The position numbers were made by a program, and so were the translations under genes. The notes below the pieces were generated by a model, which did no database searches, was not told the origin of the DNA, and worked only from the letters and a program-made list of their open reading frames with translations. From positions 1-41,572 of the IMG/VR virus record IMGVR_UViG_3300034358_000004: 41,572 nt of DNA; one strand, 5' to 3'. This stretch comes from a virus. This document shows positions 1 to 41,572 of this stretch, one piece after another (the stretch's first letter is position 1; each line of letters starts with the position of its first letter).

Positions 1-127
1 CTCTGCCACGTCCTGAGACACGTACTGCGGCGCCGTCATCTGGAACTTGAGGCTACCGGCAGTGTAGTCACGAACGTGGTCGTGAGACATGCCACGGACT
101 ATGTTCAGCGGGAGCTTATCGCCCAGC
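1..127. repeat. Assembly overlap, left copy
   Basis: These 127 bases are identical to the last 127 bases of the window (41446-41572). They lie inside the large terminase gene and the gene reads in frame across the join. This marks a circularised contig with a k-mer-sized overlap, so the unique genome is 41445 bp. It is not evidence for the phage's real terminal repeat. Confidence 0.97.
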
Positions 128-1083
128 CGCATGACGACGATGTTGACAGGCTTGAGAGGGTAGCGCAGCGCATCGCTCAACTTGGTCGAGAGCATGTGCT
201 GCAACTGGAAGAAGGCCGGGCCTTGCTTCATCTCTTTGGACTGCAACGACTCTTCGTGCATGAGCTGCGGGTCGGTAGGCTGGCCCTGAGAGCCGTCGAG
301 GCCCCCGCCAGTCTGGAGGTCAGGGTCCAAGTCCATCGCGCCCCTGATGTACGGGGCGAGCGCGGAGCCGTAGTTCTCCATCTGGTCGGGAGTTGGATAA
401 CGGCCCGGCCAGACACGGACGGCGAAGCCCATCTGAGGCAGTTGGTTATAGATCGAGCTGTCTGTCTGCGGGGTGCCGAGGTAGATGATGCGACCAGCGG
501 CGTCTTGCACGATAGATGCAAAGTCGCGACAGTTCTGCATCAGTTGCTCACGCATTGTGGCAGTACGGGCCAGCTTGTACGATTCCACGTCATCCGCGAT
601 GAGCAGTGTTGCGCGCTTGCCCTGCAAGTTACCAGTGACGCCGGTACATGCAACGCTAGGCGACTTCTGCACACCACGGAGGTTGAAGTTGATGTCGAAC
701 GCCTCGACGGATTGCCGGTCGTTCTTGTTGACGTTGGGCCGCATGCACTCCAGAATGTCGGAGTTCATGATCAGCTTCACGATCAGCGTGGAGATTTCGT
801 TAGCCTGTCTGCCACCGGCAGACACGACGAGCACGGAACCTCGCGGGTGATGGATCAAGTACCAGATGGCGAACAGCGCGGTGATGGTGGTCTTTGCTTG
901 ACCCCGTTGCGCCTGTACCATCAAGTCCTTTGGCCCAAACTCAAGGAACTGCCCGATGTCGAGCTGCAACCCTGTAGTCTGGAAGCCCAGCACCTTCATC
1001 ATTACGATCAGGAACCGGGAGAAAGTCGGGAAGGTGCGCTGCAAGAGAAGCAGTTGCTTCTCCTCAGCGTTTAACTCCCTCAT
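1..1083 (-). CDS. terL: Terminase large subunit, N-terminal 361 residues (split by contig end)
   Basis: This is the ATPase half of the DNA-packaging motor, which docks on the portal and pumps DNA into the prohead. The ATG at 1083 overlaps the small-terminase stop as ATGA. Visible motifs are a Walker A (QRGQAKTT, residues about 59-66) and a Walker B (LLIADDVE, about 160-167). The frame is open to base 1, and base 1 continues in frame into base 41445 of the other end. The joined protein is 585 residues, almost exactly the 586 of T7 gp19. No Shine-Dalgarno is seen, so translation is probably coupled to the small terminase. The gene is complete in the circular molecule and is not a pseudogene. 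Confidence 0.96.
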   Translation of the reverse strand, partial: MRELNAEEKQLLLLQRTFPTFSRFLIVMMKVLGFQTTGLQLDIGQFLEFGPKDLMVQAQRGQAKTTITALFAIWYLIHHPRGSVLVVSAGGRQANEISTLIVKLIMNSDILECMRPNVNKNDRQSVEAFDINFNLRGVQKSPSVACTGVTGNLQGKRATLLIADDVESYKLARTATMREQLMQNCRDFASIVQDAAGRIIYLGTPQTDSSIYNQLPQMGFAVRVWPGRYPTPDQMENYGSALAPYIRGAMDLDPDLQTGGGLDGSQGQPTDPQLMHEESLQSKEMKQGPAFFQLQHMLSTKLSDALRYPLKPVNIVVMRLGDKLPLNIVRGMSHDHVRDYTAGSLKFQMTAPQYVSQDVAE

Positions 1084-1385
1084 TGCAGACGCATCGGGGA
1101 GGTTTCAAAGTCGTCGAAGATGGCTTGCATCTCTTCCGCCGAAACTGTACCCTCAGTGGCCCGAGCCAGCCCAGCGCTCAGTGCCTTCACGTCAGCAGCA
1201 CCGTCCGGGTCTGCTTGAATGTTGTTGTCCTTGAGGAATGCGCGGAGCACAGCGGCTTCCGCAGCAGTCATGGGGATGTCGTACTCCTCCCCTTTCTCGT
1301 CCTTACCAGTCCGGGTCATGCAGTCCATGAGATATTGTGCAAACATCTCATGGAGCCGACCCATAGTCTTCTCAGAAGCGGCCAT
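1080..1385 (-). CDS. terS: Terminase small subunit
   Basis: A 101-residue, mostly helical, acidic protein immediately before the large terminase, overlapping it as ATGA (1080-1083). Its own ATG overlaps the holin stop as TAATG. Size and place match T7 gp18 (about 89 residues), which recognises the concatemer and regulates the large subunit. The sequence has a helical N-terminus (MAASEKTMGRLHEMFAQYL) and an acidic C-terminal stretch (EEMQAIFDDFE). No catalytic motif is expected. The assignment rests on length, charge and context rather than a recognised motif. Confidence 0.85.
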   Translation of the reverse strand: MAASEKTMGRLHEMFAQYLMDCMTRTGKDEKGEEYDIPMTAAEAAVLRAFLKDNNIQADPDGAADVKALSAGLARATEGTVSAEEMQAIFDDFETSPMRLQ

Positions 1386-1561
1386 TATACTTTGTCCTTC
1401 ATCAGTTTATCTCTTACGAAAACGTAGAGTTGGAGTGCCGTCAGAGCTGCGGACATCAGGAGTACCGCCGTAGGCAGGGCACCGATGAACCAGTTCGACA
1501 GTCCCACAGCCCATGCCTGCAAGGCAACCACAGCACCTTGCAGCCCCGACGACTTGTCCAT
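1385..1561 (-). CDS. Small membrane protein, probable holin (gp17.5-like)
   Basis: A 58-residue ORF between the tail spike and the small terminase, the exact place of the T7 holin gene 17.5. The start ATG at 1561 has a good Shine-Dalgarno (AGGAG, 6-7 bases upstream) and the stop overlaps the next ATG (TAATG). A hydrophobic segment at residues about 25-48 (including FIGALPTAVLLMSAALTALQ) would cross the membrane once or twice. A charged tail (VRDKLMKDKV) follows, as in small holins. Holins permeabilise the inner membrane at lysis time. The endolysin here carries its own membrane anchor, so a small-hole pinholin role is possible. Function is inferred from position, size and topology. Confidence 0.75.
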   Translation of the reverse strand: MDKSSGLQGAVVALQAWAVGLSNWFIGALPTAVLLMSAALTALQLYVFVRDKLMKDKV

Positions 1562-1577
1562 TCTTAACTCCTAGTGA

Positions 1578-3857
1578 TTAGAACTTGGTTACTTTGACCA
1601 GAATGTTACCTCCGGTGAGCGGGACGGATGCCCCAGTGTTGTTTTCCAGACGCACAGTCACCATACCCGGTGCGGACACCCAGCCTCGGATCTCCACGCC
1701 CTGTGTGCCTGCCGAGTAGATTGCCTCGACCTGCATGCCCAGCTTAGCACCAGCAACTGCGAAGGACTCGCCGGTTGCAGCGCCCACAGACAACGTGGCA
1801 GCGTAGACCAGAGTACCACGGATAGTCGGCAAGCTGTTACGCTGGCCGCTGTCGCTGATAACTGGCAGTGCGCCGTAGAAGGTGTTGAGGTCGTCAACCA
1901 CAGCGTCGTTTGCAGTAGAGCCAAACGAGATATGGTCCACGGCACCCTTCTGGATGTCGTTCTGCGAGACGTGCGCGAAGGTAGTTGTGCCGGTGAAGGC
2001 GACGGTGGTTGCTACCAGACCGGGGTTAGCCGGTGCAGCCGCAGCGCCGTTGTTGGCATTGATGGTGTTGCCCACCAAGCTCGGCTTGAAGCAGTTGTAG
2101 ATCAGGACGCCCGCACCGTAGATGCCAGTGTAGCCCGACAGGTAGCCCGGATGCTCCAGTTGGCAGTCGCGGATCGCCGGCTCCTCCACACTCAGCAGCG
2201 CAATCAAGCCACCGTGAGTCGTGATGTTGTTGTCGTCGAGGTTCATCTGGCGAGCGCCTGCCACGCCTGTCATCTCGATGCCGCAGAACTTGCCGTAGAT
2301 CTTGTTGTGCGAGAAGTTCAGGCTGTCGCCGACGTTGACGCCGAGGACGCTGTTCACGATGGTGTTGTACATGAACTGGCAAGTGAAGAAGCCGTCCACG
2401 TTACCCACGCTGTTATCGAGGAACAGACCTTGCGCACCGAAGTCACCGAGGTACATGCCCCACACTTGGCTATCTGCGAAGAAGCAGACGGTGCCAGAAC
2501 CAGCAGCCTGCAACTGGATACGCAGCCCGTGTTGACCGCCGCCAGCTACTGCTGGGACGATACCGAAGTTGCGCCAGTGGTAGTCAGTGTTGGACAGGCC
2601 GAACGGTGGAGTAGCTACCCATGCATCGCCAGCACCCGTGTAGATGATACCGGACACGTACTTGCCGTTGCCCTGAACAGTCAGACGCTTGGTCTGGTTG
2701 ATCGTGGCAGTACAGCGGTATCGGTGCGGGAGAGACAGGAACCCGCCGTTGTCCTGTGCGTAGTTCACGGCGGCTTGAACAGCAGCAGTGTCATCCGCCA
2801 CGCCGTCACCGACAGCACCGAACGATGCAGGGGTGAGCGCCACCAGAGACATCAGGGCGTCGAGGTTGGATTGCAGGGTAGCAAAGCCAGTGGTCCCGAT
2901 CAGTGTCGCGCCAGAGGCTGCACGGATAGACGCACGGAGTACGGAATCCCCGACCTCTACAAGCAGGTTGGCGTCAGTTGCCCATGTCCCAGTCAGTGTG
3001 ACGGGGAAGTTGGCAGGGACGCGAGCACGATACACCAGCCCATCGTAGTCCACCAGATGGCGGGCACTCGGGACATTCAGCGGCGAGCCGGGAACATACG
3101 GCAGGTGAGTGGCGATATAGCCTGTCTGCGAAGACTCGATCAGATCGTCGAGCACCTTGCCGACAGCAAAGCCGTCATAGCCAACCATGTCAGCGCCGCT
3201 GTTGAGGCCGAGGCGCAGCTCCAGATCGGTGGCCGAGCCAGAGGCCGGCAGCACTGCGATTGGGTTGCCGGCGCTGTCGAAGGACAGGAGCCGACCTACA
3301 CGCTGGACGATAGACGGCAGCTCATTCACTGGACCTTCCGGTACGCGGAGAGCGTGACGAAGCTGGTTCAGGTTGACTGCATCACCGTCGTCGAGGCCGG
3401 GAGCCAGATTCACAATGCGGCGATTTACCACATCGTAGTTGTCTGCCTTGTCGAGCACCATGTTGTTGCTGGCGACGTCCTGCGTTTCCTGTGCAACGAA
3501 GATGGCTTGACGGTTGGCCAAGTCCAAATCGAACTCGCTGACGGTCTGCCGATCACGGTAGTCCACCAGCGGGAAGCGAATCTCTGTCTCGCGGTAGATC
3601 TTCACCTGTCGGCCAGCGGCAATTGGCGGGCCGACGATGTTGGCGCGGGTAGGCAGCAGCGGGTCGATTGTTACCAATCGGACAGCAGCCTGCGCAGCAC
3701 CTTCTGCATCACGGTACAGCTCCAACGCCTTGACGTCTTCCGGGTACAGATACGGGACTGTGCCCGACTCGGAGTCAGGGTTGACACCGGTGAAACTGAA
3801 ATCCCATGCAGTCGTTACGCCGTCTGCTAGGAAGATGTTGGTAGCCAGATAGGCCAT
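1578..3857 (-). CDS. Tail spike / tail fibre with beta-helix, possible depolymerase
   Basis: A 759-residue receptor-binding protein. Residues about 1-130 resemble the T7 gp17 N-terminal tail-attachment domain: FLADGVTTAWDFSF, then RFPLVDYRDR and a helix ending VAQETQD. From about residue 344 a GAVGDGVADDTAAVQAA motif opens a right-handed beta-helix of the pectate-lyase-like fold, running to roughly residue 680. A compact beta-rich C-terminal domain ends LVKVTKF. Such spikes often bind or cleave capsule or O-antigen; no catalytic residues can be named here. A phage promoter and a small hairpin precede the gene. The ribosome-binding site (AGGGAT) is moderate. Confidence 0.9.
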   Translation of the reverse strand: MAYLATNIFLADGVTTAWDFSFTGVNPDSESGTVPYLYPEDVKALELYRDAEGAAQAAVRLVTIDPLLPTRANIVGPPIAAGRQVKIYRETEIRFPLVDYRDRQTVSEFDLDLANRQAIFVAQETQDVASNNMVLDKADNYDVVNRRIVNLAPGLDDGDAVNLNQLRHALRVPEGPVNELPSIVQRVGRLLSFDSAGNPIAVLPASGSATDLELRLGLNSGADMVGYDGFAVGKVLDDLIESSQTGYIATHLPYVPGSPLNVPSARHLVDYDGLVYRARVPANFPVTLTGTWATDANLLVEVGDSVLRASIRAASGATLIGTTGFATLQSNLDALMSLVALTPASFGAVGDGVADDTAAVQAAVNYAQDNGGFLSLPHRYRCTATINQTKRLTVQGNGKYVSGIIYTGAGDAWVATPPFGLSNTDYHWRNFGIVPAVAGGGQHGLRIQLQAAGSGTVCFFADSQVWGMYLGDFGAQGLFLDNSVGNVDGFFTCQFMYNTIVNSVLGVNVGDSLNFSHNKIYGKFCGIEMTGVAGARQMNLDDNNITTHGGLIALLSVEEPAIRDCQLEHPGYLSGYTGIYGAGVLIYNCFKPSLVGNTINANNGAAAAPANPGLVATTVAFTGTTTFAHVSQNDIQKGAVDHISFGSTANDAVVDDLNTFYGALPVISDSGQRNSLPTIRGTLVYAATLSVGAATGESFAVAGAKLGMQVEAIYSAGTQGVEIRGWVSAPGMVTVRLENNTGASVPLTGGNILVKVTKF

Positions 3858-3870
3858 AGAGGTATCCCTA

Positions 3871-3886
3871 GTGGCCCGGAGGCCAC
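3871..3886 (-). promoter_or_regulatory. 5' leader hairpin of the tail-spike transcript
   Basis: On the minus strand GTGGCC-TCCG-GGCCAC forms a perfect 6-bp stem with a UNCG-class loop closed by C-G, which is an unusually stable tetraloop. It lies between the phage promoter at 3898-3922 and the spike start codon. A hairpin in the leader of a phage-polymerase transcript commonly protects mRNA, as in the T7 gene 10 leader. It lacks a U-tract, so it is not a terminator. Confidence 0.6.
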
Positions 3887-3897
3887 ATAAATGGTTC

Positions 3898-3922
3898 GTA
3901 GTCTATAAGTGCCCAATTGATT
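3898..3922 (-). promoter_or_regulatory. Phage RNA polymerase promoter before the tail spike
   Basis: The minus strand reads AATCAATTGGGCACTTATA followed by GACTAC. This is one of five near-identical copies in the genome, all in the minus orientation and all intergenic or touching a stop codon. The CACTTATAG core resembles the CACTATAG of T7 and SP6 promoters. The upstream flank makes a palindrome, GTGCCCAA...TTGGGCAC (3910-3929). It would drive the spike, holin and terminase genes late. Confidence 0.85.
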
Positions 3923-3934
3923 TGGGCACCTACG

Positions 3935-6900
3935 TTAGTCGGCCAGTGTGTTCACGACCGGGGTGATGAATGGCAGGTTGCCGCCCGGCAGCATGCGAAT
4001 GGCCTCGCGAGGGTCTTTGTTCTTGATCACTTTACCAGCAGACTCAACGTACCCAAGGGAAGGGATATTGCCCAGTACAGAACCACTGCCGCCACGTACA
4101 CCAGAAGCCTCGTAGCCCAGTACAGTAGCGCCGGCATCGAGTACATCACCAGACAGACCGCTGATAGAAGTGTAATTGAGGACAGCACGCGCCAGCATAG
4201 CCGGATGAAGCTGCGTTTCAAGATATTCAGCACTGTTCTCTCTCCCAGTAGCATTGATCGCAACCCGACTTAGGTGGATCGGCAGCGCGAACGCCATCTG
4301 CCCCATCAGCAGGCCGAAAGCTTTGGCTGTACCAACGTCGGAGCGCTGTCGTGTCCACTGTTTCTCCATAGAAGTCAAGGTGAATGAGCGGAACTGAACC
4401 ATCATTCGAAGTAGATCGTTGTGTGCCCACTTACCTGTTTCTCCAATGTACGTTCCCTGAATGATCTGCTTCCCGCCACGGTGTACGGCCTGCACAAACT
4501 CTGCGGCAGCGCCATGATCCGTAGCTCGGGTGAGGTTTAGTGTGGCAAGATTGCCGGCTTCGTCGAATGTTGCGATGTTCGGCAGGTCTGCCCGGAGGCG
4601 TGCTGCCAGATCCGCGCTCAAACCCATAGAGGTCAGCGCGGCGTTCTCTTCGCCAGTGTTGATGTAGCGAAGGGACTTGTGCACGATCTGCTCACTGATG
4701 CCGCGCACCTGCGCAGCGTGGACCATGTGCCAGCCAGACATCCAAGGCAGGGCGTTGCTGCCGGCCCGGACCATGCGGTCGAAGGCGTTGAGCGAGTCTC
4801 GGCCATAGACCTTGATGTCGTTCGGCTCCTGAAACGGGAAGATGACCCGGTGATCCTGACCCAGCGGCCCGCCGATCTGCTCGATGGAGCTGAGCAGTTC
4901 CGACTTCTCGCCCTTGGCCACCTGAGCAATGAGGCGTGGCATAGACGCCACCTGCTTTAGTGCCCCGGTGACGCCGAGCAGAGCCACGCTGTTGGCCATC
5001 TCAGCGAACTGAGTGAAGGCCATGCCGCCGAGACGGCTTGCAGCAGTCAGCATGCGGAGGTTGCCGAGGTGCTTGTTACCTGTGCCATCCATTGGGCGAC
5101 CGAAGAACTCAGCAGCGATCTGGTCGAAGGACTCCATCTCTGCCACAGTAGCCCGGCGACCGTCTGGACCGTACTCCAAGGACTTGCGCAGCACCTTCAT
5201 GCCCTGATCACCATGCACTCCGTACTGTGTCAGAGCGACATCGCCCGATACACGGCGAGAGTATTGCAGGTAGAGACTCGCTTGATCCGTCTCAAATGCG
5301 TGCATAAGAGAGAAGCTAGTTCCGTCCGGGAGGTCAACGGTTTCGGAGAGATCAAGATCCAGCCGCTTCTTGGTATGACTCGCACCACCACGGGCAAACC
5401 GGCCCATCGCTTTCTCGATGTCTGCTTCGCCCACGGACATGGATCGAAGGACATCGCGAAGGACTGAGGCAGCCTCCGGCGAAGCGAGGTTAGCTGGAAC
5501 AGCAGTACCGCCATAGGCTCCAGTTCTCGCCCGTTCCACGTACCTCGTCGCGATTTGGCGTGCAAATTGGACATCATCCCACCCAACTTGTAGCTGCTCT
5601 GCCAGCTTATTGCTGAGGGCTTTGATTTCCGCATTGGTTGCTCCCATTACCCAGCTCTGCGAGAGAGCCCGATGCACGTACCCGATTGATGTGTCACCTA
5701 AGCGCTGTGCGCCGATGGTGCCGATGGTCTGCTGGTCCTTACGCATGGCGTTGTAGCCTTCGTCGAGGTAGTCGCCTGCGCGACGGACCTGCGGATCCGC
5801 TTCTGAGTTGACGCCCAGCCGGCGATTCTCACGATCTGCTGCTACCAGACGGTCGAAGTCGCTGCGATGCTTGCTGCCGATCACGTCCTTGTAGCGGGAG
5901 CCGCCATTCACCTTGCGCCACTGTGCATACGCATCCTCATAGCCCACCAAGTGCTCCAGATACTGGCGCTCTCGCATGGTTTTAGTGATGGCTGCGGTGC
6001 GTCGGCGACCACTGGCGCCCGTTGTGGACTCCAGCAGCGTGCCGGCGATCATGCGGGCTACAGGGTTCTGGCTCCGGGCCAGATTCAGGCCGCTCGATGC
6101 CAACCACGGCACTCGGGCTAGGATAGAGTCAGCTCGCACAGTGTCCAGTGGGTTGGCTGCTGACCATGCCTCTGCTCGCGCTGCCAGTTCGCCCAGCATC
6201 TTACGCTCTGTGCCGTCCTCGACCGTGTTCATGTTGATGCCCCAGCGATCCGACACCTCAGTGCGGGTAGCCGCTGGCAGCATCACCTCGTCCAGCATAG
6301 GGAGCGTACCATCCTCACGCACAGCGAGGTCGAAGGTAGGGAAGAAGCGGTCCTGTTCCGGCACTTCCGAGTGCGCGATGCGGGTCACTTGATCCGCCTG
6401 CTCCTGCATGATGTCGTCTGCCGCCCTGCTGATGTCGTCAGGGGTAGCGCCCTCGCCTGCACGGGCCTGCGCCTGTGTGTACAGGTCCATGTTCTGCTCT
6501 TGAGCACGGGCATTGATGTCCTCTGCTGCCGAGCGTGCGGCTGCCGGTGCATCATCTGGTGCCGTTGTGCCATCCTGTGTGCGTGTGGCCTTGTTGCCGG
6601 CCCGCAGTGCGTGAATCCCTGCACCAAACACGGCACCGAAGCCCGCAGATATCAGGTAGTCGGAGTAGGTGACGTGCTGCCCTGCTGCATCGAGCGTGGC
6701 CTCGTACAGGACGTTGCCGGCAACACCCTCAGCTACGTTACGGGCAAGAGAAGTCGGTGCGCGAGCGGCCTGAGAGGCGCCCATGCTGAGCACCTGTGCC
6801 CCTTCGCGGATCGTCAGCCCTGCCAGAGCCTGTGTCTGGTACGCCTTGATGCCCACGCTGGTCAATTGTGCCACCTTACCCACGCCCAGCCCGGCCAGAA

Positions 6901-7570
6901 TGCCCACAGGGTCGAGCAAGCCACCGGTCAGGGATGAGGCCACAGCCATTGCAGTGCCGTGAGCACCGATGACAGCGTAACGTTCATCCTTGGCGCGCAG
7001 CTCGGTCAGCTTCTGGTTCAGATCAGCCTCCGATGTAGACTCCCGCAGCCACTGCCGGTCTGACTCAGGACGCCCGGCCTCTGCCTTGTCCCGCACCGAC
7101 ATGTAGTCGAAGTTCGGGTCAATGGTTTCGTCAGGACGGTCGAGCAGCCGCAGCATTGCCGGGATGGCGGTCATCTCTGTGAAGGCAGCGCCGATCTGGT
7201 TGCTGAATGACGTGACCTGTGCGCGGTCAGCCTTGAGTTCCTGACCCTCTTGTGCCTTGGCCATGCCTGCGGCAACGTCTACGATCTGCCCGTCACCTGC
7301 CAGCCCTGCCTTGATGGCATTGACCGACACATCGAGCTGAGCGCCAGAGGCTGCTTCGCGGATAGCGACTGCGTTGGCCATAGCCTCCTGCTGCGATGCC
7401 CCTGTGAGGGTCGATGCGAACATGCTGGCCGTCTGTGCGTCTTCTACTGCTGCCTTCTCCAGTGGAGTTGGCTTGCTTGCCACGTCAGCAGCCTTAGCTA
7501 CTTGACGGTCTGTCTTGCGTTGCTCGATGTCTGCCTTGATGTCGGCAGGCTTGGTGTTCATTAAGTCCAT
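3935..7570 (-). CDS. Internal virion / DNA-ejection protein (gp16-like), 1211 residues
   Basis: The largest protein in the genome, in the place of T7 gp16 at the end of the internal-core block. I choose ATG 7570 (MDLMNTKPADIK), which has AGGAG 8 bases upstream; the frame is open back to 7621 without a better site. Long helical, Ala/Gln-rich stretches occur throughout. A C-terminal hydrophobic region (GLLMGQMAFALPIHLS) precedes the end at PFITPVVNTLAD. The gp16 family ejects ahead of the DNA and spans the cell envelope. I do not see the lytic-transglycosylase motif (ES...GAxGLMQ type) that T7 gp16 carries near its N-terminus. Confidence 0.85.
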   Translation of the reverse strand: MDLMNTKPADIKADIEQRKTDRQVAKAADVASKPTPLEKAAVEDAQTASMFASTLTGASQQEAMANAVAIREAASGAQLDVSVNAIKAGLAGDGQIVDVAAGMAKAQEGQELKADRAQVTSFSNQIGAAFTEMTAIPAMLRLLDRPDETIDPNFDYMSVRDKAEAGRPESDRQWLRESTSEADLNQKLTELRAKDERYAVIGAHGTAMAVASSLTGGLLDPVGILAGLGVGKVAQLTSVGIKAYQTQALAGLTIREGAQVLSMGASQAARAPTSLARNVAEGVAGNVLYEATLDAAGQHVTYSDYLISAGFGAVFGAGIHALRAGNKATRTQDGTTAPDDAPAAARSAAEDINARAQEQNMDLYTQAQARAGEGATPDDISRAADDIMQEQADQVTRIAHSEVPEQDRFFPTFDLAVREDGTLPMLDEVMLPAATRTEVSDRWGINMNTVEDGTERKMLGELAARAEAWSAANPLDTVRADSILARVPWLASSGLNLARSQNPVARMIAGTLLESTTGASGRRRTAAITKTMRERQYLEHLVGYEDAYAQWRKVNGGSRYKDVIGSKHRSDFDRLVAADRENRRLGVNSEADPQVRRAGDYLDEGYNAMRKDQQTIGTIGAQRLGDTSIGYVHRALSQSWVMGATNAEIKALSNKLAEQLQVGWDDVQFARQIATRYVERARTGAYGGTAVPANLASPEAASVLRDVLRSMSVGEADIEKAMGRFARGGASHTKKRLDLDLSETVDLPDGTSFSLMHAFETDQASLYLQYSRRVSGDVALTQYGVHGDQGMKVLRKSLEYGPDGRRATVAEMESFDQIAAEFFGRPMDGTGNKHLGNLRMLTAASRLGGMAFTQFAEMANSVALLGVTGALKQVASMPRLIAQVAKGEKSELLSSIEQIGGPLGQDHRVIFPFQEPNDIKVYGRDSLNAFDRMVRAGSNALPWMSGWHMVHAAQVRGISEQIVHKSLRYINTGEENAALTSMGLSADLAARLRADLPNIATFDEAGNLATLNLTRATDHGAAAEFVQAVHRGGKQIIQGTYIGETGKWAHNDLLRMMVQFRSFTLTSMEKQWTRQRSDVGTAKAFGLLMGQMAFALPIHLSRVAINATGRENSAEYLETQLHPAMLARAVLNYTSISGLSGDVLDAGATVLGYEASGVRGGSGSVLGNIPSLGYVESAGKVIKNKDPREAIRMLPGGNLPFITPVVNTLAD

Positions 7571-7599
7571 GTTGCATCTCCTGCTGAGTAAGTTTGGCA

Positions 7600-7621
7600 T
7601 TGCACACCCGAAGATGTGCAA
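7600..7621 (-). promoter_or_regulatory. UUCG-capped intergenic hairpin
   Basis: The minus strand TTGCACATC-TTCG-GGTGTGCAA folds into a 9-bp stem with one G-U pair and the exceptionally stable C(UUCG)G tetraloop. It sits in the 59-bp gap between the gp15-like stop and the gp16-like start. No U-tract follows, so a transcript-stabilising or processing role is more likely than termination. Confidence 0.6.
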
Positions 7622-7629
7622 TACCCAAG

Positions 7630-9891
7630 TTACTTGAAGTCTTTCGATTTCTCGTAGTAGGCCCGGACCTCTTTAGAGGATACCGGGAAGCTGGTTTGGT
7701 TGCCGCTGGTGTCGGTGATTGTTACCCCGAAGACTCCCACACCGTCCTGATCTGGCATACGCATAATCATGACGTTGGGTTCCGCCCCGAAGGTACGATC
7801 CCATGCCCGCTTGGCGGCCGGCACCGCGCCCATAGTCACGAAGTCTGCGGTGCCTTGGAATGCCTGCGTCTTACTGCCGGGCAGTTCCTCATGGATACCG
7901 TTCTCCCGTGCCCGATCAGCGATGAACTGGCTGAACACCTTGCCGGTAGTCTTCTCGTCCGACCCGATCATCTGGTACAGCGGCTTCCGCTCTGCCGTCT
8001 TCTGGATCACGTATGGCCCGACTACATCCAGCTCGGTCTTGGCAACGCTAAGGGCAATCTTCATCGCGCCTGCGTCATCCATACCGGTGGCTGCCAGCTT
8101 ATCGTAGTTGCTTGCCACCGAGGTGGCAAGGATGCGCTGGCTCTGCGCAGTCGGTGTGATGGACCCGGTGAAGAACCGGCTGAATATGCCCGGTGCATCG
8201 TCCGTCACAGTCTTCTGCAACTGCTCATAGATGTCCTTGTCCGAAGACTTGCGGCTAGTGTCCAGCGGGGCACCAAAGGCTAGCTGGTAGGCCACTTCCG
8301 GCGTGATCTGCGGAGACTTGATGAAGTTGTCGTACTTCATCATCTTGATGCCGTCGTCGCCGAGGTAGGCCAATGCCGCAGCCTTACCGCCCGGCTGATC
8401 AGCCAGTTGCTTGAACATGGCGTGACTCTGCTGGAACGATGCGCCGCTGTGACCTTCCATGACCGCAACACGCATGCCTGCCTGTAGCTGGTTCTTGTAC
8501 AGGGAGTTGACGTGCTCGCCACCCTCGTTGAACTGCCGTACAAGGAACGCGCCCACGTTGCCGCCGGCTGCTGCAATGGCTTGGCCACCCGCATAAACCG
8601 ATCGGTTGATCTCGTCTGAGGTGTACCCTGCCACGCCCGCCATGTTGCCGGCGCCGCCCATGATAAGCTCAGTGAGCTGCTGCGATTTCCGCAGTTCGGT
8701 CTGCGCCTTGGCGCCTTCCTTGGCATTCTCCCGTGCAACTGCACGACCTTCGCGGGCCATGTCACGCTGGTCCTGCTCGGCGCGGTTATAGAGCGAGCTG
8801 ATGTTCCCGCTGATGATTGACTCCATCTCCTTGCGCTTGAACAGCGGGCGGTCAATGCCGTACTTCATCTGATACTCACTGTTGATCTTGTCGATCTCGG
8901 TGAGGATCTGGTTGCCGGTCAACTGCCCTGCCGCAGCCATGCCCTTGAGCTGACCAATGCGTGGGCCGAAGTCGTTGAAGCCTGCTGTCTCCTGAGTCCG
9001 TGCCTCGTAGGTGAACCGTGCATCCAGCATCTTCTTGCGAGTCTCGGCTGGGGCGTTCTGGAAGATCCCTGAGTCAAAGACTGCGTTGGCTGCGTGATGG
9101 TTGCCGGTGGCCAGTGCGTCGATGGTCGCCGCTTCGATGCCGCCCCAGTAGGATTCCGGGGACTGGCCCTCTGCGGGCATCAGGTTGGACACGTACTCGG
9201 CTTTAACCTCGTCGTAATCCTTCTGGTTCATCGTGCCGTCGAGTAGCTGCGAGGTCATGGCCTTGAGCTTGGCCCCACCAGACTGCATGTACCCGACCAC
9301 TGCGCCCTGCATCGTGTCCTGCGTGTATTTATAGTTGGCCTTTGTGTGCGCCTTGAACAGTGACCCGGTGGACTCGACCATCTTGAGCTGGATCGCGGCG
9401 TCTGCCACGCTGTCGCCAGTTAGGAACTTGCCCATCTTGTCTGTGATCTGCTGCCCGAACTCCTTGCTACTCAGCTTCTGGAGGTTGGGCATGTCGTTGG
9501 CGACGTCCGTGAGGTAGTCGTCTACGCCCTTCATCTGCGCCACGGTGCGCGCACCCTGTACCGAGGACGACGGGCCGAAGATCTGTGTGAACCACGGCTG
9601 CTCGTCTACGATCTCCTTGAGCGCTTCGCCCTGTGCTACTCGCTGCGCGCCCTTTAGGAACTGTTCGGTCTGTACCTTCTTGATCTGCGGCTCAAGGATC
9701 TTAGATCCAAGCTGCATCAGGAGGTCACTTGTGCTGGTGTCGATCTCTACCCGACTAGTGCCGGGAGTCTGGAAGGTCGAACCCCCGACCAAGCCGGATT
9801 GACCGACCTGCCGAGAGACGTTGCTTTGCGAGACTACACCACCGGCCTCAAGCGCATAGCTGCCCGGCTTCGGCAAGTTGGTCTGTGCCAT
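7630..9891 (-). CDS. Internal virion / DNA-ejection protein (gp15-like)
   Basis: A 753-residue protein in the place of T7 gp15 (747 residues), between the gp14-like and gp16-like genes. ATG 9891 has AAGGAG 7 bases upstream. The N-terminus is Gly/Ser-rich (MAQTNLPKPGSYALEAGG) and the rest is long and mainly helical, rich in Gln, Lys and Ala. In T7, gp14, gp15 and gp16 form the inner core stacked on the portal and are ejected to build a trans-envelope channel. No enzyme motif was seen. Assignment rests on gene order, size and composition. Confidence 0.85.
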   Translation of the reverse strand: MAQTNLPKPGSYALEAGGVVSQSNVSRQVGQSGLVGGSTFQTPGTSRVEIDTSTSDLLMQLGSKILEPQIKKVQTEQFLKGAQRVAQGEALKEIVDEQPWFTQIFGPSSSVQGARTVAQMKGVDDYLTDVANDMPNLQKLSSKEFGQQITDKMGKFLTGDSVADAAIQLKMVESTGSLFKAHTKANYKYTQDTMQGAVVGYMQSGGAKLKAMTSQLLDGTMNQKDYDEVKAEYVSNLMPAEGQSPESYWGGIEAATIDALATGNHHAANAVFDSGIFQNAPAETRKKMLDARFTYEARTQETAGFNDFGPRIGQLKGMAAAGQLTGNQILTEIDKINSEYQMKYGIDRPLFKRKEMESIISGNISSLYNRAEQDQRDMAREGRAVARENAKEGAKAQTELRKSQQLTELIMGGAGNMAGVAGYTSDEINRSVYAGGQAIAAAGGNVGAFLVRQFNEGGEHVNSLYKNQLQAGMRVAVMEGHSGASFQQSHAMFKQLADQPGGKAAALAYLGDDGIKMMKYDNFIKSPQITPEVAYQLAFGAPLDTSRKSSDKDIYEQLQKTVTDDAPGIFSRFFTGSITPTAQSQRILATSVASNYDKLAATGMDDAGAMKIALSVAKTELDVVGPYVIQKTAERKPLYQMIGSDEKTTGKVFSQFIADRARENGIHEELPGSKTQAFQGTADFVTMGAVPAAKRAWDRTFGAEPNVMIMRMPDQDGVGVFGVTITDTSGNQTSFPVSSKEVRAYYEKSKDFK

Positions 9892-9900
9892 GATGGCTCC

Positions 9901-10626
9901 TTATACTTGAGTGGAAATGAGATTGCCGGCCTGTGCGCCGAACGACTGGGAGCCGCCACCGCTACCGAACCAACCAGATGCCTTGCTGCCCAGCTTGTCG
10001 AATCCGCCCATGCTGCTATAGACCTGAGCGAACTGCATGCCGGCCTGCATCCCGATAGATGCCCAGCTCGGTTCCTTGATGTACGGCGTCTGCGCTTCCA
10101 TGTAGTTGATGGCGTCGTTGTACTGCACGTCATCCAGACCGAGAATGGTAGCCTCTACGGTCTGGTCGATGTTCCGCTGACCGTCATACAACTGGTTCGC
10201 TAGCTGCCGATCACCCAGCTCCTGTGCGCGCTGCTGCCGAATGCGATTGCTCGCATCCAGCATGTCGAGCGAGCTTCCGCCGATACCGGCGGCACCGGCC
10301 GAGGCGGCGATAGCGCCTGCCGCCTCACTGGCTGCAATGCGGGCATCGAAGCTGCCGCGCACCGCCTCATCGCTGAGCCGCAGCATGTTGGTCCGTTGGG
10401 ACTCTACGCTGTCGGCACCGGCGATCAGTTTGTACTTGTTGCTCTTGGCCTGCTGGTATCGGGCGAGGTCGCCCTTTACCTTGGCCATCGTGTTGCTGGC
10501 TGCGAGGTTGAGGTTCTGGATCTTGGTGTTAGACTTGGCCACGAACTTATCCAGCTTGGCCTGTGCCTTTACCTCTTTCCCTTTCTCGATACCCTGAGCA
10601 ACCATTGCGGCTGCCATCCACCACAT
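9901..10626 (-). CDS. Internal virion / DNA-ejection protein (gp14-like)
   Basis: A 241-residue protein right after tail tubular protein B, the position of T7 gp14 (196 residues). It begins MWWMAAAMVAQGIEKGKEVK, with a short hydrophobic N-terminus. A long Ala/Gln/Asn-rich helical region follows (including SEAAGAIAASAGAAGIGGSS), then a Gly/Ser-rich C-terminus (GWFGSGGGSQSFGAQAG). The T7 counterpart forms the outer-membrane part of the ejection channel. The ribosome-binding site is TAGGAGATAG. It ends 10 bp before the next start. Confidence 0.85.
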   Translation of the reverse strand: MWWMAAAMVAQGIEKGKEVKAQAKLDKFVAKSNTKIQNLNLAASNTMAKVKGDLARYQQAKSNKYKLIAGADSVESQRTNMLRLSDEAVRGSFDARIAASEAAGAIAASAGAAGIGGSSLDMLDASNRIRQQRAQELGDRQLANQLYDGQRNIDQTVEATILGLDDVQYNDAINYMEAQTPYIKEPSWASIGMQAGMQFAQVYSSMGGFDKLGSKASGWFGSGGGSQSFGAQAGNLISTQV

Positions 10627-10629
10627 AAT

Positions 10630-13122
10630 CTATCTCCTACTTGTGAACGCTTGGCCTGCCCACTCAACTACAGAGAGAGTCAGCGGGAGCCAGCTACGTG
10701 AACTGATCCTTGCCCGGTAAGACTTGTTCTCCTTCATGATTGGTACAGACACCACGGATTCCTGCGCCACGTCCTGTGTGCCTAGAACCCATGTACCGAC
10801 TGGCCGTGCAATCCACGACTTCACGGTGCGCCACGTCTTGCCTAGATCATACGTCAGATCGACTACAGCAGCAGAGCTGTTAGACGTGGATAACGTCAGC
10901 TTGCTGATTGTCAGTCGGGCGTCGAGGATGATCTTGTCCTTCCTGTCGCGGATGTATGGGGAGGTGAGAGTCACCAACGAGGCATACAACGTACCGGCAT
11001 ACAGAGAGGACAACTGGGTAGGGAACTGCGCCTTGATGATCTCGCGATCAACCATCGGCACGCCCAGTAGGTGCCGGTCGCTTGTATCGTCGAACGCCAC
11101 ACAGGCATCCGTGTTAAGCAGGGTGCTGGTAGACTCCAGTGTCAGGCTGTCGAGGTACGGGAACTGGCTTGTGGCTGTCTCCCTGCTGAACCGGTCCAGT
11201 ACGAGACACGGCCCAGTTGTGGTTTCTCGCAGTGTCACTGCCAGCAGGCCGCTGTCGTCTGGCGTAATGCCAACCAACGTACCCAGCGCGGTGCTCATAG
11301 TCCAGCGTGACCAGCTATCGAACAGTCGCTCGCTTTGGTCGTTGGCATCCAGATAGCTGTAGACATAGAAGCCGTTGGTTAGCTCCTTGGTGCGGACGAA
11401 CACTACTCCCGGCGCTGTCATGGCAACGATCTGCCGTGGCGTGCCGGTGAGGTAGCCGTCGAGCTGAGCCGACACGTCGAACGCGTCGAGGCGATCTGCT
11501 ACTGCGCCCGGCGACATCTGCTGCAAGGTTAGTCGCTTCTCTCGGCGCTGGCAGAAGAACAGCAGGCTACCGGCCACCGCATGTGCAGTAAGGTCGGCAT
11601 CCTCATAGGTCGCCTGCACGCCGACATACGGGTTGTTCGGGGTCATGTTCTCGCGGCCCGGCACGATGTACTGATACCGCTTGCCGCACAGGATCACGTT
11701 CCGGTCATGCTGCACACCGGTAGTGATAACGTCGTCCTCTGTGCCCTGTGCGAAGACTTCGATAGGATCGTCGTTCGACACGGCTAAGGCAGACTTGCGG
11801 AAGAAGTTGAAGTAGTCGCCCGACTTGGACAGGAACACTGTCGACCCGCCGATGATCATCAGCCGGTCTTGGAACATCCGCATGTGCGTGATAGTGCGGT
11901 CGAAGAACTCAGGAATCGGTGAGCTATCCAAATCGCCTGAGCTGGTAGGCTCGATGCCTGGTACTGTCAGCCCTGTCATGGTGGACAGGTCAGCCGAGTT
12001 GCTGGCGATGTAGAACGTGCCGCCGACTATGGCGCCGATGGCGAACACCCACGATAGGGTCACTGCAATGCCTGCTGTCTCTCGCCAGATGACCTCCCCG
12101 AACTGGCCTGTCTGTCCACTGGTTGACTCTGCCTTGAGGTAGAATGCCAGCGAGTTGGCCTGCTTCGGCACCACCTTGACGATCTTGCCGTCCCAGTGAC
12201 GCGGTGTCACCAGCTCAGCAGCGGTGATGTCGTTCGATACGGCTCGCATGAAGTCGCCGTTGCCGCCGTCGTCTACCGTGACCACTGCACCCGGTGCCGT
12301 CACCTTGATGAACGGGCCGTCTGCCACAGCGGACAAGCCGCCGGCAGTCATCTGGATGGCCAGCTTGGCAGCGATGTTGCTAGGAGTGATGTCCAAAGCT
12401 ACGGCGCTGATGTGCTGGTTGACCGCTGTGTTGTACGCATTCACCCGGTCGTTGACCAGCTTGGCATACTGCGGGTTGGGAGTGGACGGCGGCGGATCAA
12501 AGATCGGGATGTCACTGGTATCCAGCACGCCCTGATAGTAGGCCGTCATGGTCGTGTACTGGTAGGTCGTTGTGACTCCACCGATAGTGACGAACACTTT
12601 GAACGTCCGGCTATTGGCCCCGCCGCGCACCCACACAACTGCCAGATGGTTGGTCGGCAGCATCGTGTCTGCCGTGGTGTATGCCACCGGCTTGTTCGAT
12701 GATGCGACCAGCACGTAGCGGCCCGCTGCTGTCATGGTGCTGATGCCGGTGGCCAGAATGGCCGAGGTCGCTGTGTCCGACACAACCGGCATGAATCGCC
12801 GGGTTTCCTTGTTCACCACGATCAGCGGATATAGCTGACTGCCCGCTGCGGTGCCGGGCCGGTAATGGAACCCGTACTCGATGCCGTCGATGAATAGGGT
12901 CTGCTCATTGCGGGCAGATGCGTCGTCGCGGTCAGCTTGGTTGATTGCCCGGCTCAGCGCTGTGCGGTCATGGTACTGAGAACCGTGTCTGCGGGACAGC
13001 CCACGCACAGGGTCGCTTATCAGGTTGTCCTGCTCCCAGTGCTGGCCTACTACACGGTCGTGCGGAACCTGCTCGCTGACTCCTCGGATTACGTTGTCAT
13101 AGCTATCGCTGACTTTACTCAT
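10630..13122 (-). CDS. Tail tubular protein B (gp12-like nozzle)
   Basis: An 830-residue structural protein that overlaps tail tubular protein A as ATGA (13119-13122), as T7 gp12 (794 residues) follows gp11. Early residues GVSEQVPHDRVVGQHWEQDN and RGLSRRHGSQYHDR match the usual opening of this family, where the protein recites an order of samples on the tail nozzle. A middle RDRLMIIGGSTVFLSKSGD and ILCGKRYQYIVPGRE are also typical. It forms the hexameric nozzle through which DNA leaves. It starts by coupling with the upstream gene. Confidence 0.93.
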   Translation of the reverse strand: MSKVSDSYDNVIRGVSEQVPHDRVVGQHWEQDNLISDPVRGLSRRHGSQYHDRTALSRAINQADRDDASARNEQTLFIDGIEYGFHYRPGTAAGSQLYPLIVVNKETRRFMPVVSDTATSAILATGISTMTAAGRYVLVASSNKPVAYTTADTMLPTNHLAVVWVRGGANSRTFKVFVTIGGVTTTYQYTTMTAYYQGVLDTSDIPIFDPPPSTPNPQYAKLVNDRVNAYNTAVNQHISAVALDITPSNIAAKLAIQMTAGGLSAVADGPFIKVTAPGAVVTVDDGGNGDFMRAVSNDITAAELVTPRHWDGKIVKVVPKQANSLAFYLKAESTSGQTGQFGEVIWRETAGIAVTLSWVFAIGAIVGGTFYIASNSADLSTMTGLTVPGIEPTSSGDLDSSPIPEFFDRTITHMRMFQDRLMIIGGSTVFLSKSGDYFNFFRKSALAVSNDDPIEVFAQGTEDDVITTGVQHDRNVILCGKRYQYIVPGRENMTPNNPYVGVQATYEDADLTAHAVAGSLLFFCQRREKRLTLQQMSPGAVADRLDAFDVSAQLDGYLTGTPRQIVAMTAPGVVFVRTKELTNGFYVYSYLDANDQSERLFDSWSRWTMSTALGTLVGITPDDSGLLAVTLRETTTGPCLVLDRFSRETATSQFPYLDSLTLESTSTLLNTDACVAFDDTSDRHLLGVPMVDREIIKAQFPTQLSSLYAGTLYASLVTLTSPYIRDRKDKIILDARLTISKLTLSTSNSSAAVVDLTYDLGKTWRTVKSWIARPVGTWVLGTQDVAQESVVSVPIMKENKSYRARISSRSWLPLTLSVVEWAGQAFTSRR

Positions 13123-13703
13123 CGTGGGGTTCTCAGTCCGTTACGGCTACCGGTCATCGCGGCTAGGCGAATGTCCCGAGTGCCGAAGTTGGCCTTGACT
13201 GCGCGGATGTGCTGGGACTTGCAGTACAGAAACGCCTGCTGATACTCCGTCTGTGCCTCGCTGATCTTGGTGGCATCGCCGTCATAGGACTGCTGGAACA
13301 GGATCACTGCCGCAGCCTTGATCACGCGCTTCATGTGAAACGGGCAGTCCTCAAAGGACAGAAGCCGGATCACGTTGGCGTCATACGGTCGAGTCCCGGT
13401 GACGAACTTTGCCTCTGCGGTGCTGTACAGGCGGGTGCCTCGTACAACCAACCACTTCGGGTTAGCGTCAATGTCCAGATCGATGATGTCGCTCGGCACG
13501 ATGTACTCGCCGCCGATGTCCGGTACGAGTCGCAGGCACTCTTTATTGAACCACCAACCGGCTGACTGCTCGTTGATGGTGGCGTTCTCTAGCGAGAACT
13601 TGGCAGAGTTCACGAAGGCGTTAGACTCTGCCAGAGAATTGATGGGTTCCTCACCCATAGAGGCGAGGCAAGCATTCACGACAGTCAACTGCGTTACTAG
13701 CAT
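13119..13703 (-). CDS. Tail tubular protein A (gp11-like adaptor)
   Basis: A 194-residue protein, close to T7 gp11 (196). The N-terminus LTVVNACLASMGEEPINSL matches the T7 pattern (VNDILASIGEPPVSTL). GWWFNKECLRLVPD and IRLLSFEDCPFHMKRVIKA align with the conserved middle. It forms the dodecameric adaptor between portal and nozzle. The start has a very strong ribosome-binding site (AGGAGG, 13708-13713) placed just downstream of the terminator at 13720-13750, so read-through transcripts are translated efficiently. Confidence 0.93.
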   Translation of the reverse strand: MLVTQLTVVNACLASMGEEPINSLAESNAFVNSAKFSLENATINEQSAGWWFNKECLRLVPDIGGEYIVPSDIIDLDIDANPKWLVVRGTRLYSTAEAKFVTGTRPYDANVIRLLSFEDCPFHMKRVIKAAAVILFQQSYDGDATKISEAQTEYQQAFLYCKSQHIRAVKANFGTRDIRLAAMTGSRNGLRTPR

Positions 13704-13719
13704 TTATCCTCCTAGACCT

Positions 13720-13750
13720 AAAAATCCCCAAGGGCATGAGCCCTCGGGGA
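13720..13750 (-). terminator. Rho-independent-type terminator after the capsid gene
   Basis: On the minus strand TCCCCGAGGGC-TCAT-GCCCTTGGGGA forms an 11-bp stem with one G-U pair, followed at once by TTTTT. It begins 9 bp after the capsid stop and ends 17 bp before the tail tubular A start. The position is that of the T7 terminator T-phi after gene 10. It should limit transcription into the tail genes and keep capsid mRNA most abundant. Confidence 0.93.
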
Positions 13751-13758
13751 GTGGTTGG

Positions 13759-14745
13759 TTACGCGGCCAAGATAGCGCCAGCGTGTTCGTGACGGTCGGT
13801 AGTTGCAGCGAACGCCATGTGTGCATCAACGTACCACGACTTGGACAGCTTGTCGTAGAACACGTCGGTTTCCAGCGAGATAGTCTCGCCTGCCAAGATC
13901 GCTTTCGGCGAAGCCAGCAGCATCAGCAACTTCGAGAAGTTACCAGCGTAGTCGCCGCCCATCAGGGTTGCAACGTCGTCAGGAGTGCTGACGGTGTTGG
14001 TGTGTGGCATGTTGTTGGTCTTGATGATCGGTACGCCCAGTGCTTTCAGGACCGGTACGCCTTGGATCTTGTTGCCTTCCGAGGTGAGGTAGTCGCCGTT
14101 GACGATCTGCTCAGCATCCATCAGAGCGTAGAAGATACCCGGACGGACGAACAGTGCGTGACCGTCTTCCTGCGGGATAACGTCTTTCTCTTCCATGCCG
14201 GACAGCAGGCGGTTGATGGCCTTGTACAGCTTGGCTGGATCGTTCTCGTCGCCAGCAGCGGCCAGAGTCACCTGAGTGCCGCCGAAGTGGCCCGGCAGCG
14301 CGCCGTACTTGGAAGTGGTAGCCAGTGCAGCCTTGGCCATCTGTACGAGGAAAGCGGCATCGCGGAACTTGGCCATTTTCTTGCCGTGCTCGTTGCCGAT
14401 TGCCTTGCGGGTGTCGTACTTGGTCTGGAACACGTCGAGCATTGGCAGAGCAGAGCGAGCCAAGATGACGGTCTTCACAGTTACCGAGTTGTCGGAGAAC
14501 TGGTTCGCGGTGCCATCAGGAGTAACGCCCGGCACCAGAACTTGCAGGGTCGATTCGCCGATTGCGTCCTTGGTTACGGTCGCGGTGCCCTTGATGGTGC
14601 GGATGGTCAACCAGCCTTCGGTCACGGAGCGAGTCTGCATCGACTCTTCGACGATGCCGGCGAACTCTTCCAGAACCAGTTCGAACGGATCGGAGCCGCC
14701 CAGTTTGGCATTCGGGCGAGTTACGTTAAAGGAATCACGGGACAT
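13759..14745 (-). CDS. Major capsid protein (gp10-like)
   Basis: A 328-residue HK97-fold-type capsid protein, identified by its place between scaffold and tail tubular A and by family-like segments. These include SRDSFNVTRPNAKLGGSDPF at the start, MQTRSVTEGWLTIRTIKGTA, and the C-terminal FYDKLSKSWYVDAHMAFAAT ending AILAA. The length fits phiKMV-like capsids of about 335 residues. It has its own phage promoter (14789-14813), a leader hairpin (14764-14779) and the ribosome-binding site TAGGAGATACACC. A strong terminator follows. All four point to very high late expression. Confidence 0.95.
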   Translation of the reverse strand: MSRDSFNVTRPNAKLGGSDPFELVLEEFAGIVEESMQTRSVTEGWLTIRTIKGTATVTKDAIGESTLQVLVPGVTPDGTANQFSDNSVTVKTVILARSALPMLDVFQTKYDTRKAIGNEHGKKMAKFRDAAFLVQMAKAALATTSKYGALPGHFGGTQVTLAAAGDENDPAKLYKAINRLLSGMEEKDVIPQEDGHALFVRPGIFYALMDAEQIVNGDYLTSEGNKIQGVPVLKALGVPIIKTNNMPHTNTVSTPDDVATLMGGDYAGNFSKLLMLLASPKAILAGETISLETDVFYDKLSKSWYVDAHMAFAATTDRHEHAGAILAA

Positions 14746-14757
14746 GGTGTATCTCCT
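14746..14757 (-). promoter_or_regulatory. Strong conserved ribosome-binding site of the capsid gene
   Basis: The minus strand reads AGGAGATACACC directly before the capsid ATG. It is close to the T7 gene 10 site (AAGGAGATATACAT). Nearly the same string precedes the genes starting at 32264, 32653 and 40757. Confidence 0.7.
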
Positions 14758-14763
14758 ATTCGA

Positions 14764-14779
14764 TCTGCTAGAGTGCAGA
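14764..14779 (-). promoter_or_regulatory. 5' leader hairpin of the capsid transcript
   Basis: TCTGC-ACTCTA-GCAGA on the minus strand gives a 5-bp stem between the promoter and the ribosome-binding site. The T7 gene 10 leader has a hairpin in the same place. The stem is short, so the call is modest. Confidence 0.5.
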
Positions 14780-14788
14780 AAATGGTTC

Positions 14789-14813
14789 GTAGTCTATAAG
14801 TGCCCAATTGATT
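14789..14813 (-). promoter_or_regulatory. Phage RNA polymerase promoter before the capsid gene
   Basis: Carries the shared core AATCAATTGGGCACTTATA followed by GACTAC, and the downstream GAACCATTT also seen at the tail-spike copy. One extra A upstream enlarges the loop of the flanking palindrome (14800-14821) compared with the 3898 copy. It lies in the 87-bp gap between scaffold and capsid, like T7 phi10. Confidence 0.87.
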
Positions 14814-14832
14814 TTGGGCACTGGTTTTGGTG

Positions 14833-15645
14833 TCAGCGGAGGCGACGGTACAGCGCGGCGGCTTGCGGCGAGTTGATGTAATCGTCGCCCAAAGTCTTGC
14901 GCAGCTTGCCCAGCTCGGCATTGTACTCGGCTCGGGACAGTGCGCCGCCGGCCGGGCCATTATGGCTGCGGGTTTCGGCACCGACCGCTTTGGCAGCCGG
15001 TTCGATTTCCGTCTCGCCGGACTCGATGAAGCTGCCGTTGATGAAGCGTGCGGCGATGTGGGCCGTCTTCGGATCGCTCAGCAGGGAGTTGATCGCGGTC
15101 TTCTCCTCGGCGCTGGCGGTCTTGCTGACGTGGGCCACGGCCTGTTCCCAGTCCACACCCATGCTCTCGGCGATGCCGGTGACGACCTTGCCGACTTCGG
15201 CACCCTTGGCTTCGTTGGCCTTGACGTGGCGGTCATACGACTGCTCAGCCAGCCCCAGTGCCTGCTCCCAGCCTGCAATGCCCTTCTGCGCTAGCTCGGC
15301 CTTGAGCAGCGAGAAGTCGCCGTCAAACGCGGCCTCGACGGCTTGGTTGTCGGCCTTGAAGCCATTCGTTGCCAAGAACTTCATGGCATACGTCAGGCCC
15401 GGATCACCCTCGGCTGGCGCATAGCCGGCCTTGTCCAGAATCTCGGCATCACCCGGTTGCTCCTTGGGAGCCGCCGCAGCGGGCGCCTCAGCGTCGAGCT
15501 TGGTGCTGGCCTTGGCCGGGGCCGCGATGGCGTCAGCGTCAGCAGCGGCAGCCGCAGCGGTGGCGTCAGGCTCGCCCTCCAGATAGCCGGCCAGTGTCAT
15601 CATGCCGAACATGCCCATACCTACGATACCGAAACGCTTCATCAT
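14833..15645 (-). CDS. Scaffolding protein (gp9-like)
   Basis: A 270-residue, acidic, Ala-rich protein between portal and capsid, the T7 gp9 position (307 residues). It opens with MMKRFGIVGMGMFGMMTLAG, then an Ala/Pro/Asp-rich region (including EAPAAAAPKEQPGDAE). A helical core follows (GWEQALGLAEQSYDRHVKAN) and the basic C-terminus ends AALYRRLR. Scaffolds guide prohead assembly and contact the capsid by a basic C-terminal helix. The start overlaps the portal stop (ATGATGA); either of the two adjacent Met codons could be used. Confidence 0.88.
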   Translation of the reverse strand: MMKRFGIVGMGMFGMMTLAGYLEGEPDATAAAAAADADAIAAPAKASTKLDAEAPAAAAPKEQPGDAEILDKAGYAPAEGDPGLTYAMKFLATNGFKADNQAVEAAFDGDFSLLKAELAQKGIAGWEQALGLAEQSYDRHVKANEAKGAEVGKVVTGIAESMGVDWEQAVAHVSKTASAEEKTAINSLLSDPKTAHIAARFINGSFIESGETEIEPAAKAVGAETRSHNGPAGGALSRAEYNAELGKLRKTLGDDYINSPQAAALYRRLR

Positions 15646-17186
15646 TGCTGTGTTGCTCCTGCTTGATTGACTTGTTGCTGCATGCCGGCCTCAACGCCGG
15701 TCTGTACAGCTTGTTGGTTTGCCGCTGCCTGCTCACGCTGAGTGCGTCGCTGGTTAACGACATCGGCGCTCGCAACGTACTTGCTGCGGTTGACGCCACG
15801 GCCAGCGGCCATGTCCGAGATGATCGGCTCCTCGTTCAGCATCTCGCGAGTCTCGGCCGGGATCTCTGCCAACGTGGATACGTCGCTCAGGAAGCCAATG
15901 AGACGTTGCAGTTCTGCCGAGCGGCTGAGTGCATCCAGACCAGTGATGATAGTCGGCTGGATCTTGGTGCCCCGGATGTTGATGTTGGCTGCACGCAGTT
16001 GCCATCTGGCGATAGGTGCTTGCATGTCGATGGCGAGTCTGGAATAGACACCACCGAGCGACTGCTCAAGCTCCATAGCCTGCAACCGTACTTCCTCAGC
16101 AGTCGTTCGCTCACTGTCGCGAGTCACGGCACTGTTCATCAGGAAGCCACGACCAATGCGCCGGGCGTACACCTCTTCGATCTGCATGATCGTCGACAAC
16201 TGGTTGCCCATGTTGGCGAAGATCAGGTTCAGGTCTTTTGGGGAGGCAGGGATAACGTCGCCGTTGCGCCCGCCGGTCACGTCCTCGGGCTGTGTCAGCC
16301 CACCGGGATCACATGCCCACCGGAACTGGGACGCCAGCACAGAACCATCAGCCATAGCCTCGGACACAATGTCGTGCGTCCCGAGGTCGTTGCTGTAGTC
16401 TTCTGCCAAGCTGATGCCATAATCCTGACCGAGCGGCAAGCGCCAAGTCAGAGCACGCCAAGGCAGGTTCTCCGGTTTCCACTTGCCGCTGTGGCGCGGG
16501 GACAGTTCAACGTCCTCGACGTACAGGGTAGAGCGGTACATGCCGCGAGTAAGCCGGACAGTCGTATAGACCGTGACCTTATCCTTCGGCTTGCAGGTTG
16601 GCACCGCATTGCGGTACTCCTTCTCCGCTTCATCCTCAAGGTCTTGGACCCGAGTGATCTCGCGGAACACAAGTCGCAGAACTTGGCCCCTTCGATTACG
16701 TTCTACAGCGTAGTCTCGCAGGCTTATAAAGCTGATGATGTCTTTGTCGCTTAGGTCCATCAGCACATCGCCGACACACACAAGGGCACTGAGTCCCTCG
16801 TACAGCGCTGGTCGTGACCCGGACTGCTCCAGTACACGCAGCGCCTCACGTTCGCCTTCTGCCATAACGTCTGTCAGGAGGCTGTCGTCTTGCAGTTGCA
16901 ACTGTTCCATGAAGCGCGCCTTCTCGGCGGCAGCAAGTTCCAGTCGCATGAAGCTGACACCGGGTGCGAACATGGCCAGCATCAGCTTGTTCACGATGTT
17001 GATGGCGCCCTGTGCCCCGAGGGAAGTAGCGCCGTTGGTCAACGACTCGTTCTTCACTTGGTAGTTCTTATCTGCCAGCACCGATGGGATAGTCACCTCG
17101 GCCAAACGCTCCTTACGAGACATCATCGTCTCGCGGTCGTTGGTCATACTGTCCCAAATTGATTTGCCGCAGACCTTCTCGGTCAT
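15642..17186 (-). CDS. Portal protein (gp8-like head-tail connector)
   Basis: A 514-residue protein; T7 gp8 has 536. Family-like segments are SIWDSMTNDRETMMSRKERL and VTIPSVL near the start, GAQGAINIVNKLMLAMFAPG at about residues 58-77, and YEGLSALVCVGDVLMDL near 125. The C-terminus is Gln/Ala-rich (QREQAAANQQAVQTG). It forms the dodecameric ring for DNA entry and exit and is the docking site for terminase and the internal core. It overlaps the gp7.3-like gene upstream and the scaffold gene downstream by 4 bp each. Confidence 0.95.
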   Translation of the reverse strand: MTEKVCGKSIWDSMTNDRETMMSRKERLAEVTIPSVLADKNYQVKNESLTNGATSLGAQGAINIVNKLMLAMFAPGVSFMRLELAAAEKARFMEQLQLQDDSLLTDVMAEGEREALRVLEQSGSRPALYEGLSALVCVGDVLMDLSDKDIISFISLRDYAVERNRRGQVLRLVFREITRVQDLEDEAEKEYRNAVPTCKPKDKVTVYTTVRLTRGMYRSTLYVEDVELSPRHSGKWKPENLPWRALTWRLPLGQDYGISLAEDYSNDLGTHDIVSEAMADGSVLASQFRWACDPGGLTQPEDVTGGRNGDVIPASPKDLNLIFANMGNQLSTIMQIEEVYARRIGRGFLMNSAVTRDSERTTAEEVRLQAMELEQSLGGVYSRLAIDMQAPIARWQLRAANINIRGTKIQPTIITGLDALSRSAELQRLIGFLSDVSTLAEIPAETREMLNEEPIISDMAAGRGVNRSKYVASADVVNQRRTQREQAAANQQAVQTGVEAGMQQQVNQAGATQQ

Positions 17187-17605
17187 ACCCGCACGCTCGC
17201 GCCGGCCTTAGCGCCACCGATCTGCCCACGGAACTTCTTGCGGGCGGCGGTGATTGGCTGGATGTCGCTTTCGAGCTGCACGGTAGGCTTCTCGGTAACG
17301 ACCTTGCCGGCCTCTACCACCTGCTGCTGTGCAATCTCTCGGTCCTGACTGAGCTGCACTTGCTGCGCGCCCTGCTGAGCTGCCTCGTTACTGGCATTCA
17401 ACTGGGTCTGCGCCATAGCCTCGGCCTGTGCTGCCTGTTGCTCGGCCATGTCCATCGCGTTCTTCTGCGCCTGTTCGGCAGGGCTCAGCGCCTTCTCGCT
17501 ACCGTACAGCAAATCGCCGGACGGGTCGGGTAGGCCGAGCTTCTTTCCGATCTGGTGCCCGAGATCGAACTTAGCCACGATCTTCTTGATTTTCTTGCTG
17601 CCCAT
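17183..17605 (-). CDS. gp7.3-like tail/ejection-associated protein
   Basis: A 140-residue protein directly upstream of the portal, overlapping it as ATGA, as T7 gene 7.3 precedes gene 8. The basic start MGSKKIKKIVAKF resembles the T7 MGKKVKKAVKK opening. The C-terminus RKKFRGQIGGAKAGASVRV resembles the T7 ending (RKKARAG...SVARSSGG). The middle is a Gln/Ala-rich helix likely to form a coiled coil (AEQQAAQAEAMAQTQLNASN). T7 gp7.3 is a minor virion protein needed for adsorption and tail function. The ribosome-binding site GGGAG lies inside the upstream gene, which it overlaps by 35 bp. Confidence 0.75.
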   Translation of the reverse strand: MGSKKIKKIVAKFDLGHQIGKKLGLPDPSGDLLYGSEKALSPAEQAQKNAMDMAEQQAAQAEAMAQTQLNASNEAAQQGAQQVQLSQDREIAQQQVVEAGKVVTEKPTVQLESDIQPITAARKKFRGQIGGAKAGASVRV

Positions 17606-18047
17606 GAATTACTCCCACCAGTTCTACGGTTGAAACGGACAAGCCTTGCTTCTGGTAGAGCTTGGCCAATCCGGCGTGCCGCTGATTTGCGGCTGCTCGG
17701 GTGCCGACTGTGAAGCGGCGGACATCGACCACATTGGCGGCGTGCCGGCAGATGTCCACCACCGTATCCAGCCCGATGTTCGGATCCACGAACTCCTCGG
17801 TCAGCACACGCTCTGCACTGAACCACGGGCGGCATTCTGATAGGCAGACGATATGCGGGCCAACGAAGACGAACAGGTTGCCGGGTATCAGCTCCTCCAT
17901 CGCATCATCGACCTCGGCTACACGCCAGCCGGTCTTCTCGTATTCCGTCTTTAGGTAGAGCAGGGATAGTCGAAGCAGGCGCCGCTGAGTTTCAGCAGAC
18001 CACTCGCACTCGACCATCGCACCACCCTTCCAGCTCACAGACCACAT
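17571..18047 (-). CDS. GNAT-like protein upstream of the head genes
   Basis: A 158-residue protein starting at ATG 18047 (TAGGAGAACATT before it), just after a phage promoter. A central beta pattern (NLFVFVGPHIVCLSECRPWF) is followed by ERVLTEEFVDP and a C-terminal NQRHAGLAKLYQKQGL. The last segment resembles the final helix and strand (LYxxxGF) of GNAT acetyltransferases. Acetyltransferase-like genes of unknown target are found at this place in several T7-like phages. The acetyl-CoA loop is not clear, so catalytic activity is uncertain and the fold assignment is an inference. Confidence 0.55.
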   Translation of the reverse strand: MWSVSWKGGAMVECEWSAETQRRLLRLSLLYLKTEYEKTGWRVAEVDDAMEELIPGNLFVFVGPHIVCLSECRPWFSAERVLTEEFVDPNIGLDTVVDICRHAANVVDVRRFTVGTRAAANQRHAGLAKLYQKQGLSVSTVELVGVIHGQQENQEDRG

Positions 18048-18057
18048 AATGTTCTCC

Positions 18058-18080
18058 TAGTTATAAGTGCCCAATTGATT
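18058..18080 (-). promoter_or_regulatory. Phage promoter variant, one base shorter
   Basis: The minus strand carries AATCAATTGGGCACTTATA, then ACTAG where the other copies have GACTAC, so the G after TATA is missing. The upstream flank does not form the palindrome seen at 3898 and 14789. It overlaps the stop codon of the 77-residue gene by one base and precedes the GNAT-like gene by 11 bp. The changed start region may make it weaker. Confidence 0.75.
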
Positions 18081-18313
18081 CAGCCCTGAGTGAAGTCCTT
18101 CTGGATCTGTGCCAGTGTGCGCTGAATACCGAGCTTGAACCCGGTGGTGTGTGCCGTGTCGCTGGCCGAAACAACTGGAGGTTCCAATTGTCTGGCCAGT
18201 CGATTGAATGCGTTCTGACTTAATACCTCAACCCGTACCACCTCAGTAGTATAGATCACCTGCTTTCTTACAAAGAAGAAAGAGTATAAGAAGTAATAGA
18301 TAGAAGTAAACAT
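18080..18313 (-). CDS. Small unknown protein with hydrophobic N-terminus
   Basis: A 77-residue protein immediately after the RNA polymerase gene. I choose ATG 18313, with AGAGGA 9 bases upstream; an ORF from 18346 would start inside the promoter. The first 21 residues (MFTSIYYFLYSFFFVRKQVI) are aromatic and hydrophobic and could be a membrane anchor. The remainder is soluble (VVRVEVLSQNAFNRLARQLE). The first 80 bp are clearly more AT-rich than the rest of the genome. It is the first product of a phage-promoter transcript. I do not recognise a family. Confidence 0.65.
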   Translation of the reverse strand: MFTSIYYFLYSFFFVRKQVIYTTEVVRVEVLSQNAFNRLARQLEPPVVSASDTAHTTGFKLGIQRTLAQIQKDFTQG

Positions 18314-18327
18314 AGAATTATTCCTCT

Positions 18328-18352
18328 GTAGTCTATAAGTGCCCAATTGATT
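18328..18352 (-). promoter_or_regulatory. Phage promoter at the end of the RNA polymerase gene
   Basis: The full core AATCAATTGGGCACTTATA plus GACTAC, with its first base overlapping the RNA polymerase stop codon (18354-18352). Downstream sequence is CAGAGGAATAATTCT then the ATG, so the transcript leader is very short. The first phage-polymerase transcript into the structural block would start here. Confidence 0.85.
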
Positions 18353-20760
18353 TAGGCGAAGAAATACACCGAGTTCAGAACCTCGTCAATGTCCAGATCG
18401 CCGTATTCGGGAATCGGGGCTGTGATGCCGTACATGTCGCGGAAGATGGTCAGGGGACACCCGAGCTTATACATCATGACGAACGTCTCCCTGATGAGCC
18501 TGTGGAGCGTCTCAGTCCCATCTGCCGTGGTGCCGTAGTCATCATGGATGAACGCCAGATGGCCCAGCCCGGCATCGTCGGCGGCACAGATCAGGAAGTG
18601 CATGTGCGCCGCATCACACGAATGGATGAAGTTGGGCGCGATCCCGTTCCGGTGCCGCCGCTTGCAGGGCTCCTCGACTTCCATGCGGATCGTGGGCCGG
18701 ATTCGCACGCCCCCGGCCAGCCGTGTCTCGACCTTGATGAAGTCGAGCTTACCGTACCGTTGGCGCACCATGAACCCGGAGGGCGACCGGAAAGAGATCT
18801 CGTCGATCCCGGCCTCGATCAGCTCGTCAGATGCGTCCTGTAGCCACTGCATGGCCTCCCTTGCCTTGACCACTACGTTGCCGATTGCGTCCCATACCGG
18901 CACGCTCAGCCACCTTGCCGCCGCCCTGTACTCCGACTTGTCGAACTCCGGCGCCTTGTGCTTGGCGACGTACTCCGAGTAGATGAAGTCAGAGCAACTG
19001 AACCTCGTCGAACCATACGGTAAAGTCATAACGCTGCGTTTGACTAAATCCCGGCTTAGCGAATGGGTCTTCCAGCGGGCCGCAAATGGCGCTGAGTCCA
19101 GTACAGAGAGTTGCGCCAATATTCGTGTAGTTTCCTCGGCTACAAGACGGTAGATGTCTTGCTGCGTGAGTGAAGGCACTAAATTCGTCGCCCGTCCACC
19201 CACACTGTCCCGTAGCATGGCCGAGAAGTGCTGCAATCCGTTGCAGCTCCCATCCTGACCGAGAGCTAAGTGTGAAACAAAGCTCTCGGGCATTGCTTCT
19301 AGTTGGGCGAACTCGAAACACCAAGCAAGAAACTGGAAGGGGTTGTCGGCGGTAGTCCACTGTCGATTCGTAAGCGGGTCGGATGCAATCGCGCAGATCA
19401 TTTCTGAACGTTCGGCTGTCCATTGGTAGCGTTCCTCAAGAGTTGCTTTATCAAAGCCGAACCGGTTAGCTCCGGCTGTGTAGAACCAGAACTTGGCGAC
19501 GGCGGTTGTGATTGGGACTCCCTCAGCAGAGCGCAGCAACGCTTTCTGGAGGTCTGAACCTTGCGGGCTAACGCCCCGTGTGTTCGCATATGCTCTACCT
19601 CGGTAGTCATACTGATAGACGAACCAGAACGGCACGTCCTTGAACTGTCGAGCAACCCGCAGAGCCTCGTAGTACCGGCCCCACTGCACACCGCGCTCCT
19701 TGCTATCGGTGTACCACTCGCGCATCTCGACCTTCCAAGCATTGAACTCGGCCAACTGCCCGCCGTGCATCTGCTCCTTGGTCATCTCGTCGGTGAGCCA
19801 GTCAGGCGCCTGCGGCTTCGGCAGCTCGGCCTGTGCCAGCACCTCGCCCACGTCGAACCGGGAGCCCACCGCATCGACCGCCGCCAGCACGTCACCGTTG
19901 ATGCGCCACGACCTGCTCTGTAGCACGTTCAGGGCGCGCAGCGGGATTGCCGGTACATCGGTCAGGTCTTCGACTCGCGGCCTGCCACGGATGCAGCAGG
20001 GCGCCACACGCTTCATTACCTGAGTGTGATACCCTCCGGTATTCGCGTCCGTCCAGTCCAGCGGCGGGGCCACGCACGGAAGCGACATCGGCTGAATCCC
20101 GGCAACGAAGCCCTTGATTTGGTGCAGCATGCCGGCCACATCGTCAGTCAGCCGATAGGCCCGCTCCTTCGTGGTCTTGTTTAGCTGCACAAGCTCGATA
20201 CTTATCAGCCCGACATCTTGCGCAAGGTAGATCAGGATGGTGCCGACCGCCAGCTTATCCTCGGGAGTCCACACCGGAAGCTCTATGCCTGCCTTCTCGG
20301 CCTGCATACGAAACACAGTCAGTCTGTGCCTCTCGCTCTTTGTCATTCGCCGCTCAAAGTCCTTGACCAGCGTGAAGTATAGGGCCGGATCGACGTGCTC
20401 AAACTTTTCAAGCAACGCCTCTCCGTAAATCGACTGCCCGATTAGTCGGGCTACTGCGGTCGGCGCATTGTTCTTGGCCTGTAACGTCGTGTCCATCAGC
20501 ATGCGGACAGTCAGGAATGCCAGAACCATTGGATCATGCGGGCGCATCAGGGCCTTGCTAGCTGCCCTGACTCCCCGCTTCTGCTCAGCACAGTAGGCTT
20601 TGATCAGCTCCGCAAGAGGCTGAACAAACCGACGGTAGACCGCTGAGGCGTAAGGGTTGTTGTGTGCTGCACCTGCCTCCTCGTTTCGTTTGAAGGAGCC
20701 GAGCACCTTGGCCCGGCCACCGTCCACCATTTGTTGCTCAAGCTCATCTTGCGTGATCAC
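18352..20760 (-). CDS. Phage single-subunit DNA-directed RNA polymerase
   Basis: An 802-residue T7-family RNA polymerase (T7: 883). I prefer the GTG at 20760 (ITQDELEQQMVDGG follows) because GAGG lies 7 bases upstream; the open frame back to 20796 has no ribosome-binding site. Catalytic motifs are intact: DGSCNGLQHFSAMLRD at about residue 500 (T7 Asp537), LVKRSVMTLPYGSTRF at about 570 (T7 Lys631 and Tyr639) and IHDDYGTTADG at about 737 (T7 Asp812). The C-terminus ends VYFFA, like the aromatic foot of T7. It should transcribe from the five shared promoters. Placement after the ligase and before the structural genes is the phiKMV-like order. Confidence 0.97.
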   Translation of the reverse strand: MITQDELEQQMVDGGRAKVLGSFKRNEEAGAAHNNPYASAVYRRFVQPLAELIKAYCAEQKRGVRAASKALMRPHDPMVLAFLTVRMLMDTTLQAKNNAPTAVARLIGQSIYGEALLEKFEHVDPALYFTLVKDFERRMTKSERHRLTVFRMQAEKAGIELPVWTPEDKLAVGTILIYLAQDVGLISIELVQLNKTTKERAYRLTDDVAGMLHQIKGFVAGIQPMSLPCVAPPLDWTDANTGGYHTQVMKRVAPCCIRGRPRVEDLTDVPAIPLRALNVLQSRSWRINGDVLAAVDAVGSRFDVGEVLAQAELPKPQAPDWLTDEMTKEQMHGGQLAEFNAWKVEMREWYTDSKERGVQWGRYYEALRVARQFKDVPFWFVYQYDYRGRAYANTRGVSPQGSDLQKALLRSAEGVPITTAVAKFWFYTAGANRFGFDKATLEERYQWTAERSEMICAIASDPLTNRQWTTADNPFQFLAWCFEFAQLEAMPESFVSHLALGQDGSCNGLQHFSAMLRDSVGGRATNLVPSLTQQDIYRLVAEETTRILAQLSVLDSAPFAARWKTHSLSRDLVKRSVMTLPYGSTRFSCSDFIYSEYVAKHKAPEFDKSEYRAAARWLSVPVWDAIGNVVVKAREAMQWLQDASDELIEAGIDEISFRSPSGFMVRQRYGKLDFIKVETRLAGGVRIRPTIRMEVEEPCKRRHRNGIAPNFIHSCDAAHMHFLICAADDAGLGHLAFIHDDYGTTADGTETLHRLIRETFVMMYKLGCPLTIFRDMYGITAPIPEYGDLDIDEVLNSVYFFA

Positions 20761-20762
20761 AC

Positions 20763-20843
20763 TTAGTCCTCGTCTGCCGGCGGCGGAGTGCCCCATGTCC
20801 AGTCAACGTCGTTCCCATCATTGTCGTCGGTGGTAATACGCAT
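20763..20843 (-). CDS. 26-residue acidic peptide between ligase and RNA polymerase
   Basis: A short ORF whose ATG overlaps the ligase stop (TGATG) and is preceded by a strong ribosome-binding site (GGAGGGAGAG). It encodes an acidic peptide (MRITTDDNDGNDVDWTWG then TPPPADED) and stops 2 bp before the RNA polymerase GTG. It may be a real peptide or a leader that couples polymerase translation to the ligase. The coding call rests only on its strong start site and tight packing between two genes. Confidence 0.5.
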   Translation of the reverse strand: MRITTDDNDGNDVDWTWGTPPPADED

Positions 20844-21781
20844 CACTCTCCCTCCGTCTTGTCGTCACGATACCGGATATAGCGAGGCTCTCGGATCATG
20901 CCATGCTGACTAACTGCCAGCCCGTGTACCTCGACGATCTTTCCTACTAGGCAACTAGGGTTATCCCAGTAGCTCATCCGCTCCTCGTCGGTCAGCGTAC
21001 CGCCACCAACTGTGATTTCCTGCTCACCCCACAGGCACACAAGCGCACCGATCATGCCGGCGAACTTGCCTTGCCCTTCATTCAGGCGCAGCACTTTAAC
21101 GTCGATGCTCATGTGATCCTTGATCTTGACCACCGTACCGCACGCACCGGCTCCTGCTCGCCAGAGCCCATTACGGTCCTTGCGCATGAATCCATCGACT
21201 GCAAACGTCGCACCAAATCGAGCGCGTGAGTGGTCAATGAGTTCTTGTCCATGCTCCGTGCAATAGCTGGCGTAAGCGAGCCGCACAGGTGCAGTAGACT
21301 CAGTACCTGCGGGCATGACACGACGCTGGATAGCGTGGACGATCTCGAAAGCTTTATCACGCCTTGTCTTGTAGCGGACCGGGCATACGCCTGCTTCGAA
21401 GTCCGCAAGCGGCACGTAATCAAAGACGACGGCCTCCAGTAGCTCCGCTCCCGCAGCCACGTATGACCGGCGGAACGTGCCATTGATGATGGAGTGATCG
21501 AGGTATTCGTGCCAAGCTTCGGCAAAGAGGACGAAGTTGTCATCGTCGATTGCCTCAAGCTCACGCAGAACGTGGTCCATAGCAGCCAGCACCGGCTCAC
21601 CTTGGCGAGAGAACGCATAAGCTTTACCGCCCTTCTTGACTAGGATGACATGACAGCCATCGTATTTGATTTCGTAGAAGTCGTCAGTCCGGTCGCGCAC
21701 TACGCGCTGGATCTTCGCCGACAGCTTCCGTGGCTCGATTGCCTTGTGTACCAGTGTCCGGCGTTTCGGTAGGCTGTACAT
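20843..21781 (-). CDS. ATP-dependent DNA ligase
   Basis: A 312-residue ligase that seals nicks during replication and recombination. Start ATG 21781 (MYSLPKRRTL) has CGGAG 9 bases upstream; it overlaps the preceding gene by 98 bp. Nucleotidyltransferase motif I is EIKYDG with the AMP-accepting Lys at about residue 39. Further motifs are FAEAWHEYLD, FAVDGFMRKDR (motif IV) and TVVKIKD (motif V). A short C-terminal OB-like domain follows (GKIVEVHGLAV). Size is near T7 gp1.3 (359). Confidence 0.93.
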   Translation of the reverse strand: MYSLPKRRTLVHKAIEPRKLSAKIQRVVRDRTDDFYEIKYDGCHVILVKKGGKAYAFSRQGEPVLAAMDHVLRELEAIDDDNFVLFAEAWHEYLDHSIINGTFRRSYVAAGAELLEAVVFDYVPLADFEAGVCPVRYKTRRDKAFEIVHAIQRRVMPAGTESTAPVRLAYASYCTEHGQELIDHSRARFGATFAVDGFMRKDRNGLWRAGAGACGTVVKIKDHMSIDVKVLRLNEGQGKFAGMIGALVCLWGEQEITVGGGTLTDEERMSYWDNPSCLVGKIVEVHGLAVSQHGMIREPRYIRYRDDKTEGE

Positions 21782-21980
21782 CGTTCGGTACTCCGTGAGT
21801 GGTGATGTATTTGGCAATGTCCAGCAGGTGCCCTGCCAAGATAATGTCGCGCAGGTGAGGCTCCTCAACTACGCTTCTTGCCACTGCAAAGGCTGCCCCC
21901 TTGCTGTCATGCAAGGTGGAGCGCAGGGTTTTAACGCCTGCGACATCCTCCAAGTTGACCGTTACGGTCATCAGATTCAC
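21684..21980 (-). CDS. Small unknown protein upstream of the ligase
   Basis: A 98-residue protein. The likely start is GTG 21980, which overlaps the upstream stop (GTGA) and has GGTGG 7 bases before it; an ATG lies 9 bp further on. The N-terminus (LMTVTVNLEDVAGVKTLRST) looks folded, with an alpha/beta pattern. The last 30 residues are polar and probably disordered (PTETPDTGTQGNRATEAVGE). That disordered tail is where the ligase gene overlaps it in another frame, which explains its composition. I recognise no family. Confidence 0.65.
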   Translation of the reverse strand: MNLMTVTVNLEDVAGVKTLRSTLHDSKGAAFAVARSVVEEPHLRDIILAGHLLDIAKYITTHGVPNDVQPTETPDTGTQGNRATEAVGEDPARSARPD

Positions 21981-22228
21981 AGAGAATCCACCGAACGCTC
22001 GGTCAGGGCGTGGCGCACGTAGTCCGTGGTTTCGTCCATAGTCCCGAGTGCCGAGATAGCGAGGTCGCAGTCCAGAGTCAGCTCACCGGCTTCCGGCAAG
22101 TTGATACGGCCGTCAGCCAGACACGTAGAGATCAGGTAGTCGCAGGTTTGCAGCGTCTCCAGATCACCGGTGTCGCTAGCGGTGCTGATGGTGTTGCTCA
22201 GGATTTGATACGGGGTGCGTTGCTTCAT
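21977..22228 (-). CDS. Small acidic unknown protein
   Basis: An 83-residue acidic protein starting at an ATG that overlaps the upstream stop (ATGA, 22225-22228). The composition is mainly helical (LETLQTCDYLISTCLADGRI). It lies in a chain of overlapping genes between the nucleotide hydrolase and the ligase, so it is probably co-translated with them. I recognise no family and no motif. Confidence 0.7.
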   Translation of the reverse strand: MKQRTPYQILSNTISTASDTGDLETLQTCDYLISTCLADGRINLPEAGELTLDCDLAISALGTMDETTDYVRHALTERSVDSL

Positions 22229-22749
22229 GGTTTGCTCCGGATTTCCAGTTCAGTGATGAAGATTACACAGCATGCAGCGTGTGCCCAGTGCAGCAGCCCA
22301 CTCTCCGGGTCGAGCACTTCACCACGAGCGATTGCATTGCGGTGACGGCCCAGTGCTGCCTTGTACCGGCGAATCGCGTCCGGGATCTCCTGCCAGCTAT
22401 GCGGATGGTAGCCCTTGACCTCGACGGCCCACGACATTACCTTAGCAATTTCCAGCAGGGCGTTAGGTGCGCCGTCTTCCAGCAGATCGAACTGCACTTT
22501 GCCGGCGTCAGACTTGAAAGCCTGTGCGGGATCCGTGCTCGGGACTGGTTGCGGGCTAGCGGCATCCACTTTTGGGTCTGGAGTGGGGCCGTTCGCCGCA
22601 AGCTGCCGCTCATACGCCCGATACCGTGCGGCTGAGGTGGAGTTCAGGCTGGTGGCGTTGCAGTGTACGCAAGTGGTACGACCATCAGTGCCACCGTCCA
22701 GCTCGATTATGCTGTCGCATTCGCTTTTGTAGCAGATACCCTTCGCCAT
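22225..22749 (-). CDS. Zinc-ribbon plus dATP/dGTP diphosphohydrolase-like (DUF5664) protein
   Basis: A 174-residue two-part protein. Residues 1-32 carry Cys6, Cys11, Cys27 and Cys30 (CYKSEC...CVHC), likely a zinc ribbon. A Pro/Ala linker follows. Residues about 80-170 match the DUF5664 / MazZ-like pattern: KSDAGKVQFDLL, HSWQEIPDAIRRYKAALGRH and DPESGLLHWAHAACCVIFI. The family is all-alpha and related to MazG nucleotide pyrophosphohydrolases. In 2-aminoadenine phages it removes dATP/dGTP, but no purZ-like gene is present here, so a general dNTP-pool role is more likely. The start overlaps the upstream stop (TAATG). The family call comes from recognised sequence pattern. Confidence 0.72.
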   Translation of the reverse strand: MAKGICYKSECDSIIELDGGTDGRTTCVHCNATSLNSTSAARYRAYERQLAANGPTPDPKVDAASPQPVPSTDPAQAFKSDAGKVQFDLLEDGAPNALLEIAKVMSWAVEVKGYHPHSWQEIPDAIRRYKAALGRHRNAIARGEVLDPESGLLHWAHAACCVIFITELEIRSKP

Positions 22750-23729
22750 TACTGATCTCCCAAGTGGCCTACCCAGTTACCGTCGCTGTCCAGCAGCATA
22801 GGGATCAGAGTGGGTACGCCGTTGATGATTACACCGCAGCCGAGGATCGGCTTGTACATGGTGTGCTTGCCGTATGCGAAGGCCAGCGAGTCCTTGTCGA
22901 TCAGGCATCCAAAGAACCCGCCCCAGTACAGGCGAGCGGAGCTAGCCCCGTACTCAATAGAGAACTTGCCATGATGATGCCCGACAACGAGGTTGCACTG
23001 GTTATGGCTAGCATCCGTGAGGATCGGGCCGCTTGGCTGGTGCTTGAACAGCACGTCACCCATTGGTGTCCGCACTCGCCAGCTCTCTGCCCACTGCCAG
23101 CCTTTGGAGTTGATGCCCGGCAGCAGGATCTCGCGGTACGACCGCAGGTACTGCACCGGCATGCCGTGAGCCTTGGCCTTCCGGTAATGCATCGACCCGT
23201 GGTTGGAGTCGCAGAGTAGCATTCGTGGGAAGATCTTGTGCAGCTCGGCGAGGACGGGCTTTGTAGCTTCGAGTTCATCGCCAGCGCTGTGGAGGTTAGG
23301 ATCGGAATCATGAAAAGACATAGCATGCTTGTCTGCCTCGTCGCCCAAGTTGATTACCAGATCTGGCTGGAAGCGGTCGCGAACCATCTTCATGAATGCC
23401 AGAGCGTGCTTGTGGTGGTACGGTGCATGCAGGTCAGGCATCACCACGATAGAGCGATAGACCCGATTGAAGCGGAACTTGCCACCCTTGCCAAGCGGCT
23501 CCGGAGATACCAGCTTGCGCTCGGACCGCATCACCGCATTAGCCTTGCTCGGCGTGGTGTCACTGGCAAACAGCTTGCGCCAATACTTCACGTTCTGCCG
23601 GCTGATTGGGGAGTGCGCAAACGGCAGGTACTCGTTGTAGTGTGCCGCTGCCTTAACGTTGCAGGAGAACGCTTGCAGGATCTGACGGTGCTGCTCAGGC
23701 TGGAACAGGTTTTTCAGGTGGCCTCTCAT
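22749..23729 (-). CDS. Calcineurin-like metallophosphoesterase
   Basis: A 326-residue protein starting at ATG 23729, which overlaps the previous stop (ATGA) with GAGGTGG upstream; the open frame extends back to 23831 inside that gene. Residues 1-60 hold a helical, HTH-like segment. Metal-binding motifs are VVMPDLHAPYHH (about 95-106), NLGDEADKH (127-135), CDSNHGSM (173-180) and VVGHHHGKFS. These give the D-x-H, G-D, N-H and G-H-x-H ligands of the two-metal phosphoesterase site. Phages of this group carry such a gene among replication functions, probably as a nuclease or phosphatase acting on DNA ends. The substrate is not known. Confidence 0.85.
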   Translation of the reverse strand: MRGHLKNLFQPEQHRQILQAFSCNVKAAAHYNEYLPFAHSPISRQNVKYWRKLFASDTTPSKANAVMRSERKLVSPEPLGKGGKFRFNRVYRSIVVMPDLHAPYHHKHALAFMKMVRDRFQPDLVINLGDEADKHAMSFHDSDPNLHSAGDELEATKPVLAELHKIFPRMLLCDSNHGSMHYRKAKAHGMPVQYLRSYREILLPGINSKGWQWAESWRVRTPMGDVLFKHQPSGPILTDASHNQCNLVVGHHHGKFSIEYGASSARLYWGGFFGCLIDKDSLAFAYGKHTMYKPILGCGVIINGVPTLIPMLLDSDGNWVGHLGDQ

Positions 23730-23950
23730 TTCGCCACCTCGCTGATCTTGACACGGGCAATGCTGTGTGCGGGGTAGATGTATGACACACCATCCACCAA
23801 CACTTCCAGCCCCAGTGCGTTGACCTTGCACTTGGCGTCCGCAAACACTGGGCCTTCGAACTCGCTGCGGAACAGTGAGTGTGGCTTGGCCAGTGCGTTG
23901 AACGCATGGGTCTGTGCAGGCTCGGTGAGGATTACTTCGATACGGCTCAT
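23726..23950 (-). CDS. Small unknown protein between endonuclease VII and phosphoesterase
   Basis: A 74-residue protein with an alternating beta-type pattern (KVNALGLEVLVDGVSYIYPA then HSIARVKISEVAK), perhaps a small SH3-like barrel. Both ends overlap neighbours by 4 bp (ATGA), so it sits within a translationally coupled run. The ribosome-binding site is AAGGTG. I recognise no family. Confidence 0.75.
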   Translation of the reverse strand: MSRIEVILTEPAQTHAFNALAKPHSLFRSEFEGPVFADAKCKVNALGLEVLVDGVSYIYPAHSIARVKISEVAK

Positions 23951-24330
23951 GCTTTCACCTTCTTGACTGCTGCGCGCTTCTTGACTGCGGCAGCATTACG
24001 GGCCAGACGCTTCTCGTCCGGTGTCTTGTGAGTAGGGTGCAGGATACCTGTCCCGCCCTGAGCACCGAAGGCCAAGTAGGCCGGGATGTTCATCAGGTAG
24101 GTGTTCAGGTCTGCTCCGCGCAGTCCGTTGCGTGGTGCGTTGTTCTCGATCTTACCGAGTAGAGCATTGCAACCACGGCACAGCACACCACGCACAACGC
24201 CCTCGGAGTGGCAGTGGTCCAGACAGGGCACCATCGGGCGCCGCTTGCACAGGGCACACTTGCCTCCCTGTCGCCCAGCCAGAAGCTGAGCACGGTACGG
24301 CGCGATGCCGCTAGTAGTCAGGCGTTGCAT
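23947..24330 (-). CDS. Recombination endonuclease VII
   Basis: A 127-residue His-Me finger nuclease that cleaves branched DNA and prepares concatemers for packaging. Start ATG 24330 has GGAGG 6 bases upstream. Zinc ligands are CALC (Cys25 and Cys28) and CRGC (Cys51 and Cys54). The catalytic block LDHCHSEGVVRGVLC holds Asp38-His39, and the family's RGxLCxxCN signature is complete. The C-terminus is Lys-rich (AAVKKRAAVKKVKA), good for DNA binding. T7 uses the unrelated gp3 for this job; phiKMV-like phages use this family. Confidence 0.93.
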   Translation of the reverse strand: MQRLTTSGIAPYRAQLLAGRQGGKCALCKRRPMVPCLDHCHSEGVVRGVLCRGCNALLGKIENNAPRNGLRGADLNTYLMNIPAYLAFGAQGGTGILHPTHKTPDEKRLARNAAAVKKRAAVKKVKA

Positions 24331-25270
24331 CACGAACCTCCTTTACCCTTGCGAGTAATTGATTGGTCGCCTGTTGCAGCAGGTCGAACCACTTGTGTTC
24401 CTTGGGGACCATCTGCATGTAGTCGTCGATGCATGCGTCTCTGTCAGTCCGCATCCACAGCAGTGCCATCTGCTCTACCAGCCGATAGTTCCACTCCTCG
24501 CGGTAGTGCGTGGCGTAGTGCTTGCACACCGTGTCGAAGCCAGACGTGTTGTCGTAGGTCATGCACAGTGCATTGAGCGCACGCGCCATGCCGCAGTCAA
24601 CCATCTTGCCGGTGTGTGACAGGAGCTTAGGCAAGCCGGGGATCTTGTCAGCCGAGTCGCCGGCCAAGCACTGAACCCAAAACCACTTGCTACCGAACAT
24701 CCGCCCGGTACTGTTCTCGATCTCATAGATGCCCTTGGGCACCTCGGTGAGTTCGTAGGTATCCCAGTCCAGATGGATACAGCCGTCGAACATCTGGCTG
24801 TCCTTGTCCTTCATCGCTACGACCGCTCGACCAAATGGTAGCAGCTTCGTGTGGAGGCAGATCCCATCGTCAGCTTCTCGGGTTCCCCAAATCTTCGGCG
24901 TAAAGGCAAGTCCCTTGTAGGACTCAACGAAGTCTCGGAGCTGTTCCCAGTTCTTGGGCCGGGTGCTGCCTTCCCGGTGCCCTTGGTAGGGCAGTTGAGT
25001 TGCAATAACATAGCGCCATCCTTTGTGCGATCCAGTCGCAGTCAGGTGCATCACTACTTTCTCGGCCCCGGCGGCGATGCGCATGTCATCCAGCTTTTGC
25101 ATAAGCCGGGTGCGCGCATCGCCGATAGGAGTTTCGTTGTTACCTGCGCAGAAGTAGCAGAGATAGTCACCGTCAACCAACAACCACCGGCCCGGTACAA
25201 TGACCGGGGCAGTGAAGTTGATAGGCGCTGCGGCCTCGGCTGCTGCTGCAATAGCACCAGCCAAGTCCAT
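24311..25270 (-). CDS. 5'-3' exonuclease (FEN/PIN-like)
   Basis: A 319-residue nuclease that degrades primers and host DNA in the manner of T7 gp6. Acidic metal ligands are LLVDGDYLCYF (Asp33 and Asp35), TREADDGICLH, AMKDKDSQM and the helix-hairpin block QCLAGDSADKIPGLPKL. An Ala-rich stretch of 15 residues opens the protein. Its ATG overlaps the upstream stop (TAATG). It belongs to the replication run, between the probable ssDNA-binding protein and endonuclease VII, matching phiKMV-like gene order. Confidence 0.92.
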   Translation of the reverse strand: MDLAGAIAAAAEAAAPINFTAPVIVPGRWLLVDGDYLCYFCAGNNETPIGDARTRLMQKLDDMRIAAGAEKVVMHLTATGSHKGWRYVIATQLPYQGHREGSTRPKNWEQLRDFVESYKGLAFTPKIWGTREADDGICLHTKLLPFGRAVVAMKDKDSQMFDGCIHLDWDTYELTEVPKGIYEIENSTGRMFGSKWFWVQCLAGDSADKIPGLPKLLSHTGKMVDCGMARALNALCMTYDNTSGFDTVCKHYATHYREEWNYRLVEQMALLWMRTDRDACIDDYMQMVPKEHKWFDLLQQATNQLLARVKEVRDATPDY

Positions 25271-26154
25271 TACAGCAGACCGGCGAGCGCGTCGTCGCTG
25301 GCTACACCGCCTTCGAACGGCAGGTCAGTCACGTCACCTTCCAGACCAGCGACATCCAGCTCGCCACCGTCGCCGAGGATCGACTGCATCTTGCTACCAG
25401 TCCAGTCCAGTGCCTGCTTGATCTCTTCTTGGATCACGTTCTTGGTCTTGGCTGGTCGCGCCGGCTGGCCGTCCTTGGCTTCGACAGCTTCGTACTCGCC
25501 GTCGATGAACAGGCTGTCCCACATTTCTTTGGTGGCGTATTCCCACAGGAAGCAGCGCTGCGAGCTGATGACTTCCGGTGCGTTGATCACACGGAACTCG
25601 CCAGTAGGCATGCCTGCATCATCGACCAGATCGACACGGGCCGGGGAGATACGGAAGCCGTCTTGCGCATTGCCGATGCTGCCGTACTTGATCAGATCGC
25701 CGCCTTCTGGAGTGAACTCCTCCTGCGACACGATGACCTTGACGTGCTTGCCCAGCAGTTGAGCAGGGATCTTGACGCCCGGATCCTTGGCATGGTTCAG
25801 TGCGCTGAACAGCTTGAAGAAGCCCGACTTGTCGCTGGCCTTCTTGCCCGGCTCAGGCAGCCAAGTGTGTACGGTGATGCGCTTGGCGAACTTGGTGCCT
25901 TCCTCGTTGGCGGTGTGCGGGTTGGTGCCACCGGCCAGTTCGAAGATCCAGCGAGCGCGGCGTACCTTCTTGTCCGGCGCGCCCTTGTAGCCCTTCTTGA
26001 GTCGGCGACCCAGCTCTATGTAGCCTACCAGTGTGGCGATGCACGTACCGGCATTCGGTGGAGTAGCGCCGCCACCGCCCTTGCTTGCTTCGGACATGTC
26101 TTCCGATTCGTTGGCTGCTTGTTCGATGATGCTGTCGAGGTTGAATTGGGTCAT
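25270..26154 (-). CDS. Probable single-stranded DNA-binding protein
   Basis: A 294-residue protein between the polymerase and the exonuclease. A Gly-rich linker (EASKGGGGATPPNAG) precedes a beta-rich region with GTCIATLVGYIELGRRL, RARWIFELAGG, FAKRITVHTWLPEPG and LLGKHVKVIVSQEEF. These could form OB-fold strands. The C-terminal tail is acidic and ends in hydrophobic residues (PFEGGVASDDALAGLL), like the partner-binding tails of SSBs and T7 gp2.5. Function is inferred from this tail and position; sequence similarity to gp2.5 is not evident. The ribosome-binding site is GGAGCAATACAC. Confidence 0.65.
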   Translation of the reverse strand: MTQFNLDSIIEQAANESEDMSEASKGGGGATPPNAGTCIATLVGYIELGRRLKKGYKGAPDKKVRRARWIFELAGGTNPHTANEEGTKFAKRITVHTWLPEPGKKASDKSGFFKLFSALNHAKDPGVKIPAQLLGKHVKVIVSQEEFTPEGGDLIKYGSIGNAQDGFRISPARVDLVDDAGMPTGEFRVINAPEVISSQRCFLWEYATKEMWDSLFIDGEYEAVEAKDGQPARPAKTKNVIQEEIKQALDWTGSKMQSILGDGGELDVAGLEGDVTDLPFEGGVASDDALAGLL

Positions 26155-26375
26155 GTGTATTGCTCCATTGCTATTGAGGATTCGATTGTCACACGGTGCA
26201 GAGTCTTGATGCTACGGAGTAGCAGTCCGGTATGCTCTGCGGGCAAGTACCGGCGCTGCAAGTTCCACTCCTTGTCGTCCCATGAGTCCAGCACCCACGG
26301 CCTGTCGTTGTAGTCGCAGTGGGTCGGGACGTATCCCATCGCGGCGTCTGCTCGCCAGAGTGAGTGCAGGATCAT
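26151..26375 (-). CDS. Small unknown protein after DNA polymerase
   Basis: A 74-residue protein, Trp-rich in its first half (SLWRADAAMGYVPTH then RPWVLDSWDDKEWNLQRRYL). Its ATG overlaps the polymerase stop (TAATG) and it overlaps the next gene by 4 bp. The tight coupling supports it being real. No motif is recognised; a polymerase or ssDNA-binding accessory role would be a guess from position only. Confidence 0.7.
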   Translation of the reverse strand: MILHSLWRADAAMGYVPTHCDYNDRPWVLDSWDDKEWNLQRRYLPAEHTGLLLRSIKTLHRVTIESSIAMEQYT

Positions 26376-28741
26376 TAGGCTGCCTTCTTGATTGTGTCGA
26401 TGTAGAGCTTGTGCATCTCGGCACCGATTGGCCCAGTGTACTTGTCGAAGTCCACTACCTTATCGTGCCCAGCCCAGTTCGCCCCGATGGTTGTATCACT
26501 TGGAACATAGACTGGTTGCGGCCAGCCGAAGTATGCCTCCATGAATGGCGAGGCCAGCTCCATAGCGCAGTGCAATACCGCTGCTGCCTCGGCGTGTACT
26601 TCCTTGGCGGCGTCAGCATAGCAGGCATCGTGAACCTGTCCGATCAGTGCAGCTTGTCCGCCCCAGTTATCTCGACGGTAATACTCCTTGACTGCGATCC
26701 ACATAGCGGCCTTGGCCCACTCGGCCCCGCCGCCCTGTACTTCGTAGTTCTTGATCTCTGGCGGAGAGAACGAAGTCCATCCGCCACCGCGCTGGACAAC
26801 GTACTTCGGCGCAGGCTGTTCGATCCATGCATACAGTTTGTTGTCCGGGGTTCTATGGTAGCCAGTCCGCAACTCGACCATGCGGCTCGGGAAGTCCGGG
26901 TGCGGTATGACCTTGCGGACATTGCGCTTGGCCTTCTCGATCTGTGCCGTCAGTCGTGCATAGTGTGGCTCGATGTCCGGGTACAGTAATTGCTCTGCGG
27001 CAATCAGTGTGTTCACAGCGTCCACGGACAAGCCAGTTGCCGCAGCAATAGCAACGGCTCCTGCACCAAACGCCCGTTGGAAGCTGAACCCCTTGGCCTT
27101 GCTCCGCTTCTCTACCCACTCCTCGATCTCCTCTGTCTTGCATAGACGCACAGCCTCGGCGTACTCGATACCGAACTGGCTAGCCACACGCTTGCAGTGC
27201 ATGTCCAGCTTGAGCTTGAGGTCGGCGATCAGGTTCTTGTCACCCGTGAGGATGGCCTGAATGTAGATCTCCAACGACGAGAAGTCAGACTGGATGATGT
27301 AGCCACCATCGTACCGCGACGTCAGCACAGTCTTGATGACTGACTTACCTTCACCTGCCCGTGGTAGGTTTTGCGTGTTGGGGTTACTTGCGGAGAAGCG
27401 TCCCGTCACTGTGCTGGTCTGGTTGATCTGGTGATGGATGATGCCGTTGGCGCGCACCAATGTGAGCATGCCCTTCTTGCCGCCGGCAGCTTTCGGATCG
27501 TCGGTGATGAAGTAGGTGCCAAGATCCTTGACAGCCTTGGCGTGACGTGCCATCGCCTTGAGGAACGGGATGTCCCGTACACCCAGCTCGGTGATTATGT
27601 CCTCGGCAGTGGAGTACACGCCAGCGGTCTTGCCTTCCCACTTCTTCTCGGGCTGCGTGTAGCCGGGGAACGTGTACCAGAAGTCAGTCAGCTTGGTCTT
27701 CGGCTTGTCCAGATCATCGACCTTGACCTGCTTGGTCTTGTAGCTGCCGGCCTGCTTGCCACTACCGATAACGACATACGCCATTATGTTGGGCTGCCCC
27801 ATGCTGCCCTCGCCTTCCGGCAGTGGCGGCTGTAGAGTCACAGACCCATCCTGTAGCACGTAGCCGGGCAGAGACTTCTGAGCGTAGAGCAGGTTGCCCA
27901 TGTCGTCCTGCTGGTGAACCTTCTTCTGGTACTTCACCTTGCCGCCGAAGATCAGCGCACTCAGCTTAGTCCGGGAAGTCCACGACCACACTAGCTCCGG
28001 CGGTAGGTCGGCGGGCACGTACTGTTGCATCTCTGCCTTGAGCCCGGCGATCTCTACCTCCAGCTCAGCAGCCAGCTTGAGGCCTAGCGCAAGGTCAGCA
28101 TGAATGCCGTTCTTCTCTGCCTCAATGATGTAGACCTGTGCACCCATGTTCAGCAGGATGCTCTTGGTCTGGCCGCAGTCTCGAGCCCGCTTCATCTGCC
28201 CGAGCAGGACTGCCTCGGTGTTGGTGATGTCGCCGTCGAGGTATGGGTACACGATGTCCGGGGAGATCTCCGTGGTGCAGATGCCTGCCTTCCACATCTC
28301 CTTCATTACATCGCCACCCTCCTTGAGCTTGCCGCCGTACTTCGGGGCAACCTCATCGAGCGAGAGCATCTGCGCCTCGGGCAGCATACCTTCCAGCAGG
28401 TACTCGGCGAGCTGGCAATCCCATAGCTGGCCACCGGCCACGATCCACTTCTTGTACACCGCATAGGACCACGGGTCTTGTGCGATGCCTTGAAGGATGT
28501 CGAACTTGAGGTTGAAGCCGACAAGGATCATCGGCCACTTGTCCTCAAGGAGTCGGCCAAGCCAGCCCATCGACTGCTGCTTAGTCTCGTACCGATCCTT
28601 AGTCACGTCCTTCTCACCGCTGCTGCGGTGCCCGACGTACACTGTCCAGTTCAGTTCATTGAATGGATCGGCTACCCGCTTGAACGAGTTGGTGATCGTC
28701 GTCTCAACGTCGGCTACCGTGTATCCTTTGAGCTGTCTCAT
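26375..28741 (-). CDS. DNA polymerase (family A, T7-type with 3'-5' exonuclease)
   Basis: A 788-residue replicative polymerase (T7 gp5: 704). Start ATG 28741 (MRQLKGYTV) has TAGGAG 6 bases upstream. Proofreading exonuclease motifs are DVETT (Asp11 and Glu13), GFNLKFD and YPYLDGDITNTEAVL. Polymerase motif A is SDFSSLEIY (about residue 485), motif B is KGFSFQRAFGAG (about 550) and motif C is GQVHDACYAD (about 700). All key residues appear intact. The insert between exonuclease and polymerase parts is longer than in T7, and I do not recognise the thioredoxin-binding loop. Confidence 0.96.
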   Translation of the reverse strand: MRQLKGYTVADVETTITNSFKRVADPFNELNWTVYVGHRSSGEKDVTKDRYETKQQSMGWLGRLLEDKWPMILVGFNLKFDILQGIAQDPWSYAVYKKWIVAGGQLWDCQLAEYLLEGMLPEAQMLSLDEVAPKYGGKLKEGGDVMKEMWKAGICTTEISPDIVYPYLDGDITNTEAVLLGQMKRARDCGQTKSILLNMGAQVYIIEAEKNGIHADLALGLKLAAELEVEIAGLKAEMQQYVPADLPPELVWSWTSRTKLSALIFGGKVKYQKKVHQQDDMGNLLYAQKSLPGYVLQDGSVTLQPPLPEGEGSMGQPNIMAYVVIGSGKQAGSYKTKQVKVDDLDKPKTKLTDFWYTFPGYTQPEKKWEGKTAGVYSTAEDIITELGVRDIPFLKAMARHAKAVKDLGTYFITDDPKAAGGKKGMLTLVRANGIIHHQINQTSTVTGRFSASNPNTQNLPRAGEGKSVIKTVLTSRYDGGYIIQSDFSSLEIYIQAILTGDKNLIADLKLKLDMHCKRVASQFGIEYAEAVRLCKTEEIEEWVEKRSKAKGFSFQRAFGAGAVAIAAATGLSVDAVNTLIAAEQLLYPDIEPHYARLTAQIEKAKRNVRKVIPHPDFPSRMVELRTGYHRTPDNKLYAWIEQPAPKYVVQRGGGWTSFSPPEIKNYEVQGGGAEWAKAAMWIAVKEYYRRDNWGGQAALIGQVHDACYADAAKEVHAEAAAVLHCAMELASPFMEAYFGWPQPVYVPSDTTIGANWAGHDKVVDFDKYTGPIGAEMHKLYIDTIKKAA

Positions 28742-28749
28742 GGTCGCTC

Positions 28750-29319
28750 CTACTTGCGCACCCAAGTGGGCGCATGGTTCGCGTCTTCGGGGAGGTGTAC
28801 CTTGATCATCCCATGCTTCTTCATCAGGCTAATGATAGTGTTACAGTCCTCCATGCGGATGCGCTTGGCCTCCTGTTCCGCCCGCACCTCTACTGCGAAG
28901 TGATCCTCGATCACATGGTAGGCGTTCTTATTGCTGAGGCAGAGGTTGATGTCCTGTGCAGCGATGCTGCGAAACTCCAGCCTGCCGCTCACTTCACCAT
29001 TAGCGAAGTAGAAGGTGCAGCCGGAGCGGTTGCACGTAACACGATTGCTCAGCAGGTAACCGTCTGCCCCAGTGATGGTGCCCAGTGCTGTGACGATGAA
29101 CTCATTAGCCACGTTACACGCATAGTCCGCAGAGTTCTGGTTACCACACAGATACACAACCCGCTTGCCGAATGCAGCGGCCATCACCGCAGCCTTGACT
29201 GCTCGGGTGGTGCGGCCGGTGCCGCGCTTTGGATCGGAGTGTGGCCCGGCAGCAGCGCGCCGCCGGCATTCGTTGCAGTGTTTGCTGACGCAGCTAGCGC
29301 CCGTTGGTACGTCACACAT
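28750..29319 (-). CDS. P-loop-like protein with N-terminal cysteine cluster
   Basis: A 189-residue protein between helicase and polymerase. The start ATG 29319 overlaps the helicase stop and has GGGGAG 9 bases upstream. Cys2, Cys10, Cys15 and Cys18 may bind zinc. KRGTGRTTRAVKAAVMAAA (residues about 31-49) resembles a Walker A loop followed by its helix, but Arg stands where Lys is usual. FGKRVVYLCGN then forms a hydrophobic strand. The C-terminal half is helical and ends NHAPTWVRK. A nucleotide-binding replication accessory is possible; no Walker B is certain. Confidence 0.7.
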   Translation of the reverse strand: MCDVPTGASCVSKHCNECRRRAAAGPHSDPKRGTGRTTRAVKAAVMAAAFGKRVVYLCGNQNSADYACNVANEFIVTALGTITGADGYLLSNRVTCNRSGCTFYFANGEVSGRLEFRSIAAQDINLCLSNKNAYHVIEDHFAVEVRAEQEAKRIRMEDCNTIISLMKKHGMIKVHLPEDANHAPTWVRK

Positions 29320-30691
29320 CGTCGGTACTCCCCATGTTCTGCGCCTCATGGAATCGTGAGGTCGCGTAGTCAAAGAACGTCTCGGCACGCGGCGACTTGC
29401 CCATGCCCTCGATACTCAGCTTGTTCTTAGGTGTGCTGATCCACCGCGCTGCCTCCTGCGAGGCGTCCGCTTCCTTGTTACCCATCATGATGATGGCATC
29501 GCATGCACCCTGCTTGCCGGTCTTGCTATCCTTGAGCATGTGCATCAGCGGGAAGCTCAGCTCTGCTGCGTCGGCGCTGGTCTGGCTAGTGGCCAAGCCA
29601 ACGTGATCATAGATCACAGCCATGTTCCGGCCCCACGCATACATCGCTTCGAGCAGTTGGTCAGTCCGGGTGCCGCCGTTGCTCACTCCGTTGGTGAACT
29701 GGATGTTGTCGATCATGTCGTACACCACCAGCATCGGGTTGGTGTCCTTGATCAACTCCTCCACCATACTGGCTGACCAGCCGTGGATGTCCTTGACCTT
29801 GATGACGTGGCGGTTGCCACCCATCAGCACCTCGTACTCCTGCCACAGCGTGCCGGCGTTCTGCTTCTCGATGATCTGACTCATCGGGATACCGAACGCC
29901 GCCTGAACTACACGCTTGAGGATCCGTTTGCCCGGACCCTCATTGTTAAGCCAGAGGATGATTCGGGGTGCGGGCGCAGACGTTGGTACTCCAGCATCAC
30001 CAGTAGCAGAGTGTTCTTCGAACCACTGCGCATGAGCTGCTGCGTTATACGCCGCAACTTGCGGACCCATAAAGGTGATGTTGTCCGCAATAGCTGACGT
30101 CTTGCCCGAGTCAGGCCGTGCTGCAAAGATGATGAAGTCACCGCCGCGCCACGGGCGCATGTACATTTGGAGACAGGCCCAGCGCGGTTGAAGCCCTTCG
30201 TTGTTTGTGTCCTCATGAAACAGATCCTCATCGAGTTCAACGAACTCAAACTTTTTGCTGCTGCCTTCCATCGCAATGACGTAGGCATTGTAGATCAGGT
30301 TCAGTTCTACTGCCGGGTCGACATCCTCGCCGGCATGGTAGCGGTCCATGATCTCCGTGGTCTGCACAGCCAAGTCAGCCTGCAAGATCTGCTTAACGAT
30401 CTGCTTCTTGGCGAACTCGTTAGGTTCCTTGGCTGCCTGCTTGAACACAGCAGACAGGATAGCCTTGGCCTCATCGCCCAGCTTGTCGCCCTTGCTCAAG
30501 AAGAACCACGACTGGAACCCATCATCCACCGGGATGGTCAGGCAGTCAGGGTCCAGCTTGAAGAATGAATCATAGGCGTTGAGGATAGCGAAGGTGTGTG
30601 CGTCAACCGACTTAGGGTTGAGCATCCGCCGGAGCTGATAGAACTTCTTCCGCTCGCGCATGATCTGTAGCAGCGTGTGATCGAACGCCAT
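29312..30691 (-). CDS. Replicative DNA helicase (DnaB/RecA-like)
   Basis: A 459-residue hexameric-helicase-type ATPase. Walker A is ARPDSGKTSA (about residue 190) and Walker B is MLVVYDMIDN (about 317). RIILWLNNEGPGKRILKRV (about 250) has the strand and acidic residue of motif H1a. YDHVGLATSQTSADA and MHMLKDSKTGKQGACDAIIM match later DnaB-like motifs. It unwinds DNA ahead of the polymerase. In T7 primase and helicase are fused in gp4; here they are two genes overlapping by 80 bp, the phiKMV-like arrangement. Confidence 0.93.
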   Translation of the reverse strand: MAFDHTLLQIMRERKKFYQLRRMLNPKSVDAHTFAILNAYDSFFKLDPDCLTIPVDDGFQSWFFLSKGDKLGDEAKAILSAVFKQAAKEPNEFAKKQIVKQILQADLAVQTTEIMDRYHAGEDVDPAVELNLIYNAYVIAMEGSSKKFEFVELDEDLFHEDTNNEGLQPRWACLQMYMRPWRGGDFIIFAARPDSGKTSAIADNITFMGPQVAAYNAAAHAQWFEEHSATGDAGVPTSAPAPRIILWLNNEGPGKRILKRVVQAAFGIPMSQIIEKQNAGTLWQEYEVLMGGNRHVIKVKDIHGWSASMVEELIKDTNPMLVVYDMIDNIQFTNGVSNGGTRTDQLLEAMYAWGRNMAVIYDHVGLATSQTSADAAELSFPLMHMLKDSKTGKQGACDAIIMMGNKEADASQEAARWISTPKNKLSIEGMGKSPRAETFFDYATSRFHEAQNMGSTDDV

Positions 30692-31520
30692 GAATGATAC
30701 TCCTGATCTCCGCTAGGCTGTATGCCTTGGGGTCTTTGTCGGTGGTGATTCGAAGCGGCTCAAGTCCAACCAACTCAAGTTGCTTTGTGATAGAAAGGCA
30801 TGCGTCCTCTCCGGCCCTGTCCGGGTCAAACCATAAATAGATGCGGGCCGTGGTTTGCAGTAGGCGGGCAATGGTGTGTTGGGATAGAGACGTTCCCATA
30901 ACGGCATAGCCATCAGCAGTACCTGACTCTCCGACCTTAAAGGCTGAGAGTATATCTTCTGTAAGGCAGACCGCATTGCATCCCGCAGCTCCTCGATAGA
31001 GTACATGGACGCGATCTCGCGGAACTGATGCAGAGATGTACTTAGCTCCGCCTGCCTTGGGATATTCTGGATTGCGGGCCTGCCAGAAGATAGCCTTCCG
31101 CTCCGCACCGTCCCCGTATATTGGAAGGACGACCCGGCCAGTCGGCTCATGGTAGTACGCACCCAGTCGTTTGATGGCAGCGGCGTTGAGTCCTGCCTTG
31201 TAAAGCCAGAGTCTTGCAGCAGGCGTCCATGTTGTAAGATCATGGCTGGCTGGGAAAGGCGGGCGAACTTGGTATGACAGTTCATTATCAATATTCCTTT
31301 GCTGCTCTTTCCGAGCAAGTCTCTCTCTCATGTTGGGCTGTGCCTTCGGCACCCACCCACGGGAATGACAGCGCCAGCACCATGCCGACCAACTGTCTAC
31401 GTTGTGGTAGACAACAAGGCTGGCATCCCCACAGAGATGCTGGACCTTGTTCTTTGTGCCAACCGTAATGGCTTGCGCCTCGGCCAGCCACTCACTAGGG
31501 TCCATCAACTCGTCAGACAT
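30612..31520 (-). CDS. DNA primase
   Basis: A 302-residue primase that makes RNA primers for lagging-strand synthesis. The N-terminal zinc-binding part has Cys30, His39, Cys48 and Cys51 (HLCGDA...VYHN...WCWRCHSRGW). The TOPRIM part has AVCLTEDILSAFKVGE and IYLWFDPDRAGEDA, the metal-binding Glu and Asp-x-Asp. Its start has AAGAGG upstream. The 80-bp overlap with the helicase encodes a likely disordered tail (HARAEEVLSAPADAQP). It opens the replication block. Confidence 0.93.
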   Translation of the reverse strand: MSDELMDPSEWLAEAQAITVGTKNKVQHLCGDASLVVYHNVDSWSAWCWRCHSRGWVPKAQPNMRERLARKEQQRNIDNELSYQVRPPFPASHDLTTWTPAARLWLYKAGLNAAAIKRLGAYYHEPTGRVVLPIYGDGAERKAIFWQARNPEYPKAGGAKYISASVPRDRVHVLYRGAAGCNAVCLTEDILSAFKVGESGTADGYAVMGTSLSQHTIARLLQTTARIYLWFDPDRAGEDACLSITKQLELVGLEPLRITTDKDPKAYSLAEIRSIIHGVRSHAATDHARAEEVLSAPADAQP

Positions 31521-31533
31521 GCCAGCCTCTTAG

Positions 31534-31656
31534 TCAGTTACAGATGCACGGTGAGCTGCCGCAGCAGAAGCAGGCGTAGCTCACGCAGGTGCAGTGCAGC
31601 ACCTCGTCTTTTCCGCAGCGCCAGCAGGCGAACAGCGGGTTGATGTATAGCAGCAT
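31534..31656 (-). CDS. 40-residue cysteine-rich protein
   Basis: A small ORF starting at ATG 31656 with AGGGG 8 bases upstream, between the 65-residue gene and the primase. It encodes 40 residues with nine cysteines: LFACWRCGKDEVLHCTC in the first half and YACFCCGSSPCICN at the end. The first CxxC...CxC could bind zinc, and the rest could form a second site. The good ribosome-binding site, the snug fit in a gap and the unusual composition support a real gene. It is expressed with the early or middle genes. I recognise no family. Confidence 0.65.
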   Translation of the reverse strand: MLLYINPLFACWRCGKDEVLHCTCVSYACFCCGSSPCICN

Positions 31657-31665
31657 AGTGTGCCC

Positions 31666-31863
31666 CTAGTTGACGATACAGACCGCCGCGTGATTGCGGC
31701 GAGTACCCCAGCAGCTACCCTCGAAGGGTTTGTCTGCCAACTCTACAGTCTTCTTGCGCACGAACGTGACCGTGCTCAGGCGCATTGCCTGAGCTTTGCC
31801 GGCCACACAGTACGCAACGGTCTGGCCAACTGCCAGTTCCTTACCGCTGATGTCCTGTGCCAT
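31666..31863 (-). CDS. Small SH3-like unknown protein
   Basis: A 65-residue protein with a pattern common in small phage proteins: DISGKELAVGQTVAYCVAG, then RLSTVTFVRKKTVELAD. This suggests five short strands, perhaps a KOW/SH3-like barrel. ATG 31863 has GAGG 7 bases upstream. It lies 8 bp after the preceding gene. The function is unknown. Confidence 0.75.
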   Translation of the reverse strand: MAQDISGKELAVGQTVAYCVAGKAQAMRLSTVTFVRKKTVELADKPFEGSCWGTRRNHAAVCIVN

Positions 31864-31871
31864 GAGGAACC

Positions 31872-32264
31872 TCAGCCGTTCAACTGGGTCAGGAGTTCAT
31901 CGGCTTCGCTAATGCCGACAGCAGCTTCACCAAGTGCAACGGCGACAGCGCTTGGCTCATCCTTGGCCGGCTCAGTGATGCCAGTCAGTTGGCTGACGGC
32001 CACGGTGTAGACTTCCAGATCAAAGCCTTCACCGACTTCAACGCGCACGCTGTCAACATCCTTGACCAGACCACGGCCACGCACAACGCCGGTAACTTCG
32101 CGGCGGGTTTCGGCACGGCCAATCTTGAAGCTGGCGCCGAAGCCTGCGGCTACGGAGTCGAACAGTGCTGCTGCTTGCGATGCCTTGATCAGCTCAGCCA
32201 GCTTGTTCTGTGCTGCAACAACAACGGCTTCTTGTTTGGCGATAGCTTCTGCGAACTTAGACAT
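31872..32264 (-). CDS. Early/middle protein with coiled-coil N-terminus
   Basis: A 130-residue protein. Residues 1-38 form a likely helix or coiled coil (MSKFAEAIAKQEAVVVAAQN then KLAELIKASQ). Residues about 45-95 are beta-rich (KIGRAETRREVTGVVRGRGL). The C-terminus is acidic (GISEADELLTQLNG). It has the strong ribosome-binding site CAGGAGATACACC, nearly identical to that of the capsid gene, so it is probably made in large amount. I do not recognise its function. Confidence 0.8.
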   Translation of the reverse strand: MSKFAEAIAKQEAVVVAAQNKLAELIKASQAAALFDSVAAGFGASFKIGRAETRREVTGVVRGRGLVKDVDSVRVEVGEGFDLEVYTVAVSQLTGITEPAKDEPSAVAVALGEAAVGISEADELLTQLNG

Positions 32265-32276
32265 GGTGTATCTCCT
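32265..32276 (-). promoter_or_regulatory. Strong conserved ribosome-binding site of an early gene
   Basis: AGGAGATACACC lies directly before ATG 32264. This matches the capsid site at 14746-14757 base for base over 12 positions. High translation of the 130-residue protein is expected. Confidence 0.65.
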
Positions 32277-32308
32277 GAGTAATAGTTAGTGGGCTAAGTG
32301 GTGCCCGC

Positions 32309-32365
32309 CATGCACACTAGTCGCCTCGTGTCCGTCAATGGTATCTGGTTGAACGAGTGTGCATG
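32309..32365. repeat. Inverted repeat with 10-bp arms in an early intergenic gap
   Basis: Arms at 32309-32318 (CATGCACACT) and 32356-32365 (AGTGTGCATG) are perfect complements separated by 37 bases. The pair occupies the 107-bp gap between the 93-residue and 130-residue genes. In RNA it would make a stem upstream of the strong ribosome-binding site. It may be an RNase III-type processing site or an operator. Confidence 0.5.
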
Positions 32366-32371
32366 ACGAAC

Positions 32372-32653
32372 TTACTTGCTGACTACGTGGTCGAGCGAGG
32401 TGCGTAGGCTAGTGGCCAGACGCTCGTTCTCGTTGATCTTGTCGCTGCCGATGATGCTGTTAGCGCTGGCGGTTGCAGCTCGGGAAGCCAAGGCAGTTGC
32501 CCGTGCATGGGCACGGTCGGATGCTGCGCGGAGCACCTTCTCCTTGGCAGCCTGCTTCTTCTTGAACTGCTTCTGCTTCTCGGCCTGCTTCAATGCCTCG
32601 CGGTGAGCGATCAGGTGAGCCAGTGCCAGCAGTGTGCGGATGAACTTGAACAT
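32372..32653 (-). CDS. Small basic helical protein
   Basis: A 93-residue protein, strongly basic and helical. The first 15 residues are hydrophobic (MFKFIRTLLALAHLIAH). A long Lys/Gln/Ala helix follows (REALKQAEKQKQFKKKQAAK), then a polar C-terminus (GSDKINENERLATSLRTSLD). The ribosome-binding site is GGAGATACACC, the strong type. It could bind membrane by the N-terminus or nucleic acid by the basic helix. I recognise no family. Confidence 0.7.
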   Translation of the reverse strand: MFKFIRTLLALAHLIAHREALKQAEKQKQFKKKQAAKEKVLRAASDRAHARATALASRAATASANSIIGSDKINENERLATSLRTSLDHVVSK

Positions 32654-32693
32654 GGTGTATCTCCATAGCGTGGTTGGTTAGTAGGGCGGAACA

Positions 32694-32722
32694 GTGAGTG
32701 CGTGCCAGTGCATCGCACTCAC
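32694..32722. repeat. Inverted repeat with 9-bp arms in an early intergenic gap
   Basis: GTGAGTGCG (32694-32702) and CGCACTCAC (32714-32722) are perfect complements around an 11-base loop. They lie in the 156-bp gap between the winged-helix gene and the basic helical gene. No U-tract follows on either strand, so RNA processing or an operator is more likely than termination. The rest of the gap shows no ORF I can support. Confidence 0.5.
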
Positions 32723-32809
32723 AGTAGGATGACCGGCACTCGATGGCAGTCACGCGGTCCGGGTCAGTGGACGCAGAACATACTACACCACCGACCAAGA
32801 CCGGCAGGC

Positions 32810-33313
32810 TCACAGCAGGGTGATCTGTGCGCGGGGCTTCTCCGGCGGCGTGACCTGTGCCACCAGACCGATGACTGTGCATGGTTGGCCAGTGCGCAGC
32901 GACAGTTCTTCCGCAGCCAACAACGCCTGCTTCTTGGTGCCGGTGCCGTCGATCTGGAAGTTGGAGACTACTGCGAACTTGGTGATGCGGGACACCTTGG
33001 TTTCGCCTGCCTCATGCATGGCCTGCAACACAGCCAGCTCCTCGTCGGTGACGTACACCAGCGTGTGGTCTGGTCGGTTGGCGAACAACTGCATGCCAAC
33101 GTCTGTGATACCCCACGGTGCATAGGCGCGGTTGCCTTTCTCCATCGAGTACACCAGACCCAGCTTGCGCATAGCGCACAGTACATGCGCGGCACCTTGC
33201 GGGTCAGTGCCTACCACGTTGGCCAGCCGGTCGGTGAGCATGTAGCTGGCCCCGGCATTGGCCAGTGCAGCCAGCAGGGAACGTTGTTGTGCAGGGAGAG
33301 TAGAGAATTTCAT
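32810..33313 (-). CDS. Winged-helix DNA-binding protein
   Basis: A 167-residue protein. Residues about 8-70 have a winged-helix pattern: QRSLLAALANAGASYMLTD, then NVVGTDPQGAAHVLCAMRKL as the recognition helix region and LVYSMEKGNRAYAPWGIT as the wing. A second segment (DEELAVLQAMHEAGETKVS) may be another helical unit. The C-terminal part has TGTGTKKQALLAAEEL. It may regulate phage or host promoters early in infection. The ATG overlaps the upstream stop (ATGA) and its ribosome-binding site AAGGA lies within the last codons of that gene. Confidence 0.65.
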   Translation of the reverse strand: MKFSTLPAQQRSLLAALANAGASYMLTDRLANVVGTDPQGAAHVLCAMRKLGLVYSMEKGNRAYAPWGITDVGMQLFANRPDHTLVYVTDEELAVLQAMHEAGETKVSRITKFAVVSNFQIDGTGTKKQALLAAEELSLRTGQPCTVIGLVAQVTPPEKPRAQITLL

Positions 33314-33510
33314 GGGCGGTATTCCTTAAAGGTGTCGCCGGCTGCGCCGGGGCGGATGGTGCGGGGCTTGCGGTATGCTTTGCGACGTTCTTTGTCGCGG
33401 CCCTCACGTTCGAGAATCAGGGCACGCACCTCGGAGGTGACGCCATTGGTGAGAGACAGGTCGCCGCCCATCTGGACGAAGCCCCCGTTGAAGGTGCGTG
33501 CTAATGACAT
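33310..33510 (-). CDS. Small basic unknown protein ending in KEYRP
   Basis: A 66-residue protein from ATG 33510 (MSLARTFNGG) to the stop overlapping the next gene. The C-terminal half is very basic (EREGRDKERRKAYRKPRTIR). It ends TFKEYRP; the unrelated 138-residue protein at 36911 ends TFTKEYRK. In both cases these codons carry the AAGGA ribosome-binding site of the following gene. A DNA- or RNA-binding role is possible from charge alone. Confidence 0.65.
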   Translation of the reverse strand: MSLARTFNGGFVQMGGDLSLTNGVTSEVRALILEREGRDKERRKAYRKPRTIRPGAAGDTFKEYRP

Positions 33511-33514
33511 GGTG

Positions 33515-33763
33515 TTATCCAGCGAAGTAGAAGTTGATGCCCGCGCCGAGTGCCGGCACCAGCAGGTGAGTAGCCACGATGTCCGCAGCCACGGAGAAGA
33601 AGGTGAAGACGCCGGCAGCAAAGGCTAGACGCCCGGCAGGGATGAGCTTCTTACGATTGCGCCGGCACTTGCTCGCCAGAATATCGAAGGCGAGGAGCAC
33701 GCCGATCATGGCCAGCCAGAGGATGAGCATGCCTACCGCTGCCTGTAACAGAAGGATACCCAT
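33515..33763 (-). CDS. Small two-helix membrane protein
   Basis: An 82-residue protein whose ATG overlaps the upstream stop (TGATG), with AAGGGGAG just before. Two hydrophobic segments flank a basic loop: residues about 2-27 (including AAVGMLILWLAMIGVLLAFD) and about 46-72 (AFAAGVFTFFSVAADIVATH). The loop SKCRRNRKKL would lie in the cytoplasm, giving both ends outside. Small early membrane proteins in phages often act in host takeover or exclusion; no family was recognised. Confidence 0.7.
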   Translation of the reverse strand: MGILLLQAAVGMLILWLAMIGVLLAFDILASKCRRNRKKLIPAGRLAFAAGVFTFFSVAADIVATHLLVPALGAGINFYFAG

Positions 33764-34011
33764 CACTTGCTCCCCTTCGCAATGTGTAGGACATCAGATG
33801 CCTCGACGTACTGCTGGTCGATCATCTCCCGAGAGCCCAGCTTGACGGGGAATGGGAACCGGCACGGCCCCTCTACCAGCAGATCGTCGTTGAACTTGCT
33901 GATGTTCAGGATCTTTACCAGCGCACCAAACTTTACGTTGTGGTAGTCGCTGCATGCAACACGGATCGACTGACCTACCTTGAGGTCGGACTGCTTAGGC
34001 TTGCGGGACAT
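33763..34011 (-). CDS. Small beta-rich unknown protein
   Basis: An 82-residue protein. Start ATG 34011 has AAGGAG 8 bases upstream, and it overlaps the GNAT-like gene by 17 bp; a longer frame to 34083 lacks such a site. The pattern LKVGQSIRVACSDYHNVKFG and LLVEGPCRFPFPVKL suggests a small SH3/KOW-like barrel. Function is unknown. Confidence 0.7.
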   Translation of the reverse strand: MSRKPKQSDLKVGQSIRVACSDYHNVKFGALVKILNISKFNDDLLVEGPCRFPFPVKLGSREMIDQQYVEASDVLHIAKGSK

Positions 34012-34504
34012 GTTGAATCTCCTTACGCATGAAGACGACATCAGGTCGCCCTTTGGTGTGGTTCGGTTCGCGCAGTACCTCACGGAATCCGTGGCGCTGG
34101 TACAGTGCTATGAGGTGTGGGATGTCGAAGGTGTCCAGACGATTAGCGCCAAGGGCTACAGCCTCACGCATCATCCAGTCACCGCAGCCGGGCTTCACGT
34201 TGTGCAGTCCCAGCAGCTCACCGGACAGTACAACGAGCCCACCGTCTGCGCGGTTGCCTTCCTTGCACAGCCGGATATGGCAGTGGTGTTTGTTGAACCA
34301 CTCGATGATTGCATTCTGCTGCTGTCTGGTGCGTGGTCCAGATGCAGGGCGTACCTTGGCCAGACGGTGAAACTCTTGCGAGCACTTCAACGTCACAGCA
34401 CTGGCCTCATGGCAGCCCTCGCGGATCCGCTGCCGCCGCCCTGCATTGGTGGCCAGTGCGTAGTAGAACGCATCCGGCTCAGCTTTCACTATTACTTGTG
34501 GCAT
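33995..34504 (-). CDS. GNAT-like acetyltransferase
   Basis: A 169-residue early protein with a GNAT pattern. Beta strands around LVVLSGELLGLHNVKPG are followed by GCGDWMMREAVALGANRLDT (helix and strand of motif A/B). DIPHLIALYQRHGFREVLR is the C-terminal LYxxxGF block, which is clear. The usual acetyl-CoA loop (Q/R-x-x-G-x-G/A) is weak, so activity is uncertain. Early phage acetyltransferases can modify host proteins; the target here is unknown. No ribosome-binding site better than GAGG at 11 bases is seen. Confidence 0.65.
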   Translation of the reverse strand: MPQVIVKAEPDAFYYALATNAGRRQRIREGCHEASAVTLKCSQEFHRLAKVRPASGPRTRQQQNAIIEWFNKHHCHIRLCKEGNRADGGLVVLSGELLGLHNVKPGCGDWMMREAVALGANRLDTFDIPHLIALYQRHGFREVLREPNHTKGRPDVVFMRKEIQHVPQA

Positions 34505-34663
34505 TGCTAGTACCTCGGTTGGTTAAGCGTCTGCCCCTCGTTAGAAGGGCAGCTACTAAATCTCCCGGTGTTGTTCTGGCGTGCATATAGGCAGGCCAGT
34601 AGTTTGCCCTCCGGCTAACCCTAACCTTCGCACTGTCTTGCTGTGATGGTTGGGCATTAGCAA
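34505..34663. other. 159-bp intergenic gap with hairpin
   Basis: The gap between the 79-residue gene and the GNAT-like gene holds a hairpin at 34531-34552 (CTGCCCCT-CGTTAG-AAGGGCAG, 7 of 8 pairs). It has no U-tract, so processing or stabilisation is likelier than termination. A 33-codon ORF (34657-34556) begins 7 bp after the previous stop. Its ribosome-binding site is weak and I do not call it a gene. Confidence 0.5.
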
Positions 34664-34903
34664 TCAACCCCGCAGATGGATGTCACGTGCCGCCCAATAG
34701 CTCACGCCTTCCGGCGAGAGGCCCCACGAGAATGCTCCGCTGAGGCGTGGGCCGCCGCCGAAGTTGTGGTCGCCATACTTGCGCTTCCAGTTGTGGTGAT
34801 AGTGCTTGGCGCGGATGGTGTCGTTCAGTACGGCGCGGCGCAGCTGCTTGCCGATCAGCCCTTTGCCCTCATGAAACTCAGCGATCTGCTGTGCATAGAT
34901 CAT
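34664..34903 (-). CDS. Small basic unknown protein
   Basis: A 79-residue protein from ATG 34903 (MIYAQQIAEF), which overlaps the upstream stop (ATGA) and has AGGAG 8 bases before it. It is rich in His, Trp and Tyr: RAKHYHHNWKRKYGDHNFGG and SWGLSPEGVSYWAARD. This is an unusual aromatic composition for so short a protein. I recognise no family. Confidence 0.7.
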   Translation of the reverse strand: MIYAQQIAEFHEGKGLIGKQLRRAVLNDTIRAKHYHHNWKRKYGDHNFGGGPRLSGAFSWGLSPEGVSYWAARDIHLRG

Positions 34904-35088
34904 CGTGCTTCTCCTGTGCACCAACGCTCGGCGGTGCCATAGGCATCGTTCTGGCAGTTGGTATGGTAGTCAGCGGCCGGGTTGCCTTCGAACGTCACCA
35001 GATACTCACGGGTATCTGGCAGACGGTAGACGGTGGCGACCTTGCCGCTGGTTTTGTGTGTGCGTGTTGCCAGTTTGCGACGGCTCAT
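34900..35088 (-). CDS. Small unknown protein
   Basis: A 62-residue protein. ATG 35088 shares its A with the upstream TAA (TAATG), and the stop overlaps the next start (ATGA). The N-terminus is basic (MSRRKLATRTHKTSGKVA), followed by a beta-like stretch (ATVYRLPDTREYLVTFEGN) and a polar end with two cysteines. The strict coupling on both sides supports it as real. No function is recognised. Confidence 0.7.
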   Translation of the reverse strand: MSRRKLATRTHKTSGKVATVYRLPDTREYLVTFEGNPAADYHTNCQNDAYGTAERWCTGEAR

Positions 35089-35294
35089 TAGTAAACAACC
35101 CCTTGAGTAGTGAGCGGCGGCATCGCATCAGACGCCAGAAAGTAGGCAGTGAATCGGTTGAGGTGCCGCCGGGCGTCCTCGGCGTGCAGGGCGTTGAACT
35201 CCGCAGGGCATCGCCGCATCAGGTACATCGACTGTGCCACCTGTGTGCGGGCCTCGGCCATCTTGCGCTGAGCAATTGCGCGGTGCTTGCTCAT
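35088..35294 (-). CDS. Small helical unknown protein
   Basis: A 68-residue protein. ATG 35294 (MSKHRAIAQRKM) overlaps the lipoprotein stop as ATGA; an ATG 6 bp upstream is the less likely start. It is basic and mostly helical (EARTQVAQSMYLMRRCPAEF, then DARRHLNRFTAYFLASD). No family is recognised. Confidence 0.68.
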   Translation of the reverse strand: MSKHRAIAQRKMAEARTQVAQSMYLMRRCPAEFNALHAEDARRHLNRFTAYFLASDAMPPLTTQGVVY

Positions 35295-35497
35295 TGGCAT
35301 TCATCCGCAGCCGGGGCGAACTGGCAGTCGAACACGGCCACGTCAGGCAGCGGTGCCTCGATGTAGTTGGCCGGGTTGACGCTGGCGTCGAAGTTAACGC
35401 CGTCCAGATACACCACGTTGACAGAGCATCCGCCCAATGCGGACAGGGCCACGGCGGTGAACAGGACGATAGCTACTACCTTGATAAGCTGGTTCAT
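35291..35497 (-). CDS. Small early lipoprotein
   Basis: A 68-residue protein with a textbook lipoprotein signal: MNQLIK, a hydrophobic core (VVAIVLFTAVALSALGG) and the lipid-accepting Cys24. Ser follows at +2, so outer-membrane sorting is expected. The mature part is about 45 residues, acidic, with two further cysteines (FDCQFAPAADECQ) that could form a disulfide. ATG 35497 has GAGGAATTCAA upstream. Early phage lipoproteins such as T5 Llp block the phage receptor and exclude superinfecting phage; that role is possible here but unproven. Confidence 0.75.
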   Translation of the reverse strand: MNQLIKVVAIVLFTAVALSALGGCSVNVVYLDGVNFDASVNPANYIEAPLPDVAVFDCQFAPAADECQ

Positions 35498-35530
35498 TTG
35501 AATTCCTCGGGTGGCTCGGGCCGTTTTCTA

Positions 35531-35561
35531 AGCGGCGCCTAAATTGGGTCTGGAGTGGACG
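35531..35561 (-). promoter_or_regulatory. Repeated 31-bp intergenic element, copy 2
   Basis: The minus strand holds CGTCCACTCCAGACCCAATT and then TAGGCGCCGCT. It matches the element at 37331-37362 with few changes. It lies between an early gene stop (35568) and the lipoprotein ribosome-binding site. The CACTCCAGAC part faintly resembles the CACTATAG of T7-type promoters. The role is unknown. Confidence 0.55.
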
Positions 35562-35567
35562 GTATCG

Positions 35568-35837
35568 CTAGGGCCAAGTGCTGTGCTGTAGCGGCAACTC
35601 GTCGATGAAGTACAGGGCGCAGTAGTATGCACCCTTTGGCTGGGAGAATCCTACGGTGTTCTCCTCCGTGTAGCGCTGCACTGGTACACACACCTGTCGG
35701 CCATCCAGTACGCGCTTCTTGGCCTCCTCTCGGGTGAGCCATGCCGTCTCGGACAGTAGCTTAGGCAAACCCCTGCCGAGCATGCGCGGCACCACGATCC
35801 GGGTAATGACTGTGCACTTGACCTTGCATACGACCAT
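35568..35837 (-). CDS. Small unknown protein
   Basis: An 89-residue protein from ATG 35837, with AAGGG 8 bases upstream inside the 4-bp neighbourhood of the previous stop. It contains TAWLTREEAKKRVLDGRQV (helical) and strand-like FSQPKGAYYCALYFIDELPL. The N-terminus is basic (MVVCKVKCTVITRIVVPR). No family is recognised. It ends shortly before the repeated 31-bp element. Confidence 0.68.
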   Translation of the reverse strand: MVVCKVKCTVITRIVVPRMLGRGLPKLLSETAWLTREEAKKRVLDGRQVCVPVQRYTEENTVGFSQPKGAYYCALYFIDELPLQHSTWP

Positions 35838-35838
35838 G

Positions 35839-36192
35839 TCACTTACCCTTTATGTTATCCAGCATGTACTTGACCAGCGCCGTGCGTTGCTCTCGCTGCG
35901 CACCCTCCCACAAAGGCAGACGGCAGCCGCTGCCATCGAATTCCCGTGCAATGGGATACGTCGAGGTGTCGTCTGCCGCATCGCGGGTGATTACATCCAG
36001 CTTGCCGGTACGTGCCGGCCACTTGGCACCGTAGCGAGCCACCACACTGTAGACGTCGAGATAACTCCCGGCCTGCTCGAATCGCTGGTTGAGGTTATAG
36101 CAGATGCCCATAGTATCGTCACTCGGCCCGTCCTTAGACAGTTGAACAAGAGCGCGGCGTAGGTTACGGCGTTGCAGTTGAGTCAGTTTCAT
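35839..36192 (-). CDS. Unknown early protein
   Basis: A 117-residue protein if it starts at ATG 36192 (MKLTQLQRRNLRRALVQL); the frame is open from a GTG at 36234 (131 residues). Neither start has a strong ribosome-binding site, so the N-terminus is uncertain. The N-terminal helix is basic. A middle SYLDVYSVVARYGAKWPART and a C-terminal EFDGSGCRLPLWEGAQREQR look folded. No family is recognised. Confidence 0.68.
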   Translation of the reverse strand: MKLTQLQRRNLRRALVQLSKDGPSDDTMGICYNLNQRFEQAGSYLDVYSVVARYGAKWPARTGKLDVITRDAADDTSTYPIAREFDGSGCRLPLWEGAQREQRTALVKYMLDNIKGK

Positions 36193-36258
36193 TGTTGCAC
36201 CATTCAGGTTAGTGAACACAGTAGATAGCCGCACCTACGTCGGCTATCTCTTTGCACA

Positions 36259-36345
36259 CTAGCTCATGCAGTCAGCTATGAGGAGGCACACGGCGCTGAT
36301 AGCGAAGCATGTCACGCTAATGCGGAACCATGCCTCGGCACTCAT
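36259..36345 (-). CDS. 28-residue membrane peptide
   Basis: A tiny ORF whose ATG overlaps the stop of the 190-residue gene (ATGA). It encodes MSAEAWFRISVTCFAISAVC followed by LLIADCMS, essentially one membrane-spanning helix with three cysteines. It fills a gap of about 150 bp that otherwise has no gene. Translational coupling and a clear hydrophobic helix support it; its small size keeps confidence low. Confidence 0.45.
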   Translation of the reverse strand: MSAEAWFRISVTCFAISAVCLLIADCMS

Positions 36346-36914
36346 GCTGCCAGTACCTCAGCCATCGGGTCGTTTACGGCCGGCGCAGCTACCATGTCCG
36401 GGCCAGTCGATTCGACCAGTGCCTGTACCTTGGCCAGCAAGTCGGCGCCGATCACCTTGGTAGGATCAGTGGCGTTCTTCTTGGCAGCCTTGCTCAGCAG
36501 TGCAGCCAGCAGCTTATGGAAGTCAAAGTCTTCGTCCAACTTCTCCGGCTTGCAGTCGAACCAAGGCTCGTCACACGCACCTTGCAGGTTAGTGGTCGCG
36601 GCCTTGTCAAACAGGAAGGGCTGAGCCTTCTTGGTAGCTTCGTCAATGTTCAGCTTCACCTTGCCGTACTTCACCAGCCACTCGACCATTGCTGCCTTGC
36701 GGTGGCCCTTGGACAGTGCGCCGAACAGCTCGTTGACCAGCGAGGTAGCTACAGTGACGTCGCCGTGTGTGTCGATATGGGACATGACCGACAGGCCCGC
36801 CACTTGGATACGGCCATCCAGTTTCTTACCGGCTGCTGCAATGCTGGTGAATTCCTTGCGCAGTGCATCAGTGCCGATGATCAGGGTAGGGATTGTGTTT
36901 GCTTTAGTAGTCAT
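36342..36914 (-). CDS. Conserved-type early phage protein of unknown function
   Basis: A 190-residue protein coupled to the upstream gene (ATGA), with AAGGAATACCGC as ribosome-binding region. Typical segments are GTDALRKEFTSIAAAGKKLD, VAGLSVMSHIDTHGDVTVAT and GHRKAAMVEWLVKYGKVKLN. I have the impression that this layout (a GxDAL start and a HxDxHGDVT middle) recurs in other T7-like and larger phages, but the function is not known. The C-terminal part is Ala-rich and polar. Confidence 0.8.
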   Translation of the reverse strand: MTTKANTIPTLIIGTDALRKEFTSIAAAGKKLDGRIQVAGLSVMSHIDTHGDVTVATSLVNELFGALSKGHRKAAMVEWLVKYGKVKLNIDEATKKAQPFLFDKAATTNLQGACDEPWFDCKPEKLDEDFDFHKLLAALLSKAAKKNATDPTKVIGADLLAKVQALVESTGPDMVAAPAVNDPMAEVLAA

Positions 36915-37327
36915 TTGCGGTATTCCTTAGTGAAGGTGGCACCGTGTGCCTTGAGTTTGGATTTGTTTGCGACTAGTTCCACGTCACACTTGCCGACAGC
37001 TCGGCGACCGCCAGTCTTTGGCCGGCCCTTGCTATCTTCTTGCCATGCATCTACCGGGCCTTGAGGATCAGTCGCCAGTTCCCAGTCGTTAAGCTGACGG
37101 CGCCGCTTGCCAGCTTGTGTGTTGCCCTTGTGCCACATGTCAGTCAGCTTGATACGGATACCCATATCCTTTACTGCCTGCTGATACAGATGGTCAATGT
37201 CCAGTGGACGCTGAGCTATCTGTATCGGCGATGCTGCGGAGTGTCTGATAACACCCTCGATCATGGTGCCGCAACGCCGGATCTTAGCCCGAGCCTTGCG
37301 CATCTGCTTCTTCTCAAGTGCATTCAT
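36911..37327 (-). CDS. Basic early protein
   Basis: A 138-residue, strongly basic protein. It opens MNALEKKQMRKARAKIRRCG and has KGNTQAGKRRRQLNDWELAT in the middle and a Lys-rich end (NKSKLKAHGATFTKEYRK). Nucleic-acid binding is plausible from the charge. It lies just downstream of the repeated 32-bp element and has no clear ribosome-binding site. Its last codons contain the AAGGA used by the next gene. No family is recognised. Confidence 0.7.
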   Translation of the reverse strand: MNALEKKQMRKARAKIRRCGTMIEGVIRHSAASPIQIAQRPLDIDHLYQQAVKDMGIRIKLTDMWHKGNTQAGKRRRQLNDWELATDPQGPVDAWQEDSKGRPKTGGRRAVGKCDVELVANKSKLKAHGATFTKEYRK

Positions 37328-37330
37328 TCT

Positions 37331-37362
37331 AGCGGCGCCTATATATGGGTCTAGAGTGGACG
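37331..37362 (-). promoter_or_regulatory. Repeated 32-bp intergenic element, copy 1
   Basis: The minus strand reads CGTCCACTCTAGACCCATAT and then ATAGGCGCCGCT. It differs from the 35531-35561 copy by a few substitutions and one indel. The TAG inside it is the stop of the 50-residue gene. Conservation of a non-coding string at two early gene boundaries suggests a control site such as a weak promoter, a processing site or a protein-binding site. Confidence 0.55.
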
Positions 37363-37503
37363 CACTTCGCCAGCCAGAAGATCCAGCGAGCGGTCAGTGT
37401 AGATCAGAGCCTTAGTCTTTGCTACCAGTGCCGGCTTGCCAGTGTTGCGCTTAGCTATGCGGTGAAAGGTAGCGGCCATGATGCGATAATGATTGGAGTT
37501 CAT
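37351..37503 (-). CDS. First early gene, 50-residue basic protein
   Basis: The first ORF downstream of the early promoters. ATG 37503 has GAGGG 8 bases upstream, directly after the long stem at 37516-37611. It encodes MNSNHYRIMAATFHRIAKRN, then TGKPALVAKTKALIYTDRSL and DLLAGEVRPL. The position is equivalent to T7 gene 0.3, the first gene to act on the host, but the sequence does not resemble the acidic DNA mimic Ocr; it is basic. Function is unknown. Confidence 0.6.
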   Translation of the reverse strand: MNSNHYRIMAATFHRIAKRNTGKPALVAKTKALIYTDRSLDLLAGEVRPL

Positions 37504-37994
37504 AGTGATGCCCTCGGTAGTTTCTTATACACACTCGGAGCCAGTAGGCCTAACCTTCCTGCCGTACCTCAGTCAAGAGTGCCATCGCAGTAGTGTGTAT
37601 AAGGAACCACCGAAGTGTATTCCTGCTAGCATCTGTCCGCCTAGCCACGTTGATAGGTCCAATCCTATCGTTGCCCATTTCGTCAGGGTACACACGTCAG
37701 TTGTTCGTGTTGCCTTGGTTCGGCGCTAGCCTCCCCTCACGCTTTCCCGTCTTACAGCATATGGCTGCGGGCTGAGAGCGTAGTACTATTCATGTACCAA
37801 TGACCGGTCGAGTGACGTGTCCGGCGTGCCAGTTACTCATTGTCCCTTAGAGTGCTTAGCGCAATCCACCACCTAGTCACCAGTCCAGCATGCTAGGCGC
37901 TTCCTGTCTTACCTAAGCCTTACCTCACCAGTGTCGGAGAGCCAAGCCTTGTGCAACTAAAGAGCGGTGAATCTTTGTAACCTTGTTGCCGTGC
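37504..37994 (-). other. Early mRNA leader, about 490 nt without a supported gene
   Basis: Sequence between the most downstream host-type promoter and the first early gene. It holds the 20-bp inverted repeat at 37516-37611 and otherwise no clear ORF. A 42-codon frame (37678-37550) has no ribosome-binding site and a 16-codon frame near 37840 is too short to call. A leader of several hundred bases with a processing hairpin also occurs between the T7 A promoters and gene 0.3. Confidence 0.7.
37516..37611 (-). promoter_or_regulatory. Long stem-loop before the first gene, RNase III-type site
   Basis: On the minus strand GGTGGTTCCTTATACACACT (37611-37592) pairs with AGTGTGTATAAGAAACTACC (37535-37516). 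This gives 18 Watson-Crick pairs, one G-U pair and one mismatch around a 56-base loop. The 3' arm ends one base before the ribosome-binding site of the first early gene. Place and shape fit the RNase III site R0.3 of T7. As DNA, the same arms also carry TGTGTATAAG pointing outward on both strands. Confidence 0.65.
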
Positions 37995-38023
37995 ATCTTA
38001 CGCCAGTAGCTGATGCTTGTCAA
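37995..38023 (-). promoter_or_regulatory. Host sigma70-type early promoter (third, A3-like)
   Basis: Minus strand -35 TTGACA (38023-38018), 17-bp spacer, -10 TAAGAT (38000-37995). The -35 is perfect. It is the nearest of three evenly spaced promoters to the early genes. Confidence 0.8.
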
Positions 38024-38114
38024 CCCGTGTATTATTGCGAGCGTTCTAAGCGTGACCACTGTGCAACCTACTATGAAGATTCGGTTACGGTACATCGTGT
38101 TGCTGTGCTGCGTA

Positions 38115-38143
38115 TTCTACATCGTTGCTGCTAGGCTGTCAAC
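38115..38143 (-). promoter_or_regulatory. Host sigma70-type early promoter (second, A2-like)
   Basis: Minus strand -35 TTGACA (38143-38138), 17-bp spacer, -10 TAGAAT (38120-38115), which is five of six consensus bases. It lies 120 bp upstream of the third promoter. AAGGG precedes the -35 here and at 38275. Confidence 0.85.
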
Positions 38144-38246
38144 CCTTGAAACCTTTGAGCCGTTAAGCCTTCCCAGTTCCAAACCCTATGCCGTGGCGAC
38201 CACTAGTAGCATCTGGTGTTGCGCTTGCCGTGTTGCTAGGTTGCGA

Positions 38247-38275
38247 ACTCTACAGACCTAGTTGCTATCTGTCAA
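38247..38275 (-). promoter_or_regulatory. Host sigma70-type early promoter (first, A1-like)
   Basis: Minus strand -35 TTGACA (38275-38270), 17-bp spacer, -10 TAGAGT (38252-38247). It lies 132 bp upstream of the second promoter. The set of three mirrors the T7 A1, A2 and A3 promoters, which are also about 125 bp apart. Confidence 0.8.
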
Positions 38276-38492
38276 CCCTTTGTTGCTTGATCCTTTGAGC
38301 GGGATCAGCTGCCTGTGTGTAACACAGTCTAGCGGTAGGTTACTGTCTATCCGCATCAGTTGGTAGTCTGTCTCTACCTGCTAGACCGTGTTGCCTGTCT
38401 AGGTGGCCTACTCTACAGGATCTATTCTCTGTGTCTACCTGTTATTTCATACAGTGGTTATCTAGTCTTCATCTATATGCATGTCGTATGCG

Positions 38493-38520
38493 AGTATCAT
38501 ACTCTGAATCTCTCTGTCAA
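38493..38520 (-). promoter_or_regulatory. Possible fourth host-type promoter
   Basis: Minus strand TTGACA (38520-38515), 16-bp spacer, GATACT (38498-38493). The -35 is perfect but the -10 and spacing are less good, and it breaks the even spacing of the other three. It lies in a purine-rich stretch of the minus strand. Confidence 0.4.
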
Positions 38521-38643
38521 TCTGTCTGTCTGTCTCTGTGCTGGTCTGGATTCTCTCTGTCTCCTCCTCCCTATTGACATGGTGTGTGCTGGTGTGGTGG
38601 CCGGTAGACAGATCAAGCCCGCCCGAACCCCAACAAATGGTTG

Positions 38644-38668
38644 GTAGTCTATAAGTGCCCAATTGATT
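38644..38668 (-). promoter_or_regulatory. Phage promoter at the genome control end (phiOL-like)
   Basis: Full core AATCAATTGGGCACTTATA plus GACTAC. It stands upstream of the host-type promoters rather than before a structural gene. T7 phiOL holds the same place near the left end, where it helps DNA entry and replication start. It would let the phage polymerase re-transcribe the early region. Confidence 0.85.
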
Positions 38669-38684
38669 TGGGAGCCCGAAGCCC

Positions 38685-38706
38685 CGTAAACAAGGGCGTA
38701 AACAAG
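38685..38706. repeat. 10-bp direct repeat next to the phiOL-like promoter
   Basis: CGTAAACAAG occurs at 38685-38694 and again at 38697-38706 with a 2-base spacer, a 12-bp period. The pair lies about 17 bp upstream of the phage promoter in the minus direction. It may be a binding site for an initiator or the terminase. Confidence 0.55.
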
Positions 38707-38730
38707 ACAGATAGCGCCCGCCCATGCTCT

Positions 38731-38833
38731 CCCTCATTCTCTCTCATTTGCTCTCAGCCGTTTCCTCGCCCCGTTGATATGCTGGCCAGCCTTCACCCTC
38801 GTCGCGTCTCCTGCGCTCTCTCAGGGCCTCTCA
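38731..38833. repeat. Phased CTCTCA repeats
   Basis: CCCTCA at 38731 and CTCTCA at 38741 and 38751 are spaced exactly 10 bp. A second pair at 38818 and 38828 is again 10 bp apart. The minus strand reads TGAGAG. Helical phasing next to the genome end recalls the short repeat arrays beside the T7 terminal repeat. A protein-binding array for packaging or replication is possible. Confidence 0.6.
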
Positions 38834-39085
38834 GCCCGTATCGTCGATGGTGCAAATAGTTCTTGACCGGGAGATGATCCGCATGGTTCAATGAGGCTCA
38901 TTCAGTCAGGAAGCGAACTCGACCCACCTCGGACCGGTCATCCACTATCCCCGCGATGCGCCCATTGGACTACGGCGCAGGGGGTACATGGCTCAGTATG
39001 AGTCGGAGGGGCCCTAGCGCACAAGGATTAATTTTTTGGGTCTGACTCTGGCAAGCCCTCTCGCTAGAAAGGACTTGGCACAGTC

Positions 39086-39592
39086 TTACGGTAACTCTTC
39101 CCACTCTACAGAGTAGACTCCAGAGGTGGTCCCGGTCACACCGATAGATATGTAGTACGTCCCAGCAGCCAGTGCGCGAACACCTTGACTAGCATTGACG
39201 ATACCCACACCTGCACCGGAGGCTGCACGGATAACTTCTCGCTCTGTACTCCCGGTAAGCGTACCGCCCACGGTGGCCACAGTGTTGCCCGCTACCGGTC
39301 CGTCGAGCAAGAACTTACCGAACTTAGTCGCGAGTGCAGTAAAGGTGCCTGCCTCAGTACCACCTTGTGAGATAACAGCACGAGCGTTACCGGCATCGCA
39401 GTAGAGCACCTGCGAAGTGAGGTAGAAGGGCTTAGCGAAGACGAGTTTGATCACGGTAGCGCTAGTGAACTCCCGATACAGGCGGAACTGGCGTTTACCC
39501 TCAAACCCGGAGGTCTGGTTCTGCACGTAGATGGCGTTGCCTGCGGAGTTGATACGCTCCGGGTTGGTCTGGCGTTGGTTGTATCCGTTCAT
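39086..39592 (-). CDS. Beta-rich protein at the end of the late genes
   Basis: A 168-residue protein, the last late gene, overlapping Rz1 by 4 bp (ATGA). The composition is that of an all-beta domain: REFTSATVIKLVFAKPFYLT, GTFTALATKFGKFLLDG and TYYISIGVTGTTSGVYSVEW. No signal peptide is present. A virion decoration or fibre-like role is plausible from the fold type, but it stands with lysis genes and I do not recognise the family. Confidence 0.7.
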   Translation of the reverse strand: MNGYNQRQTNPERINSAGNAIYVQNQTSGFEGKRQFRLYREFTSATVIKLVFAKPFYLTSQVLYCDAGNARAVISQGGTEAGTFTALATKFGKFLLDGPVAGNTVATVGGTLTGSTEREVIRAASGAGVGIVNASQGVRALAAGTYYISIGVTGTTSGVYSVEWEELP

Positions 39593-39822
39593 TCAGGCAC
39601 CTCAAACCCATTCAGGGCATTGCAATTGTCGATCTCCTGCTCATACGAGAGGAGGGCTCTGTAAACGCCGTGGTCCGTCGAGGGATCAATCAGCGGGTGT
39701 TGGCACTGGACCGGGCTTAGCGCAGTTGGCACGGCGGCACAGCTCGTCATACACAGGACGAGGAGTAGCGCGGTCAGGAGTCGAAGCAAGAACTTGCCGT
39801 AGGCGTAACTCAGATGTGGCAT
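39589..39822 (-). CDS. Rz1: Rz1-like outer-membrane spanin lipoprotein
   Basis: A 77-residue protein overlapping the Rz gene by 137 bp in another frame. The N-terminus has basic residues, a hydrophobic core (FLLRLLTALLLVL) and a lipobox CMTSC with lipidated Cys28; Ala at +2 fits outer-membrane sorting. The mature part has PVQCQHPLIDPSTD and further cysteines. It should pair with Rz across the periplasm and fuse inner and outer membranes at lysis. Confidence 0.85.
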   Translation of the reverse strand: MPHLSYAYGKFLLRLLTALLLVLCMTSCAAVPTALSPVQCQHPLIDPSTDHGVYRALLSYEQEIDNCNALNGFEVPE

Positions 39823-40003
39823 ATTGGGAACTCACGGTGCGAAGGTTGGTGCGAACCGTCTTCAAGGCGGCCTCTGCTGCGGCTGCACGCTGTTCGGCGA
39901 ACTCAGCCTGTGTCTGGTAGCTCCCAGCAGTGGACCAGCCCCACACGGCCATCAGGGAGGCGAGGATGAAGGCGAAGACTATGGTTGTGTTGAAGCTAGG
40001 CAT
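39686..40003 (-). CDS. Rz: Rz-like inner-membrane spanin
   Basis: A 105-residue protein with one N-terminal membrane helix (TTIVFAFILASLMAVWGW). A periplasmic coiled coil follows (QAEFAEQRAAAAEAALKTVR), and the Pro-rich C-terminus (RANCAKPGPVPTPAD) is the part that contacts Rz1. It overlaps the endolysin by 25 bp upstream and Rz1 downstream. This is the standard two-component spanin of Gram-negative phages. Confidence 0.88.
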   Translation of the reverse strand: MPSFNTTIVFAFILASLMAVWGWSTAGSYQTQAEFAEQRAAAAEAALKTVRTNLRTVSSQYATSELRLRQVLASTPDRATPRPVYDELCRRANCAKPGPVPTPAD

Positions 40004-40449
40004 TTCTGTACCTCGGCGGCACGGCGGTTGACGAGTCCACGGGACACGACTTTGCGTCCGTCAATCGTCACCTTGTTGAACAAAGCCATCGCTTGGCAGC
40101 CGGCACGGTAGTCCCCGGCGTTGATCAAGCGGAAGGCGGTGGAGTCCATGCAGGCGGCGTTCCCGACGTTGTAGCAGAAGAAGGTCAGGGCAGTCTGCTG
40201 GTTCACGTTCAGGGGAACTGTGATGCCTCGCAGGACTGCGCCTTCGTGCTTCTGGTAGTCACGTACAGTCATGTCCCAGCACTGCTGAGGCGTGGCCTTG
40301 TCGCCCATACGGACGCCGCTGGTGGTGCCCGCACAGATGGTCGGGACTCCCGCGATGTCTTTGTAGGCGAACAACTCCAGCCCTTCTAGCGTGTAGAGCC
40401 CACCGATAGCAGCCGCTAGAGCTGCACCGGCGAGGGCTTTGTTACGCAT
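39979..40449 (-). CDS. SAR endolysin (T4-lysozyme-type muramidase)
   Basis: A 156-residue lysozyme that cuts peptidoglycan. The weakly hydrophobic N-terminus (ALAGAALAAAIGGLYTLEG), rich in Ala and Gly, is a signal-arrest-release domain that tethers the enzyme until the membrane is depolarised. The catalytic triad spacing E-x8-D-x5-T is exact: Glu22, Asp31, Thr37 (EGLELFAYKDIAGVPT). Several cysteines, including FFCYNVGNAACM, allow disulfide control. Its ATG overlaps the upstream stop (TAATG). Confidence 0.92.
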   Translation of the reverse strand: MRNKALAGAALAAAIGGLYTLEGLELFAYKDIAGVPTICAGTTSGVRMGDKATPQQCWDMTVRDYQKHEGAVLRGITVPLNVNQQTALTFFCYNVGNAACMDSTAFRLINAGDYRAGCQAMALFNKVTIDGRKVVSRGLVNRRAAEVQKCLASTQP

Positions 40450-40757
40450 TAGCTGGCGGACAGGACGATTGCGGTGATGGCGCCGTTGACCACGGTGAAG
40501 GTGGCGAAGTTGCCAGTACCAGTGACGGACACTGCGTTGACTTTGACGCCGGAGGTGACTACGGCCTTAGTGCCTGCACCGACAGGGCCGGCGAAGCCGG
40601 GAGTCTTGGACGCAGCGTCGTAGAGGAACGCGGACAGCGCCGCATCGGGAGTACCGTACACGGCTGCATCTTCCAGTTGGGAGATAGCGCGAGCGACTTC
40701 CTTGCGGATAGTCTGGCCCAGTACGGAACCCGGATCTTTCAGAGTGGTAACTTGCAT
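40449..40757 (-). CDS. Unknown late protein between terminase and endolysin
   Basis: A 102-residue protein. The first half is helical (DPGSVLGQTIRKEVARAISQ). The second half is Gly/Val/Thr-rich and beta-like (GAGTKAVVTSGVKVNAVSVT, then GTGNFATFTVVNGAITAIVL). No membrane helix is evident, so it is not an obvious holin, although that is the usual gene at this place in phiKMV-like phages. The ribosome-binding site AGGAGATACATC is the strong type, which would suit an abundant virion protein. Function is unknown. Confidence 0.7.
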   Translation of the reverse strand: MQVTTLKDPGSVLGQTIRKEVARAISQLEDAAVYGTPDAALSAFLYDAASKTPGFAGPVGAGTKAVVTSGVKVNAVSVTGTGNFATFTVVNGAITAIVLSAS

Positions 40758-40770
40758 GATGTATCTCCTG

Positions 40771-41571
40771 TTAGCGGCGACGGAGCACCGATTTGCTGTT
40801 GCGGGAAGTGTTGGGACGGTCGTAACGTTTCTTGTTGAACGGGTCTTTCATCTTCTCAGCCAGTACAGCAGCACGGGCCTCGGCCTCTCGCTTGGAACTG
40901 TCTTGGTTGAGCTGCTTGATCCAGAAGCCAACGGAGCCGGCCAGTGCATCGAGCCTGTCATCATGTATCAGGCACTTAGGATCACGGGTGATCTTGGCGA
41001 TCTGCTGCATGAGGCAGTAGGTTTGTCGCTTGTCCATCGGGTGACGCTGAGTGGACTCCCAGTCAGCAAGGATAAACGCCTCGTCGAAGACGAGCGAGCC
41101 CCGGCCCATGATAGGCTCGAGAGTGTCGATGATGCGCTGTTCCTTGTTGCTGGATTCGAACGTCTCGTTGATGCCCCCGGCCCAGCCGACTGCGGTGAGA
41201 TACGGCATGAACACCTTGGTGAAGGCGCCGAAGCCGAAGTTCTTCTCGATGTCGATGATGTCGGGGTTCCAACGCTTGACGATTTGCGCCAGCTCCTTGA
41301 GGTCTTTGTCCTCAAAGCCGCCGGGCACACCACCAACCTGCCGAGCGAACACGGTGCCGTTCAGGGATTCGGTCACGGCGTAGCCGGTTTCATCCCCGTT
41401 CTTACCGCCGCCTGCCGGGTCAATCCGCATGTGCCGGAGCGTAGGCTCTGCCACGTCCTGAGACACGTACTGCGGCGCCGTCATCTGGAACTTGAGGCTA
41501 CCGGCAGTGTAGTCACGAACGTGGTCGTGAGACATGCCACGGACTATGTTCAGCGGGAGCTTATCGCCCAG
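40771..41571 (-). CDS. terL: Terminase large subunit, C-terminal part (split by contig end)
   Basis: This is the nuclease half of the packaging motor, which cuts concatemeric DNA. The last 224 residues of the joined protein lie at 41445-40771; bases 41446-41571 repeat the coding sequence also found at 1-126. Acidic residues typical of the RNase H-like terminase nuclease are visible in RIDPAGGGKNGDETGYAV, IIDIEKNFGFG and HDDRLDALAGS. The tail is basic (ending SVLRRR), as is common in T7-like terminases. The ORF appears to begin at an internal Met (MSHDHVRD, 41535), but that is only because the contig is cut here. It is followed 13 bp later by the 102-residue gene. Confidence 0.95.
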   Translation of the reverse strand: MGDKLPLNIVRGMSHDHVRDYTAGSLKFQMTAPQYVSQDVAEPTLRHMRIDPAGGGKNGDETGYAVTESLNGTVFARQVGGVPGGFEDKDLKELAQIVKRWNPDIIDIEKNFGFGAFTKVFMPYLTAVGWAGGINETFESSNKEQRIIDTLEPIMGRGSLVFDEAFILADWESTQRHPMDKRQTYCLMQQIAKITRDPKCLIHDDRLDALAGSVGFWIKQLNQDSSKREAEARAAVLAEKMKDPFNKKRYDRPNTSRNSKSVLRRR

Positions 41572-41572
41572 C
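41446..41572. repeat. Assembly overlap, right copy
   Basis: This is the exact second copy of bases 1-127. Removing it and joining base 41445 to base 1 restores a single uninterrupted 585-residue large terminase. The length, 127, is a common largest k-mer size in de Bruijn assemblers, which fits an artefact of circular assembly rather than a biological repeat. Confidence 0.95.

Follow-up and report, generated by a model that had tools for sequence, protein, structure and literature searches.

Phages of the phiKMV/VSW-3 type carry the gene for their RNA polymerase (RNAP) in the middle of the genome, which obliges the host polymerase to transcribe through a long run of phage DNA. The early control end described here raises the question of how it gets that far.

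The window, the whole 41,572-bp stretch of DNA that we analysed, is from an autographivirus near Pseudomonas phage VSW-3, with its genes directed along the minus strand. The two ends share a 127-bp direct repeat (1-127 and 41446-41572) inside the large terminase gene. The contig is therefore circularly closed and was opened within that gene. The best match to the control region is VSW-3 (84%), and VSW-3-like promoters are present 3' of the RNAP gene and between genes, as expected of a Napahaivirus-like phage. The early control end studied here belongs to a Pseudomonas autographivirus of the VSW-3 type (Napahaivirus-like). Features are listed in Table 1. The second early protein is 88% identical between the window and VSW-3, and a search of bacterial genomes found no relatives of it.

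The first-pass annotation had the host polymerase crossing about 19 kb to reach the RNAP gene. The distance is indeed long, but the figure needs correction: from the last host promoter it is 17.2 kb to the RNAP start codon and 19.6 kb to the end of the gene. The gene does not lie in the early region, unlike that of T7, which is near the promoters. The minus strand between 37.5 and 18 kb held a single terminator-like site, a weak one, and no more promoter-like matches than expected by chance. With no strong promoter and one weak terminator-like site before the RNAP gene, transcripts must run the full 17.2 kb. Terminator-like sites within 18000-37510 numbered nine on the non-transcribed (plus) strand and one on the transcribed (minus) strand.

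Table 1. Features of the window and of related phages (window coordinates unless an accession or record label is given).
Feature	Position	Strand	Basis or remark
Phage RNAP promoter ATCAATTGGGCACTTATAGACTAC, control-end copy	38644..38668	-	exact copy at 38664
Fourth host promoter, weakened, TAGACA-N16-TAGAGT, then AGGCCACCTAGA	38410..38437	-	
Host sigma70-type promoter TTGACA-N17-TAGAGT	38247..38275	-	pattern match
Host sigma70-type promoter TTGACA-N17-TAGAAT	38114..38142	-	pattern match
Host sigma70-type promoter TTGACA-N17-TAAGAT, last of array	37995..38023	-	pattern match
Conserved structured leader RNA, ~480 nt, ahead of gene 1	37504..37988	-	14-phage alignment, covariation
boxA-like element CGCTCTTTAGT	37956..37966	-	~21 nt into transcript of last promoter (predicted start)
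Leader core, most conserved: GACGTGTGTACCC..GGGC, hairpin, GGCTAGGCGGACAGATGCTAGCAGG	37622..37698	-	many invariant columns; helices 4-7
Covarying hairpin GATAGG-AUUGGA-CCTATC	37652..37669	-	helix 6 of consensus structure
Terminal stem, 5' arm (RNase-III-type site)	37592..37615	-	fold, arm pairing
Terminal stem, 3' arm, with gene 1 Shine-Dalgarno GAGG (37515-37512)	37512..37535	-	arm pairing
First early ORF (gene 1), 50 aa	37351..37503	-	ATG 8 nt after GAGG
Second early gene, 138 aa	36911..37327	-	kept in relatives (phrog_24696)
Single-subunit phage RNAP, 814 aa	18352..20796	-	phrog_414, E 5e-265; Pfam RNA_pol
Phage promoter directly 3' of RNAP gene	18328..18351	-	exact ATCAATTGGGCACTTATAGACTAC
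Variant (fifth) phage promoter TATAACTAG	18060..18079	-	~250 bp past promoter behind RNAP gene
Phage promoter 5' of major capsid gene	14789..14812	-	exact ATCAATTGGGCACTTATAGACTAC
Phage promoter 5' of tail fibre gene	3898..3921	-	exact ATCAATTGGGCACTTATAGACTAC
Large terminase, C-terminal part	40771-41535		
Small terminase	1080-1385		
~50-nt loop insert, GCTAG/CTAGC hairpin	L011 about 2550-2615; L021 about 2310-2365		
LKA1 shared 5' core part (GCGATAGAACGGCGTGAGTACCC..)	L024 1380-1462		divergent afterwards
Strict boxA in other genomes	NC_001604 812; NC_003298 780; NC_004665 727; NC_004831 655 and 925; NC_009936 935; NC_015264 38965		

Phage and host promoters of the control end

The 24-base sequence ATCAATTGGGCACTTATAGACTAC occurs exactly four times in the window, at 38664 (the first A of AATTGGGC), 18348, 14809 and 3918. 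A fifth site, at 18076, is a variant with TATAACTAG in place of TATAGACTAC. The VSW-3 RNAP paper (PMC9624206) gives the promoter of that enzyme in vitro as TTAATTGGGCCACCTATA, with predicted copies 3' of the RNAP gene, in two more intergenic places and 5' of the control region. The VSW-3 promoter corresponds to the window sequence in both position and sequence. The single phage promoter previously annotated at the control end is thus present, is of the VSW-3 type, and is one of the four exact copies. Because the assembly is circular, the contig does not fix the packaging ends and the label phiOL for this copy is unproven; it could be phiOL, phiOR or a promoter internal to the terminal repeat. 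A search for the terminal repeat by similarity to the repeats of GM22, phiKMV and LKA1 gave no useful match.

We found that the three annotated TTGACA-N17 host promoters are the only matches to TTGACA-N16..18-TAnnnT on either strand of the whole window. The 1582-bp control region contains these three sites compared to a mean of 0.005 in shuffled sequences; no shuffle had more than one match, and none of 3000 reached three. Tandem strong host promoters stand ahead of gene 1, as in a T7-type control end.

The spacings of the array are 133 and 119 bp, close to the 132 and 120 bp of the first-pass annotation but not identical to them, and the start-to-start distances in T7 are 128 and 124 bp. All relatives examined that have this stretch in their record contain arrays of the same kind, with 3-6 promoters spaced 69-298 bp apart (88, 153, 80 and 82 in VSW-3). 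Since both number and spacing vary among relatives, we rejected them as meaningful homology to T7. The near-identical spacing that had been read as a shared layout is coincidental.

The first-pass annotation did not include a fourth, weakened host promoter upstream of the array, the boxA-like site, or the conservation of the whole leader. In VSW-3, UViG34156 and UViG34126 the same AGGCCACCTAGA block that follows the fourth site lies behind TTGACA-N16-TAGRGT/TAGGAT promoters. The fourth site is therefore apparently a decayed or weak homologue of these.

A conserved leader RNA ahead of gene 1

We aligned the leaders of 14 phages (alignment A2); nhmmer and pair counting sufficed for the comparison. 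The consensus structure has 53 predicted pairs, 24 of them with two-sided compensatory changes. Overall, 95.7% of cells were paired, and none of 500 shuffles reached these values. Structures slid along the alignment gave 3-7 two-sided pairs, a control that somewhat favours the structure because the structure came from the same alignment; we therefore tested the terminal stem separately.

The terminal stem lies directly 5' of gene 1 and has 23 bp (MFE -54 kcal/mol, z -4.7). It covaries heavily across relatives, which bears out the long RNA stem annotated ahead of the first gene. For the separate test, the arms were located by flanking motifs, independently of the alignment-derived structure. 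Cognate arms had 11.7 of 12 positions paired, compared to 8.1 of 12 for arms taken from different phages, and none of 20,000 permutations matched the cognate value. A conserved C.A mismatch breaks the stem. At the base of the stem, GAGG (or its equivalent), usually 8 nt 5' of the ATG, is fully or partly paired in 13 of 15 phages. As in T7-type control ends, an RNase-III-type stem, here with compensatory changes, is found between the promoters and gene 1; its cleavage is predicted.

Upstream of the stem is the most conserved part of the leader, the core. In MKPT02 and UViG36944 the loop of the GCTAG/CTAGC hairpin of the core contains an extra ~50-nt insert, and the hairpin is intact. LKA1 keeps the 5' part of the core only (E 1.3e-7). 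We found no minus-strand ORF of at least 50 aa within 37504-37924 of the leader. A covariance-model search against Rfam gave no match at E values up to 1, and a known RNA family was rejected on this ground. We also set aside a decoy for RsmA/CsrA acting through GGA loops, as the hairpin loop has a sequence other than GGA in some phages.

The leader of VSW-3 is ~78-84% identical to that of the window over the matched parts. VSW-3 also has the same phage promoter type and sites, the promoter-array zone and the boxA-like site; its promoters differ from those of the window in number and spacing. The available text of the VSW-3 RNAP paper (PMC9624206) makes no mention of the leader, nor did we find an earlier description in the literature searched, which was largely open-access. 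A promoter layout of this kind is known, and the conserved leader RNA that begins with a boxA-like site is a new variation on it. The leader is a new structured-RNA candidate, and its covariation is strong.

The boxA-like element

The T7-like order that had been annotated (phage promoter, host promoters, RNase-III-type stem, first gene) holds, and it extends to a boxA-like site. The order in T7 is phiOL, A1-A3, boxA, R0.3 and the first gene, and the window has the same order with the boxA-like site in the place of boxA. Approximately thirty bases past the last -10 box, at 37966-37956, the transcript reads CGCUCUUUAGU. This is where a boxA would be expected: in the early transcript, just past a promoter and on the sense strand. 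YGCTCTTTA occurs once in the window, with 0.29 occurrences expected on both strands.

In the rrn boxA, CGCTCTTTA forms the 5' part. Like the window, rrn leaders have this part just past strong promoters, followed by structured RNA and an RNase-III-type stem. They differ from it in the last boxA positions, and the unit downstream in the window is an mRNA. The gamma-proteobacterial boxA consensus is GYTCTTTAANA (PMC5725501), and the window contains no strict match to it. In the boxA-like site of the window (GCTCTTTAGTTG / GCTCTTTAGTT), the 8-base 5' part is exact and two fixed 3' positions depart from the consensus. Because of these two positions we claim functional analogy to boxA and not membership.

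Eleven of the 16 leaders in the comparison retain the boxA-like site at the corresponding position (those of the window, VSW-3, UViG34156, UViG34126, UViG42013, phiNV3, UViG34358, phi-2, phiGM22-3, UViG36944 and L180). L180 is a distant phage, recovered by a pattern search running from promoter to boxA. Its leader keeps the boxA-like site and the terminal stem while the middle has been replaced, and the leader model matches its 3' end only. This region (L180 2427-2938; IMGVR_UViG_3300042125_000006) is a natural module swap. SeaP4 and MKPT02 do not have the boxA-like site and instead carry the full CGCTCTTTAACAA further up; phiNV3 carries both. In Bertil, Misse and Drael01 the leader is present, with neither form of boxA recognisable.

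We did not find boxA in phiKMV, LUZ19, LKD16 or kF77, in which the RNAP gene is also in mid-genome. Like the window, the first three have TTGACA-type promoters (four to five of them) and, immediately upstream of the first genes, a stem of matching type (GGTTTGTCCCTTGA..TCAAGARACARACC). In contrast to the stem, the rest of the leader had no detected match in them. Its absence from these four phages and from Bertil, Misse and Drael01 indicates that boxA is not indispensable. Folding predictions gave the boxA-like site no greater single-strandedness than elsewhere in the leader. Among IMG/VR stretches, TTGACA is followed by CGCTCTTTAGT in 37 and by the longer strict boxA in at least 120, so the CGCTCTTTAGT variant is not established as a general signal.

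We also searched 24 whole autographivirus genomes for strict GYTCTTTAANA. There were 10 matches in nine genomes: T7, T3, gh-1, SP6 (twice), LKA1, phiNV3, SeaP4, MKPT02 and PF7A. Each of the ten lies in sense orientation within the leader zone, close to early host promoters. With the reversed pattern as a control, the same genomes yielded no forward matches and two reverse ones. The T7 boxA is a full CGCTCTTTAACAA, in contrast to the imperfect site of the window. The T7 leader is also short (boxA at 812, gene 0.3 at 925) and has no such conserved core, compared to ~480 nt in the window. In T7 the early promoters are followed by the boxA anti-termination element, and mutations in it make Gp2 dispensable, according to PMC3709561, which cites Savalia et al. 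2010.

Possible roles of the leader

On balance, we favour the notion that the leader is a device for Nus-type antitermination and RNase III processing that keeps the host polymerase going for the 17.2 kb to the RNAP gene, and we judge this somewhat more probable than not. Transcription by the host polymerase would start from the strong sigma70 promoters arranged in tandem. Within the transcript's initial ~20-100 nt, the boxA-like signal would recruit NusB/S10 together with the remaining Nus factors, on the model of rrn operons and T7, and these would render the elongation complex Rho-resistant. The resistant polymerase could then read the long early and middle region as far as the RNAP gene. 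The ~400 nt of folded RNA behind boxA might stabilize the antitermination complex, as boxB or boxC do elsewhere. RNase III would cut the terminal stem, as at R0.3 in T7, and so free the Shine-Dalgarno sequence of gene 1, which is otherwise paired in the stem. The promoters, the boxA-like site and its conservation, the compensated structure, the Shine-Dalgarno sequence in the stem and the lack of strong promoters and terminators before the RNAP gene are features of the sequence as analysed; from them we infer Nus binding, Rho resistance and cutting by RNase III. The core is possibly a partner of the Nus complex, a direct effector of RNAP, or something else.

Our results might also indicate that the leader is purely post-transcriptional, with an RNase III site and sequestration of the Shine-Dalgarno sequence that regulate gene 1 and mRNA stability. 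The likeness to boxA would then reflect conservation of a segment of another helix, and the RNAP gene would be reached by ordinary translation-coupled elongation. This reading fits the pairing of the Shine-Dalgarno sequence and the location of the strongest covariation in the terminal stem. It also fits phiKMV, LUZ19 and LKD16, which keep a stem of the same type before gene 1 without a boxA, and a boxA-like site that is not predicted to be single-stranded. However, it leaves unexplained why CGCTCTTTAGT stays fixed where flanks and middle change (UViG34126, L180), why relatives without CGCTCTTTAGT can bear a strict boxA (SeaP4, MKPT02), and why the strict boxA is confined to the sense strand and the leader across the family. 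We consider it somewhat unlikely.

It is quite improbable, in our estimate, that the folded core is a protein-independent antiterminator acting directly on host RNAP, like the put RNA of HK022, with boxA dispensable. Consistent with such a role, the core is compact, lies immediately upstream of the early genes, is highly conserved (many invariant bases, covarying helices) and is found in phages without boxA (Bertil, Drael01). However, it lies 250-350 nt downstream of the promoters, and neither the 5' part alone in LKA1 nor the match at the 3' end alone in L180 is as expected of it. An ordinary T7-type layout of promoters and stem only, literally homologous to A1-A2-A3 and R0.3, would account for the T7 order and the similar 133/119 spacing. 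Given that promoter number and spacing vary freely among relatives (3-6 sites, 69-298 bp), and that the sequence from promoters to stem is conserved RNA and not filler, we regard this as very improbable.

The antitermination and processing reading can be put in a fuller form, which we hold tentatively and at somewhat less than even chance. An undescribed family of ~400-nt leader RNAs in Pseudomonas autographiviruses, together with a degenerate boxA, would make the host polymerase processive and Rho-resistant for the 17 kb to the RNAP gene. Removal by RNase III would follow, turning on translation of gene 1.

The VSW-3 polymerase is in use for RNA synthesis, and the control logic of its phage is of practical interest. 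The boxA-like signal and folded RNA at the start of the early transcript are a concrete, testable candidate for how host transcription is sustained over a long range. The strict boxA in early leaders across subfamilies suggests that Nus-type antitermination is a common trait of the family and not a detail of T7.
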